From Acorus gramineus (lineage: Eukaryota > Streptophyta > Magnoliopsida > Acorales > Acoraceae), in contig CM060850.1 of NCBI GenBank assembly GCA_030737835.1, forward strand, positions 13,900,668 through 13,964,667: a DNA stretch of 64,000 bases, read 5' to 3'. This document shows, one piece after another, positions 1-64,000 of the stretch (position 1 is the first letter of the stretch; each line of letters begins with the position of its first letter). The notes under the pieces are model-generated. The model did not search any database. It was given only the letters and a program-made list of their open reading frames with translations, and had not been told where the DNA came from. A program made the position numbers and the translations under genes.

Positions 1-28
1 ATACCTCATATGCTTTGGATTCTTCCAT
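1..28 (-). CDS. 5' end of a third sulfotransferase gene (cut by window edge)
   Basis: Only the first nine codons are in the window, starting at 28 on the minus strand and reading MEESKAYEV. They align with the MEESEPYED start of the two sulfotransferases at 7,375 and 15,970. About 35 bases upstream (29-60) also match the 5' leaders of those genes. I infer a neighbouring tandem sulfotransferase whose body lies left of the window. Homology fades after about 60 bases, so this copy is older than the A/B pair. Nine codons cannot show whether the gene is intact. Confidence 0.55.
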
Positions 29-60
29 GAATTGTTGTTTGTGTTGATAAGGTTGCTTGA

Positions 61-1555
<1,495 letters not shown>

Positions 1556-1559
1556 TGAT

Positions 1560-2850
1560 TTTCTGTCTTCTTTTGGTTATTTGATTGAGTTGTGTGTATC
1601 TGTGTTTTTATTCTTCTAATTCTATCTTCTCTAATGATTGTTGAAGTAGTTTTGGTTATTGTTATTCAGTGCCTATCAAAAAATTAAAGGGGGCTGGTTG
1701 GGGAAATGATGTAACATTATTGGGATAATTATGGAGCAGTCAAGATTGTAACATATTTAGGATACTCTATGTTTGGGAGCGTCGAAATCCCCAGATCATG
1801 TTATAATTAATTCTTATGTCAGATTAATTAATTTATTTGGCTCTTTATTGTCTATGTGGACTCAAATGCTTAGAGGAACCAGGTTAATGGGTGTATATTT
1901 TCAGTAGTTATGCAACAGTCAACCTCTTACAAGAGGGGGTGTTCATTTTTTTGCTCTCACTTTTTTTGAACAATGGCATTTAGCCCGGTTTACAGTTCAT
2001 ATAAGTCTTTGTAATCTTATGACATAGATAGAAGTTTATAATTATCAGAGTCCTCGACAGATTTAACTCCAAATTGTTGTTTTTCACGTGTAAGTATCCA
2101 CGAAAATATTTCATTATTATACATAGGGCATTAGTGGTTGTATTTTGAAATGTTAAAAAGGAATAATCTTTAATATCTCAAAAAGAGCATATGTTCATAT
2201 TTTCAACCAAACATCAAAATAACATTCAGCACTTATAAAATAGACCATACTACCCTTCTAATAAGCACATAACTAAAGTGGTTAACCAAACACACTTATC
2301 TAAATAACTGCTTAATATTTTTCATTGAACTAAACACTTTTTTTCTTTGAACTCTTAAAGATTATCATTATAACCTCTTTTTGCACTTATTAATTAGCTC
2401 TTAAAATTCACTTTCCACCACTGCCAAACACCACCTTAGTGTTTCCGTGATATATATCTCAAAAACCAAAGTGATAGAACCCATGTGTGGATCTATTTAA
2501 TTATTTGTGTGGATCTATGTATTTATTTTTTGGACCTATTCAATTCATTAAGCTCATGTGGTCTCTGTTGTATAATCCGTGCTAGAATTTGTTTGTAAAG
2601 GGACCACTAGGCCGCAATTAAACAGTTTAAACAGTTTGATATGCGATGCTTAAGTTTAGGAAAGGATTTAAAGCAGTAGGACCTGGACCTATTGTTAAGA
2701 AAACGATCACGGAAGTCAACAACAAACACGAGATTGAACACAAGAACAAAACACCACATCGCACGAAGAACTCAAGATATATGTTGTTCAGTCTAAGCCT
2801 ACATCCACGGGGCAAAAAACAGAGAATACACTTTGATAGTTGAGATACAT
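1560..2850. other. Intergenic stretch with remnants of a dispersed TIR repeat
   Basis: No gene is seen. The part 2,160-2,440 is, in reverse complement, clearly related to 10,722-11,000 and 50,655-50,930. They share the motifs 'TTCAGTGAAAAG', 'TAAGTGTGTTTG' and 'AATGTTTGGTTGAAAA'. These look like copies of one non-autonomous DNA element family, but I could not define both ends. Confidence 0.4.
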
Positions 2851-3960
2851 TAAGGCCCTGTTTGGTTGCACGTTTGGGTGCGATTCTGTTTTTTGAAAAG
2901 CTGAAAAGCTAAAATAATGCAGCCAAACGGGACAGCTTTATTCAAAATCGGAAGCTGGATTTCGTCTAATTTTTCCCTTGACATATGTGTTTTGAAAAGC
3001 TCAAAAACAACGTTTTTTTGTCGGAATCGTTTTTTTGAATTGAAAAGCAACTTTCTCTGTCAAACATCAACTGTTTTTTAATATTGATTCATGAGTTAAA
3101 AAAAAACATCCCAATAAAAGTCAAGGTCTAAAATCATCTTAAAAAGCAGCTTTATTCCAAAAGCTACTTTTCAATCTGTGTTTCCAAACAGACACTAAGA
3201 GACTCACAAACTCTCCTATAGAGTTGCCATCTCTTAGAACCTCTCAACCTTCCCATAGGATCTCTACATTATGTAATATCTGCCTAGTCTTGCCTGAAAC
3301 CATAGAGGATATTTATACAGATAAATAACTTCCTCCCTAAGTAATCTCTCAATTAACAAATAAATATTGTTTCCTATTTTAAGATATTCACTTTAAATAT
3401 TAATTAAGATCAAATCTTAAATAATATTATACTCATTAGGTGCCCAACCTAATATGGTTTCATTATAGTCATCCGATATGATACACCAGATCGTGACATA
3501 ATCCCAACAATCTCCACCTTGGCTCGTATCCGGTAAACTCAGACTTCCTCAAACCCCTTAAAATATTTTCATTAACGTCTCCACCTTGCTCCGTATCATC
3601 CTTGAAGCATGACCGTGCGAGCAACCATGCACCTCCACCTGCAATCAAGTGGTCTTCGACTTCCTTGAGCTTCACTAGCCTTCAAGTCGCTATCACGAGT
3701 GTCCTTGTGCACTAGACTCGCTTCGCAGAACTCCACCTTCAATGGATTTTAGGAATTTCTTCCTCCAGACATCTGCACCGCCCAATTTTGTTAGATCCAT
3801 AAGCCTGCGCTCGCTTTATCATGGATCAACCATTGAGTCGGACTCAGTAATCATGCATCCCCAAGTCAATGTCATGACTTGATTTCAATAATAAAGACTT
3901 ACTATCATGTCAAATACATATAAAATTATTTTAAATTATAAAGTTTTGAAATTTTTAATG
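2450..3960 (-). mobile_element. Possible LTR-retroelement relic
   Basis: The stretch holds a TATA-like box on the minus strand (GTATAAATATCC near 3,310-3,321) and stretches such as 'AATCTCCACCTTGG' that are common in plant Ty1/copia LTR and leader regions. A Tourist MITE is nested inside it (2,854-3,195). The ends are not defined and no protein remnant is seen, so this is a weak call of a broken fossil. Confidence 0.3.
2854..3195 (+). mobile_element. Tourist-like (PIF/Harbinger) MITE, copy 1
   Basis: This is a 342-bp element flanked on both sides by TAA. Its left end is GGCCCTGTTTGG, and its right end reads GTGTCTGTTTGG on the minus strand. The same 342-bp element occurs in inverted orientation at 5,585-5,926. 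A 3-bp TAA target duplication and GGC/GTG..TGTTTGG inverted ends fit Tourist MITEs, which are moved in trans by PIF/Harbinger transposases. It codes for nothing. Confidence 0.75.
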
Positions 3961-4671
3961 GTATGACTTACTATCATGTTAAATACATATAAAATTAATT
4001 AATATAAAATAATTAATTAAAATGAATGCGTAATAACTTAATCGATATTAGACTCATTTTGAAGGTCTCGACGAGACCTTTCTAATAATATAATATTTAT
4101 AAATAAATAAGGGATAAATTTAAACTTAACTTATAAATAGTTAATAATTAAATTTACGGTGAATGATACAAATGGAATAAAAAAAAAATTGTATGCATTG
4201 GGAGAAGGTATTTAAGGGTTTTTAGTAAAATGAAGAGTGAAATGGAGGCCCCTCTATTTCGCTGATTTGATCTGCATATATGTAGCTCAAACACCAATAT
4301 TTCTAAATTGGAGCAAAATGCAACTCCGCTAGAGCCTCCCCCGAGATGCAAAATGGAGATATGCATCCTGGTTGAAGATACTCTAAAACCTTATGAAAAT
4401 CTTTCAAATAAAATTTTTCTTTCATATTGTATGATTTCTAACAAAATAATATTCGTATAAAAAAAAAAAAAATTCTGAATTAAGATTATAAAACTAGCTC
4501 CACATAAAATAAAATTATATAATAATTATTGCATTATGCATACGTAAGCGGAAACAGTGATTGATTTCATTATTTGATTGCACATAAGCCAATTGTTGGC
4601 TCCTTGGTAAAAAAAAAAAAAAAAAAATCTTCATTTGATGGACCGTACAATAATAAAGACTTTGAATATAT
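3961..4671. other. AT-rich intergenic DNA
   Basis: No gene, RNA or clear repeat is seen. A short direct repeat, 'GACTTACTATCATGT', occurs at about 3,897 and 3,965. Homology with copy B begins at about 4,672. Confidence 0.5.
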
Positions 4672-5584
4672 ATACTTTTATTTAGATAGGTGAAGGAGAT
4701 GAATGAAGTTGGGTCCAAGTTTCCAACTAACGTTATAAATATTTACCTAAAGTGACGAATCAATGTCAGTTGAGATTAAAATTTAAATGTTTAAATTTTT
4801 ACATGTTTTATGAACATTTTTTAAAAGTATAATAATGATGATTACTTTATAAAATTTAGATTTTAAGATACTGTGTCATAAAAAAAATTAAGTGATGATA
4901 ATGTATTTAAAATGGCTTGTTTGACAATAACTTTGAGCTTTATCTTATAAAAAAAATTAAAATCTTTAAAAAAAATAGGTGACAAACCTCCATGAGTGTA
5001 ACATTTGCAAACAAAGAAAAAGCTCACTGGAAATTAAAGGCATGACTATTGCAAGAGGCATCCTATGAGATCTTTAAAATCCATGTTCGCTCATGAGTTG
5101 GGCTATAGTGACCATGTCCCAATTAAATAAGGGCTTGTTTGGATCAGCGATGGGATGGATGTGACGGAGGGAAAGCTTCAGAAACATCATCACATATCCA
5201 AACAGTGCCAAATTTACTGCATCCACGCACACCGTCCCACACCGCACCACCAAATAGCATTGCACCACGCCATGGATCAATCTCTCCTTTAATCCAATCT
5301 CATACGTTTCAATGATCTCTTTCATCTACCAATTTTTTTTTCTTTCTTTCTTGCTTGGTAAAATTGTGTATTTCTATTACTTTCTAATACTGTACATGGT
5401 TGTACAAACCATTAAAAAAACCAACAAAAGAATGAAAAGATAGAGAATGGACTGAAACAGGGGACTTCATCCTACCAATTACCATCACAAATATTGTTGA
5501 AAAGGATATGATGAATTATTGAAGTCCCTCATGCATCTTACATATGATCATATAAATCCACATACGCGTTACAGCCACAACTAA

Positions 5585-5926
5585 GGGTCCGTTTGGAAAC
5601 ACAGATTGAAAAGTAGCTTTTGAAATAAAGTTGCTTTTTAAAATGATTTTAGACCTTGACTTTTTTAGGATGCTTTTTTTAAAATTAGGAATCAATATTT
5701 GAAAGGAGTTTAATGTTTGGCAGAGAAAGTTGCTTTTCAATTCAAAAAATCGATTCCGATCAAAAAGCGTTGTTTCTGAGCTTTTTAAAACACAGATTTC
5801 GAGGGAAAAATTAAAAGGAATCCAGCTTCCGATTCTGCAAAAAGCTGCCCCGTTTGGCTGCACGATTTTAGCTTTTCAGCTTTTCAAAAAGCAAAATCGC
5901 GCTCAAACGCGCAACCAAACGTGGCC
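5585..5926 (-). mobile_element. Tourist-like MITE, copy 2, absent from copy B
   Basis: It is 342 bp and inverted relative to copy 1, with flanking TAA at 5,582-5,584 and 5,927-5,929. Copy B has the uninterrupted site near 14,520 ('CACAACTAAGTGGATG') with a single TAA. This proves insertion after the duplication, or loss from B, and fixes the target duplication at 3 bp. The ends are GGGTCCGTTTGG, and GGCCACGTTTGG on the other strand. Confidence 0.88.
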
Positions 5927-6012
5927 TAAGTAGATGACATGCATAGATCAATTATTCAAACATATACACAAACAAGCAAATACAGAATCACATGCTCCCC
6001 CAATTAAGCAAA

Positions 6013-7375
6013 TCAACCAAGACTGAGACTTGATCCGCTCAATTTTTCTTTGGCAACCTTGTCGATGCATTCGATCATTTCCTGTGAAAGGTAGTTCTCA
6101 TGATCACCAACCTCGCCTTTCCTAAACAAAGATTTCAAACTAAACGAGACAAGAGGGATTGGTTTTCCCTTCTCCCCCAACAGCTTTTCATCCTTGTTCA
6201 CCTCTACATTTCTCATGGTATCAAAACTGCAAATCCTCACAATCTCATCAACTTCGTTTTCATCATCAACACCAAACGGACACCCCAAGAACTCGCCCAA
6301 CCTTCTCACATGCCCCGCTGTATTGCGCTTCAGATCTTCGTATGTAAGGAAGAACACCCTCTTCGAAGGACCCTCCAATCTCTCCTTCCAATACCTGTAT
6401 AGTTGGAAGTTGCAAATCAAAAGAAGTAAAATAATGATGAAATAATTGATTCGATATTAGATTTGATAGCAATATTCTGAAGAAGATTTATTTACGAGTA
6501 AATATTATATATATATAGTCATTAAAAAGACGTAATCTTCGTTACTTGAAAAATAAATTAATATATATTTGAATGTAATATAGGCAATTTTAGGAGTGAT
6601 TTTATGATGTTTTAATGGTTCTATTGATAGGATCCAAAATTTGATGTATTTACTGTATTTTTGTTTTTCTTGGTGTGTGATTGTATGTCTTTTAACTCAT
6701 CTTTGGTGAGAGTGGTTTGGTGTGGTATTAGATCAATACCAACAATTAATATCAGAGCGATATACCAGTTGCAAGAACTAAACAACATTACCCGAGGACG
6801 TGATTGAAGTACGGTCCACCGGGAAGAACGCCGGTGCAAATGCCGTCGACGGCCTCCTCGAGGGAGACCGGGTGGTGGTGCTTGTCGGAGACCATGAAAT
6901 GCCAAAACGAGACAATGAAGTCCTTCGGATTCCTGGTGATGTAAACGATCTTGCAGTCAGAATCCTTAACAGAAGGTGGAAGGAGTTGGTAAGGGAGGTG
7001 GGTGCTGAGAATCCTACATGATGAACTAGTTTTCTCTATAAAAAGGGGTGATTGAGGCTTGCCATCTGTGTACATTGTGAGTTCTAGGCTTGGGATGAGA
7101 AAGTGGGGGTTGATAGAGAGGAGGGAGTCTTTTAAATGGCGGTTGATGATGGAGAAGAGGAGGGATTTGAGCCAAGTTGTGCCTGTTTTTTGAAAGGAAC
7201 ATAAGAGGACATCAGTGGGGAGTGGAACAAAGTGGTCATGGGTTGCTAGGAGTCCTTGTATGGTTTGTTTTCTGAACCAGAAGCCTTTGTATTGGTGGAG
7301 AGGGGGAGGAGAGCCACCAAAGGGAACTGTGGGTAAGGGATTGATGAGATCCTCATACGGTTCTGATTCTTCCAT
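6013..7375 (-). CDS. Cytosolic sulfotransferase, copy A (two exons)
   Basis: This is a PAPS-dependent sulfotransferase of plant SOT type. Such soluble enzymes move sulfate from PAPS to hydroxyl groups of small molecules; the substrate cannot be read from sequence. Exon 1 is 7,375-6,792 and exon 2 is 6,394-6,013. The intron (6,395-6,791) has GT/AG ends and splits the glycine codon of HVLG|YWKERLEG. The product is 321 aa, normal for the family. Visible motifs are KTGTTWLKSL (63-72, PAPS 5'-phosphosulfate loop), STHLPY with the likely catalytic His126, ITRNPKDFIVSF (147-157, 3'-phosphate site) and RKGEVGDH (286-293). The last motif usually ends in Trp, and here it is His in both copies. I chose MEESEP as the start because the only good TATA box lies 45 bases upstream of it; an in-frame Met at 7,441 lies upstream of that box. 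Tandem copies are at 14,607-15,970 and at the window start. It looks intact. Confidence 0.93.
6395..6791 (-). other. Sulfotransferase intron with a retroelement-like scrap
   Basis: This 397-base intron has a GTAATG donor and a TATACAG acceptor on the minus strand. Near 6,735-6,775 (plus strand) it holds 'CAATACCAACA' followed by 'ATATCAGAGC'. That is the arrangement of a copia LTR end next to an initiator-methionine tRNA primer site. The copy B intron has the same string. It may be a small LTR relic that predates the duplication, or chance. Confidence 0.45.
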
Positions 7376-7419
7376 GAATATTGGTGATTTGTGTTGATAA
7401 GGTTTTGCTTGAGAAGGGT

Positions 7420-7426
7420 CTTTATA
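7420..7426 (-). promoter_or_regulatory. TATA box of sulfotransferase copy A
   Basis: TATAAAG on the minus strand lies about 45 bases upstream of the chosen ATG (7,375). This leaves room for a leader of only about 15-20 bases. It supports MEESEP over the upstream in-frame Met at 7,441. Confidence 0.6.
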
Positions 7427-7796
7427 GATGGAGATTAACACATATTTTTGGATATCTTGTCACTTTGGTTTTAGTCCAGCTACCCTTCATTAATTAAGTT
7501 CGTCTAGTACTCTTTACATGTTCCACGTGGTTTGGGGTAGTTGGAATAGTTAAAAGTGGTACAAATAGAGTATTCGTTTTTATAAAATTGATTTTTCTTT
7601 CAAGTAGATGAAAACACTCCCAAGTTAGGGTTGTATTTTTCTTCTAGATCTCTTTTGTTTTTTTTTTATCACAGGTCAGCCCTTGCCCGCCCCGCTTTGG
7701 TTCCGCTCCTGCAGGTGTAGCTAACAATATAGAATGGGTAGTTAATAATATACATAAGATGTATAATATTAATTAATTTTATACGATGAATGCACC

Positions 7797-7985
7797 TCAC
7801 AACCCGAGCATGAAATCCTCCCAAATGATCTGCCATAACTGGGAAACCGCCGGGCATTCACAGAATAAGTGAGATATCGTTTCCTTGCCTATGGCAAAGC
7901 GAGCAAACCGTTCATCGATCTCCATCTCACGCGAAAAACCTTGGTGACTATTCGCTCGCGAAGAATGAAGAGTCACATGAAACAT
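7797..7985 (-). pseudogene. LINE reverse-transcriptase C-terminal (zf-RVT) scrap, copy A
   Basis: The minus-strand translation ends in ETISHLFCECPAVSQLWQII. This is the typical His/Cys-containing tail of plant LINE ORF2 proteins (zf-RVT region), compare ENIHHLFCVCS in the large LINE at 63,850. Only about 60 codons remain, with no RT core beside them. The scrap is present in both duplication copies, so it predates the duplication. Confidence 0.7.
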
Positions 7986-10001
7986 TTGAAACGCTACATG
8001 ATATGTTTTATTTTTTTAATCTATTATTTTCTGCTGGGCTCTTGGTAAAATATCACTTTCAATGACTTTTTTAGTTCAGCAGAATAAGTAACTCGATCCA
8101 AATTAAAATTAAAAGAAGTCTGTAAAAATGATGTCCTTTGATTTTGCATGACAAGAGTTTTTATCGACAGGATTTATTAAAAATCCATTCAAGTAGGCCT
8201 ACCCCAGAAATGCTTTATGGCTGCTATTCCACATTAAGAAATGTAGCCACATACTTTGATGTTGTGTCGGTTATAGAAAATACTATGGTTTTGAAAGAAA
8301 GGTGGAGATATTCAACTTTAAATGAAGATATACATATTTTTTATCAAAATATATACTTCATTACACGATGCTTATTATTTTTAAAAATAAAAACATGTGT
8401 GACTTCCATTTGGAACCATAAAAAAAAGATTGAGTGTAATATTTTCCATATTGTAAAGAAAACACAGTCATATTAAGGGAATGAGCTGGCCCCAATTTTG
8501 CAAACTACATTTTGCATGGTCCTTTTTTCTGCCTTGAATTTAGATCATGTCAGTTTTGAATTTTTTTGTAAATCAACATATCTCATAAGATTCTTAAAAT
8601 CTTGCGTTTCAAACTCATTTTCTAAAAAATGTAATTTTAGATTTTTTTTAGCCTGAAAAAACAAGAGAGGGTTTAAAAAACTAAACGCTAAAAAATGGGT
8701 TTAGATCTGTTTTGAGAATCTTCTTCTTTTTAAAGAGGAATCTGCTCCAATGCATATCCAAACAGTGCATTAAGAAAAGGTGAAGCATATGTTATGTTCT
8801 AATAAATTACATGGATTCATTTATATAATGGGCGCTGTTACACTAATTATAAGTTTTTTTTATCAACCAAAATACAGTCATGTATACCTCGTTACAAATT
8901 CAATAAAACATATACCTCATTAAATGATGTATATACTTCATTAAAATTTTTCTTACAATTACTAAATATTAGTTTATTCAATTTAAAATGAATCGATATA
9001 CACTTTTAATTAAAGCATATACCTCATTAAGTGATGTGTACTATTCTTAAAAACATGAAAACATTTGTGATCTAAGTTTTGGAGGTAAATATAACTGAGT
9101 CTAACATTTTCCTTATATAATTGAGTATACGTGACTAATGAATCCAAAAAAAAGGATTGTACGTATAAGAGCATTCTTTAAACTAGTCATGTGTACACGC
9201 ACTTGTGCGTGTTATTTATTATACTTAAGATATATTTTCATGAAGTAACAAATTTTTTAATGAAAATTAGAACATCTAACAATCTAATAAATAAGTGATT
9301 GATAGAACTTCAAAAGACTAATATAGAATTTAAAAAAAAAAAATTGTGTATGGATATAACTTCATAATTCTTTACACAAAAGGGTACTTCAAAATGATTA
9401 GTAGACAAAATGACTGCTAGGTGCCATTAATGTTGTTTGTGGTGGACTTTCTCTTAATTTTCATGTAACGGTCAAGCAAAACAAAAAAAATCATCAAAGC
9501 TATAAATTGTAATTTTTATATGTGACAAGGATATAATGAAATAATTACAAATACGAAATTACATCAAAATCAAAGACTTAAAAATTTGATTATGAACCAA
9601 ATTCACAAGTCACAACCACAAATCCAAAAATATGCAAAAGAATTATAGAATTGAAAAAATGGATAATGTTACGTATAGGTATGGCCTTTTTCCACCCCTA
9701 AATTTTGTTCTACATATATTTCAAATTTTTTAAAAATTATATATATCATCTAATGAGTTACATGTTTTTATAGGAAATATAAAAGTTTTAAAAAGTTACG
9801 TACCTATCTAATGAGATACATGTTTTTAAAAATTATATACATTATCTACTGAAGCATATAATCTAATGAATTATATAGATACATTTGCAAAAAAATATAA
9901 ATTTTTTTTATCGAAACATATATCTTGTTAACATGAATATATATTTCGATAATTTTTTAACGGATATAAAATTATAAATTAGGTATGAAAAAAAAACTAT
10001 G
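7986..10001. other. AT-rich intergenic DNA of copy A
   Basis: No supportable gene is seen. A reading frame of 112 codons at 8,138-8,476 is conserved in copy B (23,506-23,841), but it matches no family I know and sits in DNA that is conserved throughout, so conservation says nothing about coding. Many short 'CATATACCTCATTAA' strings occur at 8,880-9,040. Confidence 0.5.
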
Positions 10002-10321
10002 TGTTATAAAATAATGGCAAAGAGATAGAAACACAAAATAAACACAAAAGATATTTGAGCACAAGAGGAAGTATTGTTCTTCAAGAACTTCTCATTTCAT
10101 TTCTCATCTATTCTCATTGATATTCTTCATGTTACACAAGTCCTCTATTTATAGGGTCACAACCACAATGATAGGAAGCCCAAAATACACACCAAGATAA
10201 ATGTATACACAAATGCATGAATTACAACTTTAATATAGTACATTAGACCAAGATGAATCTATTTCTTGTGTGGTCATCCACAAATATATGCATGTATCTT
10301 CAAATGCATATATTTATAACA
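10002..10321 (-). mobile_element. Probable solo LTR of a copia-type element, copy A only
   Basis: About 320 bp start with TGTTATA and end with TATAACA. On the minus strand it has a TATA-like box (CTATAAATAGAGG near 10,145-10,160) followed by a U5-like stretch. Copy B lacks the segment (25,360-25,385). I could not settle the target duplication, because the flanks are A/T-rich and repeat the same letters. It is a fossil with no coding part. Confidence 0.55.
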
Positions 10322-10541
10322 GTATAACAATACTAAAAAAAATTGATATGTATGATAAATACTTTCATATCCTCTCAATCCCAGCGATTACCACGTGTTA
10401 TAACTCAATAAATAAATAAATAAAAATAAAAAGTGTGCAAATCAGATGAATGCGTGAATGATCGATTAAATGCATTAATGACCGGCGTGAATTTACCAAA
10501 CTACCCTGCTGGCGAAATTTTGTCGCCATCGTCCTTCTTTT

Positions 10542-10565
10542 TATATATATATATATATATATATA
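10542..10565. repeat. (TA)n microsatellite, empty target site of the Mutator-like element
   Basis: About twelve TA units lie between 'GTCCTTCTTTT' and 'GATAATCATCCCC'. In copy B the same left and right flanks border the 13.5-kb Mutator-like element, each with its own run of TA. Confidence 0.85.
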
Positions 10566-11455
10566 GATAATCATCCCCAAAAAAGACATTTAGCAGCATT
10601 TCCAGAATTTTTCAAATTAAATGCATATGATTTACAAGAAAACTATTATATAAAGCCCCACGCCTCTTAAAATAATGTCCAATCTCTTTTTTGCGTAATC
10701 ATTTCTCTTCATCTCTCAGGGTCGTTTAGTTCAGTGAAAAGTTGATTTTAAATTTTGATTTATAAGTGTAGATTATATAAAATTCTGATAAGTTTTAATC
10801 AGTTCAAAACAAAAACTATTTGATTCAGCAAAAATTATAAGCATTTATGAAAATAAGTGTGTTTGATTCAGTACTAAAGAATAAACCTTATGATAAGGGT
10901 GTTTTGATCCATTTAATAAGTGTTGAATGTAATTGAATGTTTGGTTGAAAACTTGATTATTTACTTTTTTTTCCTATTTATTAAAAAAGCTACTTTGATA
11001 TATATCTATTTAATAAATTATTAAATACTGCACTTTGATTACTTGTTAGAACCTAATACAAGCTTATACAGATTTTACAAAAATAATGAGGGACGTGTTT
11101 TTTATGACGTGGTAAATATGCAATTTATATTTACCATATTTGAAAATTCATAGTAATCACATACTTGTCGAATTTGTTTGACAAGTCTTACATAATAGTG
11201 ACAAAGTTACATATCCTGTCATGCTACACATTACAAATACAAGAGAATATTACAATATTTTATAATTCAAAAATAAAAACCTGTAGATCATCAAACATGA
11301 TCCAAGCACACAAACATAGTACTAGAGCTGCATATATTTTCATGCTACAATAGATAATTACATGTGAATGTTACAACATTCTCATATAAAAAAAAAAGTT
11401 TCAGAGTAGTTAATATTTATATTACAGTGTTGGTTTCATAATCCAACTTCTACAG

Positions 11456-11599
11456 TCATTTGATGGCCAGGAGTACAAGCACAAAAAAAATCACAAATAC
11501 CATCAAAATCATACATAAGCATGAACAACATCCAAAGATGAGTATCCCTGTGGGGCATTGAACTGCGGCGGCCTTCTCCACCTTCTTGTGAACTGGCAC
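11456..11599 (-). pseudogene. Last exon of a small unidentified gene, copy A (orphan exon)
   Basis: On the minus strand, the acceptor TTACCAG is followed by 47 codons: VPVHKKVEKAAAVQCPTG, then a strongly hydrophobic tail (ILIFGCCSCLCM to VLVLLAIK) and a stop. Exon 1 of the gene exists only beyond copy B (52,979-53,023), so this exon was cut off by the duplication border at 11,754. The tail could be a C-terminal membrane anchor, but AT-rich frames often look hydrophobic by chance. Copy B has one extra G in this exon and reads a different tail. I do not recognise the family. Confidence 0.4.
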
Positions 11600-12129
11600 C
11601 TGGTAATAATCGGATTTAAGTTACTTGGTCATGTGGTTCAATCGACCTAATCAAATAATAATTGAATAGTTGTGACACATGTTCAACAAGGAAAGATAAA
11701 TATTAATCCATCATTATAAAAAAAACACATATTTGGGGGGGTAATATTAACTCATCATTATGTCTTTAAATCTTAGATGGTTTGGTTTTTCATTGAAGAC
11801 CAATTTATGTTTCACCAACTATATCTATTCAAATGCCAAGTGAAACTGAACATGATCAACTATATCTTATTCAATTACTGTTCTTATTAAAAAAAACTAC
11901 AAATTAAACATCACACATCAATTTATGCTTTAATCATTACAACTTGTATAACTTACAAATGCCAAGTGAAGTTGAACATGATCAACTACCTAGAAAACCA
12001 CTGCTACATAGTTAGATGCAGATATTTGATATCTGATGGTCTTCAAAATTCTCCAGGTCCCTGATTTAACTACTGCTTACATACTATTTTATCAAGAGTT
12101 GACTGGAAACTTGGTTATATTACATACTT

Positions 12130-12930
12130 GTAAGATTACATTACATATATATGTGTTTGAATTCACTCACTGGCTAAAGCTACCAATCTCACTGGATGTG
12201 TCTTCAGACACAGTTACCTACATACAACTCCCCAGTTACATTTATTTGTAAAGTAACTTAGCTACCTATGGGCTTAAATTACATACATACAAACCTGAAT
12301 TCACTCACTGGCTCAAGCTACCAATCTCACTGGGTATGTCTTCAAACGCAGTTACCTACATACAAATCACCGAATACATATATTGGTGAACTGACGTAAC
12401 TACCTGTGAGCTTAAATTATATATATACACGCTTGATTTTAGTCACTGTCTAAAGCTACTAATATCTATGGATGTGTTTTATGACACAGTTACCCGCATA
12501 CAATTGATAGGTTACATATATTGGTGAATTGACTCAACCACCTGTAGGCTTATATTACATACATACACGCACCAATTTAATCATATTATGAAGCTATCAA
12601 TATCTCTGGATGTGTTTTAAGAAGCAGTTACCTACATACAACTCACTGGTTACATATATCGGTGAACTGACTTTACTACTTGTGGGGTTAAATTACATAC
12701 ATACACGCTCAATGTCTGAAGCTATCAATATCTCTGGATGTGTTTTCAGGTGTAGTTACCTACATACAACTCACCGGTTACATATATTTGTGAAATTCCT
12801 TAACTACCTGTAATCTTAAATTACATACATACATAACCTAATTTACTCACTGTTTAAAGCTACCAATATCAATGGATGTGTTTTAAGACACAATTACCTA
12901 CACAACTAAGCGGTAATTGTGTCTTAAAAC
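12130..12930. repeat. Tandem repeat, period about 137 bp, six units
   Basis: The string 'AGTTACCTACATACAA' (with small changes) recurs at about 12,212, 12,350, 12,487, 12,626, 12,753 and 12,892. Each unit also has 'GCTACCAATATCTCTGGATG' or a close form and 'TTAAATTACATACATACA'. The units are diverged, so the array is not young. Confidence 0.85.
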
Positions 12931-12959
12931 ACATTGAGCGGTAGTGAGTAGGTTACCTA

Positions 12960-13425
12960 CTCACTATTTTGTTATAAAATAACAATCATTTTGTTATAAG
13001 AAAATAAGGACTATTTTTCATTTACTCATAATGAAAAACTTCTTGGTCCTGAAATACCATATCTTAGTACAAATAGCATATACAAGTGCAGTAAGTGCTT
13101 TATTATATTTCGCACAAGGTAGATATTGTATTTTTGGTTAATTTGTTGGCCAAGTGTTATTTTACATGAAAACATTGGTATTGTAAAAATGTTTTTTTTG
13201 AAAAACAACAAATACGGGTTTATTATATTTAAAATGATTTTCTAGTGGTTAAATATAATTCAACGTTCATCATGAAGAAAACATTGCATGTATAACATGA
13301 TTTAAAAGGAGGCTTCATCAAAGATCTATTCACCAAAGCATTACCAACCGTGATGTTCAAGAAGCTGAAACAAAACATTGGAATGCCTCGACTCAAATAT
13401 CTTCATGCTAAAAACAGGGGGAATA
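12960..13425 (+). mobile_element. Ty1/copia relic (RT and RNase H scraps)
   Basis: The 13,030-13,130 part matches the stretch around LGPEVPYLSAIGALLYLA in the copia element at 21,510-22,913. The 13,310-13,430 part matches its RNase H end and is followed by a purine-rich AGGGGGA like a polypurine tract. It is a heavily decayed, internally shortened fossil of a related family. Confidence 0.7.
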
Positions 13426-13426
13426 A

Positions 13427-13583
13427 TTTAACCCCACAGGTAGTAAAGTCAGTTCACAGATATATGTAACTGTGAGTTGTATGTAGGTAACTGCTTCTTA
13501 AAACACATCCAGAGATATTGATTGCTTCATAATATGATTAAATTGGTGCGTGTATGTATGTAATATAAGCCTACAGGTGAAGG
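13427..13583 (-). repeat. Inverted copy of 12,541-12,690
   Basis: In reverse complement this reads the same as 12,541-12,690, including 'CCTGTAGGCTTATATTACAT' and 'AAGAAGCAGTTACCTACA'. The copia relic therefore lies between a direct array and an inverted unit of the same repeat. The arm ends within about 10 bases of the left border of copy B. Confidence 0.85.
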
Positions 13584-14606
13584 ATATGTGTATTTTTATT
13601 TAGATCGGTGAAGGAGATGAATGAAGTTGGGTCGAAGTTTCCAACTAACCGTTATAAATGTTTACCTAAAAAAGAAACTAATGTTATAAATATGACAAGA
13701 TTGAACAGTGACGAATCAATGTTAGTTGAGATTAGAATTTTAATGTTTGAACTTTTACATGTTTTATGAACACTTTTTAAAGGTATAATGATGATGATTA
13801 CTTTATAAAATTTAGATTTTAAGATACTGTGTCATAAAAAAAAATTAAGTGATGATAATGCATTTAAAATAGCTTGTTTGACAATAACTTTGAACTTTAT
13901 CTTATAAAAAAAATTAAAATCTTAAAAAAAAATTGGTGACAAACCTCCATGAGTGTAACATTTGCAAACAAAGAAAAAGCTCACTTGAAATTAAAGGCAT
14001 GACTATTGCAAGAGGCATCCATGTTCGCTCATGAGGTGGGCTATAGTGACCATGTCCCAATTAAATAAGGGCTTGTTTGGATCAGCGATGGGATGGATGT
14101 GACAGAGGGAAAGCTTCAGAAACATCATCACATATCCAAACAGTGCCAAACTTTCTGCATCTACGCGCACCGTCGCACACCGCACCACCAAATAGCATTG
14201 CACCACGCCATGGATCATCTCTCCTTTAATCCAATCTCATACGTTTCAATGATCTCTTTCATCCTACCAATTTTTTTTTTCTTTCTTTCTTGCTTGGTAA
14301 AGTTATGTATTTCTATTACTTTCTAATACTGTACATGGTTGTACAAACCATTAAAAAAACCAACAAAAGAATGAAAAGATAGAGAATGGACTGAAACAGG
14401 GGACTTCATCCTACCAATTACCATCACAAATATTGTTGAAAAGGATATCATGAATTATTGAAGTCCCTCATGCATCTTACATATGATCATATAAATCCAC
14501 ATAGACGTTACGGCCACAACTAAGTGGATGACATGCATAGATCAATTATTCAAACATATACACAAACAAGCAAATACAGAATCACATGCTCCCCCAATTA
14601 AGCAAA

Positions 14607-15970
14607 TCAACCAAGATTGAGACCTGATCCGCTCAATTTTTCTTTGGCAACCTTGTCGATGCATTCGATCATTTCCTGTGAAAGGTAGTTCTCATGATCA
14701 CCAACCTCGCCTTTCCTAAACAAAGATTTCAAACTAAACGGCACAAGAGAGATTGATTTTCCCATCGCCCCCAACAGCTTTTCATCCTTGTTCACCTCTA
14801 CATTTCTCATGGTATCAAAACTGCAAATCCTCACAATCTCATCAACTTCGTTTTCATCATCAACACCAAACGGACACCCCAAGAACTCGCCCAACCTTCT
14901 CACATGCCCCGCTGTATTGCGCTTCAGATCTTCGTATGTAAGGAAGAACACCCTCTTCGAAGGACCCTCCAATCTCTCCTTCCAATACCTGTATAGTTGG
15001 AAGTTGCAAATCAAAAGAAGAAGTAAAATAATGATGAAATAATTGATTCGATATTAGATTTGATAGCAATATTCTGAAGAAGATTTATTTACGAGTAAAT
15101 ATTATATATATATAGTCATTAAAAAGACGTAATCTTCGTTACTTGAAAAATAAATTAATATATATTTGAATGTAATATAGGCAATTTTAGGAGTGATTTT
15201 ATGATGTTTTAATGGTTCTATTGATAGGATCCAAAATTTGATGTATTTACTGTATTTTTGTTTTTCTTGGTGTGTGATTGTATGTCTTTTAACTCATCTT
15301 TGGTGAGAGTGGTTTGGTGTGGTATTAGATCAATACCAACAATTAATATCAGAGCGATACCAATTGCAAGAACTAAACAACATTACCCGAGGACGTGATT
15401 GAAGTACGGTCCACCGGGAAGAACGCCGGTGCAAATGCCGTCGACGGCCTCCTCGAGGGAGACCGGGTGGTGGTGCTTGTTGGAGACCATGAAATGCCAA
15501 AACGAGACAATGAAGTCCTTCGGATTCCTGGTGATGTAAACGATCTTGCAGTCAGAATCCTTAACAGAAGGTGGAAGGAGTTGGTAAGGGAGGTGGGTGC
15601 TGAGAATCCTACATGATGAACTAGTTTTCTCTATAAAAAGGGGTGATTGAGGCTTGCCATCTGTGTACATTGTGAGTTCTAGGCTTGGGATGAGAAAGTG
15701 GGGGTTGATAGAGAGGAGGGAGTCTTTTAAATGGCGGTTGATGATGGAGAAGAGGAGGGATTTGAGCCAAGTTGTGCCTGTTTTTTGAAAGGAACATAAG
15801 AGGACATCAGTGGGGAGTGGAACAAAGTGGTCATGGGTTGCTAGGAGTCCTTGTATGGTTTGTTTTCTGAACCAGAAGCCTTTGTATTGGTGGAGAGGGG
15901 GAGGAGAGCCACCAAAGGGAACTGTGGGTAAGGGATTGATGAGATCCTCATACGGTTCTGATTCTTCCAT
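14607..15970 (-). CDS. Cytosolic sulfotransferase, copy B (two exons)
   Basis: Exon 1 is 15,970-15,387 and exon 2 is 14,988-14,607, with the same splice phase as copy A. The product is 321 aa with the same PAPS motifs (KTGTTWLKSL, STHLPY, ITRNPKDFIVSF, RKGEVGDH). It differs from copy A at eight residues: D164N in exon 1 and E269A, K270M, P273S, P275S, S278P, S317G and S319N in exon 2. Five changes fall in ten residues just before the C-terminal PAPS motif. The 5' leader and TATA box are the same as in A. The reading frame is open, so both copies are probably functional enzymes with possibly shifted substrate or cofactor handling. A copia element inserted about 770 bases upstream of its ATG (16,742) could affect its expression. 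Confidence 0.93.
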
Positions 15971-16014
15971 GAATATTGGTGATTTGTGTTGATAAGGTTT
16001 TGCTTGAGAAGGGT

Positions 16015-16021
16015 CTTTATA
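16015..16021 (-). promoter_or_regulatory. TATA box of sulfotransferase copy B
   Basis: TATAAAG on the minus strand is about 45 bases upstream of the ATG at 15,970. It is identical in place and sequence to that of copy A. Confidence 0.6.
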
Positions 16022-16395
16022 GATGGAGATTAACACATATTTTTGGATATCTTGTCACTTTGATTTTAGTCCAGCTACCCTTCATTAATTAAGTTCGTCT
16101 AGTACTCTTTACATGTTCCACGTGGTTTGGGGTAGTTGGAATACTTAAAAGTGGTACAAATAGAGTATTCGTTTTTATAAAATTGATTTTTCTTTCAAGT
16201 AGATGAAAACACTCCCAAGTTAGGGTTGTATTTTTCTTCTAGATCTCTTTTGTTTTTTTTTTTTATCACAGGTCAGCCCTTGCCCGCCGCGCTTTGGTTC
16301 CGCTCCTGCAGGTGTAGCTAACAATATAGAATGGTTAGTTAATAATATACATAAGATGTATAATATTAATTAATTATATATACGATGAATGCACC

Positions 16396-16588
16396 TCACA
16401 ACCCGAGCATGAAATCCTCCCAAATGATCTGCCATAACTGGGAAACCGCCGGGCATTCACAGAATAAGTGAGATATCGTTTCCTCGCCTATGGCAAAGCG
16501 AGCAAACCGTTGACACCATCGATCTCCATCTCACGTGAAAAACCTTGGTGACTAGTCGCTCACGAAGAACAAAGAGTCACATGAAACA
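16396..16588 (-). pseudogene. LINE RT C-terminal scrap, copy B
   Basis: This is the duplicate of 7,797-7,985, with the same SHLFCECP-type tail and a 4-base length difference near 16,513. It has no coding potential of its own. Confidence 0.65.
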
Positions 16589-16741
16589 TTTGAAACGTTA
16601 CATGATATTTTTTATTTTTTTAATCTATTATTTTCTGCTGGGCTCTTGGTAAATTATCACTTTCAATTACTTTTTTAGTTCAGCAGAATAAGTAACTCGA
16701 TCCAAATTAAAATTAAAAGAAGTCTGTAAAAATGATGTTCT

Positions 16742-17054
16742 TGTTGTGAATATGGTGGTGGATAACCACCACTTTTCTAACCCATAACCTCTCCCACTCT
16801 TCAACTCCATAACCTCCCCCACTCTTCTATTCCATAACACTTCCATCATTGCCCCACTATCTCTCTCTCACCTCTATAGACTTGTAACTCTCCACCTTTG
16901 GGATTCCTCTATGCACCCTATAAATAGAGGGGTTCTCTCTTGTATTCAACCAACAAAAATTGAATAAGAAATCTCTCTCTATTTCTCTTCTCTATATACT
17001 TGTGTGCTTTGTTTATATACTCTTACGTATTCATATTCTATTTAGTTTACAACA
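16742..17054 (+). repeat. 5' LTR of the copia element
   Basis: 313 bp, TGTTGTGAATATGG to TTTACAACA, with a CTATAAATAGAGG TATA box. It is very similar to the 333-bp 3' LTR; most of the difference is the number of CCATAACCTCCCCCACT-type repeats. Confidence 0.95.
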
Positions 17055-17433
17055 TGTTATCAGCACGAGAAGCTCTTTGTTAAAGAGAAAGGTTTGTATC
17101 GATGGGTTCTTAATGATCTATATATAAAAAAAAAATATACTCTCCTTTGATGTTATGTATTTTTATGTAAATCATCTACTACATATGTATGATTAATTTT
17201 GTTTTTCAATATGCATGGAACCGTATGCAAATTATGTGTAGAACTCGTATATATATCTATCTTTTATTTTCATCTGATGTACTGCATACATCTATATTTT
17301 ATTTTTCATGCATGCAATCTCGTGAAAATTTTCCATGCATATGTTATGATATGATTAATTTATGAAAAGTAGTATGCAATTTTCCCATGCAACAGTATGC
17401 GGCATCTATCATTTTATTATCAATAATGATTCC

Positions 17434-18737
17434 TAGGCCCCAATTTTTCAGGCCCCATCACAAGCCCCATGATGTGGCAAGTGTACATTGTCTATTATAC
17501 CCTTTACTTGATAACTACCTAAACATGTATCCCTATGATTGTGGAGTATCATTTAATTCTAAAAATTCTGTATTTATTCACCATTAATGGATTCTTAAAA
17601 TCTTGTAATAATATTTGAGAGGGACCGGAGAAACCATTGATGTTGAAACAATTAAAAATCTGTCTTGTATGCGAAATGAGGAGGTTTTGCATTACGAAAT
17701 TGATTTTGTTTATGAAGAATATATGGGAGCAAATAAGAAATTCTATTTTTGAGGAGAATGCACGAAATCGTTTTTTTTTTTCGATTTGGATCTCACATCA
17801 ATATCTCTCTGATCAGGTTTGACATTATTAGATTCGTAAAAAAATAGTGTTTTGCTTTTTATTTTAAATATTTAAACACAATTTTTTTCATGTATTGAAT
17901 GTCATTTTTCACATTTTGATTTGTTTTTGTTTCAATATCTAAATGTAACACTCGAAATCGTTACATTTTATATATGAGTAGTTTGTTTGATGTTACTGTT
18001 ACATTGTTGACAATGTAATTTTTTAAATCTGTATTATTTTTGTTACATTCGTAAATGTAACAGTCAACCGCATGCATGTATTGATTTATATTTGTTACAT
18101 TTATGAATGTAACATTTGTATTACATTTGTTTCAATGTAAATAGTAATTTATATTTGTTACATTTATTACTATAACAGTCAAATACATATGTTTGTTAAA
18201 TGTATCACACAATAAAAAAAGTGTTTAACATTTTCTATAAAATGTAACTGATTACTAAAAATATAATCTGTTTCTAAATTGTTTAAACATTGCATGGAAT
18301 GTAAAATATTTAGGTAGGAAAATGAAATTGTTTGTTATATTTATGTAAATGTAACAATTCTGATGTAAATGTAACAAATCGTTGTGAGAGATATAAATAT
18401 TTAATAAAGGTATTTGATGTAACTAATTCATATAGTAACCATATATATTTTTTTATTTAAATTTTTTTAGTGTAATTTAGGTTCAATTGTAATTTAGGTA
18501 AGGATTTTAAAATTCAAAATTTGAAATGGTTAAATGGATTTCAAGATTCACATGGAAAGGTAATAACCGAATAGAGAAAATTGGGGGATTTAGGTTAATG
18601 AGAGAGATTTTTAATGAAGGACATATTTGTATTTTGTCATTTTACCATTTTTAAAAAGTCAACAAACCAAAAAAAACAACCAATGAGATGATGACACCTC
18701 ATGGGGCTTGTGAGTGAGGCTTATATTTTGGGGCCTA
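17434..18737. mobile_element. 1.3-kb TIR element nested in the copia element
   Basis: The left end is TAGGCCCCAATTTTTCAGG and the right end is TAGGCCCCAAAATATAAGC on the minus strand. Both are followed within 30 bases by ACAAGCCCCATGA. No target duplication is convincing, because the outermost bases form CCTAGG on both sides. The interior is AT-rich and has many copies of TGTTACATT and its complement AATGTAACA (17,945-18,375). There is no coding sequence. I cannot assign a superfamily. Confidence 0.7.
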
Positions 18738-18899
18738 GGTATCATGACTGTTTTATTATTTATTTTTCATGTAACTGTTCCATGTTTGTCATCTTTTATT
18801 AAAATTTAAATATTACACATCTATGTGTAGAACCAGAAGTTCTAACAAATATCAATTAATTTGATATTTATATTTAATTTGAAATTCATTTTAATGTTA

Positions 18900-19275
18900 T
18901 AATGTCATGTGTCCCTATAGGATCATACAAAAATTGTAATTACATGGATCCCTGAAGGACCATGTAGAAGTTATGAATAATGTGTTCCAATAAGACCATG
19001 CAAATTTTATTCTATCCCTGAAGGACTACAAAAATTATTACATGGATCCTTGAAGAATCATGTAAAAGATATGATTAAAAATGTCCCTGAATGACTATGA
19101 TTATATTGTATCCATGAAGGATCATACAAATTTTATTTTATTTTATCCCTGAAGGACTGTACAAAAATTATGATTATATGAATCTTTGAAGGATCATGTA
19201 AAATTTTATTTTGTTCTATCCCTGAAGGACTATACAAAAATCATGATTGTTCGTGTCCCTGTAGGACCAAACAAA
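18900..19275 (+). repeat. Short tandem-like repeats inside the copia element
   Basis: At least seven units of roughly 45-60 bp contain 'TCCCTGAAGGAC' or 'GGATCATACAAA' forms. They are spaced irregularly and diverged. They lie where the gag-proximal part of the fossil would be. Confidence 0.65.
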
Positions 19276-22200
19276 AGTTATATGATATTTAAAAAAATAT
19301 CATGTAACTCAACTCAATGGCATAGCATCATTACCCGAAGTAAATGCATTTTATTTTATGTTCGCCATGTAAGTTGTGGTCATGAATGATGAGATCATGA
19401 TTTATATAGTTGAGAAAGCACAACAATCATAAAGTTTGTAAAATATCTCAAATCACTAGAAGTGATTTGCTATTAAACAAAAGCATAATTGAAGGGAAAA
19501 GGGTTGCAGAACAAACCCCTAACACAAGGAAAATGATTGTTATATATTTGGTGCTTTAAAAATATGGTCACGTACCTGATGTACGATCAGACTTTTATAA
19601 TTTTTATAATTATAATTTTTCTTTGTTATCTAAAATCCATTTTTCTTATTTTCATATTTATCTTATTTTTTTAGTTTAACATTAATTAATGCAAATGATA
19701 ATATTATTTTTGGTATTATAAACTTGGTCGAAGGCTCCAGAAGGGCAGATATCATGTTATCAAGAGATACAAAATTTTGTATCAACGATGCATTGTATTC
19801 ATGTAGATCCAGAAGAAGTCTACTGAAGATACATATCTCAACATATGCTATTTTAAAATTATGAAGTATCTATGCATTAATAATGTCTCATGCCAGAAGC
19901 ATATATTAGAAAAGCTTTATGCTCTCTCCTAAGGGTTATTATAAATATCCATATTTACTCATATAAACTAGAAGTTCTATGATCTTTATGATTTGACATG
20001 ACCGTCTCGGATATCCATGGTACACGATGATGCGTTGAACTATTCATTTGGTCATATACTAAAGAACTAGAAGATTCTTTTGCTCGATGATAGTTTTTAC
20101 CGCATGATTTGTGGATTTCCATTTTAATGAGACGATATTCCTGCCGTTAGGGGGAAGGAAGAACGTACCTAAAGTACGATCTGTTCCAGAAGAACAACGA
20201 GAATTATCGTGGAATACATCTACTCTGTCTTATCTAGACTCACGTACCGCTCAACGTGAAAATCAAATTCCTAATGCACGCCAGATGCGTGATAGACCTA
20301 TAGGTTCAAAAAAAAAATTCAGCTCCCCAGAAGTGGAGATCAAATGTAAAATCATGCTCTAATAATGCTCCAGAAGAAGTTATACATAATGTGCAGAAGA
20401 GATTATGAACAATAGATCCACTTTCTCTAAAACTCTAGAAGAGTATAATGTCCATGAAGAGAAACGAGTTCCAGAAGTGACTACACAAACTCTTGAAGAG
20501 GAAAAGATACCTAATAATATTAAGATCTCTATATTTTATATGCATATAAGAGAAATGTGGAATCACAAATAAATGATCATCGATGACATATTTATCATAC
20601 AAAGTAGATTCTCCTTCTATTATAAGATATCTTGAACCATTGACAGGGATGTTTTTACCGCTCGATTTGCGGATTGTCATTTTGATGAGACAATATTCCC
20701 GTCGTTAGGGGGAGAAAATCCGTCGCCAGAAGAACGACGTGAACTTACATGGCAAACTCCATCTTTGTCTCATCTTGATCCTCGCACTAATCAATGTGAA
20801 ACTGAAGTGCAAAGAATCACCCATCTTCAAAGAATTGCGCATCAATTGCCAGATGCATTCAATGATGCAGCAAAAGTGATGAAATCACATATTCCAGCTG
20901 CTAATACTCCAGCTCGAATTAATGTTCCAATAGGAAAAACTGTTAATATGCCGGCTAATGAATCAACAAAAACACGCCTGAAGCGTGGAAGACCTATAGG
21001 CTCAAAAGATTCAGCTCCCCGAAGGAGAAAAACAATGAAGAATAATTCTCTAGAAGAGTATGAAACACTTGAAAGACCCACAATAATAACTCCTACAGAG
21101 GAAGAAGTCCCTGAAGTGACACAAGTCCCTGAAGAACTGACGTCCCTGAAGTGACGCCCGTGCATGAAGAACAAGTACATGGAAATGAAGAAATTTCCAT
21201 AAATTATGCAAATTCACAAATATTGTGGGATCGAAAGCAAGTGCTTGTTGATGATATATTCTCATTTGCAGTAGCTACAGAAATCATTTCAGATAATGAT
21301 TTAGAACCACGTTCAGTGGATGAATGCAGACGAAAAAATTGTTGGCCACAATGGAAAGCTGCTATTCAAACAGAATTGGATTCACTTGCAAAACACCAAG
21401 TATTTGGACCAGTAGTCCTAACCCCTGAAGGTGTTAAACCAGTAGGATGTAAATGGGTGTTTGCGAGAAAACGAAATGAAACGAGATTGTTAGATACAAA
21501 GCTCGTCTTGTGGCACAGGGTTTCCTGCAGAGACCTGGGATAGATTTTGAAGAGACATATTCTCCTGTGATGGACACAATCACATTTCGGTATTTAATTA
21601 GTCTTGTAGTCTCAGAAGGACTTGACATGCAGCTAATGGATGTGGTTACTGCATATTTATATGGAAAATTAGATACCGACATTTATATGAAAGTTCCTGA
21701 AGGACTAAAATTGCCTGAAGCAAAACCACGAAACATGTACTCAATCAAGCTAAGACGATCCTTGTATGGGTTAAAGCAATCTGGACGAATGTGGTATAAC
21801 CGTCTTAGTGAGTACTTAATAAAAGAAGGATATGTCAATGATCCAATATGCCCCTGTATATTTATTAAGAAAACGGAACTCGGATTTACCATTATTGCAG
21901 TATATGTTGATGATATTAATCTAATTGGGACTCCTGAAGAGCTCGAAAAGGCTTCCGAATATCTGAAAAAGGAGTTTGAAATGAAAGATCTTGGAAAAAC
22001 AAGATATTGTCTCGGCTTGCAAATTGAGCAAAGTTCAAATGGGATACTTGTTCATCAAACAACATATGTTGAAAAAATCCTGAAGCGTTTTAATATGGAC
22101 AAATGTCATCCATTAAGTACTCCAATGGTAGTAAGGTTACTTGACCCAAAGAAGGACCCTTTTCGTCCAAAAGAAGATACTGAAAATCTTCTTGGTCCTG

Positions 22201-23164
22201 AAGTACCATATCTTAGTGCAATTGGTGCCTTATTATATTTGGCCCAATGCACTAGACCTGACATTGCATTTTCAGTTAATTTATTTGCCAGATTTAGCTC
22301 TGCACCAACTCGAAGGCATTGGAATGGTGTGAAGCACATTTTTCGTTATCTTCGTGGAACGTCAGACATGGGTCTATTCTATGCAAAGGATTCCAATAAT
22401 GGTGCACAACTAAAGGGTTATGCAGATTCAGGATATCTTTCAGATCCTCACAAGGCTCGCTCACAAACAGGCTATGTATTCACTTGCGGTGGCACAGCAA
22501 TCTCTTGGCGATCTACGAAACAGACTTTGGTCGCCACGTCTTCTAACCACTCTGAGATTCTTGCACTCCACGAAGCAAGCCGGGAATGCGTGTGGATAAG
22601 GTCTTTGGTTCATCATATTCGTACTGCATGCGGACTATCTCTCATTACAGATGTTCCAACAACTATATATGAAGACAATGCAGCATGCATTGCTCAAATC
22701 AAAGGGGGATATATCAAGGGTGATAGAACAAAGCATATTTCTCCAAAATTCTTTTACACTCATGAGCTCCAGCAGAGACATGAAATTGATGTTCAACAAA
22801 TTCAGTCAAAGGACAATCTTGCAGATTTGTTTACTAAAGCTTTGTCGACATCAACATTCAAGAAGCTGGTGTATGAAATCGGGATGCGACGAGTTTGCGA
22901 CCAAAATTCTTGAAATCTTGTACTTATGAGGGGGAGTAATTTTTTATGACATTTTGCGAACTGTACTCTTTTTCCTTCGCCTAGGTTTTGTCCCATTGGG
23001 TTTTCCTGGCAAGGTTTTAATGAGGCAGTGTCAAACGCATACACTATTATACGATTAAGTTACATTGTACTCTTTTTCCTTCGCTTTGGTTTTTTCCCAT
23101 TGGGTTTTCCAAGCAAGGTTTTAATGAGGCAATTTTCTTAGCGTGGTGGTCATCCAAGGGGGAG

Positions 23165-23497
23165 TGTTGTGAATATGGTGGATAACCACCACCACTCTTC
23201 AACTCCATAACCTCCCCCACTCTTCAACTCCATAACCCCCTCATTCAACTCCATAACCTCCCCCACTCTTCTATTCCATAACACTCCCATTATTGCCCCA
23301 CTATCTCCCCCTCACCTCTATAGACTTGTAACTCTCCACCTTTGGGATTCCTCTATGCACCCTATAAATAGAGGGGTTCTCTCTTGTATTCAACCAACAA
23401 ATAATGAATAAGAATCTCTCTCTACTTCTCTTCTCTATATACTTGTGTGCTTTGTTTATATACTCTTACGTATTCATATTCTATTTAGTTTACAACA
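23165..23497 (+). repeat. 3' LTR of the copia element
   Basis: 333 bp, same ends as the 5' LTR, preceded by the polypurine tract AAGGGGGAG and followed by the GTTCT target copy. Confidence 0.95.
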
Positions 23498-23502
23498 GTT
23501 CT

Positions 23503-25467
23503 TTGATTTTGCATGACAAGAGTTTTTATCGACAGGATTTATTAAAAATCCATTCAAGTAGGCCTACCCCAGAAATGCTTTATGGCTGCGATTCCACATT
23601 AAGAAATGTAGCCACATACTTAGATGTTGTGTCGGTTATAGAAAATACTATGGTTTTGAAAGAAAGGTGGAAATATTCAACTTTAAATGAAGATATACAT
23701 ATTTTTTATCAAAATATATACTTCATTACACGATGCTTATTATTTTTAAAAATAAAAATATGTGTGACTTCCATTTGGAACCATAAAAAAAAGATTGAGT
23801 GTAATATTTTCCATATTGTAAAGAAAACACAGTCATATTAAGGGAATGAGCTGGCCCCAATTTTGCAAACTACATTTTGCATGGTCCTTTTTTCTGCCTT
23901 GAATTTAGATCATGTCAGTTTTGAATTTTTTTGTAAATCAACATATCTTATAAAATTCTTAAAATCTTGCGTTTCAAACTCATTTTCTAAAAAATGTAAT
24001 TTTAGATTTTTTTTAGCCTGAAAAAACAAGAGAGGGTTTAAAAAACTAAACGCTAAAAAATGGGTTTAGATCTGTTTTGAGAATCTTCTTCTTTTTAAAG
24101 AGGAATCTGCTCCAATGCATATCCAAACAGTGCATTAAGAAAAGGTGAAGCATATGTTATGTTCTAATAAATTACATGGATTCATTTATATAATGGGCGC
24201 TGTTACACTAATTATAAGTTTTTTTTATCAACCAAAATACAGTCATGTATACCTCGTTACAAATTCAATAAAACATATACCTCATTAAATGATGTATATA
24301 CTTCATTAAAATTTTTCTTACAATTACTAAATATTAGTTTATTCAATTCAAAATGAATCGATATACACTTTTAATTAAAGCATATACCTCATTAAGTGAT
24401 GTGTACTATTCTTAAAAACATGAAAACATTTGTGATCTAAGTTTTGGAGGTAAATATAACTGAGTCTAACATTTTCCTTATATAATTGAGTATACGTGAC
24501 TAATGAATCCAAAAAAAAGGATTGTACGTATAAGAGCATTCTTTAAACTAGTCATGTGTACACGCACTTGTGCGTGTTATTTATTATACTTAAGATATAT
24601 TTTCATGAAGTAACAAATTTTTTAATGAAAATTAGAACATCTAACAATCTAATAAATAAGTGATTGATAGAACTTCAAAAGACTAATATAGAATTAAAAA
24701 AAAAAAAAAAAATTGTGTATGGATATAACTTCATAATTCTTTACACAAAAGGGTACTTCAAAATGATTAGTAGACAAAATGACTGCTAGGTGCCATTAAT
24801 GTTGTTTGTGGTGGACTTTCTCTTAATTTTCATGTAACGGTCAAGCAAAACAAAAAAAATCATCAAAGCTATAAATTGTAATTTTTATATGTGACAAGGA
24901 TATAATGAAATAATTACAAATACGAAATTACATCAAAATCAAAGACTTAAAAATTTGATTATGAACCAAATTCACAAGTCACAACCACAAATCCAAAAAT
25001 ATGCAAAAGAATTATAGAATTGAAAAAATGGATAATGTTACGTTGAGGTATGGCCTTTTTCCACCCCTAAATTCTGTTCTACATATATTTCAAATTTTTT
25101 AAAAATTATATATATCATCTAATGAGTTACATGTTTTTATAAAAAATATGAAAGTTTTAAAAAATTGCGTATCTATCTAATGAGATACATGTTTTTAAAA
25201 ATTATATACCTTATCTACTGAAGCATATAATCTAATGAATTATATAGATACATTTATAAAAAAATATAAATTTTTTTTATCGAAACATATATCTTATTAA
25301 CATAAATATATATTTTGATAATTTTTTAACAGATATAAAATTATAAATGAGGTATGAAAAAAAACTACATATAACAGTATTAAAAAAAATTGATATGTAT
25401 GATTAATACTTTCATATCCTCTCAATCCCAGCGATTACCACGTGTTATAACTCAATAAATAAGTAAA
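23503..25467. other. Copy B intergenic DNA (matches 8,135-10,420)
   Basis: It is collinear with copy A apart from the solo LTR found only in A. No gene is seen. Confidence 0.6.
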
Positions 25468-25589
25468 TCTATATTATTATATTACTATATAAAAGTCTCT
25501 TAAACCAAAAACTTGCCATTTGACCATTTTGCCCTTGTCAATCCACTAAATCACATTACAGTCCATTCACACCACTTTAATGACAATCA

Positions 25590-26020
25590 TTTTTTCATTT
25601 TACCCCTACATTTCTATTCAATTCCATTAAAATCCATTCACATCATTTTAATCTCATTTATAGTATACTATAATACATACATTTCATCATATAACATATT
25701 TATTAACTTATATTTAAAATTGGTTATCATAATATTAATAGGATACTCCTACATTTCTATTCAATCCCATGAAAATCCATTTACAACATTTTAATTTCAT
25801 TCATAGTTTATTCTAATACATATATTTCATCATGTGACATATTAACTTATAGTTAAATTTGGTTATCATAATATTATTAGGATAAGAGGATCCTTCCATT
25901 TTTTCATTTTACCCGTACATTTCTATTCAATTCCATGAAAATCCATTTACAACATTTTAATTTCATTAATAGTTGATTCTAATACATATATTTCATCATG
26001 TAACATATTGATTAACTTAT
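25590..26020 (+). repeat. Repeats near the Helitron 5' end
   Basis: Three copies of a roughly 100-bp unit ('ACATTTCTATTCAATTCCAT', 'AAAATCCATT', 'CATATATTTCATCATGTAAC') lie at about 25,600, 25,748 and 25,914. A fourth related copy lies at 35,685-35,790, near the other end of the Helitron. Confidence 0.75.
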
Positions 26021-26156
26021 AATTTATTAATATTTGCATCCAAAAATGATAAATATATAAATTTATTTATTTAATATTTAATGTTCCCATAACTTTCATA
26101 TTTGTTTAAATTAGGATATATATAAAAGATATAATGAAATCTATTCAAAGTTTGTA

Positions 26157-26239
26157 TATAATTTGCATATTAGTTTATGAATAAAAATATGAAATCTATT
26201 TAAATTTTATCTTTAATTTGAATGTTAATTTCATTTTAT
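26157..26239 (+). repeat. 83-bp exact direct repeat within the Helitron
   Basis: It is identical, as far as I can read, to 32,631-32,713, 6.5 kb away in the same orientation. Another related pair is 34,835-35,110 and 35,943-36,240. The Helitron interior has therefore been built up by segmental copying. Confidence 0.85.
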
Positions 26240-26769
26240 TCTGAATATTATCCAAAAGAAATTCTGAATACTAATGAGACGAGATTGTGTCCCATGATAA
26301 TCCTTGATTATATTTTTTTAAAAAAATTTAAATTCAAATGTGTTGCTTTAAATTTGGAATGGTAAAAAAAAAAGAACTAACCCAAAAAATTAATAATATT
26401 TGCATTCAAAATTTCTAACTAATATATAAATAGATGTAATTAATATTGGTAATGCTGCCTTTTTTTAAGTTGGAAAATTTTAACAATATATAGACAATAT
26501 AATTACACAAAAATATTTACTTTTCCGTATTTCTAAAAAAATATTTCATCATTATGATTGTAATTATATATGTAAAATAAATTGTGAACAAATCCCATGT
26601 CACGCTTAATATGTATCTTACCTGTGAATCTTTTTTTTAATTTTATTAAAATGTCTATATCTATTGTATACAACCTATATATATACTTTCATTTGACACT
26701 TTTATCATTTCCAAACAATAGAAATCTATATTTATTTAAACATGTTAATTATTGAAAAAAAATCTAAAT

Positions 26770-26881
26770 ATGATCCGAATCCGTATCTGAAATATTAGAA
26801 ATATTCGATATTCGAATATCTGGAGTGCAGATCTCGATATCAGTCTATCCGATCCAAAAAATATCTGTATCTGACATATAT

Positions 26882-26930
<49 letters not shown>
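26770..26930. repeat. Micron-like repeat next to (TA)n
   Basis: A 'CCGTATCTGAAATATTAGAA ... TCTATCCGATCC' block at 26,770-26,865 is followed by about twenty TA units (26,885-26,925). The block returns in reverse complement at 34,635-34,722, next to another AT run. Repeats tied to TA microsatellites resemble the plant 'micron' class. Confidence 0.55.
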
Positions 26931-27947
26931 TTGTATTATATATTGCCCATATTGTTATAAATTAATATGATAATATATTATATTACTATTAAATTTTCAA
27001 TATATAATATCTGAAAAAAAATAAACCTTATACTCTCAATTTTAATTTTGGTATCTCACTAAAATATTATTTGATTATACAAATTAATGTTAATATTCAG
27101 ACATATTAATTATTCTAAAAATATCTGATTTATATCTAAAAATATCTGAATCTCAAAATTAATATTCGTATTAGATTCCAAAGTTAGGATATAATAGTAT
27201 CACATCGAAGCCGGTTGGTCTCTTTGGTTTCTTCCACTTACTCTTTCAATCAACTACCCATTTTGGTCCCACATGCCCAGATAATTAGATAAAAGCCGGG
27301 GACTGTATTCAATTTATTCATTGATACATCATTTATTTTTTTCGATTGAATTTAGTCAATTAATTCTCTCTAGCCTCAACATTCATTGATGGGAAAACGA
27401 GGAGTCCCCATTCCGCCATTCGTTTTAGGAAATCTCACAAAATGAAAAAAAAAACATTGCATATATAATTAGATTAATATATTTATTAACTTATAATTAA
27501 ATTTGGATATTATAATATATTAGCAGGATAAAAAGATGCTTATAAAATAAAAATATATTCAAAATATAAATTTTAGAATATATTTTATATTACGTATATT
27601 TTATGATATATATATATATCATAAAATCATATTAATAATTTACATAAATTACATGTATTTGAATATATCCATATATACTTCAAAATCTATATCTATATTT
27701 ATATAAAAGCCCTTTTTATTTTTTAAGTTTACATTTATCAATCTCTGCAAACCCATGTTAGTCCTAAATCCATTCTTCTCATGTGGACCCTTCGTCTTCC
27801 GTGCCCCTTAATGGCGCCATTGATGTTCAGTGAATCTATCCGGTCCCAAACCATTTATCACCCATCCATTATATTTGATTAATTATTGTTAAAATTAAAA
27901 CCCTTCAAATTCACATAAAAAGTGGGAGCAGAGAAAGTGATCCCGCA

Positions 27948-28485
27948 ATGGAGGAGGCTGGAAACGAACGGCGTTCAAGTATTTGGGTATCTGCGACGAT
28001 CTCTTCGAGGCCAGCGAGAAGATCGTATGGAAGACCGCCTCAAAATCCCAAGCCGAAGCCATCCCTCTCGCGCTTCAAGGTTTGTCAAAGTCTGTAGATT
28101 CTCCATCTAGAGTTTGTTCATACAAAACATAAGGGGCTTCTTTTGGTGGATCTGTTGTTCAGGGAAGGATTTGATTGGGCTCGCGTAGAATGGGTCAAGA
28201 AAGACCAGGAGCTTTCCAATCGCTTCCTGAGGTAGTGTGCGATAAGAGAAACCCACGGCTTTCTTCACATTCATGCTTTACCCAACGAGGTTTGCATTTT
28301 TATTTTTAATTGGGTTCCTGAATCATTGGTTGAATTTGGTGTTGATGAAGATCTCTCAATAGGGTTTGAATTGTTGATTTGTTATATTAGGAAATTGGCC
28401 ATTCAAAGTTCTGAGAATTGACGCATTTGAATGTCATCATGATTTTCATTGGCGCATCAGTCGTAAATGCGCAGTGGTGGTTCTT
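27948..28485 (+). pseudogene. Captured DEAD-box RNA helicase fragment (RH10/Rrp3/DDX47-like)
   Basis: Three exon pieces with introns are retained. Exon 1 (27,948-28,079) begins MEEAGNE and, after one frame slip, reads FKYLGICDDLFEASEKIVWK then TASKSQAEAIPLALQ. This is the Q-motif region of the Rrp3/DDX47 family. Exon 2 (28,163-28,289) starts GKDLIGLA in the correct phase. Motif I then follows, where AQTGSGKT has become TAG-NGSRKT, and the end resembles the motif Ia region. Exon 3 (about 28,391-28,485) reads LAIQSSEN. These helicases act in 18S rRNA maturation in the nucleolus. The piece has a premature stop, frame slips and no helicase C-terminal half, so it is non-functional. It lies in the Helitron, in the same orientation. 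Confidence 0.85.
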
Positions 28486-28693
28486 TTTATTAATCTTAGG
28501 TACATGTTTCCTAGAGTTTTATTAAGATTATATTTATAGCATGGTGAAATATTGAAATATCATATCAATTTTTTTTTATTATATTCTATTGGGATTGGAT
28601 TGCTGGCGTATATATCTTTATATGTAATATGCAATTTTGGGGATTTATAAGACAATTCATTTTGCCAATCTTTTGACATCCCAAAACAGTCAG

Positions 28694-28920
28694 TCCATTT
28701 CAAAGAGTGAAGGTGAATGAAGTGGAATTTGCTGACGAGAGGCTTCAAAAAAATTCATATTCGGCAAAGGTATATTGCTTACAGTATGAGTTTTCTTCTG
28801 TCAATTTGATTAATTCAAATGATTGTTAACAGATTTTTTTATTTCTTGAGCATCGGTTTGCAGGAGGGTGCAAATGGTGGATACAATGCAAAAGCTCAGG
28901 AAACTCTTGGGCAAGTTAGA
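28694..28920 (+). pseudogene. Captured SRP40/NOLC1-like C-terminal exons
   Basis: Two exons with intact borders and phase 0. The first, 28,694-28,769, reads PFQRVKVNEVEFADERLQ then KNSYSAK and ends at a GT donor. The second, 28,864-28,920, follows TTTGCAG and reads EGANGGYNAKAQETLGQVR to a GT donor. This is the conserved SRP40 C-terminal domain of nucleolar phosphoproteins (yeast Srp40, animal NOLC1), which normally continues into GRDFRHEKTKKKRG. That next exon is not seen downstream. The open frames and clean splice sites suggest recent capture. It lies about 200 bases after the helicase fragment, so a transcript could splice the two together. No full protein is possible here. Confidence 0.75.
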
Positions 28921-28929
28921 GTATATATA

Positions 28930-31900
28930 TTTTTTTTTTTCTGAATTCTAATGTGGATCTTTCCTGACTTGTACAGAAACCTAATGCAAATATGCATGCA
29001 CGTTTGTTAGAAATTTGTATTGATAATTTTTTTTACATATTTGTTTACTAAAAGTTTTTTGCTGAAAAGAAAAATATTTTAGGACCTGGCCTACAGATCT
29101 AAAAGTTCTAACTTTTAACTGTCTTCCATTCTGAAGTTTACATTACACTCTGTGATGATAAATGAGGGAAATTTGTATGTGTTTATGAGTTTCATTTTGG
29201 TTACTACGCCTTGTTTGTGAATATTAAAGCTCAGTCAATTTTCAGGAACTGCAGGATACTTGATACAATTACGTGTTCCTTGAGCCACCTCCATAATAGT
29301 ACTATTATCAGATAACAAAACATGTAATTTTGATTTTATTTGAAGTGCATCTAACTATTCCAAAAGCTAAGCCATTAGCCAAAGTTTTTCAAAGAGTAAT
29401 GTGATTTAATAAACTATTCTTTTATGTATCTAGCGTAATGATTCCTTCAATATTATATATAATGTTATAAAAAGCAACTCTGACCACTTAGTAGGTGATT
29501 CTCATGCACGTCCGTAAATGATGTTTCTCAATTTAATATAAAAGTGAATACTATTATCATGCACTTTGGCCCTTTGAAAGAATAATTGATTTAGAAGTGA
29601 GCGTGAGGAAGATTTTTTTTTTTTTTGGACCCAAAATATTCCTTTGATCTGGTTCATCCACATGAGAAATTAAAATTCCTTTGAAAATAAGGGCCAATAT
29701 GATAATCATTCTTGTTCTTCTTGTGCTGGAGCACACAAGTAAATTGCATTTAAAATCCTTCATTCTTACGGTCATTCTAGATATCCTACATAAAATTTCT
29801 CCAAATCTATTAGAATTGGATATTTGTAAAAATAAGTTATCCTTTTTAACCATAGTCGTTAGAAGACTTCTGAATTTGAGTTATCAAATTGTCTTTAAAT
29901 CATGGAAGTTGATTTTAAAAATCAATGTTCATTTCATGTCTATTTTTTCTGAGTGAATTAGTCATGCATGAAGTATGAAAACTGATGCATGGATTCTCTC
30001 TTCTTTCTTTAAGAGATTTCCGGCAGCATATATAGGGGCGATATTATCAATTTGCACTCACACTATAACCTTTAATTACTCCGATGATGATTGAAGTGAT
30101 AGAGTTTTCTATCTTCATTCTTCAATTCAGAAGAGAAGCTCAGTGCCTCCAAATTTGAATAAGTGTTACCAATTTTGTTTCAAACTCAATTTATTTAATG
30201 ATTATAGATACTTGTTAGTGCAAAGAGTTTTTTGTCATGATTCATATTTTTTTTAATCCTGATCATCTAATAGAAGTCACTTGGGTAGAATGCATTATAT
30301 ATTTGAATGAATATTTCTAATGGGTTTAAGTTATGTTTAATTTCATTTGATATTTTGCCTGTATAAATTAATGCGTAGTTCGTATGCGTCCTTTTTCATA
30401 TGAAATGAAATGAACTTTAACTTGAAGGGATAAATTTTGTTTCTTAATTATACTTATTATTAGAATGTTAAGCTCTAAAAAATCTTGATTATTATTATGG
30501 TTTTGTGGATAGATTATAGATTATTGCCTTTGACCCCTATTTACGCTGACAGATATAACATCATGATGATTTTTTATTTTTATTTGACAAATCACTCCTT
30601 TATGAGTAAAAGAATACTCTAAAAAAAAAAGTGTAATCATGCTAAGTCTTTATGTAATGTAGTCCCTGACCCCCCCTCTAGCGTGGAACATAAGACCAGA
30701 ATAATAAAAAATAGATGAGAATAAAAAAAATTGTTTGTTTTGATAGAATAAATCCTGATAGTTATGTCTGGATAAGCTAGGATAAGGTCTGATAACTATT
30801 CTAAGGAAATGTTAGAATTGCTTATCAAGGCTTATCTATGCCAATGGATAAAAATACTCTTCTCTGTCATTTTAAAAAATTTATCTCACCTAAAAGACTC
30901 ACACAGATTCTAAAAACTGTCACATCTATCAAATCAATCATATATCTCTTACACTATTCCCAGGGGGTATAATTGTCATTTAAAAAATCATAAACTTTTA
31001 TTCATCCCTTATCAATCATTTATCATCACTTTATCCAAGGTGAATCAAACAACAAAAAAGTCATTTTTACGTTTCTCAATGAGAATAACAAAAAAGATAA
31101 CCAAACAAAAAGTTACTTATTCAGCCTGGATTGTTATCTATTCCAGTATAACTATCGAGAGCGAATAACCTAATATCACACCCCATACGGGGGTAACTCT
31201 CTATGTTACTTAACGAAAAAATTGTTTTAATTTTTGGATGATTTGTATGTGAAATATGAAAATTTGTACATATAATATATTTATATTCACATAATTTTTT
31301 AATGTGAATTGTGAATAATGTTCACAATCTTAATAATGTATCAGTGTCACTCCACTAACATCTTCCTACTCCTTTAATCCTCTTCGAAGCAAAATTTATA
31401 ATTTTTAACAAAAAATTAGTTTAGATTTTTTGACAAAATTTGCATCATATAATGATAATGCATTGATTTCCTCTATTATTTCAATGAATAAACTTATGTT
31501 TAGATTACTCGAACGAGATTTTTCAATCATTTTTTGATGGAGGAACCTTTTTGATGAATGTATATATTAGAAAAAAAAAAACAGCACCATTGTTTAGTCA
31601 GTAAATTTATATAAAAACATTTCATGCTAATCTTATGAAATATTCATGAATTTTTGTTTCACAATGTTTTTTGTGTGTTGCAAAATAAATAAATATCTTC
31701 CATATGATAATTCACTTTTTCATAATTTAAGAATTCATTTGATTCGCGGATGATAATTAAAACTCAGGTTAAAAACATATACACATACAACACTGATGAC
31801 CAAGTATTTGAAGCCGTAAAAACATGTTTGGATACATTTTAGAGATTCTATGTTTACAAGAATAATACTTAAATAGATAATTGTTCATAAGCGCCAACAA

Positions 31901-34830
31901 AAAGTGGCTTTTAATTATAAGAAATAATTTATGAATTGAAAAAAAAAAGGTTTTTGAGAAGTTATTTTGGAACTAATGTTCTTTGAAGACATCACCATTC
32001 GATGCGAGAATATTCCTGATAGAGACCACGCAACCGATGGATTTGTTATGATTGGAAAGGAATGCCAATCAATTCAAATCATTGATATCACATTTAATTA
32101 GATCTAGACCACCATTCATTTGACTGTAACCCTAAAATATAGGTTAATATTATTTTCCTTTTCTTCCTCTCATTCTCCACCTCCATCGCAGACCAATCGG
32201 ATAGAACTCTAGAATCGAAGTTAATTTATTTTTCCATTTCTTCCTCTCATTGTCGACCTCCAGTGCAGATCAATTGGTCGGACTCAGGAGGAGATACTTT
32301 TTATGTGAATTGCTCAATAGGATTTTTGATTATGAGCTCATGAAATGATTTTTTTTCAGTGGTTCAAACTTTACTCTAAGATGAAAAGATGTGATCTTTA
32401 GAGGTAATTTTTATTTGTATGAGAGCTTGGTTAATGGGAGGGGTTCTAATTGGGGTTTGGACTTGGAAGAACAATGTTAAAGTGAACTGAGAATCTAAAG
32501 ATTTGGGAGCTTCATTGATGGGAGGGATTTTTGAATTATAATATAATATATTTTTGAATTATATACAATAGAGTATATATGATTAGTTTAGTAAATTTGC
32601 GAATCAATGAATAAAAACTTTTCAAATCTCTATAATTTGCATATTAGTTTATGAATAAAAATATGAAATCTATTTAAATTTTATCTTTAATTTGAATGTT
32701 AATTTCATTTTATGAATTTCATGTAGGCACGCACTGCGGTTTATGACAAATTAACAAGATCTATCACCTAAGGAATTATCACTTTAATTTTCATGTGTGC
32801 TCATATGAGGATGATCATAAGTTTTGCTTTATTTTTTTATTTGCGCTTCTACACAAAAATATCATGCCACATGAATTTTTGACATTCTTCAATTTATGTT
32901 ACTCTTTTTAAACAAGGAACAATAGCCAACACATTACCTTGTGTTGTTTGATGAGATTGGATTCAACAGATGATCTTCAGGAGCCCGTCCATTCTCTTTC
33001 TATATGTAAGTAAACTAGCTTCTTCTCTTTCTTTATTTTTTTCATTCTTATAGGGTTATCTTTTCTCTCTTATTTTTTTTGAACTGATGCTCCTCTATTG
33101 ATGTATTAAAAGGGTGACCAAGATTAAATTTTTCAATCAAGAAACACACAATGAATAATTGATTAGTAATTTAAAAGGGTGATCGTTAAAGTCATTTATC
33201 AATTAGAGTAAATCAAAATTCTCATTGAATGATAAAAAATTGCACAGTTATGAAATTAATCATGTTGTTACATGAGAATTTGAAGGTCAACTTATGAATT
33301 TGAAATGCATTGATAATAAATTTAAAATATTATTTAATTTTTTCTATTGGACCATTAAAGAATGAAAATGATTTTTATAATGGATTTTCAAAACAGTCAG
33401 ATTAATTAGACATTTATGATAGACATTTAGGTCTATGTCATCAATAAGTGGTCTATTTCATAATGAAGAAATGAATTGCCATTCAATTCCATTCCCATAA
33501 ATGAATGCATTATTTACATATGTGGTCTCTTTAAAATTTTCATTCTATTGGGAAGGCTCATGAAATATTATTTATTTATTTATTTATTTATTTTTAGATT
33601 GGTACCTCCATAATGTGATCATTGATAATCCTTTATATAGAATGAGTGCTAACCAATTTTTTTAAAGCTCGATTCACTTTTGCAGTAAATATTGTGCTTC
33701 TATTTCTTCCTTATGTATATAAACATAGATAATTTATATATGAATTATATCTTGATTGACGCCATGAGTGTAAATGTGTGACATCCTTTATTTTTTGTTT
33801 GGATTATGTTTTGATGTTTTTATTGGAAGTGCATAAGAACTTCAACTTCGGAATAACTAATAGTTAGGGCATCTATGATAGATTTTTAATGTATAGCACC
33901 TAATTTTTTTGCAACCAAATTCTTTTTTTTTTATCAAATAATAATTATGTATTTATGTCTTTTATGACATTAAATATTAAAAAGTAATATACCAATATTT
34001 TGGTGTTTTTATGTGGCTTTAATTATATTATTTGGAATATTTGTCAAAATTAAGTAACATTATTAAATTAGATTTATTTCTATAATATGCATGAACTCTT
34101 TGATTTCTTTGCCATGAAAATAGAGAATTTTGTTGAAAGAGAAGATAGGTATGCTTCATACCATTGATTTATAGTTCATAGGAAATCAATAATCATGACT
34201 AATGCTTATTTATTACATGTCAACAGGATAATAGTCATAATTATATATTAGCGAATTCCTTAACAAAATGTTCTTAGATTTTTTAAAAGATGAAACTATT
34301 GTGAATAGTGAGCAGAGGACCGCATATAAGGAGTCACTCATTGTTATTTGTTGTTTCTTTGATTTAATTTGGAAAATCAAAATGAAGGGGGTGTATCTAA
34401 CAGAAAAAGTTGATATCTTAATTAATGTAAGTGGTAATTATTATGTACTAAATTAAATTACTTTATATCAATGCGTCTCAAAATTATATTAAACTTTTTT
34501 TTATGTGCTTTTCATATTATAAATTAAATACAAGTGTTAAAATATACAGTACACCATTTCATATTATGCATTAATAAATTATTTATAATGATATAAATAT
34601 GCATTTAAATGTGATGATACACATATATATATTTTTTTATCGGATAGACTAATATCCATATCCGCATTCTAGGTTTTCGAATATAGGATATTTCTTATAT
34701 TTCGGATATGGATTTGGTAACTCAGTATTGTGTCGTTTATTGTCAAATATTTGTAAAAGGAGGACACATATGTAACACCAAAATTGTCGAGTCAACACCA
34801 AGGTATTTAATTGTCTCTTAAAAAATTATT
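28930..34830. other. Helitron interior without recognisable genes
   Basis: AT-rich DNA. A small internal duplication lies near 32,150-32,290 ('CTTCCTCTCATTxTCxACCTCC' twice). A TTTA-type microsatellite lies at 33,570-33,592. Nothing codes convincingly. Confidence 0.5.
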
Positions 34831-34834
34831 GATG

Positions 34835-36240
34835 TTAGTTATCACAAAGTAATGCAACATCAAAAAAATTTGATTGAGTAGTGCTTTAATTACATATGCA
34901 GTTTATTTGATTTTCTTATTCTCATACTTAGTTAAAAAAAACTATTAATCTAGCCATTGCTTTCTGTTTTCATTTTTCAAGAACGGTCATATAGATTTTC
35001 TTCTCTAACAATTGTATTATTTTTTCTTTTCATGTCTTATTTTTTTTTAATTATTATTGTGGATGATGGAACATTGTAATATTTTGAATGTTGTATGGGA
35101 ATTTTTAACTTATGAGAGCATTGTACAATTTAGAATGGTGGTACAACATTTATTTTCTTATTTTTCTTGTTTTCTTATGAAAGCATCGTACGACATTATA
35201 CAATATTTTAAATAGTTTTTATTTTTTATTTTCACATTTTAAAAAGAATGGGATAAGATATTTTAATTATTTTATGATGTTTATTTTACCTTCATTTATT
35301 AATGACTTTACCTTCTTATATTTTTATTACAGTGTATTATTATTGGCTTCTTCTCCAGCAACATCATATTCTATTTTCAAACCATTTTTTAACCAAAACA
35401 AGTAAGTTTTCAACATCCTTGAATATAATTATTAAACAACAAAATTTAATTAAATTAATTCCATGGTTTTGTTACATGAAATCCAATGTAATGGATAGGA
35501 GCCCTAACAACTTTGCTTCCTCAAAGAGCAAGAGTTTATGTTTATTGTTGTATTTAAATGATTTATTTATTTATTGTACATGTAGGTGTCATACAACATA
35601 TATATACCTACTACAATGTAGAGAAATAAAGTTGCAGTAATTTACTGATAATGATATAGGTAGTTTAGTTTTATAATAATTTTACCCGTGCAATTCTATT
35701 AATCAAACCCGTGAAAATCCATTCACATCATTGTAATCTCATTCATAATTTATTTCAATACATACATTCATTGTATCTTTATATGAAGACTAATTTAAAT
35801 ATATCATAAAATAATATTAATAAATTACATCAATTATATTAAATTTACATTAATATATATATTTAATAACTTATAATCACGTATATATATATTTAATCAC
35901 GTAGATAAAGAGATGCTTATAAAATGAAAGTGTTTTCAATATTTAATGATGTTAGTTATCTCAAAGTAATGCATTATCAAACTTTTTTATATTGAGTAAT
36001 GCTTTAATTACATATGTAGTTTATTTGATTTTCTTATTCTTCATACATTAGTTAAAAAAAATATTAATATGTCCATTGTCTTTTGTTTTATTTTACAAGA
36101 GTGATCTTATAGACTAGGTTTCTCTGCTAACAATTTTTTTTTTCTTTTCGTGTCTCATGTTTTTCTTATTTTTATGTTTTGGATGGTGGAACATTGTAAT
36201 ATTTTAAATGTTGTATGAGCATTTTTAACTTATTAGAGTA
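34835..36240 (+). repeat. Direct repeat pair of about 280 bp within the Helitron
   Basis: 34,835-35,110 and 35,943-36,240 share 'ATGTTAGTTATC', 'AGTAATGCTTTAATTACATA' and 'GGTGGAACATTGTAATATTT' in the same order, with scattered differences. Confidence 0.75.
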
Positions 36241-36339
36241 TTGTAATATTTAGAGTGGAAGACGTTTAATTTCTTGCATGAGAATATGAATTTTATTTTT
36301 TTATATAATTTTATGTTTGTTACATATATGACATTATTA

Positions 36340-36344
36340 TAAGA

Positions 36345-36402
<58 letters not shown>
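36340..36402. repeat. (TA)n(TG)n microsatellite
   Basis: About ten TA units are followed by about twenty TG units, 390 bases before the Helitron 3' end. Confidence 0.95.
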
Positions 36403-36793
36403 CAATAATTATAAGAATAATTAAATTATCCTTAAATGATATATGACATCTACTGCTTTAAAGACAATTACTAGGGGCAAGATTATTAGAGCTATACATA
36501 TAAGTATGCCAGAATGACTAATTAAGAAAAACATAACATCTCTACATAATAAATCAAAATCATGTTTGTTTATGGAGCATTCTTGAACGATTATATGATA
36601 ATAAGTTTATTGTTTTTTCATGTTTTACACTGTTATTTTCATCATTTGACTTGATAAACTATAGACATTAGAATCATTATATTTAGAGTCAATATCATGA
36701 AAATGTTATTGTAACTAAATTTTTAAACATTAATATTACTCCAAACATATATTACATTTTGTCTATGTGCATTTGCACATACACAACAACTAG

Positions 36794-36903
36794 TAAAAAT
36801 AAAAAGTGTGCAAATCAAATGAATGCATGAATGATCGATTAAATGCATTAATGACCGGCGTGAATTTACCAAACTACCTGTTGGCGAAATTGTCGCCATC
36901 GTC

Positions 36904-36941
<38 letters not shown>
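36794..36941. other. Copy B sequence between the Helitron and the Mutator-like element, ending in (TA)n
   Basis: It matches 10,421-10,560 of copy A and ends in about sixteen TA units that form the left target flank of the Mutator-like element. The right flank, another TA run, is 50,461-50,494. Confidence 0.85.
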
Positions 36942-36945
<4 letters not shown>

Positions 36946-39698
36946 ACGATGGGGTGTGACTGTGCGCATAGTGCAACCCATCGTGCGCCCCTAATATGGG
37001 CCGTGTGATCGCTGGTCATGCGATCGCATAGTTCACGTTTTTTTTTAAAAAAAAAAAAAACAAATTGAAATCTCTCTCGCTGTCTCTCTCTCTCGCTGTC
37101 TCTCATCTCTCTCTCGAAACCATCTCTTTCGCAGTCCCCGTCGACGACGACTGCATGGACCCCGGCGACCGCGACTCCCGTCAACGATGACCGTGACCCC
37201 CGTTGACGACTGCACGGACCACACCTCGACGTCCCCTGCTGCGACCCCATCGGTGACCCCCTCTGCAACCCCATCGACGACCACCCTCCGGTCATTCGAC
37301 CGCGACCCCCGTCGACGACTGCACGGACCACCCCTCGACGTCCCCTGCTGCGGCACGTCCCCTGCTGCGACCCCATCGGTGACCCCCTCTGCAACCCCAT
37401 CGACGACCACCCTCCGGTCATTCCTCTCTCTCCCCCAAATAGCTTTTTTAATTTCATCTTTCTGTAAGTCTGTGTGAATATTTTTGTCTGAACATGTTTG
37501 AATGTGTATGATTTACAGCAAAATTTCATATGCTTGAATGTGTGATTGTGTAGGATTTTTGTTGAATTTCATATGGCTGAATATGTGTTTTTTCTTAACA
37601 GGGATTTCTTTGTTGAATGAATTTGTGGGTGTGGGTGTGTTTCTTTTTGTTTTTTTTTTAATGGTTTTTCTTGATTTCCAAGGTGTAGATCTTGGAGCTT
37701 CTCTTGGGTTGAGGAGGGCACACAGTTAGAATAATTAATATAATGATTCCTTCATCTTTTATGTTTCTATGATATCATAATAAAACTAAACAAAAATACA
37801 TTAAAATGGATGGATATTAAACATTCTGGTTTAACTTAACGATATAAATAAGGAAATGACGATGAGGTTTATTAAAGATTGGGGCAGTCAGTGTGTCCTT
37901 CATGGGAGGGAGCATTGTAATACAAGCATAGTACGCTTTGTTGTCTGTGTCGGTAGTTGGGTGTGAGTAGATATCTCTTTGTTTAATTTGAGCACTTCCT
38001 TTTCTATATAATACAATGGTAAAAAAAAACTCTTAACGATATAAATCGGCAAATAAGAAATTTTAAACAATATAAATGCTATTCCCTGTTGGTGTATTTA
38101 CCTGTCTTAGCCTCAGGTTAATCTTTTTTTTTTCCAAGTTCCATCTCTCAGGCTTCGACTGCTATTCTGTTCAAGTATTGGATTAGACCTGCTTTATTGC
38201 TAAGCTCCTCTCTAATTCTTAAGCAGATTGCCACCATAAAATAGTAGCAGTGTAATCCTCCTGCTGGCTTCATTTTAGATCTTTTTCTAGAAAGTTGAAT
38301 GATTCTCTATCTGGAAACAACATTGGTTTGTGCTTTAGCTTTATACTTCGGTAAAAACATCTCCAAAGAAAAAGCATTACAGTAATTATATTATCTTATC
38401 TAAAGTTTTTTCAGAGAGAAACGTTGCTTCAGAATTTCATTTGAAAGTGCATTTGCTCTTTCAAAACATATTAGTGTTTAATTCTTCATATTAGTTTCTA
38501 ACACACCCCAAATTATCATGGGTGAATGGAGATACTTGAAGAGCATAAAGTTTTTTTTTTATATTCTTTATGGTGAATGCAATTCTTTATTTTTATAATG
38601 ATTGAGGAAAAACCTTAATTGTTTTTTATTTATTTATTTATTTTTGATATAGTTCAAGTACTCCTGAACAACATGATTTTTGACACGGAGACATTAGCAG
38701 TTGCTTAAGTGTTGATTCCAATGTTAAGCCTTGTATATAAATTTTCTATACCTCAAGAAGCTAGAGTTGTCATTTGCTAGTTCTGTTATATACTTGTCCT
38801 TGAAGACATGGACGATGTATATGGTGTATTTGCGCTGAGGCTAAGCCTGTGAAATATCTTAGGTACGTTTGAGACTGATTCATCAGTTATGCCGTTTCCT
38901 TCTTTTTTTTCGTTCTTTATGAATAAATGCGATTCTTTATTTTATATGATTTAGGAAAAACCTTAATTGTTTTCTTTTTATTTAGTTTAAGTACATACTT
39001 TTCCTCGAAGTTGTCTTTACTTGAAAGACTCATGGATTTGGATTTGTTCATAATATAACAGTTTAATCATAATTTGAATGACAAAGATCTTTTCATTCTC
39101 TACATTGACTCAACATCAAATAATGTGTTCTTGCCATGGATTTGTTTGACTTCTAGTACTTTTGAATCACCTCATTTTTTTCCCATCTTGAAGGAATTAT
39201 GGGATTTGGAGAGTCTCTTGTTTAGATAGACTCTTTTTGTTCATGTGGGGTTTTAGTCATGTTTTTCTAATCCCATAGCGTCACCTTCCCATGTATGTGC
39301 TCATAGAGTTCTCTTTTGGTGGACTTGTGCATATATTTTATCAAGAGTGTAATTTGAATGAGGACACCTTTTGATCCATTGACTCAACATACCATAACAT
39401 GCTTATTTGATGTGGTTCGAATCATTAAAGTAGCTTATCTTAGGTGATATAGATAGAGATAAATCTCTTGTGCTTTATTTTGTTTGTGTTGTTGGAGCAT
39501 TCTGTACCTTTTGATATTATTGAAACTAATCATTTTGGTTACTTTACCAGAGAATAGCACAAATAAAGATGACATAGAGGAGACGTGCTTGCAGTCCAAG
39601 ATGAGGTGAATCTTCTAATCTAAACAAGGTAATATCTTATTAGCATGGACATGTTTAAAAATTCGTCAATTGTAAGTTATATTTAGAACAAGAAACTT
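36942..39698 (+). repeat. Left terminal inverted repeat
   Basis: It matches the reverse complement of 47,848-50,460 almost throughout. The GC-rich subterminal part (37,120-37,425) holds a tandem duplication of about 125 bp ('GCAACCCCATCGACGACC' twice) that is single in the right repeat. This explains most of the length difference. Downstream, the repeat contains a GT donor-like site (AACAAG|GTAATATC, about 39,629) that could start the transposase transcript. Open frames in it, mirrored at both ends, match no family. Confidence 0.88.
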
Positions 39699-40175
39699 CT
39701 TTCATACAGTAATATTTTGATTATAGTTGAAACATTTTTCACATTTTTTGGTTTACACACTCTTGTTTTATGATAGTCTCTTATTTTAGGAGACTTTCTT
39801 TATCATTTTTTAAGAGAGTCTTGTTTTAAGAGAATCAAATTTTTTCTCATGCAACTTGGGGAGTATCTTGTTTTAGGGGACTTTCTTTCAAGTTTTACAT
39901 ATCGTCCTCTCCTCTTTTGTTTTCAAATGGGTCTTAGCCTCCTTTTGTGAACGTGAGGTTCCAATTTTATTTACCTAATCATAACATAAGTATAACCTTT
40001 CCCTTATTTGTGCTATTACAATCGCGTTTTAAATTGATTTGGATTTGTTAGTTAACCCTGTGTAGATTACTTAGTCATCTTAATGTAGTTAATATTAGAT
40101 GAAACTGTTGTTGGTGTTATTATTTTTTATTTTCATCACTCCATGAACTCATTTGGTTCCACTACTTGATGTGCA
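39699..40175 (+). other. Transposase leader region
   Basis: AT-rich DNA between the left inverted repeat and the transposase. A TTGATGTGCAG just before the ATG (ending at about 40,176) is a good intron acceptor. The leader probably splices from a donor within the inverted repeat. Confidence 0.45.
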
Positions 40176-42327
40176 GTGAAAATGTTCAATTCTGAAGAAA
40201 TTGAGGCTGAAAATGTGGAAACATTGTATGGTGATGATGGTGAAAATTGGATTCCCGATGTTGATGATCAGGTTAAACCAGTGGTTGGAATGTCATTTGA
40301 ATCTCTTGAAGAAGCTGAGAAGTTTTATTTGAAGTATGCCAAGATTGCGGGCTTCGGGGTTCGAAAATCCTCTACAAAGTATCGAAACAAAGAGGGATCA
40401 AAGGAACTTTATTTGAGAGCTTTCGTTTGTTCCAAAGAAGGATTTAAAAACTCATCAAGCAGTAGCAGTGGCATTCATAAACCAAGTCGAGGACATACAA
40501 GATTAGGGTGCAAGGCTAAAATATCTTTCATAAAAGATGGTGAAATATGGATGGTTCGCAATTTTGTTGAAGGTCATGCGCATGTGTTGTGCACTCCTCG
40601 AAAAACACATCTTCTGAGATCACATAGAGAAGTGACAGATGCCCAAAAGTCTCTGATCCATACATTTAGAGGAGCAAATGTCAGCACCTCACAAACCGTC
40701 TCTATATTCGGCTTAGATTCCGGAGGATATCAAGATATAGGATGCACAGAAAGAGATATTCGGAACTATTTATCGAAGACTCAAAATGAAATGAAAGATT
40801 ATGATGCAGAATTGTTTTTAAATCATTTCAAAGAAAAAGCTGAAATGAATCCTTCTTATTATTTTGCATATGAAGTCGATGATGAGAACAGGTTAACACA
40901 TAGTTTTTGGGCTGATGGTGGAGCAAGAAAGGCATATGCATATTTCGGGGATGTAGTTGTGTTTGACACAACTTATAGCACAAATAAATATTCATTAGTA
41001 TGTGCACCCTTCACCGGAGTGAATCACCATTTTCAGTCTATTAATTTCGGTTGTGGATTATTAAAAGATGAGAAGATGGATTCTTTCTTGTGGCTTTTTG
41101 AAAAATGGCAAGAGGCAATGGGAAATTGTCCACCAAAAGCATTTATCACAGATCAAGATCCTGCCATAGGGGCTGCAATTGCACACTTATTCCCCAATGT
41201 TACTCACCGATTTTGTATATGGCACATAATGAAAAAGTTGTCAGAGAAAGTTGGTACAGCAGGTTACAGAAGTGAGTTTTTGGAGCCCTTCAAAGAATGT
41301 GTTTGAGGCAAGGTGGTGGGATTTAATTAGTTCATTTCAACTAGAACAGAATGAATGGTTGGCAACTCTATATCATATTCGTGAGAAGTGGATTCCGTTA
41401 TTCTTGAAAGACACATTTATGGCAGGGATGATGAGTAGTCAGCGCAGTGAAGCTCAGAATTCTGTGTTTGATAAATATTTCAATAAAAAACACAGTTTAA
41501 TTGAGTTTATTCATCTCTTTGAAAGGGCTCTAGAGCGTCAAAGATACAATGAATTAGTGGCAGATCATGGAACGCTTGATAAAACACCAGAAATTGTCAC
41601 TAATTATGCTATAGAGTTGCAGATGTCCCGCAGATACACTCACAAGATTTTCTACATGTTTCAGAAAGAGGTTATATCTTCTATGAATTATGGGTCAATG
41701 TTGAAGTATTCATCGAATGTGCAAGTGCATGTTGTGAAAAGATTGGGGGATACTACTATGAAATTTCGTGAAGTTACATATGATCCATCGAATGATGTAA
41801 TCAGTTGCTCATGCAAGATGTTTGAAAGTGAAGGCATTCCATGTGCACATATTATTGTTGTTCTGCGAAATAACTTCATCGATTCCCTGCCTGAAAATTT
41901 AATTCTTCAAAGATGGACCACTTCAGCTAAATGGAGGACAGTATATGATAACAATGGAGTGGAGCTTCAAGAATCCCAAAATATATCGTGTGGAAGAAAG
42001 AATCTTGAGATTGTGCGTGGCTTTGCAGAATGTTTAGATGATGCTCCCACTGAAGTTTGTGAAGCAGCAAGAGAAATGTTATGCAGTTTGCAAGAATTGA
42101 AGTTGTCACATAGTACTTCTGGTAGTAGCAATTCAAGCCAAAGAAGCATCCCTTCAGTTGTTAGTGTCCACCCACCAAATATTTCAAAAACGAAAGGAAG
42201 TGGAAAGAGATTGAAGGGAGGAAAAGAAATTGCTATGGAAGGCATAGGAAAGAGGAGAACTTGCAGTGTGTGTGGAAAAAAGGATAAACATAACGCGCGT
42301 ACATGTCCCAAGCTGAAAGAAATGTAA
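40176..42327 (+). CDS. FAR1/MULE-type transposase, one frame break
   Basis: This encodes about 715 residues that would cut and join the ends of the Mutator-like element in the nucleus. The N-terminal FAR1 zinc domain spans about residues 39-137 (FESLEEAEKFYLKYAK, C85, C112, EGHAHV). The MULE catalytic core holds D264 in VVFDTTY, D326/D328 in ITDQDPA, and CIWH (347-350). It continues past the break with the likely catalytic Glu in SSQRSEAQNS. Then come a SWIM zinc finger (CSCKMFESEGIPCAHI) and a final C-x2-C-x4-H-x4-C knuckle (CSVCGKKDKHNARTC). After FKECV a short segment that family members have before FEARWW is missing, and the frame shifts at about 41,300. The rest is open and well preserved. 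A domesticated FRS-like host gene is the alternative, but the flanking inverted repeats argue for a transposase. Confidence 0.88.
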
Positions 42328-42654
42328 GTTTCTTTTTTGTTTACACCAAAAATGTTAATTAAGTCATTATATTAATACATTGAAATATGGATTATTTCAG
42401 GTTATCACAGAATGAAACTCAACATTTTAATGAAACCCAAGCTTCCATGGAGTGATGTTTATGGTAAATGTTTGCTTCACAGTTGTTAAAGTTTAATTTC
42501 CTTCTCATAATGTTCCATAAAAGTGGAGATGTTTCATTTGTTATTTCAGGAACACTTGAAAAAGGGTGGTGCTTCTCAGATGGTGCTATTTAGTTGGTTT
42601 GGTTGTTCTTCAGATTTTGTTTCACCTGGAGATAGAAGTTCATGTATAGAATAT

Positions 42655-42935
42655 GTTGACATTGATGTATTAAAACAGGTTGATGTACTGTATTGGTCGA
42701 TGTTCATGTACTGAAATTGATTAATGTTTATGTTCATGTATTAACTTCTATTGATGTTGATGTATTAAAACAGGTTGATGTATTAAATTGGTTGATGTTC
42801 ATGTACTTAAATTGATTAATGTTTATGTTCATGTATTAACTTCTATTGATGTTGATGTATTAAACAGGTTTATGTTCATGTATTAACTTCTATTGATGTT
42901 GATGTATTAAATTGATTAATGTATGAGTGATGTGC
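42655..42935 (+). repeat. Tandem repeat after the transposase
   Basis: About two and a half units of roughly 100 bp, each with 'TTGATGTATTAAAACAGG' and 'ATTAATGTTTATGTTCATG'. The smaller unit TGATGTAT recurs inside. Confidence 0.85.
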
Positions 42936-43264
42936 TTCAATGAATATCAATGTGTTGGAATGTGTTTTGGTTTGAATGTGCATGTATGGTATTATGAATA
43001 TTTTGGAATGTAGCTTGGTGCGAATGTGATTGTCTTTGATTGAATGAATTTAAAGCACAAGATGTGAAAGCATATTTGAGGGAACTCCAACTATTTCATT
43101 CATTTTGGTTGTCAGAATACAATAAATCTTATTGATACAATGTTTATTGAACAAAAAACATAAAAAAAAAACTAGTATTGCTTCTGCTTCTTAGTTGGTC
43201 TGCTTCTGGTTGAGTTTCTGCATCCTGGTTGTGCTTCTGCTTGGTTTGGCTGACAATGCTCCTG

Positions 43265-44295
43265 GCCTGCATATACTTCTGCTGCTATTGCTGCTGCCCT
43301 ACCAGTGGTGCTGATACTGCTCCTTCCATGCTGCTGCTGCTGCTATTGCTCCTGCTGCTGCTGCTGCCATTGCAGGTGCTGCTGCTGCCCTTGCTCCTGC
43401 TGCTGCTGCTGCTGCTGCTACAACCTGCTGCTGCTCCTCCTGCATGTGGTGCTGCTACAACCTGCTGCAACAAGGTGCTGCTGCTGCTGCTGCTAGTGCT
43501 CCTGCTCTCGCTGCTCCTGCTTCTTGTGGTGCTACAACTCGAGCTGCTGCCATTGCTCCTGCTACTGTTGTTGCTGCTATTGCTGCTGCTGCTGCCATTG
43601 CTCTTGCTGCTGCTGCTGCTACTGCTACTGCTACTGCTGCTGCTGCTGCTCCTGCTGCTGCTGCTGCTCCTCCTGCTGCTGCTGCTGCTATTGCTGCTGC
43701 TGCTAGTGCTCCTGCTGCTCCTGCTGCTGCTGCTCCTGCTGCTGCTCCTGCTGCAGCAGCTCCTGCTGCTTGTGCTGCTGCAACAAGGTGCTGCTGCTGC
43801 CCTTGCTGCTGCTCCTGCTGCCCTTGCTCCTGCTGCTGCTGCTCCTGCTGCTTGTGATGCTGCTGCTTCTGCTGCTGCTGCAGCAGCTCCTACTGCTTGT
43901 GCTGCTGCAACAAGGTGCTGCTGCTGCCCCTACTGCTGCTCCTGCTGCTGCTGCTGCCCTTGCTCCTGCTGCTGCTGCTGCTGCTCCTGCTGCTGCTGCT
44001 GCCCTTGCTCCTGCTGCTGCTGCTGCTGCTCTTGCTACTGCTGCTGCCCTTGCTCCTGCTGCTGCTGCTGCTGCTGCTGCTAGTGCTCCTGCTGCAGCAG
44101 CTCCTGCTGCTTGTGGTGCTGCAACAAGGTGCTGCTGCTGCCCTTGCTCAAGTTGCTGCTGCTACTGCTGCTGCTATTGCTCCTGCTGCTGCTAGTGCTC
44201 CTGATGCAGCAGCTCCTGCTTCTTGTGGTGCTGCTACAACCTGCTGCAACAAGGTCTTGCTCCTGGTGCTGCCCTTGCTCCTGCTGCTGCTGCTG
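43265..44295. repeat. 1-kb CTG-rich compound repeat with higher-order units
   Basis: CTG triplets are broken by CTC, ATT, CCT and CTA variants. A higher-order block, 'CAGCAGCTCCTGCTGCTTGT' followed by 'GCTGCAACAAGGTGCTGCTG', returns at about 43,754, 43,880, 44,095 and, shortened, 44,207. Plus-strand frames give poly-Leu, poly-Ala and poly-Cys runs, which are by-products of the triplet. On the minus strand the repeat reads CAG. Just upstream on that strand the sequence VSPNQLITIQQQQQEQGQHQ could be the start of a Gln-rich exon. No ordinary gene is supported. Confidence 0.9.
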
Positions 44296-44299
44296 AATT

Positions 44300-45040
44300 G
44301 TAATCAACTGGTTTGGACTCACCTGCAGTTGCACAGATCCTCTGAATTGGCTGGCCCAAACAACCTAGGATGGACTGGTCCTGCCCTGGAATCAATGAAA
44401 GAAAATAAAATCACAATCACTGCCAGTTGCCACCTGACCTGGATTAGAATTAGAGAAAATTACCAGGAATCAGCTGGACCTTGTAATGGTACAAGGGTGG
44501 GAATTTTTTGGTAGGCTGCAGTTGGGCTTAAGAGAAGCTTGGAATGCATACTTGAAAGAAACTACACTGGACTGATGACTTGGATAGGAACAACTTGCTG
44601 AGGAACTGCACTTGAATGCAAAACCTGGACTGCAATGCTATACATGGGACTAGAATGAATACTTATATTGATCTATGCTTCAGAAATATATTCGGCATTT
44701 AACACCATCTTGTAAACACCAAACATTCAATCATTTTAAAACACTCATTTATCTATATTCAACCATTCACTCAACATTTACTCATTTAAATAAACACCAA
44801 GTATTCAGTTTTACACCATAAAAGCATTCAAACAACAAATACCTCCTAATGTTTCTGTTACAAATGCATTCAAACAACAAAATAAACCAACCATTCAATC
44901 TATTACACCATACAAACAACAATGTCTCACAACAACATCCTCCCCTATAGAAAATCATGTGACAGGAACCAGCTAACTTGATGAAAAGCACTCCCCTTCC
45001 TCAGCAACCCCAGCAACCAGCCAAATCATTAGCACAACAC
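44300..45040. other. Element interior after the CTG tract
   Basis: No recognised gene is seen. Several GT/AG-like borders on the minus strand (for example TGATTCCAG near 44,388) suggest spliced minus-strand transcripts, but no frame is convincing. Confidence 0.4.
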
Positions 45041-45109
45041 AGTTCCAGCAGCAGACTTTGATGAAAGAGTTCTATTTGCCTTCAACTGGGACAAGCCAAA
45101 GTCACAAAC
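45041..45109 (-). pseudogene. Protein-kinase exon fragment (Raf-like MAPKKK type)
   Basis: On the minus strand, after a TAATCCAG acceptor, 23 codons read VCDFGLSQLKANRTLSSK then SAAGT. This is the DFG motif and activation loop of CTR1/EDR1-type kinases, where the family has VCDFGLSRLK...LSSKSAAGT and goes on to PEWMAPEVL. Here the match stops at SAAGT and a stop codon follows three codons later. No neighbouring kinase exon (HRD loop or APE) is seen. It is a captured host-gene piece inside the Mutator-like element, in antisense orientation to the transposase. It has no kinase function. Confidence 0.75.
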
Positions 45110-45814
45110 CTGGATTAAAACAAGTATCAATATTGTCTAAAAAGATAAGGTAGTGTTGTAAAGAAAAAAGCTGGAGCTTCTGTTATAGCTAGTGCAATAT
45201 GAAAATTAAAAAAGAATATTTGTTATACTTCTTTTTTATATTGGTTTTTCTTTATTTATATTGTTTAAGAAGAGTAATGGCCTTGACGTTGCAAAAATCA
45301 CTCTCTCATTCAATGGGTTGCTCTTCCTTTTCTCTAAATCTATTTACATGATGTAGGCTAAAATGTGGGTTTTCAAGTAAATGTTTATACCTTTTTTTTA
45401 TTTCTCAAATCTCAAATTGGTCTTTGTTACCCTTATTTTTTGGTATTTCAGGTTTTAAAAATATTCTTTTCATTAGTGTCATCTTCCTTTCCCATTTGTA
45501 GGATTGATCTTCCTTTCCCTTTCCCATCATTTCAATGCATATTTTTTTAAAAGAATTGTTTAACAGCTTGTAGAAGATAATTTTGAAATATCAAAACAGG
45601 CATCTTGGCAGAGGTCCCTCTCCTAAATGATCAGATGAAGATTGAACCTAAAGATAAGAGTTGGTGTTTTTGAACATAACATGCCACAAATCAGAACTAC
45701 AGAAAATCATGTGAGAAGAGCATACAAACTGCACAATTTGCATATTTATCAACTGTTAAGGCCTGAACCCAACCCAAGAACCTAATAAGAACAAATGTAA
45801 TGCACCATACTGAC
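45110..45814. other. Element interior between two minus-strand exon candidates
   Basis: AT-rich, no recognised coding. It is intron-like if 45,815-45,899 and 45,041-45,109 are exons of one transcript. Confidence 0.35.
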
Positions 45815-45899
45815 CTTCGCAGCAGGTGCAGGTGCAGGTGCAGGTGCGGGAGAAGTAGCTTGGCCACCTATCCTCACACCCAGAGCTACACCTGGAAAC
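45815..45899 (-). other. Possible exon, proline/alanine-rich
   Basis: It is bounded by a TTTTTCCAG acceptor and an AAG|GTCAG donor on the minus strand. One frame is open and reads FPGVALGVRIGGQATS followed by five Pro-Ala pairs and AK. The repeated GCACCT units give the Pro-Ala run. I do not know the family. It may be another captured exon or part of an accessory gene of the element. Confidence 0.35.
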
Positions 45900-47847
45900 C
45901 TGGAAAAACGTAAATAACAGTCAAATTATATAGGCAAAGTTAAGTGATAGGCCAAAATAAATAGGGGAGATAAAATTTAAAAAACTGAAAAAACAATAAG
46001 AAAAAGATGATTTGAAAATACACATTAGACAAGGATATGCATGAGAGGGTCTGAGGGTGAGTCTTGAAACAGTTTCACAGTCATGTTAAAAAGTGAGAGG
46101 TGAAGGACCAGATGGCCCTCGAATGCTAACAGCCTGTCTACAGCCCATACAAGTTGCCAAATTTTCTCATGAAAAAACACCTGACCAGAAAATATTGTTA
46201 TGTACAGACATTACAAGCACAAATGAGAAGAAGAGAGCCATGGGCTATAAAATTGAGAATACTGGTAAATAAACCTTTTACAGTTAAACAACTTTTTTTG
46301 TGCATTCATGATTGTCATATTAATTTAAAATTGTAACCCAAACCAGCATTCATGACTGTCATATTAAATTAAAATTGCAACCCAAAAAAACTTCTTCCCA
46401 TGAGAAGCCGATTCAACTCCAAGGAGAATGGAGGCCCATGCTAGATGAGTTGCCAAAATGGATGACCACATGTTCTATACATAAGGCTCTCTTCCTACAG
46501 AGGTGACAAGTACTGCCCCAAACCAGTGAATAAATAACTCCTCAATGAACAATCTCCCATTGATAAACTCCACCCTTGTTTGCTTTAGCAATGAATTACT
46601 CTACAATAACTCTCTCGATCGCCTCCCAAATGTTGACAGAAACAAGAGCAACATCACTGAATCCTGCTTGGTTCCTCACTAACCAAATCACTTCCCAAAT
46701 TCTATTAAGTATTATGATATATGGAAAGTTTTGAACAGGGTCATTTCCATTTTTTTAATATTTAAAACAATATTTTGGAACCACAAATAGATATAAAACT
46801 CTAGTAATATCCATGGGTTCATTGTTTCAAGCAAAAAGTTCTACAATTGAGTATGGATTTTAATGAACTCAATATTCAATCATGCAGAATGCTTGAACAT
46901 AAGGAAAAACAATTTCCTAACAAAACAAAGAAACATTGGATCTTTTATGATGTCCTCAAATGTTTGATCTTGACCTTTTTATGAAATCGAGAGGCGTGGG
47001 AACCAATGTTCTCATAAACTCTCGGCACATGTCAGCTAGAAGTCTAGAATGGATTAATTGATAGCTTTTTAAATAATAAACATATAATAAAAACACACAT
47101 ATATACATACATAGATATACACGTGTGCGCATCGTGTGTGTGTGTGTTAATTGAAAATACAAATAAATAAAATAAATGCAAGAAAAAAAAAAGATTAATC
47201 TGAAGCACAAAACTGAATTTTAGTATCCCAGCATAAAATCTAATCTAGAGAGTTTGAGCACCCATTTGGTTTAAGAAAAGAAAAAACAAAGAACATAAAT
47301 ATTAAAGAAGGATTATATTCCACATAATTCTCTGGAAATTGCTTTCAAATATTACCTCGGCTTTGCAGGAGTAAATTCAAACACGATGGATTTTATTAGG
47401 GAAATTCCATACAGACAGACTCGATTCAAGATCTTGTGAATGGCGTGAAAATTGAACTATTGGTGACTAAAAATGATAGACAAGTCAAACAAATAATCAG
47501 CAAGGTATGGGGTTAGTACACATGTCCTAGGCATCCTGATATGAGATAATCTTTTTCTTTATTTTCTATAACAGAAAATAAAATTCACTGTCCCCAGACC
47601 ACAAAATTTTTTCAGTGGCAAACAATTTAGACCAACATATCTGCTTGCCTATATATAGACCAGGTTTTGTCATCACTATATGATGTTTGTCCAAGTGGGC
47701 GATATATCTCCTTCTCTTATGCCCCAAGTCCAGTTATACACTTATACAAACCATATTCATATACTCAAATTTTTCTTTCTTTTTTCCCTCTTTCTTTTGC
47801 TCATTTTAACATCCTTCTCTCTTAAAAGATGCAAGAACATACAAATA
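45900..47847. other. Element interior, mostly non-coding
   Basis: On the minus strand near 46,550-46,720 a weak LINE-like tail (RIWEVIWLVRNQAGFSDVA) can be read with stops. A GT/TA microsatellite lies at 47,095-47,150. A copy of 'CAGCATTCATGACTGTCATAT' follows a near copy 40 bases earlier (46,307-46,360). Confidence 0.4.
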
Positions 47848-50456
47848 AAGTTTCTTGTTCTAAATATAACTTACAATTGACGAATTTTTGAACATGTCCA
47901 TGCTAATAAGATATTACCTTGTTTAGATTAGAAGATTCACCTCGTCTTGGACTGCAAGCACGTCTCCTCTATGTCATCTTTATTTGTGCTATTACCTGGT
48001 AAAGTAACCAAAATGATTAGTTTCAATAATATCAAAAGGTACAGAATGCTCCAACAACACAAACAAAATAAAGCACAAGAGATTTATCTCTATCTATATC
48101 ACCTAAGATAAGCTACTTTAATGATTCGAACCACATCAAATAAGCATGTTATGGTATGTTGAGTCAATGGATCAAAAGGTGTCCTCATTCAAATTACACT
48201 CTTGATAAAATATATGCACAAGTCCACCAAAAGAGAACTCTATGAGCACATACATGGGAAGGTGACGCTATGGGATTAGAAAAACATGACTAAAACCCCA
48301 CATGAACAAAAAGAGTCTATCTAAACAAGAGACTCTCCAAATCCCATAATTCCTTCAAGATGGGAAAAAAATGAGGTGATTCAAAAGTACTAGAAGTCAA
48401 ACAAATCCATGGCAAGAACACATTATTTGATGTTGAGTCAATGTAGAGAATGAAAAGATCTTTGTCATTCAAATTATGATTAAACTGTTATATTATGAAC
48501 AAATCCAAATCCATGAGTCTTTCAAGTAAAGACAACTTCGAGGAAAAGTATGTACTTAAACTAAATAAAAAGAAAACAATTAAGGTTTTTCCTAAATCAT
48601 ATAAAATAAAGAATCGCATTTATTCATAAAGAACGAAAAAAAAAGAAGGAAACGGCATAACTGATGAATCAGTCTCAAACGTACCTAAGATATTTCACAG
48701 GCTTAGCCTCAGCGCAAATACACCATATACATCGTCCATGTCTTCAAGGACAAGTATATAACAAAACTAGCAAATGACAACTCTAGCTTCTTGAGGTATA
48801 GAAAATTTATATACAAGGCTTAACATTGGAATCAACACTTAAGCAACTGCTAATGTCTCCGTGTCAAAAATCATGTTGTTCAGGAGTACTTGAACTATAT
48901 CAAAAATAAATAAATAAATAAATAACAATTAAGGTTTTTCCTCAATCATTATAAAAATAAAGAATTGCATTCACCATAAAGAATATAAAAAAAAAACTTT
49001 ATGCTCTTCAAGTATCTCCATTCACCCATGATAATTTGGGGTGTGTTAGAAACTAATATGAAGAATTAAACACTAATATGTTTTGAAAGAGCAAATGCAC
49101 TTTCAAATGAAATTCTGAAGCAACGTTTCTCTCTGAAAAAACTTTAGATAAGATAATATAATTACTGTAATGCTTTTTCTTTGGAGATGTTTTTACCGAA
49201 GTATAAAGCTAAAGCACAAACCAATGTTGTTTCCAGATAGAGAATCATTCAACTTTCTAGAAAAAGATCTAAAATGAAGCCAGCAGGAGGATTACACTGC
49301 TACTATTTTATGGTGGCAATCTGCTTAAGAATTAGAGAGGAGCTTAGCAATAAAGCAGGTCTAATCCAATACTTGAACAGAATAGCAGTCGAAGCCTGAG
49401 AGATGGAACTTGGAAAAAAAAAAGATTAACCTGAGGCTAAGACAGGTAAATACACCAACAGGGAATAGCATTTATATTGTTTAAAATTTCTTATTTGCCG
49501 ATTTATATCGTTAAGAGTTTTTTTTACCATTGTATTATATAGAAAAGGAAGTGCTCAAATTAAACAAAGAGATATCTACTCACACCCAACTACCGACACA
49601 GACAACAAAGCGTACTATGCTTGTATTACAATGCTCCCTCCCATGAAGGACACACTGACTGCCCCAATCTTTAATAAACCTCATCGTCATTTCCTTATTT
49701 ATATCGTTAAGTTAAACCAGAATGTTTAATATCCATCCATTTTAATGTATTTTTGTTTAGTTTTATTATGATATCATAGAAACATAAAAGATGAAGGAAT
49801 CATTATATTAATTATTCTAACTGTGTGCCCTCCTCAACCCAAGAGAAGCTCCAAGATCTACACCTTGGAAATCAAGAAAAACCATTAAAAAAAAAACAAA
49901 AAGAAACACACCCACACCCACAAATTCATTCAACAAAGAAATCCCTGTTAAGAAAAAACACATATTCAGCCATATGAAATTCAACAAAAATCCTACACAA
50001 TCACACATTCAAGCATATGAAATTTTGCTGTAAATCATACACATTCAAACATGTTCAGACAAAAATATTCACACAGACTTACAGAGAGATGAAATTAAAA
50101 AAGCTATTTGGGGGAGAGAGAGGAATGACCGGAGGGTGGTCGTCGATGGGGTTGCAGAGGGGGTCACCGATGGGGTCACAGCAGGGGACGTCGAGGGGTG
50201 GTCCGTGCAGTCGTCGACGGGGGTCGCGGTCGTCGTCGACGGGGGTCGCAGTCGCCGGGGTCCGTGCGGTCGTCGTCGACGGGGACTGCGAGAGAGATGG
50301 TTTCGAGAGAGAGAGAGAGACAGCGAGAGAGATTTCGATTTGTTTTTTTTTTCGTTTTGTTTTTTTAAAAAAAAAAACGTGGACCGTGCGATCGCACGGT
50401 CCACGTTAGGGGCGCACGATGGGGTGCACCGTGCGCACGGTCACACCCCATCGCGT

Positions 50457-50460
<4 letters not shown>
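47848..50460 (-). repeat. Right terminal inverted repeat
   Basis: This is the reverse complement of 36,942-39,698, with one copy of the GC-rich 125-bp unit. The outer 85 bases form two palindromes: a perfect 32-bp one (50,376-50,407) and a near-perfect 37-bp one (50,417-50,453). The corresponding left tip has the same plan with several changes. Confidence 0.88.
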
Positions 50461-50497
<37 letters not shown>

Positions 50498-51373
50498 CAT
50501 CCCCAAAAAAGACATTTAGCAGCATTTCCAGAATTTTTCAAATTAAATGCATATGATTTACAAGAAAACTATTATATAAAGCCCCACCCCTCTTAAAATA
50601 ATGTCCAATCTCTTTTTTGCGTAATCTGCAGAGCCATTTCTCTCCGTCTCTAAGGGTCGTTTGATTCAGTGAAAAGCTAATTTTAAGTCCTAATTTATAA
50701 GTGCAGATTATATAAAATTTTGATAAGTTTTAATCAGTTCAGAAAAAAAAGTGTTTGATTCAGCGGAAATTATAAGAACTTATGAAAATAAGTGTGTTTG
50801 ATTCAGTATTAAATAGTAGAGTTTATGATAAGGGTGTTTTGATCCATTTAATAAGTGTTGAATGTAATTGAATGTTTGGTTGAAAACTTGATTATTTACT
50901 TTTTTTTCCTATTTATTAAAAAAGCTACTTTGATATATATCTATTTAATAAATTATTAAATACTGCACTTTGATTACTTGTTAGAACCTGATACAAGCTT
51001 ATACAGATTTAACAAAAATAATGAGGGACATGTGTTTTTTATGACATGATATATATGCAATCTATATTTACCATATTTGAAAATTCATAGTAATCACATA
51101 CTTGTCGAATTTGTTTGACAAGTCTTACATAATAGTGACAAAGTTACATATCATGTCATGCTACACATTACAAATACAAGAGAATATTACAATATTTTAT
51201 AATTCAAAAATAAAAACCTGTAGATCATCAAACATGATCCAAGCACACAAACATAGTACTAGAGCTGCATATATTTTCATGCTACAATAGATAATTACAT
51301 GTGAATGTTACAACATTCTCATATATAAAAAAAAAGTTTCAAAGCAGTTAATATTTACATTACAGTGTTGGTT

Positions 51374-53023
51374 TCATAATCCAACTTCTACAGTCATTTG
51401 ATGGCCAGGAGTACAAGCACAAAAAAAATCACAAATACCATCAAAATCATACATAAGCATGAACAACATCCAAAGATGAGTATCTCTGTGGGGGCGTTGA
51501 ACTGCGGCGGCCTTCTCCACCTTCTTCTGAACTGGCACCTGGTAATAATCAGATTTAAGTTACTTGGTCATGTGGTTCAATCGACCTAATCAAATAATAA
51601 TTGAATAGTTGTGACACATGTTCAACAAGGAAAGATAAATATTAATCCATCATTATAAAAAAAACACATATTTGGGGGGGGGTAATATTAACTCAACCAA
51701 CCACAAATACCCAGGATTGTCCATGTTTACCATTAATCAAATCAGTAATCTATCACTCATTTACACAATGTAAACATAACAGCTCAAATAATTACAGAAC
51801 CCAAAAGAAGAAATACAAACAGATGAAGTGTAGAAATTGCTGGGCTCTCTATCTTTTTTTAAAACAAGAACAATCTCACACAAATAATACAAGGCTACCC
51901 CGAGATTTCTAAAGTATGGACTTCAAGTTCATAATCCAAAACCCACGACTTATCTTAGTTGTATCATATAACAATGTCTATACAAGGTTAAATACATAAA
52001 GAAAATCCCATCTATTTAGTTGTTTGTATTAATAAAGCTATTAACTCCTAACATAAAACATATAACAAGACCAATCTATAATATGCAATCTTGATTAAAC
52101 AGTTCTATAAGAAATGAGATGTGAAACTGTTTCACCTCACATGATATTCGTAGGTATCCTTGTTTCAAGCAGAAATGGATGCTTGGAGCCCAACCATAAC
52201 TCCTTTGCATCATTATAATGTCTTATTGATATATGTAGTTTGGATTACAAAAACAACTAAAGCTGGCCAGAGATGAACTTAAGCATATAGGAAACTACAT
52301 AAACACACATCTAAACCAACCACTTTTATAATACAATATTTTCGTTGTCCGAACCCATATGTGTGGTTATCAAGGTTGGTTGTCTATTGTCAGTCAATAT
52401 ATATTTTTAGTTAATTTTTGTAAGCCAAAAAGATATCATATAAATAGAACTTTCTGTCTGCATGTTAGAGGTCATATTAAAGCATACAATATCCCTTGAC
52501 ATACTGGACTTTGGGTTTCATTATTTAATGAAGGATGAGAAATGATATGCAATTTTGAGAACAACATTTTAACAACAAAGGCATGATTTATAGAGATCGA
52601 ACACACACATTTGGAGACTGTATTGGACTTCCTAAAGAAGAACAACTTCTTCAAAGATAAACAACCAGTGTCATAAATTTTTTAAAGAAAAAGCATAAGT
52701 TCAACCTATGAGACCTAAAAACTTTAAAAATCCCCACAAATCAGGGCATCACCAACCAATAAAGATCATAATCTATAGACAATCCGACTTCAAAAATTAG
52801 GTATTGCACAAAAAAGCTACCAATCACCTACATTGAACCTGATCTACCCACAATAGGTAAAAAAACATAATCAAGCCGATGATCCACACACATTCATCAC
52901 TGCAGAAACCCTAAACAGTATAAGATCAATAGATCTGAAGCACACAAGCATGAAAGGAGGAGATCTGCTGGGTTTTACCTTGATGGTTGGTTGGGGAGGA
53001 GATCCAAAGAGACTATGTAGCAT
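51374..53023 (-). CDS. Small two-exon gene, unknown product
   Basis: Exon 1 is 53,023-52,979 (MLHSLFGSPPQPTIK) with an AAG|GTAAAA donor. Exon 2 is 51,538-51,374 after TTACCAG, and the phase is 0. As written here the product is 69 aa, ending VPVQKKVEKAAAVQ then RPHRDTH to MTVEVGL. In copy A the same exon lacks one G and reads a hydrophobic tail of about 27 residues. One of the two copies must be shifted. A GC-rich leader lies upstream (53,024-53,330), as for a genuine promoter and 5' UTR. I recognise no domain. It may also be a non-coding transcript with these splice sites. Confidence 0.4.
51696..52970. other. Likely intron of the small gene
   Basis: AT-rich, present once in the window, with no gene or repeat recognised. 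It lies between the two proposed exons. Confidence 0.45.
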
Positions 53024-53339
53024 ATTGGAGTGTTGGATGGTTCGCCGAAGACGGTGAGACGGAGATCGGTGTGTATCCGACCCAATCGTGAGGAAGAAGC
53101 AGATCGGAGTGTCAATTAGTCGACGAACATCATGATCTTCTCGAATGAGATCTTTGAACCCGAGATTTCAGAGTTTTTTTGGGTCTCCGGCGCACCTCAT
53201 CAGAACAGGCCGAACATTGGTGTCGATTTAGGGTTAAAATCTGTATGTGGAGCTGCCTTTTGTGGGTTGGCTTCGTTGGCCAAAATGGAGGAGAGAGAGG
53301 GCCCATCAAGAGAAAACAGGTTTAAATACCTCGCGTAAA

Positions 53340-54040
53340 TACACGACTTTCTCAGGGGCATTCACACCTTTTCATAGTCGGGATGAACCACTGAATGCGT
53401 TTGCCGAGTAATAAGTTGGGTTTTGGAAGCTGAATATTTTTGGGTTTAAATGACTGAAGGAGGAAATGATTCAGTGCTTATAAGTTGCCCAACCAAACAA
53501 GCTGAAAGCAGAATTTCAGCTTTAAGCAGAATAAGCTCTGTTTATCAGTGCAACCAAACAGCCCCTAAAATATCCCTCTTAAATTTTTGCTTAAAAAACT
53601 AGCCATCTCCACCATCACTGCCAATCACCATTAATATTTCCCCTTTCATTCTTCATTTTACCACAAAATTGTCACCCCCACTACAGCAGAGTTCAAATTC
53701 TCTATGTGACAATCACACAGAGTTTCTCTGTGTTGAGAACATAGATGATCTCAATCCATGGTGGTTTCTTTCTAGCTCAGTGTCATCTCCATCATCTACC
53801 CCTTCATTAATGAATCCACCTTGAAGCACCACAAATCAAACAGAAGAAATATTATGCATTCCCTTTTAATACAACATGCAATCATTTGACATAATCGAAA
53901 CCCATTATCATTGATTTATTTTTCTTTGTTTCACCTTCATGGAACACCTCCTTTATACCAATTTAAGCAACAAGGTGAATGACTTTTCAATCCACCATTA
54001 AGACACTTCAACGGAAATAAACGAGCAACGATTGAAAGTT
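53340..54040. other. Intergenic, with one end of a dispersed repeat
   Basis: The 53,460-53,571 part ends in CAACCAAACAGCCCC. It resembles the inverse of 885-1,000 (GGGCTGTTTGGTTG). It may be the terminus of a hAT- or Harbinger-like non-autonomous element; the other end is not found. Confidence 0.4.
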
Positions 54041-54042
54041 TC

Positions 54043-54365
54043 ATAAATTTTTGCTTCCCGGATAGAGTTACGTAAATTTTTGCCTAACAAATGGATCTGG
54101 AATTGATAAACTTGGAAATGCAACAAATATCCTTTTTTCTGTTCCTGAATTGTTTTAGAGAGGTAAAGTTTCATAAATTTTTGCCGACTAATGGATCTGG
54201 AATTGATAAACTTGGAAATGCAACAAATATCCTTTTTTCTGTTCCTGAATTGTTTTAGAGAGGTAAAGTTTCATAAATTTTTGCCTAATAAATGGATCTG
54301 GAATTGATAAACTTGGAAATGCAACAAATATCCCTTTTTCTGTTCTTGAATTGTTTTAGGAGAGG
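54043..54365 (+). repeat. Tandem repeat, three units of about 105-110 bp
   Basis: Each unit has 'GTTTCATAAATTTTTGCC', 'ATGGATCTGGAATTGATAAA' and 'AATTGTTTTAG'. The units are nearly identical. Confidence 0.9.
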
Positions 54366-55428
54366 TTCCATTCACCTTAGAGAATAAGGAATTACATCTC
54401 TCCAGTTTATCCACAAGGGGAGCCTCATAATGGACAACAGGTGAAACTCAAAAGTAGAAGAGAGATCACTGACAAGAAGGGTGGTAACACAGAGAACTCC
54501 TCTGCTTCCTATTCCAGAATAGGACTTACAACTTCTTAAAGCAAACAGTAAACAGACTCGAATTTCACTCAATCATGTACTGAAGCAATGAGAAATGAGA
54601 CTATTATGTAGATATACTCTTATAAACTTCTCTCTACTTCTGAGGTTGATTTCCCTCCCTTAGAGATAGGAAAGGATTAGAAGGGACATACTTTTCGATG
54701 TACATGTAATTTTGGAGCAGGTACAAATCCAATTTTATATACTGAAAAAAAAACTAATATTTGCGAGAACTCCGCATACCCATTAAGAGGGGGGGAGAGA
54801 GAGAGAGATCCACTCATATTGGAACTGAATTGAATCAACTAGTTCAATGGTTGACAATGGGCTCAAGTCTCATCACTTTTTTTTTTTTGGTTAGTTACTG
54901 ATTTGTATTAACTAAGAAGAAGTTATAAGTCTAGCAAAGACCTTTATAGGGAAAATTACAATTATTTGTGACAATATTTTTGACAACCGCAGAAAAATTG
55001 GCCACAAGAAACACTTTTTTTTGTAGTGCAACATTCACATGGCAGCTGGGCATCCGAGCAGATAATATAACAGGGAAACCACAGTGAAGGTGACTGCATC
55101 CAGGAATGACCCAGGAATGACCACAGGGAATTTTGCATGAGTCACCCAGGAATGACCACAGGAATGAACGATTTCAAGCACCAATTCAAGAAGAACAAGA
55201 AGGGTTACCAAACTGGCCCGTAGTGTCCCAAAAGTTGTATAGTTATTTCACTTCTTCTAGCAAAGAACAGACAGGCAAGAATATTTCAGGGATCCTAAGT
55301 ATATATGTTAACATATCCTCTAATTGTCTCAACTACAGAAACCAGTACACTAGCCCTGCAATTGACAATAAAAATATATGACTACTCAGAAATCATGCAT
55401 ATCATTAGCAAATACAGCCGATTCTTAC
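54366..55428. other. Intergenic DNA
   Basis: No recognised gene is seen. 'CCAGGAATGACC' recurs four times at about 55,090-55,160. Confidence 0.45.
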
Positions 55429-56804
55429 TTGAAAGCATCCGAGTTGAAGGAGGAGGAATCAGTGCTGACCATAAGGAACTCTAGTGGACTCACCTCAGCT
55501 ACAGGACTATGTAAACAGAGCCAGGCCTTTAGCATGAACTCCATTAAACCATAACCCTCGTACAACATGTCAACATAAAATATATAAATCTTTAAGCACT
55601 TAGAATGGTACATTTTGATTTGGAAAGATCAAGAATGAAATTTACAAAATCATGCAATAAAATACAATGACTGCTGGAAATTTACTACCTCATATTGTGG
55701 ATGCAACAATGTATCCCCCCTCTCTGGAGCTGATATTAGCAGAGCCCAAAAGAAGATTATGACCTCAGGATAAAATTTCCTTGATTGTTTGGTAACCTGA
55801 GGAGACAAATATAATAGAAAAATAAGGCACAATATTGGTTGAGGAAGAATGCCTGAATAAGCATTGATGAGCTAGATACATTAACTCAACATATGAATAA
55901 AAAAATAAAATAAAAAATTGTCCCCACGACAGTTAAGGGCTTACCTGTAAAAAAAAAGGTAGGTCTTGATATCAAGTATTGGTGCTGACTTACCTATTAT
56001 CGGCAAAAATTGAAAAAAAATTTGTCGGACAAGGGCATGCAAGAGCAGGCAATGTTTAAAATATCTATTTTATCAATATATCGAAAAGGGTCCAAATCAA
56101 TATATCGAAATATGGATCGATATATCGATTTTGGTTTTTTTTTTTATGGAAAATAGAAAAAAAATGAGAAAAATATAAGAAAAAATATCAAAGAAGCAGA
56201 AAAAAAAACAAAGAAAGATAATATACATATTTTATATATGAGTATTTTTTATTGAGTTGTTAAGGTGGAAATGTATCGTGGGTTACTTATAGGTTTAGAA
56301 AAATCAGAGACCTAAATTATAAAAAACAAATTTTGTATTCAATCTAATGTTTTTGCATTCAATCTAATGTTGAACTATAGACCCAAAACAGAAATTTAGG
56401 GACTCAAAAAAAAAAAAAAAAAAAAATGTTACACATGTCCGATTTTTTGCATTTATTAATTATTACGAGCTAATTAGATAAATAATTGGTTCCAAAAAAA
56501 ATTCCACCCTATAAAACGATGCTTCCTCACTGTTGTTTCCTCATTTTCTCTATTAACAGGACTCCCAATCATATAACTTTAACATTATAAATCCAACAAA
56601 GAAAAACACAAACTTATTATTATGAATCGGAGATAATCAAAAGAAGAGACAAAAAAAGGGGGCAACGAAAAAAGGGCGGACCTTTTCGATGGATTGCTCT
56701 TCTTGCCGACAATGTCGAACTTCTTGGGTGCCGCTTTCATGGACGGAGAGGAGATGCTTCGCCGGATTCTTCTTCTCCTGTGTCTTCTGCTGTTGCTTCG
56801 CCAT
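55429..56804 (-). pseudogene. NOP14-like gene remnant
   Basis: On the minus strand, exon 55,796-55,689 (TCCTCAG acceptor, GAG|GTAGTA donor) reads VTKQSRKFYPEVIIFFWALL then ISAPERGDTLL. The next exon, ending at 55,429 before GTAAGA, reads GLMEFMLKAWLCLHSPVAEV then SPLEFLMVSTDSSSFNSDAF. From memory these fit the middle-to-C-terminal part of plant NOP14, a nucleolar 40S-assembly factor (TKQSRKF.PEA...LMELK...EV.PLDFL...FFSSDNF). A short exon starting ATG at 56,804 (MAKQQQKTQEKKN) with a shifted KKFDIVGKK resembles the NOP14 N-terminus. Only about 1 kb separates the two ends, so most of the gene (about 900 residues) is missing. The identification is moderate. Confidence 0.45.
55860..56590. other. 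AT-rich DNA within the NOP14-like remnant
   Basis: No exons are recognised. The palindromic string ATCGATATATCGAT-like occurs several times at about 56,075-56,130. Confidence 0.4.
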
Positions 56805-56853
56805 TTTCTTTTTTTTTTTTTCTTTTTTTTAGTTGTTGGGAAAAGGAATAATA

Positions 56854-58213
56854 GGGGGGTAGTCAATTAGGATTTTCATGGACAAAATGTCCATCCTCGT
56901 GGATTTGTAAATCTTGTGTTTTTCAATCAGAACTTTGGTTCATGGACAAAAAGTCCAGCGTTATTCGATTGAGACATTATTTCATGAACAAAAAGTCCAG
57001 CGTTATTCGATTGAGACATTATTTCATGGACAAAAAGTCCAGCGTTATTCGATTGAGACATTATTTCGTGGACATAAAGTCCAGCGTTATTCGATTGAGA
57101 CATTATTTCGTGGACATAAAGTCCAGTGTTATTCGATTGAGACATTATTTCGTGAACATAAAGTCCAGTGTTATTCGATTAAGACATTATTTGGTGGACA
57201 AAAAGTCCAGCGTTATTCAATTGAGACTTCTCATAGTAGACATTTTGTCATGTGTTATTCAATTTAAACAGGATTTGTGAAGACTTTCATAAGTGATGGA
57301 TTCTTGTGGACTTTTGTGGACTTTAGAAAGAGAAATATAAAGGAAAAAGTTTTTTCAAAATCCCACCCAAATGGGTGGGATTCTCATGGACTTTTATTCC
57401 AACTTTGTGAATATTTCTTCTTTTTTTCTTTCAACAAATCTACTTTATGATTTTTATTACATGCCTTTCATATTTTTATTCACATTTTTTTTCTTTATTT
57501 ATCATCTTTTTTTTATGAATGTTCATATGTATGAAATATTCCTATCACCTCATATGTTTGATGAATATATGAGAATGATAGATTATATTATATATGCTAG
57601 ATCATCCACAATTATTTTTTAAAATATAGATTTTTTTATCATATATTTGATTATATGTATAATGCTTGATTTGATTTTCCTTGAAGATGTTTCTATTATT
57701 GTACAATATAGATGTATATATATATTGTTTATAATGTTTAAACATATATAAAAGTAAAAAGATATATTTACATATATGAAATATACTGATTGCTTTTATT
57801 TTATTTATATGGGTATCAATAATTCATGTTGAATTTGAATATTTGAGTTCTTTATTTGTTATTTTAAAATTCTAAAAATATTTTTGTGTTTATTAATAGA
57901 AATCCAGATGTGAAAAGAGTCAATATCTGAAAGTCTGTGAAAGTCCATGAGAGTGATTTATGAAAGTCTACAAAAGTCTGTGAAAGTCCATGAGAGTGAT
58001 TTGTAAAAGTCTACAAAAGTCTGTGAAAGTCCATGAGAGTCAGTCTGTGAAAGTTTGCAAAAGTCTGTGAAAGTCCATGAGAGTAAATTTGTGAAAGTCT
58101 GCAAAAGTCTACGAAAATCTGCAAAAGTCTGTGAAAGTCTGCAAAGTCTACAAAAGTCCATCACTTAAATAATGTCCACAAAAATCCATCAGAGTCCGTA
58201 TCGACTACCCCCC
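56854..58213. mobile_element. TA-flanked DNA transposon with subterminal repeats, non-autonomous
   Basis: 1,360 bp between TA dinucleotides (56,852-56,853 and 58,214-58,215). Inverted ends: GGGGGGTAGTCAATTAGGA on the left and GGGGGGTAGTCGATACGGA on the right (minus strand). The left subterminal part is a 42-bp minisatellite; the right is a shorter 'AAAGTCTGTGAAAGTCCATG' repeat field (57,925-58,170). The centre is AT-rich and has no transposase. Superfamily unknown. A TA target duplication fits Tc1/mariner, but the G-rich tip is unusual for plant Stowaway elements. Confidence 0.7.
56935..57240 (+). repeat. 42-bp minisatellite, seven units
   Basis: TTATTCGATTGAGAC recurs every 42 bases from 56,961. 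Each unit holds the palindrome TGGACAAAAAGTCCA or its ATAAA-centred variant. 42 is a multiple of three, so all frames stay open and give false repeated proteins (14-residue units such as VQRYSIETLFHGQK). Confidence 0.95.
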
Positions 58214-58219
58214 TAAGAC

Positions 58220-58440
58220 TGTAATTATATTAAAATAATTAAAAATAAGGAAAAATGAAAAAAAAATAAATAAATAAATAAATAAAAATAAAAATAAAAA
58301 TGTTTGAATTTGTGCCTTGGAATTTGCGCCCCACCCACAGAACAACTCCGACCCATCATGGTCCGCTGCTCCGCCGCGCATCTCCCTCACCCCGGATGAC
58401 CATCTCCGCCTCCGCGACCACCACGTACTCTAACCCCGGA
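58220..58440 (+). other. Transition from AT-rich DNA to GC-rich LINE sequence
   Basis: AAT-rich microsatellite at 58,255-58,300, then a sharp rise in GC. The LINE 5' end may lie near 58,305, but no defined border is seen. Confidence 0.45.
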
Positions 58441-61400
58441 TGGCCATCAAGAAGTATTTTTTAGGCTCGCTGGGTGGAACGGGAAGCAAGGAAGGAGGGC
58501 TGGTGGGTGCGGAGGAAGCGCGGTGGAAGAGAGTCGAGAGCGGCGGTTTCTGCAGATTGACGAAGGGCCATCGGAAAGGAAGGCGCTAGGGGGGGGGGAG
58601 GGGGGGCGAGATCGGGGGCTCCTAACTTCCATGGCTCCAGATGTTTTAGGTGCCTCGGAACCGGACACTGGCGGCGGGACTGCAGGGAGCCTCTCATCTG
58701 CCTCGGATGCAAGGGAACGGGACACCGAGCGTTCGCGTGCACAAAGGTCAGATGCCCTGATACCCGAAGTCCCGAGGTTGTGACGGCGGAGGCAATTCAG
58801 ATCCAACTGGGGGATAACTTCAATCCATGCGAGGAGGAACGAGCACTTCGGTGCTGCGTGGTGGCAACCGCCCCCTGGTTGGTCTCTAACTGAAGAGGAG
58901 GTCCGGTGGGTGGTGGAAGACAGATGGGGGACGAAACATTGGTCTCTTGATAGATCGCTGGGACCTGGCAGGTATCTTCTAAAGGTGATGGGTCCTCGAC
59001 TTCAGGGTCAGATGGTGCGTCGGGGATCCATTATGGGTTGGGGAGGCTCCATGATCCTGGCGGCATGGTCTCCAGAGTTCGGAGCAACGCCGTCGGAAAC
59101 ATATAGGTGGGAGATCAGACTGGGGGGGCTGCCTCTCGACTGGCAATTGATAGATTGTCTTAGGCAGCTCATGTCCGGGTTCGGCAAGATCACAGATGTG
59201 GGTCGGAAGGGGATAGACAGTCACGGGGAAGCCTTTGCGGAATTCACGCTGGTGACGGGGGTGAAAAGGACGTGGCCCCCGAACATGATGGCGGCATACG
59301 GACGCGAGGCCTTCCTGATCCGCATCGACGCGATGAGCACAGGCATGGCATCTAAACGTACGTGGGCCGACTTAGTTTGAGACCAACCGGAAACGTGTTC
59401 CAGTTCCTCGTCGAGGGCGGAGGGTCGCGGACGGAGGGCACAACGTAGGAGGAAGAACACCAGCCGAGTCTCTGGTTCGGCTCGGCGTGAGCCGTGCCGA
59501 GAACGGGGGAGGTCGCAGAGAAAGTACGAGGAAAGTACGGAGGCTCCAATACAATCGGTTCACGTCGAGGAGCGGAACACGCAAAGTGTAGGTCAGACCT
59601 CGGGCCCATAAATCCGGTCAGAGATACACCGAGCGTCGCCAGAGAAGATAAACAGGAGATCCCCTCCCTCTGACACGCTAGTATCAAGTCCACGCGACCA
59701 GGCACGTGACAACGTTGTCTCTCAAGTTCTAGAGATTCCAGAGACTCCTGATGGTGATAGGGGTAATGGACCGGATGGTGGCGTTCATGGGCCGGGCCTT
59801 CTGGGCCGATTGCGAACCACCAATTCACCTGGAGCAATATGAGAGAAGTGCCGTCTATTGCGAGACTAGACATGGTGTTGATTGACGAATAATGGGAAGG
59901 TCTATTCCCGGGCTGTGGAATTCGGCGGCTGCCACGGGCAGTCTCTGATCATCTTCCGCTCCTCCTTGAATCAGAGATGTGCAGAAGACCTCATGGACTA
60001 TTTCGTTTCGAATCTTGGTGGTGTCGGTATCGGATTTCAGAAGGAAAAAGGAATGAAAGGGGTCCCGTCTTCCTTCCTCCTCGGCTCCTACGGTGGTGGT
60101 TGGTGCGTGTGTGGGGGTTCTTCGGATGCTCGAATCCGGAGAGCTGCGCCTTGGTAGGACTCGGTCGGATCGTCTCTCGGAATGGGTGGTGGGGGATTTC
60201 GTTCTTGGCTGAGGCCGACGGGTCCTCAGGAGGATTCAGGTGTGGTTGTGATCGCCATCTTCTTTTCTCAAAAAAGCAAAAAAAGTAGGGGCGGATTTGG
60301 TCGCCTTCGTGGGGAGGTTAAGGGTCTCCGCTCTGAGACACGGATATACTGTATACAGAGGTGAAGACAGGGATCCTCTTTTACTTCGAGGACCTGACTA
60401 AAGGAGAATTAGAACTGAAGTGGGCTAGGGAAGGGCCGGCTAGTTGGGTTTAGCCACCTGGTGGGGGGGTGACCAGTTGTGGTTAGCCGCCTGGTGTCTA
60501 GTTTAATTTGTGCTAGGTAGAGTTTGGGCTTGGTTTTTGGCAGAGGTTTAAACTGGGTTTAACCTGGATTTTGGAGAGTGGATTTGGAGAGTGGTTTGGT
60601 GTAGGAAATGGGTTTCTCTCACTTTTCTCTCAAGGGTTTGAAGTGGTGGTGTGGCTTGATGGTTGGGAATGTGGGTGGTTGGGGGTTATTAATGGGTATT
60701 GAATGTGAATTGATTCTGAATTAGTTGCCCCCCCCCCCCCTATTTATAGTAAAAAAAAAGGGGTATAGAAATGTCCACTAGACAATAGATCAAAATGGGT
60801 AATAAAGTGCTTGATTTGATCTCCCATTAGATCTTTGTTCTCTGACAGTGTCCAGGTGACGGGCAGCTAATGGTATTTAGCCGCTCAGTGAGGGGCGGCT
60901 ACTCTCAGGTAGCCACCCCCATCATAACCTGCCATACGTCTCATCCCTGACAAGCGGTGGCTTGAGTCGGTTACTAAGGATGAACCAGCTAAGATGGGGC
61001 GGCTAGAAGGGACAATCCGCCGCAATCATGCTTGCATTATGTCCCATCCAGGAAGGCGGTTTGGGGTCAGTCAGGGGGGCGGCTAGTTGAAACTAGTCGC
61101 CTGGTATGAGGCGGCTACTCTCAAGTAGCTGCCCCTGTCCAGGTCCTAGGTTTGCCTAAGGGTTTGGACCAGGGTTTTCGGTTTTAGTTTCTAAGGGAGT
61201 TTTCTATTAGATGTCCAAATGTAGTTGTTTCTTAAGTTTTACTTGAAGTATTTTTTGTCTCTTTGAATGGTCAAAATTAAGGTATCTACAGGTGGTGCGA
61301 GATCGAAGGGGTGGAAGGACTGATTCAAAACTCCTGGAATTCAAGCGCTAGCAGACTAAAAGGGGCTCGGCGGGTGGCCTTTAAACTACGACGTTTGAAG

Positions 61401-64000
61401 AGAGTCTTGAAGCAATGGATCGGGGCAGTAAGAACAGCCAGAGCAGAACACAAGGCATCCCTTCTCCTAACCATCCAGGTTTTTCACACTACAGAGGAAA
61501 CAGAGCCACTCATAGAGGAGGAGAGATCAAACAGGTGTAATGCAAAAAGGGAGCTTGCGGAGTTCCTTAAACATGAAGAGATTGAATGGAGGCTGAAATC
61601 AAAAACACTTTGGCTGAAAGCGGGAGATAACAACAAGGCATTTTTTCATTGAGCGACGAGCCAACGGAGGCAGGTGAATCACATTGCAAAAATTCAGTCG
61701 GGGAGAGGGTGTGGGAGGAGCAGGAGGAGATTAAGTCGAATTTAATAGAGCATTTTAAGCACTCCTTTTGTAAAAGAAGGGGATGGAAGCCGGGTTGGGA
61801 GGATCGGGAACTGCCTCGCTTGAATGCAGATCAACTGGAGCTATTGGAGGCACCGTTTGCGAAGGTCGAAGTGCACCGGGGCATTGCAAAGGCTGAGGGG
61901 GATAAGGCCCCGGGCTCGGATGGCTTCGGACTAATTTTCTACCAACGTTTCTGGTCCATAGTGAAGGAGGACGTGATGGATATGTTTCAGGAGTTCCACA
62001 CGGGCACGCAAAGTGTGGGTTGCTTGAACGCATCTCATTTCGTCCTGATTCCAAAGAAGGAGGGTGCATCAAGGGTGGAAAATTTTCGGCCAATCTGTTT
62101 GGTTAATGGAGCGTACATAATCGTGGCCAAAGTTTTGGCGAACAGACTGAAACATGTGTGTAGTGACTTGGTGGAACCCTCTCAAGTAGCGTTCTTGCCA
62201 AGACGGCTGTTGCAAGAGGGGTTCATCTCAGCGCAGGAGCTAGTTTCAGTGCTGCAGAAGGACAAGAGAAGAGGGTTGCTATTCAAGTTAGATTTTGCTC
62301 GAGCATACGATAGTGTGGATCGCAATTTCCTTCTGTTTTCTCCTAGAAATGCATGGATTTCAGCCAAGATGGATTCGTATGGTGCATCAATGCATAGACA
62401 CAGCGAAGGCCTCGCTATTGGTGAACGGAGAGGTTTCATATTTCTTCCCCCTTAACAGGGACTGAGACAGGGCGACCCACTCTCACCCATCCTCTTTGTG
62501 ATCATGGCGAATGTTCTTAGTCGACTGTGCGCGAAGGCTGCGGAAGCAGGATAGATAGCCGGTCTTGCGGGCTCCTCGACGAGGAGAAAAGTGTTGATTC
62601 TACAATATGCGGATGACACGATCCTTCTGTGTGAAGCTAACACAAGTTACGTGAGGGGATTTCGTTTCATCCTGATCTGTTTTGCATTGCTCACGGGTTT
62701 ATCGCTTAACATGAACAAAAGCTCCATGCACGGGATCAATACTTTGGCGGAGGAGGAGTTTCATCTGGCTGAGACTATGGGTTGTGCGGGAGGTGAATTC
62801 CCTGTCAAATATCTGGGCCTTCCGCTAGTCAAAGGTCGAATAACGAAGGAGCATTGGGTACCATTGATAGACCGGTTCGAGAAGAGGCTTGCGGGAGGAA
62901 GGGGAAGATGCTGAGTTGGGGAGGGAGGGTCACACTATTACAGACGGTATTGTCAAACTTACCGATTTTCTATCTATCGGTGTTTCAAATCCCGGGGGGT
63001 ATGTTAGATCGAATTGACCGCATTCGAAGGAGGTTTCTATGGCAAGGAGGTGAGGCAGACCACAAAGCTCCACACATGGTCGATTGAGAGACCGTGTGCC
63101 GGCCCAAAAGAGAGGGAGGGCTAGGAATTCTCTATCTAAAGGTCATGAACAAAGCGTTGTTGGCTAAATGGGTGTGGATCTGGATTTCGAGACGCAGATC
63201 TCTATGGTCTCAAATCATGGCGGACAGATATGGTGGAGAGGGTATAGGGGAGCGGCGTTGGCCCGCAATGAACTCAAGAATGACTCCTTTGTGCAAAAGT
63301 ATGTTCGTGGACCGTGGAATAATCGAGGCAGCTCTAGTCTGGAAACTCGGAGATGGCAGAGCGACTCAATTTTGGACTGACAGATGGGCAGGAGAGGAGC
63401 AGTTATGTGACTTCGGACATATTCAGGCTTGCTTCCAAGAAGGATGGGGCAGTTAACGAACTTTTCAGCGCTTCTCCCGGTCAATGGCAAATTGAGCTCC
63501 TTCGATCAAGGCTTACAGAGGCAGAAACAGCACAGTATGCGGGCTTATTGGAGAGTGTAGGGACGCTGAGTATCTAAGAGGGAGTGGAGGATGAGCTGAG
63601 ATGGAAACCACAGGCCGCCAGGGGGTTTTCAGTGAAGAGCGCATACCAATGGTGGCGAACGCCAACCACCACCACCACCACGGCTTGCAGACTCTTCAAA
63701 CAGATATGGAGGCCCAACATTCCGCTGAAGATTAAGGTGTTCACTTGGTTCGTGTCACTTAAAAGACTTATAACGAAAGCTTACATGTCTAGGTGGGCTC
63801 CAAATGATTCCACTGCTTGCTCCCTATGCGCGGACCCTTTGGAGAACATTCACCATCTCTTTTGTGTGTGTTCGGTGGCGAAGGAATTTTAGGAAAAGGT
63901 GGGGAGGCACACTGGACTCGAGACCAACTTTCAATCTCTGGATGAATTATGGGAAGCAGGTGAGGCGTTGCGGAGGACGACAGGAGGTAGACTAGAAGCA
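58441..64000 (+). mobile_element. Plant L1-like LINE, degenerate, 3' end outside the window
   Basis: Parts in order: an ORF1 with two C-x2-C-x4-H-x4-C zinc knuckles (58,642-58,740; CFRCLGTGHWRRDC and CLGCKGTGHRAFAC), and a DUF4283-like RNA-binding region (58,910-59,380; PGRYLLKVMGPRLQ, LGGLPLDWQLIDCL). ORF2 follows with only the C-terminal part of the endonuclease (from QFTWSNMREVPSIARLD, about 59,820, to DHLPLLLE, about 59,960). After the solo LTR come the pre-RT region and RT (RPICLVN, LFKLDFARAYDSVD, LRQGDPLSPILF, YADDTILLCEA at about 62,606) and zf-RVT (from about 63,600). Frame changes and stops occur throughout, so it is inactive. Confidence 0.9.
60362..61290 (-). mobile_element. Solo LTR inserted in the LINE
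   Basis: 929 bp, on the minus strand TGTAGATACCTTAATTTTGA to CCTGTCTTCA, with a TATA box CTATAAATAGGGG near 60,740-60,752. The TGTAGATACC start is common in plant Ty3/gypsy LTRs. It splits the LINE between IYCIQR and WCEIEGVEGLIQNSW. The letters AGGTG appear at both borders, overlapping the TG end, so the target duplication is not fully settled. Its inside has repeated GGCGGCTA/TAGCCGCC motifs. It is a fossil with no coding part. Confidence 0.75.

Follow-up and report, generated by a model that had tools for sequence, protein, structure and literature searches.

In the accessible part of a MULE survey, the terminal inverted repeats (TIRs) of Mutator-like elements are given a length range of 14-640 bp and described as highly variable, for a reason that is not clear. 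In the 64,000-nucleotide stretch of Acorus gramineus DNA analysed here (the window), a segment of 13,517 bp at 36943-50459 is bounded by inverted arms several times longer than this. This segment is in all likelihood a full-length, now non-autonomous member of a MULE family that targets TA microsatellites, has inverted arms of kilobase length and encodes a transposase of the Jittery/FAR1 type. The first-pass annotation of this DNA had proposed that a Mutator-like element lies here, bearing oversized inverted repeats and a FAR1-type transposase of its own, which is borne out by the MULE, FAR1 and SWIM domains and by arms of 2.76 and 2.61 kb; its coordinates were correct to 1 bp, and what it lacked was the (TA)n microsatellite specificity that places the element in a known class.

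Limits and insertion site of the element

The features referred to are as follows.

10542..10565, no strand: (TA)12 empty site that lies outside the element, in the paralogous locus copy
36907..36942, no strand: left flanking TA run, 36 bp
36943..50459, + strand: whole element, 13,517 bp, inside a (TA)n microsatellite (from arms, termini and two empty sites)
36943..39698, + strand: left inverted arm, 2,756 bp
37353..39698, + strand: inner block of the arm, differing from the other arm by 8 substitutions and 2 single-base indels (99.6%)
40170..41306, + strand: transposase N-terminal frame with FAR1 and MULE (DDE) domains
41302..41303, + strand: point at which 26 bp present in two related copies are missing, a gap that breaks the reading frame
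41233..42327, + strand: transposase C-terminal frame (stop to stop) with SWIM domain and the same end residues as intact relatives
43214..44294, no strand: CTG/CAG-rich low-complexity stretch in the element interior
46720..47451, no strand: unit of 732 bp present in 8 further copies at 95-96%; probably an independent repeat that lies nested inside the element
47848..50459, - strand: right inverted arm, 2,612 bp
50378..50459, - strand: last 82 bp of the right arm, folding as single-stranded DNA into two hairpins side by side (z -6.2), a CpG-rich subterminal region
50460..50495, no strand: right flanking TA run, 36 bp

An 8-11-bp target-site duplication is the mark of the MULE superfamily; at the window element any such duplication would be hidden, because the insertion sits inside a pure TA run. 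Terminal inverted repeats are present as the two arms, and a clean empty site is found at each of two paralogous loci. When joined, the flanks match the window itself at 10.4-11.2 kb over 714 of 772 columns, with (TA)12 in the element's place, and C4:13.7427 Mb over 716 of 773 columns, only (TA)12 or (TA)14 standing at the two sites. Comparison of these flanks shows that the element was inserted into a (TA)12-14 microsatellite, the uninterrupted form of which survives at both paralogous loci. The region around the locus is tandemly duplicated and contains sulfotransferase genes.

A genome search with the termini, which the first-pass annotation had proposed as a check against an inverted repeat without other copies, found them repeated genome-wide, with 268 matches to the terminal motif at up to 3 mismatches (a complete count, with locations listed for 100) and 0 for a reversed-pattern control. 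In a similarity search with the element terminus, the best 40 of 444 candidates were scored, which gives a lower bound. Ends were read at 45 loci, yielding 119 matches, of which 63 were kept at a score of at least 86; most of the 56 dropped came from an opposite-strand reading of the palindrome, and a small number were genuine ends in a worn state (L049, L058, L068). A (TA)n run adjoins 54 of the 63 ends, the other 9 being without one, as against 422 of 127,948 background positions (0.33%), and stands on both sides in 19 of the 24 loci with both ends read. At 23 of these 24 two-ended loci the copies are 471-687 bp long, and at one 1,503 bp, a share that is not a genome-wide figure because loci were picked by similarity to the terminus, several of them for looking paired. 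It has thus been shown by sequence comparison that the window-element termini are common to a family of 0.47-0.69-kb elements, likewise in (TA)n.

Transposase and element interior

The transposase carries the Pfam domains MULE (PF10551; E 7e-29), FAR1 (E 9e-17) and SWIM (E 3e-8), with FAR1 at the N-terminus and the SWIM finger in a single transposase gene, as in Jittery/FAR1-type elements. Its frame is broken by 26 bp missing near 41,302 relative to the related copies C5 and C68/L038, and no further stop or frame break was seen from the start region at ~40,180 to the stop at 42,327, so that the one break near 41,300 noted earlier as the only clear transposase defect stands as such. No sequence match was found in the PDB at E up to 1, and none to the structured RNAs of Rfam in the window.

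Of the 29 related loci that were inspected, 10 have intact transposase frames of 734-745 codons, and the dN/dS of 0.11-0.13 between the window N-terminal piece and these ten relatives shows, as judged from substitution patterns, that the intact frames are under purifying selection. The genome holds at least 111 protein matches to the transposase, with the best 109 of 1,305 candidates scored. In a tree, the 11 element transposase rows form one clade (100/100), separate from eight further FAR1 proteins encoded by this genome, which presumably include host FRS genes; the tree thus speaks against the grouping within single-copy domesticated FRS genes that the first-pass annotation had named as a refuting outcome. 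A domesticated FRS/FAR1 gene, single-copy and without terminal repeats, was rejected on this multicopy clade. Capture of host genes in the interior at 44,300-47,840 is unsupported: all 52 matches listed (best 40 of 57 candidates scored, a lower bound) are repeated or partial copies, the 732-bp unit among them probably being a separate repeat.

Kilobase arms and how they may be kept alike

Over their inner 2.35 kb (left-arm 37353-39698 aligned to the right arm) the arms are 99.6% identical, which for an inverted repeat of 2.3 kb is far beyond chance, whereas the outer ~350 bp reach 83.8% over 351 columns; the near identity claimed earlier for the two repeats holds, therefore, for the inner block and not for the outer ends (~84%). 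The outer mismatches comprise 21 transitions and 3 transversions, with 17 of the 21 transitions in CpG. CpG decay partly accounts for the drop from 99.6% to 84% (17 of 24 mismatches), while the 7 mismatches outside the CpG class still give a rate above that of the inner arm.

Palindromic termini are a trait of foldback-like MULEs such as the FARE elements of Arabidopsis, in which inverted repeats are typically ~550 bp and large members reach ~17 kb and carry a transposase. The outermost 82 bp of the window element are likewise palindromic, with 0 of 200 shuffles folding as well as their two hairpins. The window element resembles FARE in its long inverted repeats, palindromic termini and MULE-type transposase, and differs in that FARE arms are shorter and FARE elements are not known to target TA repeats.

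Long arms are found elsewhere in the genome, in C5a, C10 and C68 by sequence and in more copies by coordinates (best 40 of 169 candidates scored, a lower bound). C68 represents a second subfamily of ~13.4 kb, with an intact transposase frame and 1.5-kb arms that are 99.4% identical to each other and unrelated to the window arms (no blastn match); transposase dS between the two lineages is ~1.05. Among seven large A-type copies examined, both long arms are present in four (the window element, C5a, C5b by coordinates, and C10), one in two (C81 and C52) and none in one (C4:15.99 Mb). Recognisable termini are absent from C10 and from the right end of C5a. The first-pass suggestion of a distinct lineage with oversized termini is therefore upheld by long arms in two subfamilies and limited by related copies without one or both of them. 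Inverted neighbours at C6:19.29 Mb and C2:1.52-1.55 Mb were not counted as arm pairs, as they match non-overlapping parts of the query.

Arm identity within elements is 99.1% in the window element, 99.3% in C10 and 93.0% in C5a, as opposed to 84.5-87.6% between the window element and C5a or C10. On these comparisons, within-element identity probably reflects homogenisation, which makes it a poor clock, and its use to date transposition was rejected, since arms are more alike within elements than between divergent ones. Recent activity, also proposed earlier, is accordingly supported in part, by the empty site in the duplicated locus copy and by sister copies at 97-99%, and not by the arms.

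On the favoured explanation, the FAR1-type transposase of an intact relative would bind the conserved hairpin-forming termini, cut the element out and paste it into TA repeats. The arms at both ends probably carry the transposase promoter and leader, because the arm sequence extends to a point ~0.5 kb ahead of where the transposase begins. When one arm suffers a break or gap, it would be repaired by copying the other (intra-element gene conversion), and, the two arms being mutual templates, repair would keep them near identical, while between separated subfamilies the arms would drift apart until no likeness can be recognised. A further reading, put forward tentatively, is that the kilobase arms are a maintained working part of this FAR1-type MULE lineage and no accident, with transposase promoter region and terminus at both ends; intra-element conversion would renew the ends, arms would evolve in concert within an element and turn over fully between subfamilies, and a damaged end would be mended from its mirror copy.

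It is also conceivable, though rather unlikely, that no conversion takes place and that long terminal repeats were copied with the element, the copies being young and derived from one founder with identical arms. The C52 right arm and L042 are 99.1-99.2% identical to the window left arm, a likeness similar to that between the window's own two arms, and C81 is 97-98% identical to it; for the window copy alone, arm identity could indeed be youth and not conversion, because in a separate comparison its left arm is matched as well by the right arm of C52 as by its own right arm (99.3% vs 99.1%). However, the homologous arms of C5a and C10 are 12-16% diverged from the window's in spite of their likeness internally, and arms of the C68 type, though closely alike within C68, bear no relation to those of the window element. 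Since the arms were doubled before C5a, C10 and the window element parted, their likeness is not by descent alone. That old doubled state, to which the homologous arms of these three point, also makes it doubtful that the arm was doubled anew in each lineage, ancestors with short arms having on several occasions gained an inverted duplicate of the 5' region at the 3' end, as might be read from the single long arm of C81 and C52, the armless copy on C4, and the different inner limits of the arm (39,698 in the window, the equivalent of ~40,060 in C5a). In C81 and C52, loss of an arm is as likely as its absence, because other insertions interrupt both copies and the transposase of C81 is cut short.

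More basic objections carry far less weight. Long inverted repeats pose difficulties for assembly, and the arms are known from the assembly, but near-identical arms as an artefact of a long palindrome are very improbable given 10 differences in 2.35 kb, strong divergence in the outer 350 bp and similar two-armed copies at other loci. A local inverted segmental duplication around an FRS gene, for which the tandemly duplicated surroundings might speak, is scarcely credible and was rejected on the 268 terminal-motif matches, the (TA)n flanks, the two precise empty sites and the multicopy transposase clade: the window element is a transposon.

For such elements it may be asked whether the arms convert each other, whether a promoter stands at both ends, and whether read-through yields hairpins of 1.5-2.7 kb that enter small-RNA silencing. 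With arms several times the TIR range given in the available survey text, which recur in copies both old and young, the question of TIR length can be put to the test here.

Comparison with known systems

By its sequence, the family belongs with previously described MULEs of Jittery/FAR1 type that target TA microsatellites (MuTAnT, Micron/SaTar), being Jittery-type by domain content, and its unusual trait is arm length, 1.5-2.75 kb in the window element and the C68 subfamily as against 14-640 bp in the portion of the survey at hand. Published accounts of related systems provide further points of comparison. The grapevine families Jitvine-1 and Jitvine-2 are likewise Jittery-like and multicopy, in a similar size range (11.9 and 14.4 kb), in a table that omits TIR length and TSD (PMC2528002). 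CitMule of citrus, related to Jittery, shares the FAR1, MULE and SWIM domains but is ~6.9 kb long, with short degenerate TIRs only and 9-bp TSDs (PMC4334395). FARE elements are mentioned in both PMC4486113 and PMC3169594.

SaTar and AgS-MULE of guayule and rice, including rice Micron, are also (TA)n-targeted, with transposase-bearing partners and side-by-side stacking in TA tracts, as seen here at C10:71.1-71.9 kb, where a small A-type element adjoins a B-type element, whereas AgS-MULE1 is 5.3 kb long with 400-bp TIRs, and FAR1 has 0 occurrences in the text seen (PMC5907723). The pineapple Ac-mMITEs are small, clustered, (TA)n-targeted MULE-like elements; they are described as very abundant, and, unlike in the window family, no transposase-bearing partner was found there, so that such a partner for TA-targeted small elements is useful (PMC8449440). 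MuTAnT of Medicago truncatula is likewise a (TA)n-microsatellite-targeting MULE family with small hairpin-forming non-autonomous copies and G-rich ends; its transposase-bearing element, AutoMuTAnT, encodes a Jittery-like transposase but measures 4,873 bp, and its gene has five exons (PMC4486113). The MuTAnT end sequence, compared by eye as the mask given there, was not seen at the window-family ends, and MuTAnT TIRs average 47 bp, with 144 bp in the reference copy; kilobase arms are not mentioned in the accessible text for MuTAnT or AutoMuTAnT (PMC4486113).

The element and its insertion into TA repeats

Features in the window
4751-11754 and 13707-51695: the two units of a tandem duplication
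6013-7459 and 14607-16054, minus strand: sulfotransferase genes, one per unit
36943-50459: Mutator-like element (MULE), 13,517 bp, with a 36-bp TA run on either side
36943-39698: left arm, inverted copy of the right arm
40170-41306: transposase N-terminal frame, FAR1 and MULE domains
47848-50459: right arm, inverted copy of the left arm

The element is mobile and inserts into TA repeats. Its terminal motif, allowing up to 3 mismatches, has 268 genomic matches (123 forward, 145 reverse), and the reversed control has 0. From 119 matches in 45 loci 63 ends were kept, and a TA run of at least 10 bp lies within 6 bp of 54 of these, a rule that holds at 422 of 127,948 window positions (0.33%). TA is found on both sides in 19 of the 24 two-ended loci, 23 of which span 471-687 bp and one 1,503 bp. 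In a search with both flanks, these lie side by side at C4:13.7427 Mb, where (TA)14 occupies the place of the element (716/773 columns identical to the joined flanks); the right flank also matches window 10.5 kb, where (TA)12 does so (714/772 columns). This second, paralogous empty site exists in the window because the region is tandemly duplicated and the element inserted into just one of the units. The duplication sets a loose age bound for the insertion: identity between units is 98.2% along 2.2 kb of the gene segment, yet only 92.5% at the element's immediate flanks.

The second unit has been swollen by insertions, including the MULE and a Copia-type fragment, with Copia-type polyprotein fragments (RVT_2) at 20636-22913. 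A GC-rich stretch (about 50%) at 58000-64000, with DUF4283 and reverse-transcriptase (RVT_1) frames, is probably a LINE.

Long arms in related copies

Judged from sequence, long arms are not unique to the window element. Among A-type (window-like) copies, the arms of C5a (13.694-13.706 Mb) share 88% identity over 1,278 and 404 columns, and those of C10 (1.886-1.893 Mb) share 96% and 90% over 1,330 and 389 columns. Recognisable termini are missing at the C10 copy and at C5a's right end. By coordinates, inverted arm matches also occur in another copy, at C5:14.408-14.421 Mb. C81 has the left and C52 the right long arm only, each interrupted, and the copy at C4:15.99 Mb has neither. Where the arm ends inward in the window (47848), C52 and C4:15.99 Mb hold about 0.93 kb missing from the window (in C52 at 1187903-1188828, locus L083; also L086), an insertion common to the two; in C52 a repeat of about 10 bp borders it on both sides.

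Long arms also occur in a second subfamily, B-type, where DNA upstream of an intact transposase copy (L012) led to an inverted partner at C68 1430834-1431579. The C68 element (1430081-1443465) ends in TA runs and has arms of 1,501 columns at 99.4%; blastn of the window's arm region against them gave no match reaching 60 bp. Among the best 40 of 169 candidates in the inverted-pair search with L012 upstream DNA, at least four further pairs share overlapping query parts (C10:47-70 kb, C11:8.69 Mb, C2:16.34 Mb and C4:21.14 Mb), and, among the matches listed, a transposase match falls between the arms of the C10 and C2 pairs. The distal arm at C10:47-70 kb is partial (759 columns at 98.0%) and lacks a B terminus; B-type termini number 12. 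Upstream of the transposase, nothing matching the window's arm was found in 13 of the 15 related loci tested. At L091 (C10:71113-71935), a small A-type element directly adjoins a B-type element end in a single TA tract, much as SaTar elements are reported to form modular arrays.

Likeness of the arms and comparison with known elements

The inner arm (37353-39698) shows 8 substitutions and 2 single-base indels relative to its partner, whereas the outer 350 bp or so are 83.8% identical arm to arm. Methylation decay accounts for much of this contrast, perhaps not all, because 21 of 24 outer mismatches are transitions, 17 of them in CpG, and the outer region is rich in CpG (observed/expected 1.53 in the right arm, vs 0.38 in the inner arm). 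The outer 82 bp are predicted to fold into two adjacent hairpins (z -6.2; equalled by 0 of 200 shuffles).

Over the common arm segment, the two arms of one element are 99.1% (window), 99.3% (C10) and 93.0% (C5a) identical, as opposed to 84.5-87.6% when the window is compared with C5a or C10 and 87.6-90.1% between C5a and C10. In the arm tree both arms of each of these three elements pair (supports 0.95, 1.00 and 0.93). The branch that carries the window pair has zero length, and the C52 arm lies just as close to the window arm (99.3%). That arms match better within than between elements argues that the doubled-arm state predates the split of the three, with arm-to-arm copying since; the likeliest cause would be intra-element gene conversion, e.g. 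during gap repair.

FARE elements have palindromic ends and long repeats, as does the window element. TA-targeted Jittery-like MULEs are known already, as in MuTAnT, with its Jittery-like transposase (PMC4486113), and TA targeting also in SaTar and AgS-MULEs (PMC5907723), while FAR1-domain MULEs of 12-14 kb are on record as Jitvine (PMC2528002). In passages from the open-licence literature, terminal inverted repeats of MULEs measure 14-500 bp in the running text of one paper, whose table goes up to 640 bp (PMC6446971), and in arthropods 13-1,193 bp in text, with a tabulated maximum of 1,527 bp (PMC13359780); no MULE with longer arms was found there.

The transposase

After the N-terminal frame, the SWIM finger is encoded in the next frame, the break being a 26-bp gap near 41,302 relative to the C5 and L038 (C68) copies. 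Open frames of 734-745 codons exist in 10 of 29 related loci examined; against these ten, the window's N-terminal piece has dS 1.04-1.15 and dN/dS 0.11-0.13, and against its sister copy C81 dN 0.014 and dS 0.031 (ratio 0.45). In a tree of 19 proteins, 11 element transposases form one clade (support 100/100) separate from eight other FAR1 proteins of the same genome, none a named FRS protein, the nearest being 44% identical on a long branch. No PDB chain matched the transposase by sequence. Both arms probably hold its promoter, because they extend to about 0.5 kb upstream of its start.

Elsewhere in the element, a CTG/CAG-rich 1.1-kb stretch (43214-44294) yields long poly-Leu, poly-Gln or poly-Ser frames, and a nested, unclassified 732-bp repeat (46720-47451) has at least 8 other genomic copies at 95-96%.
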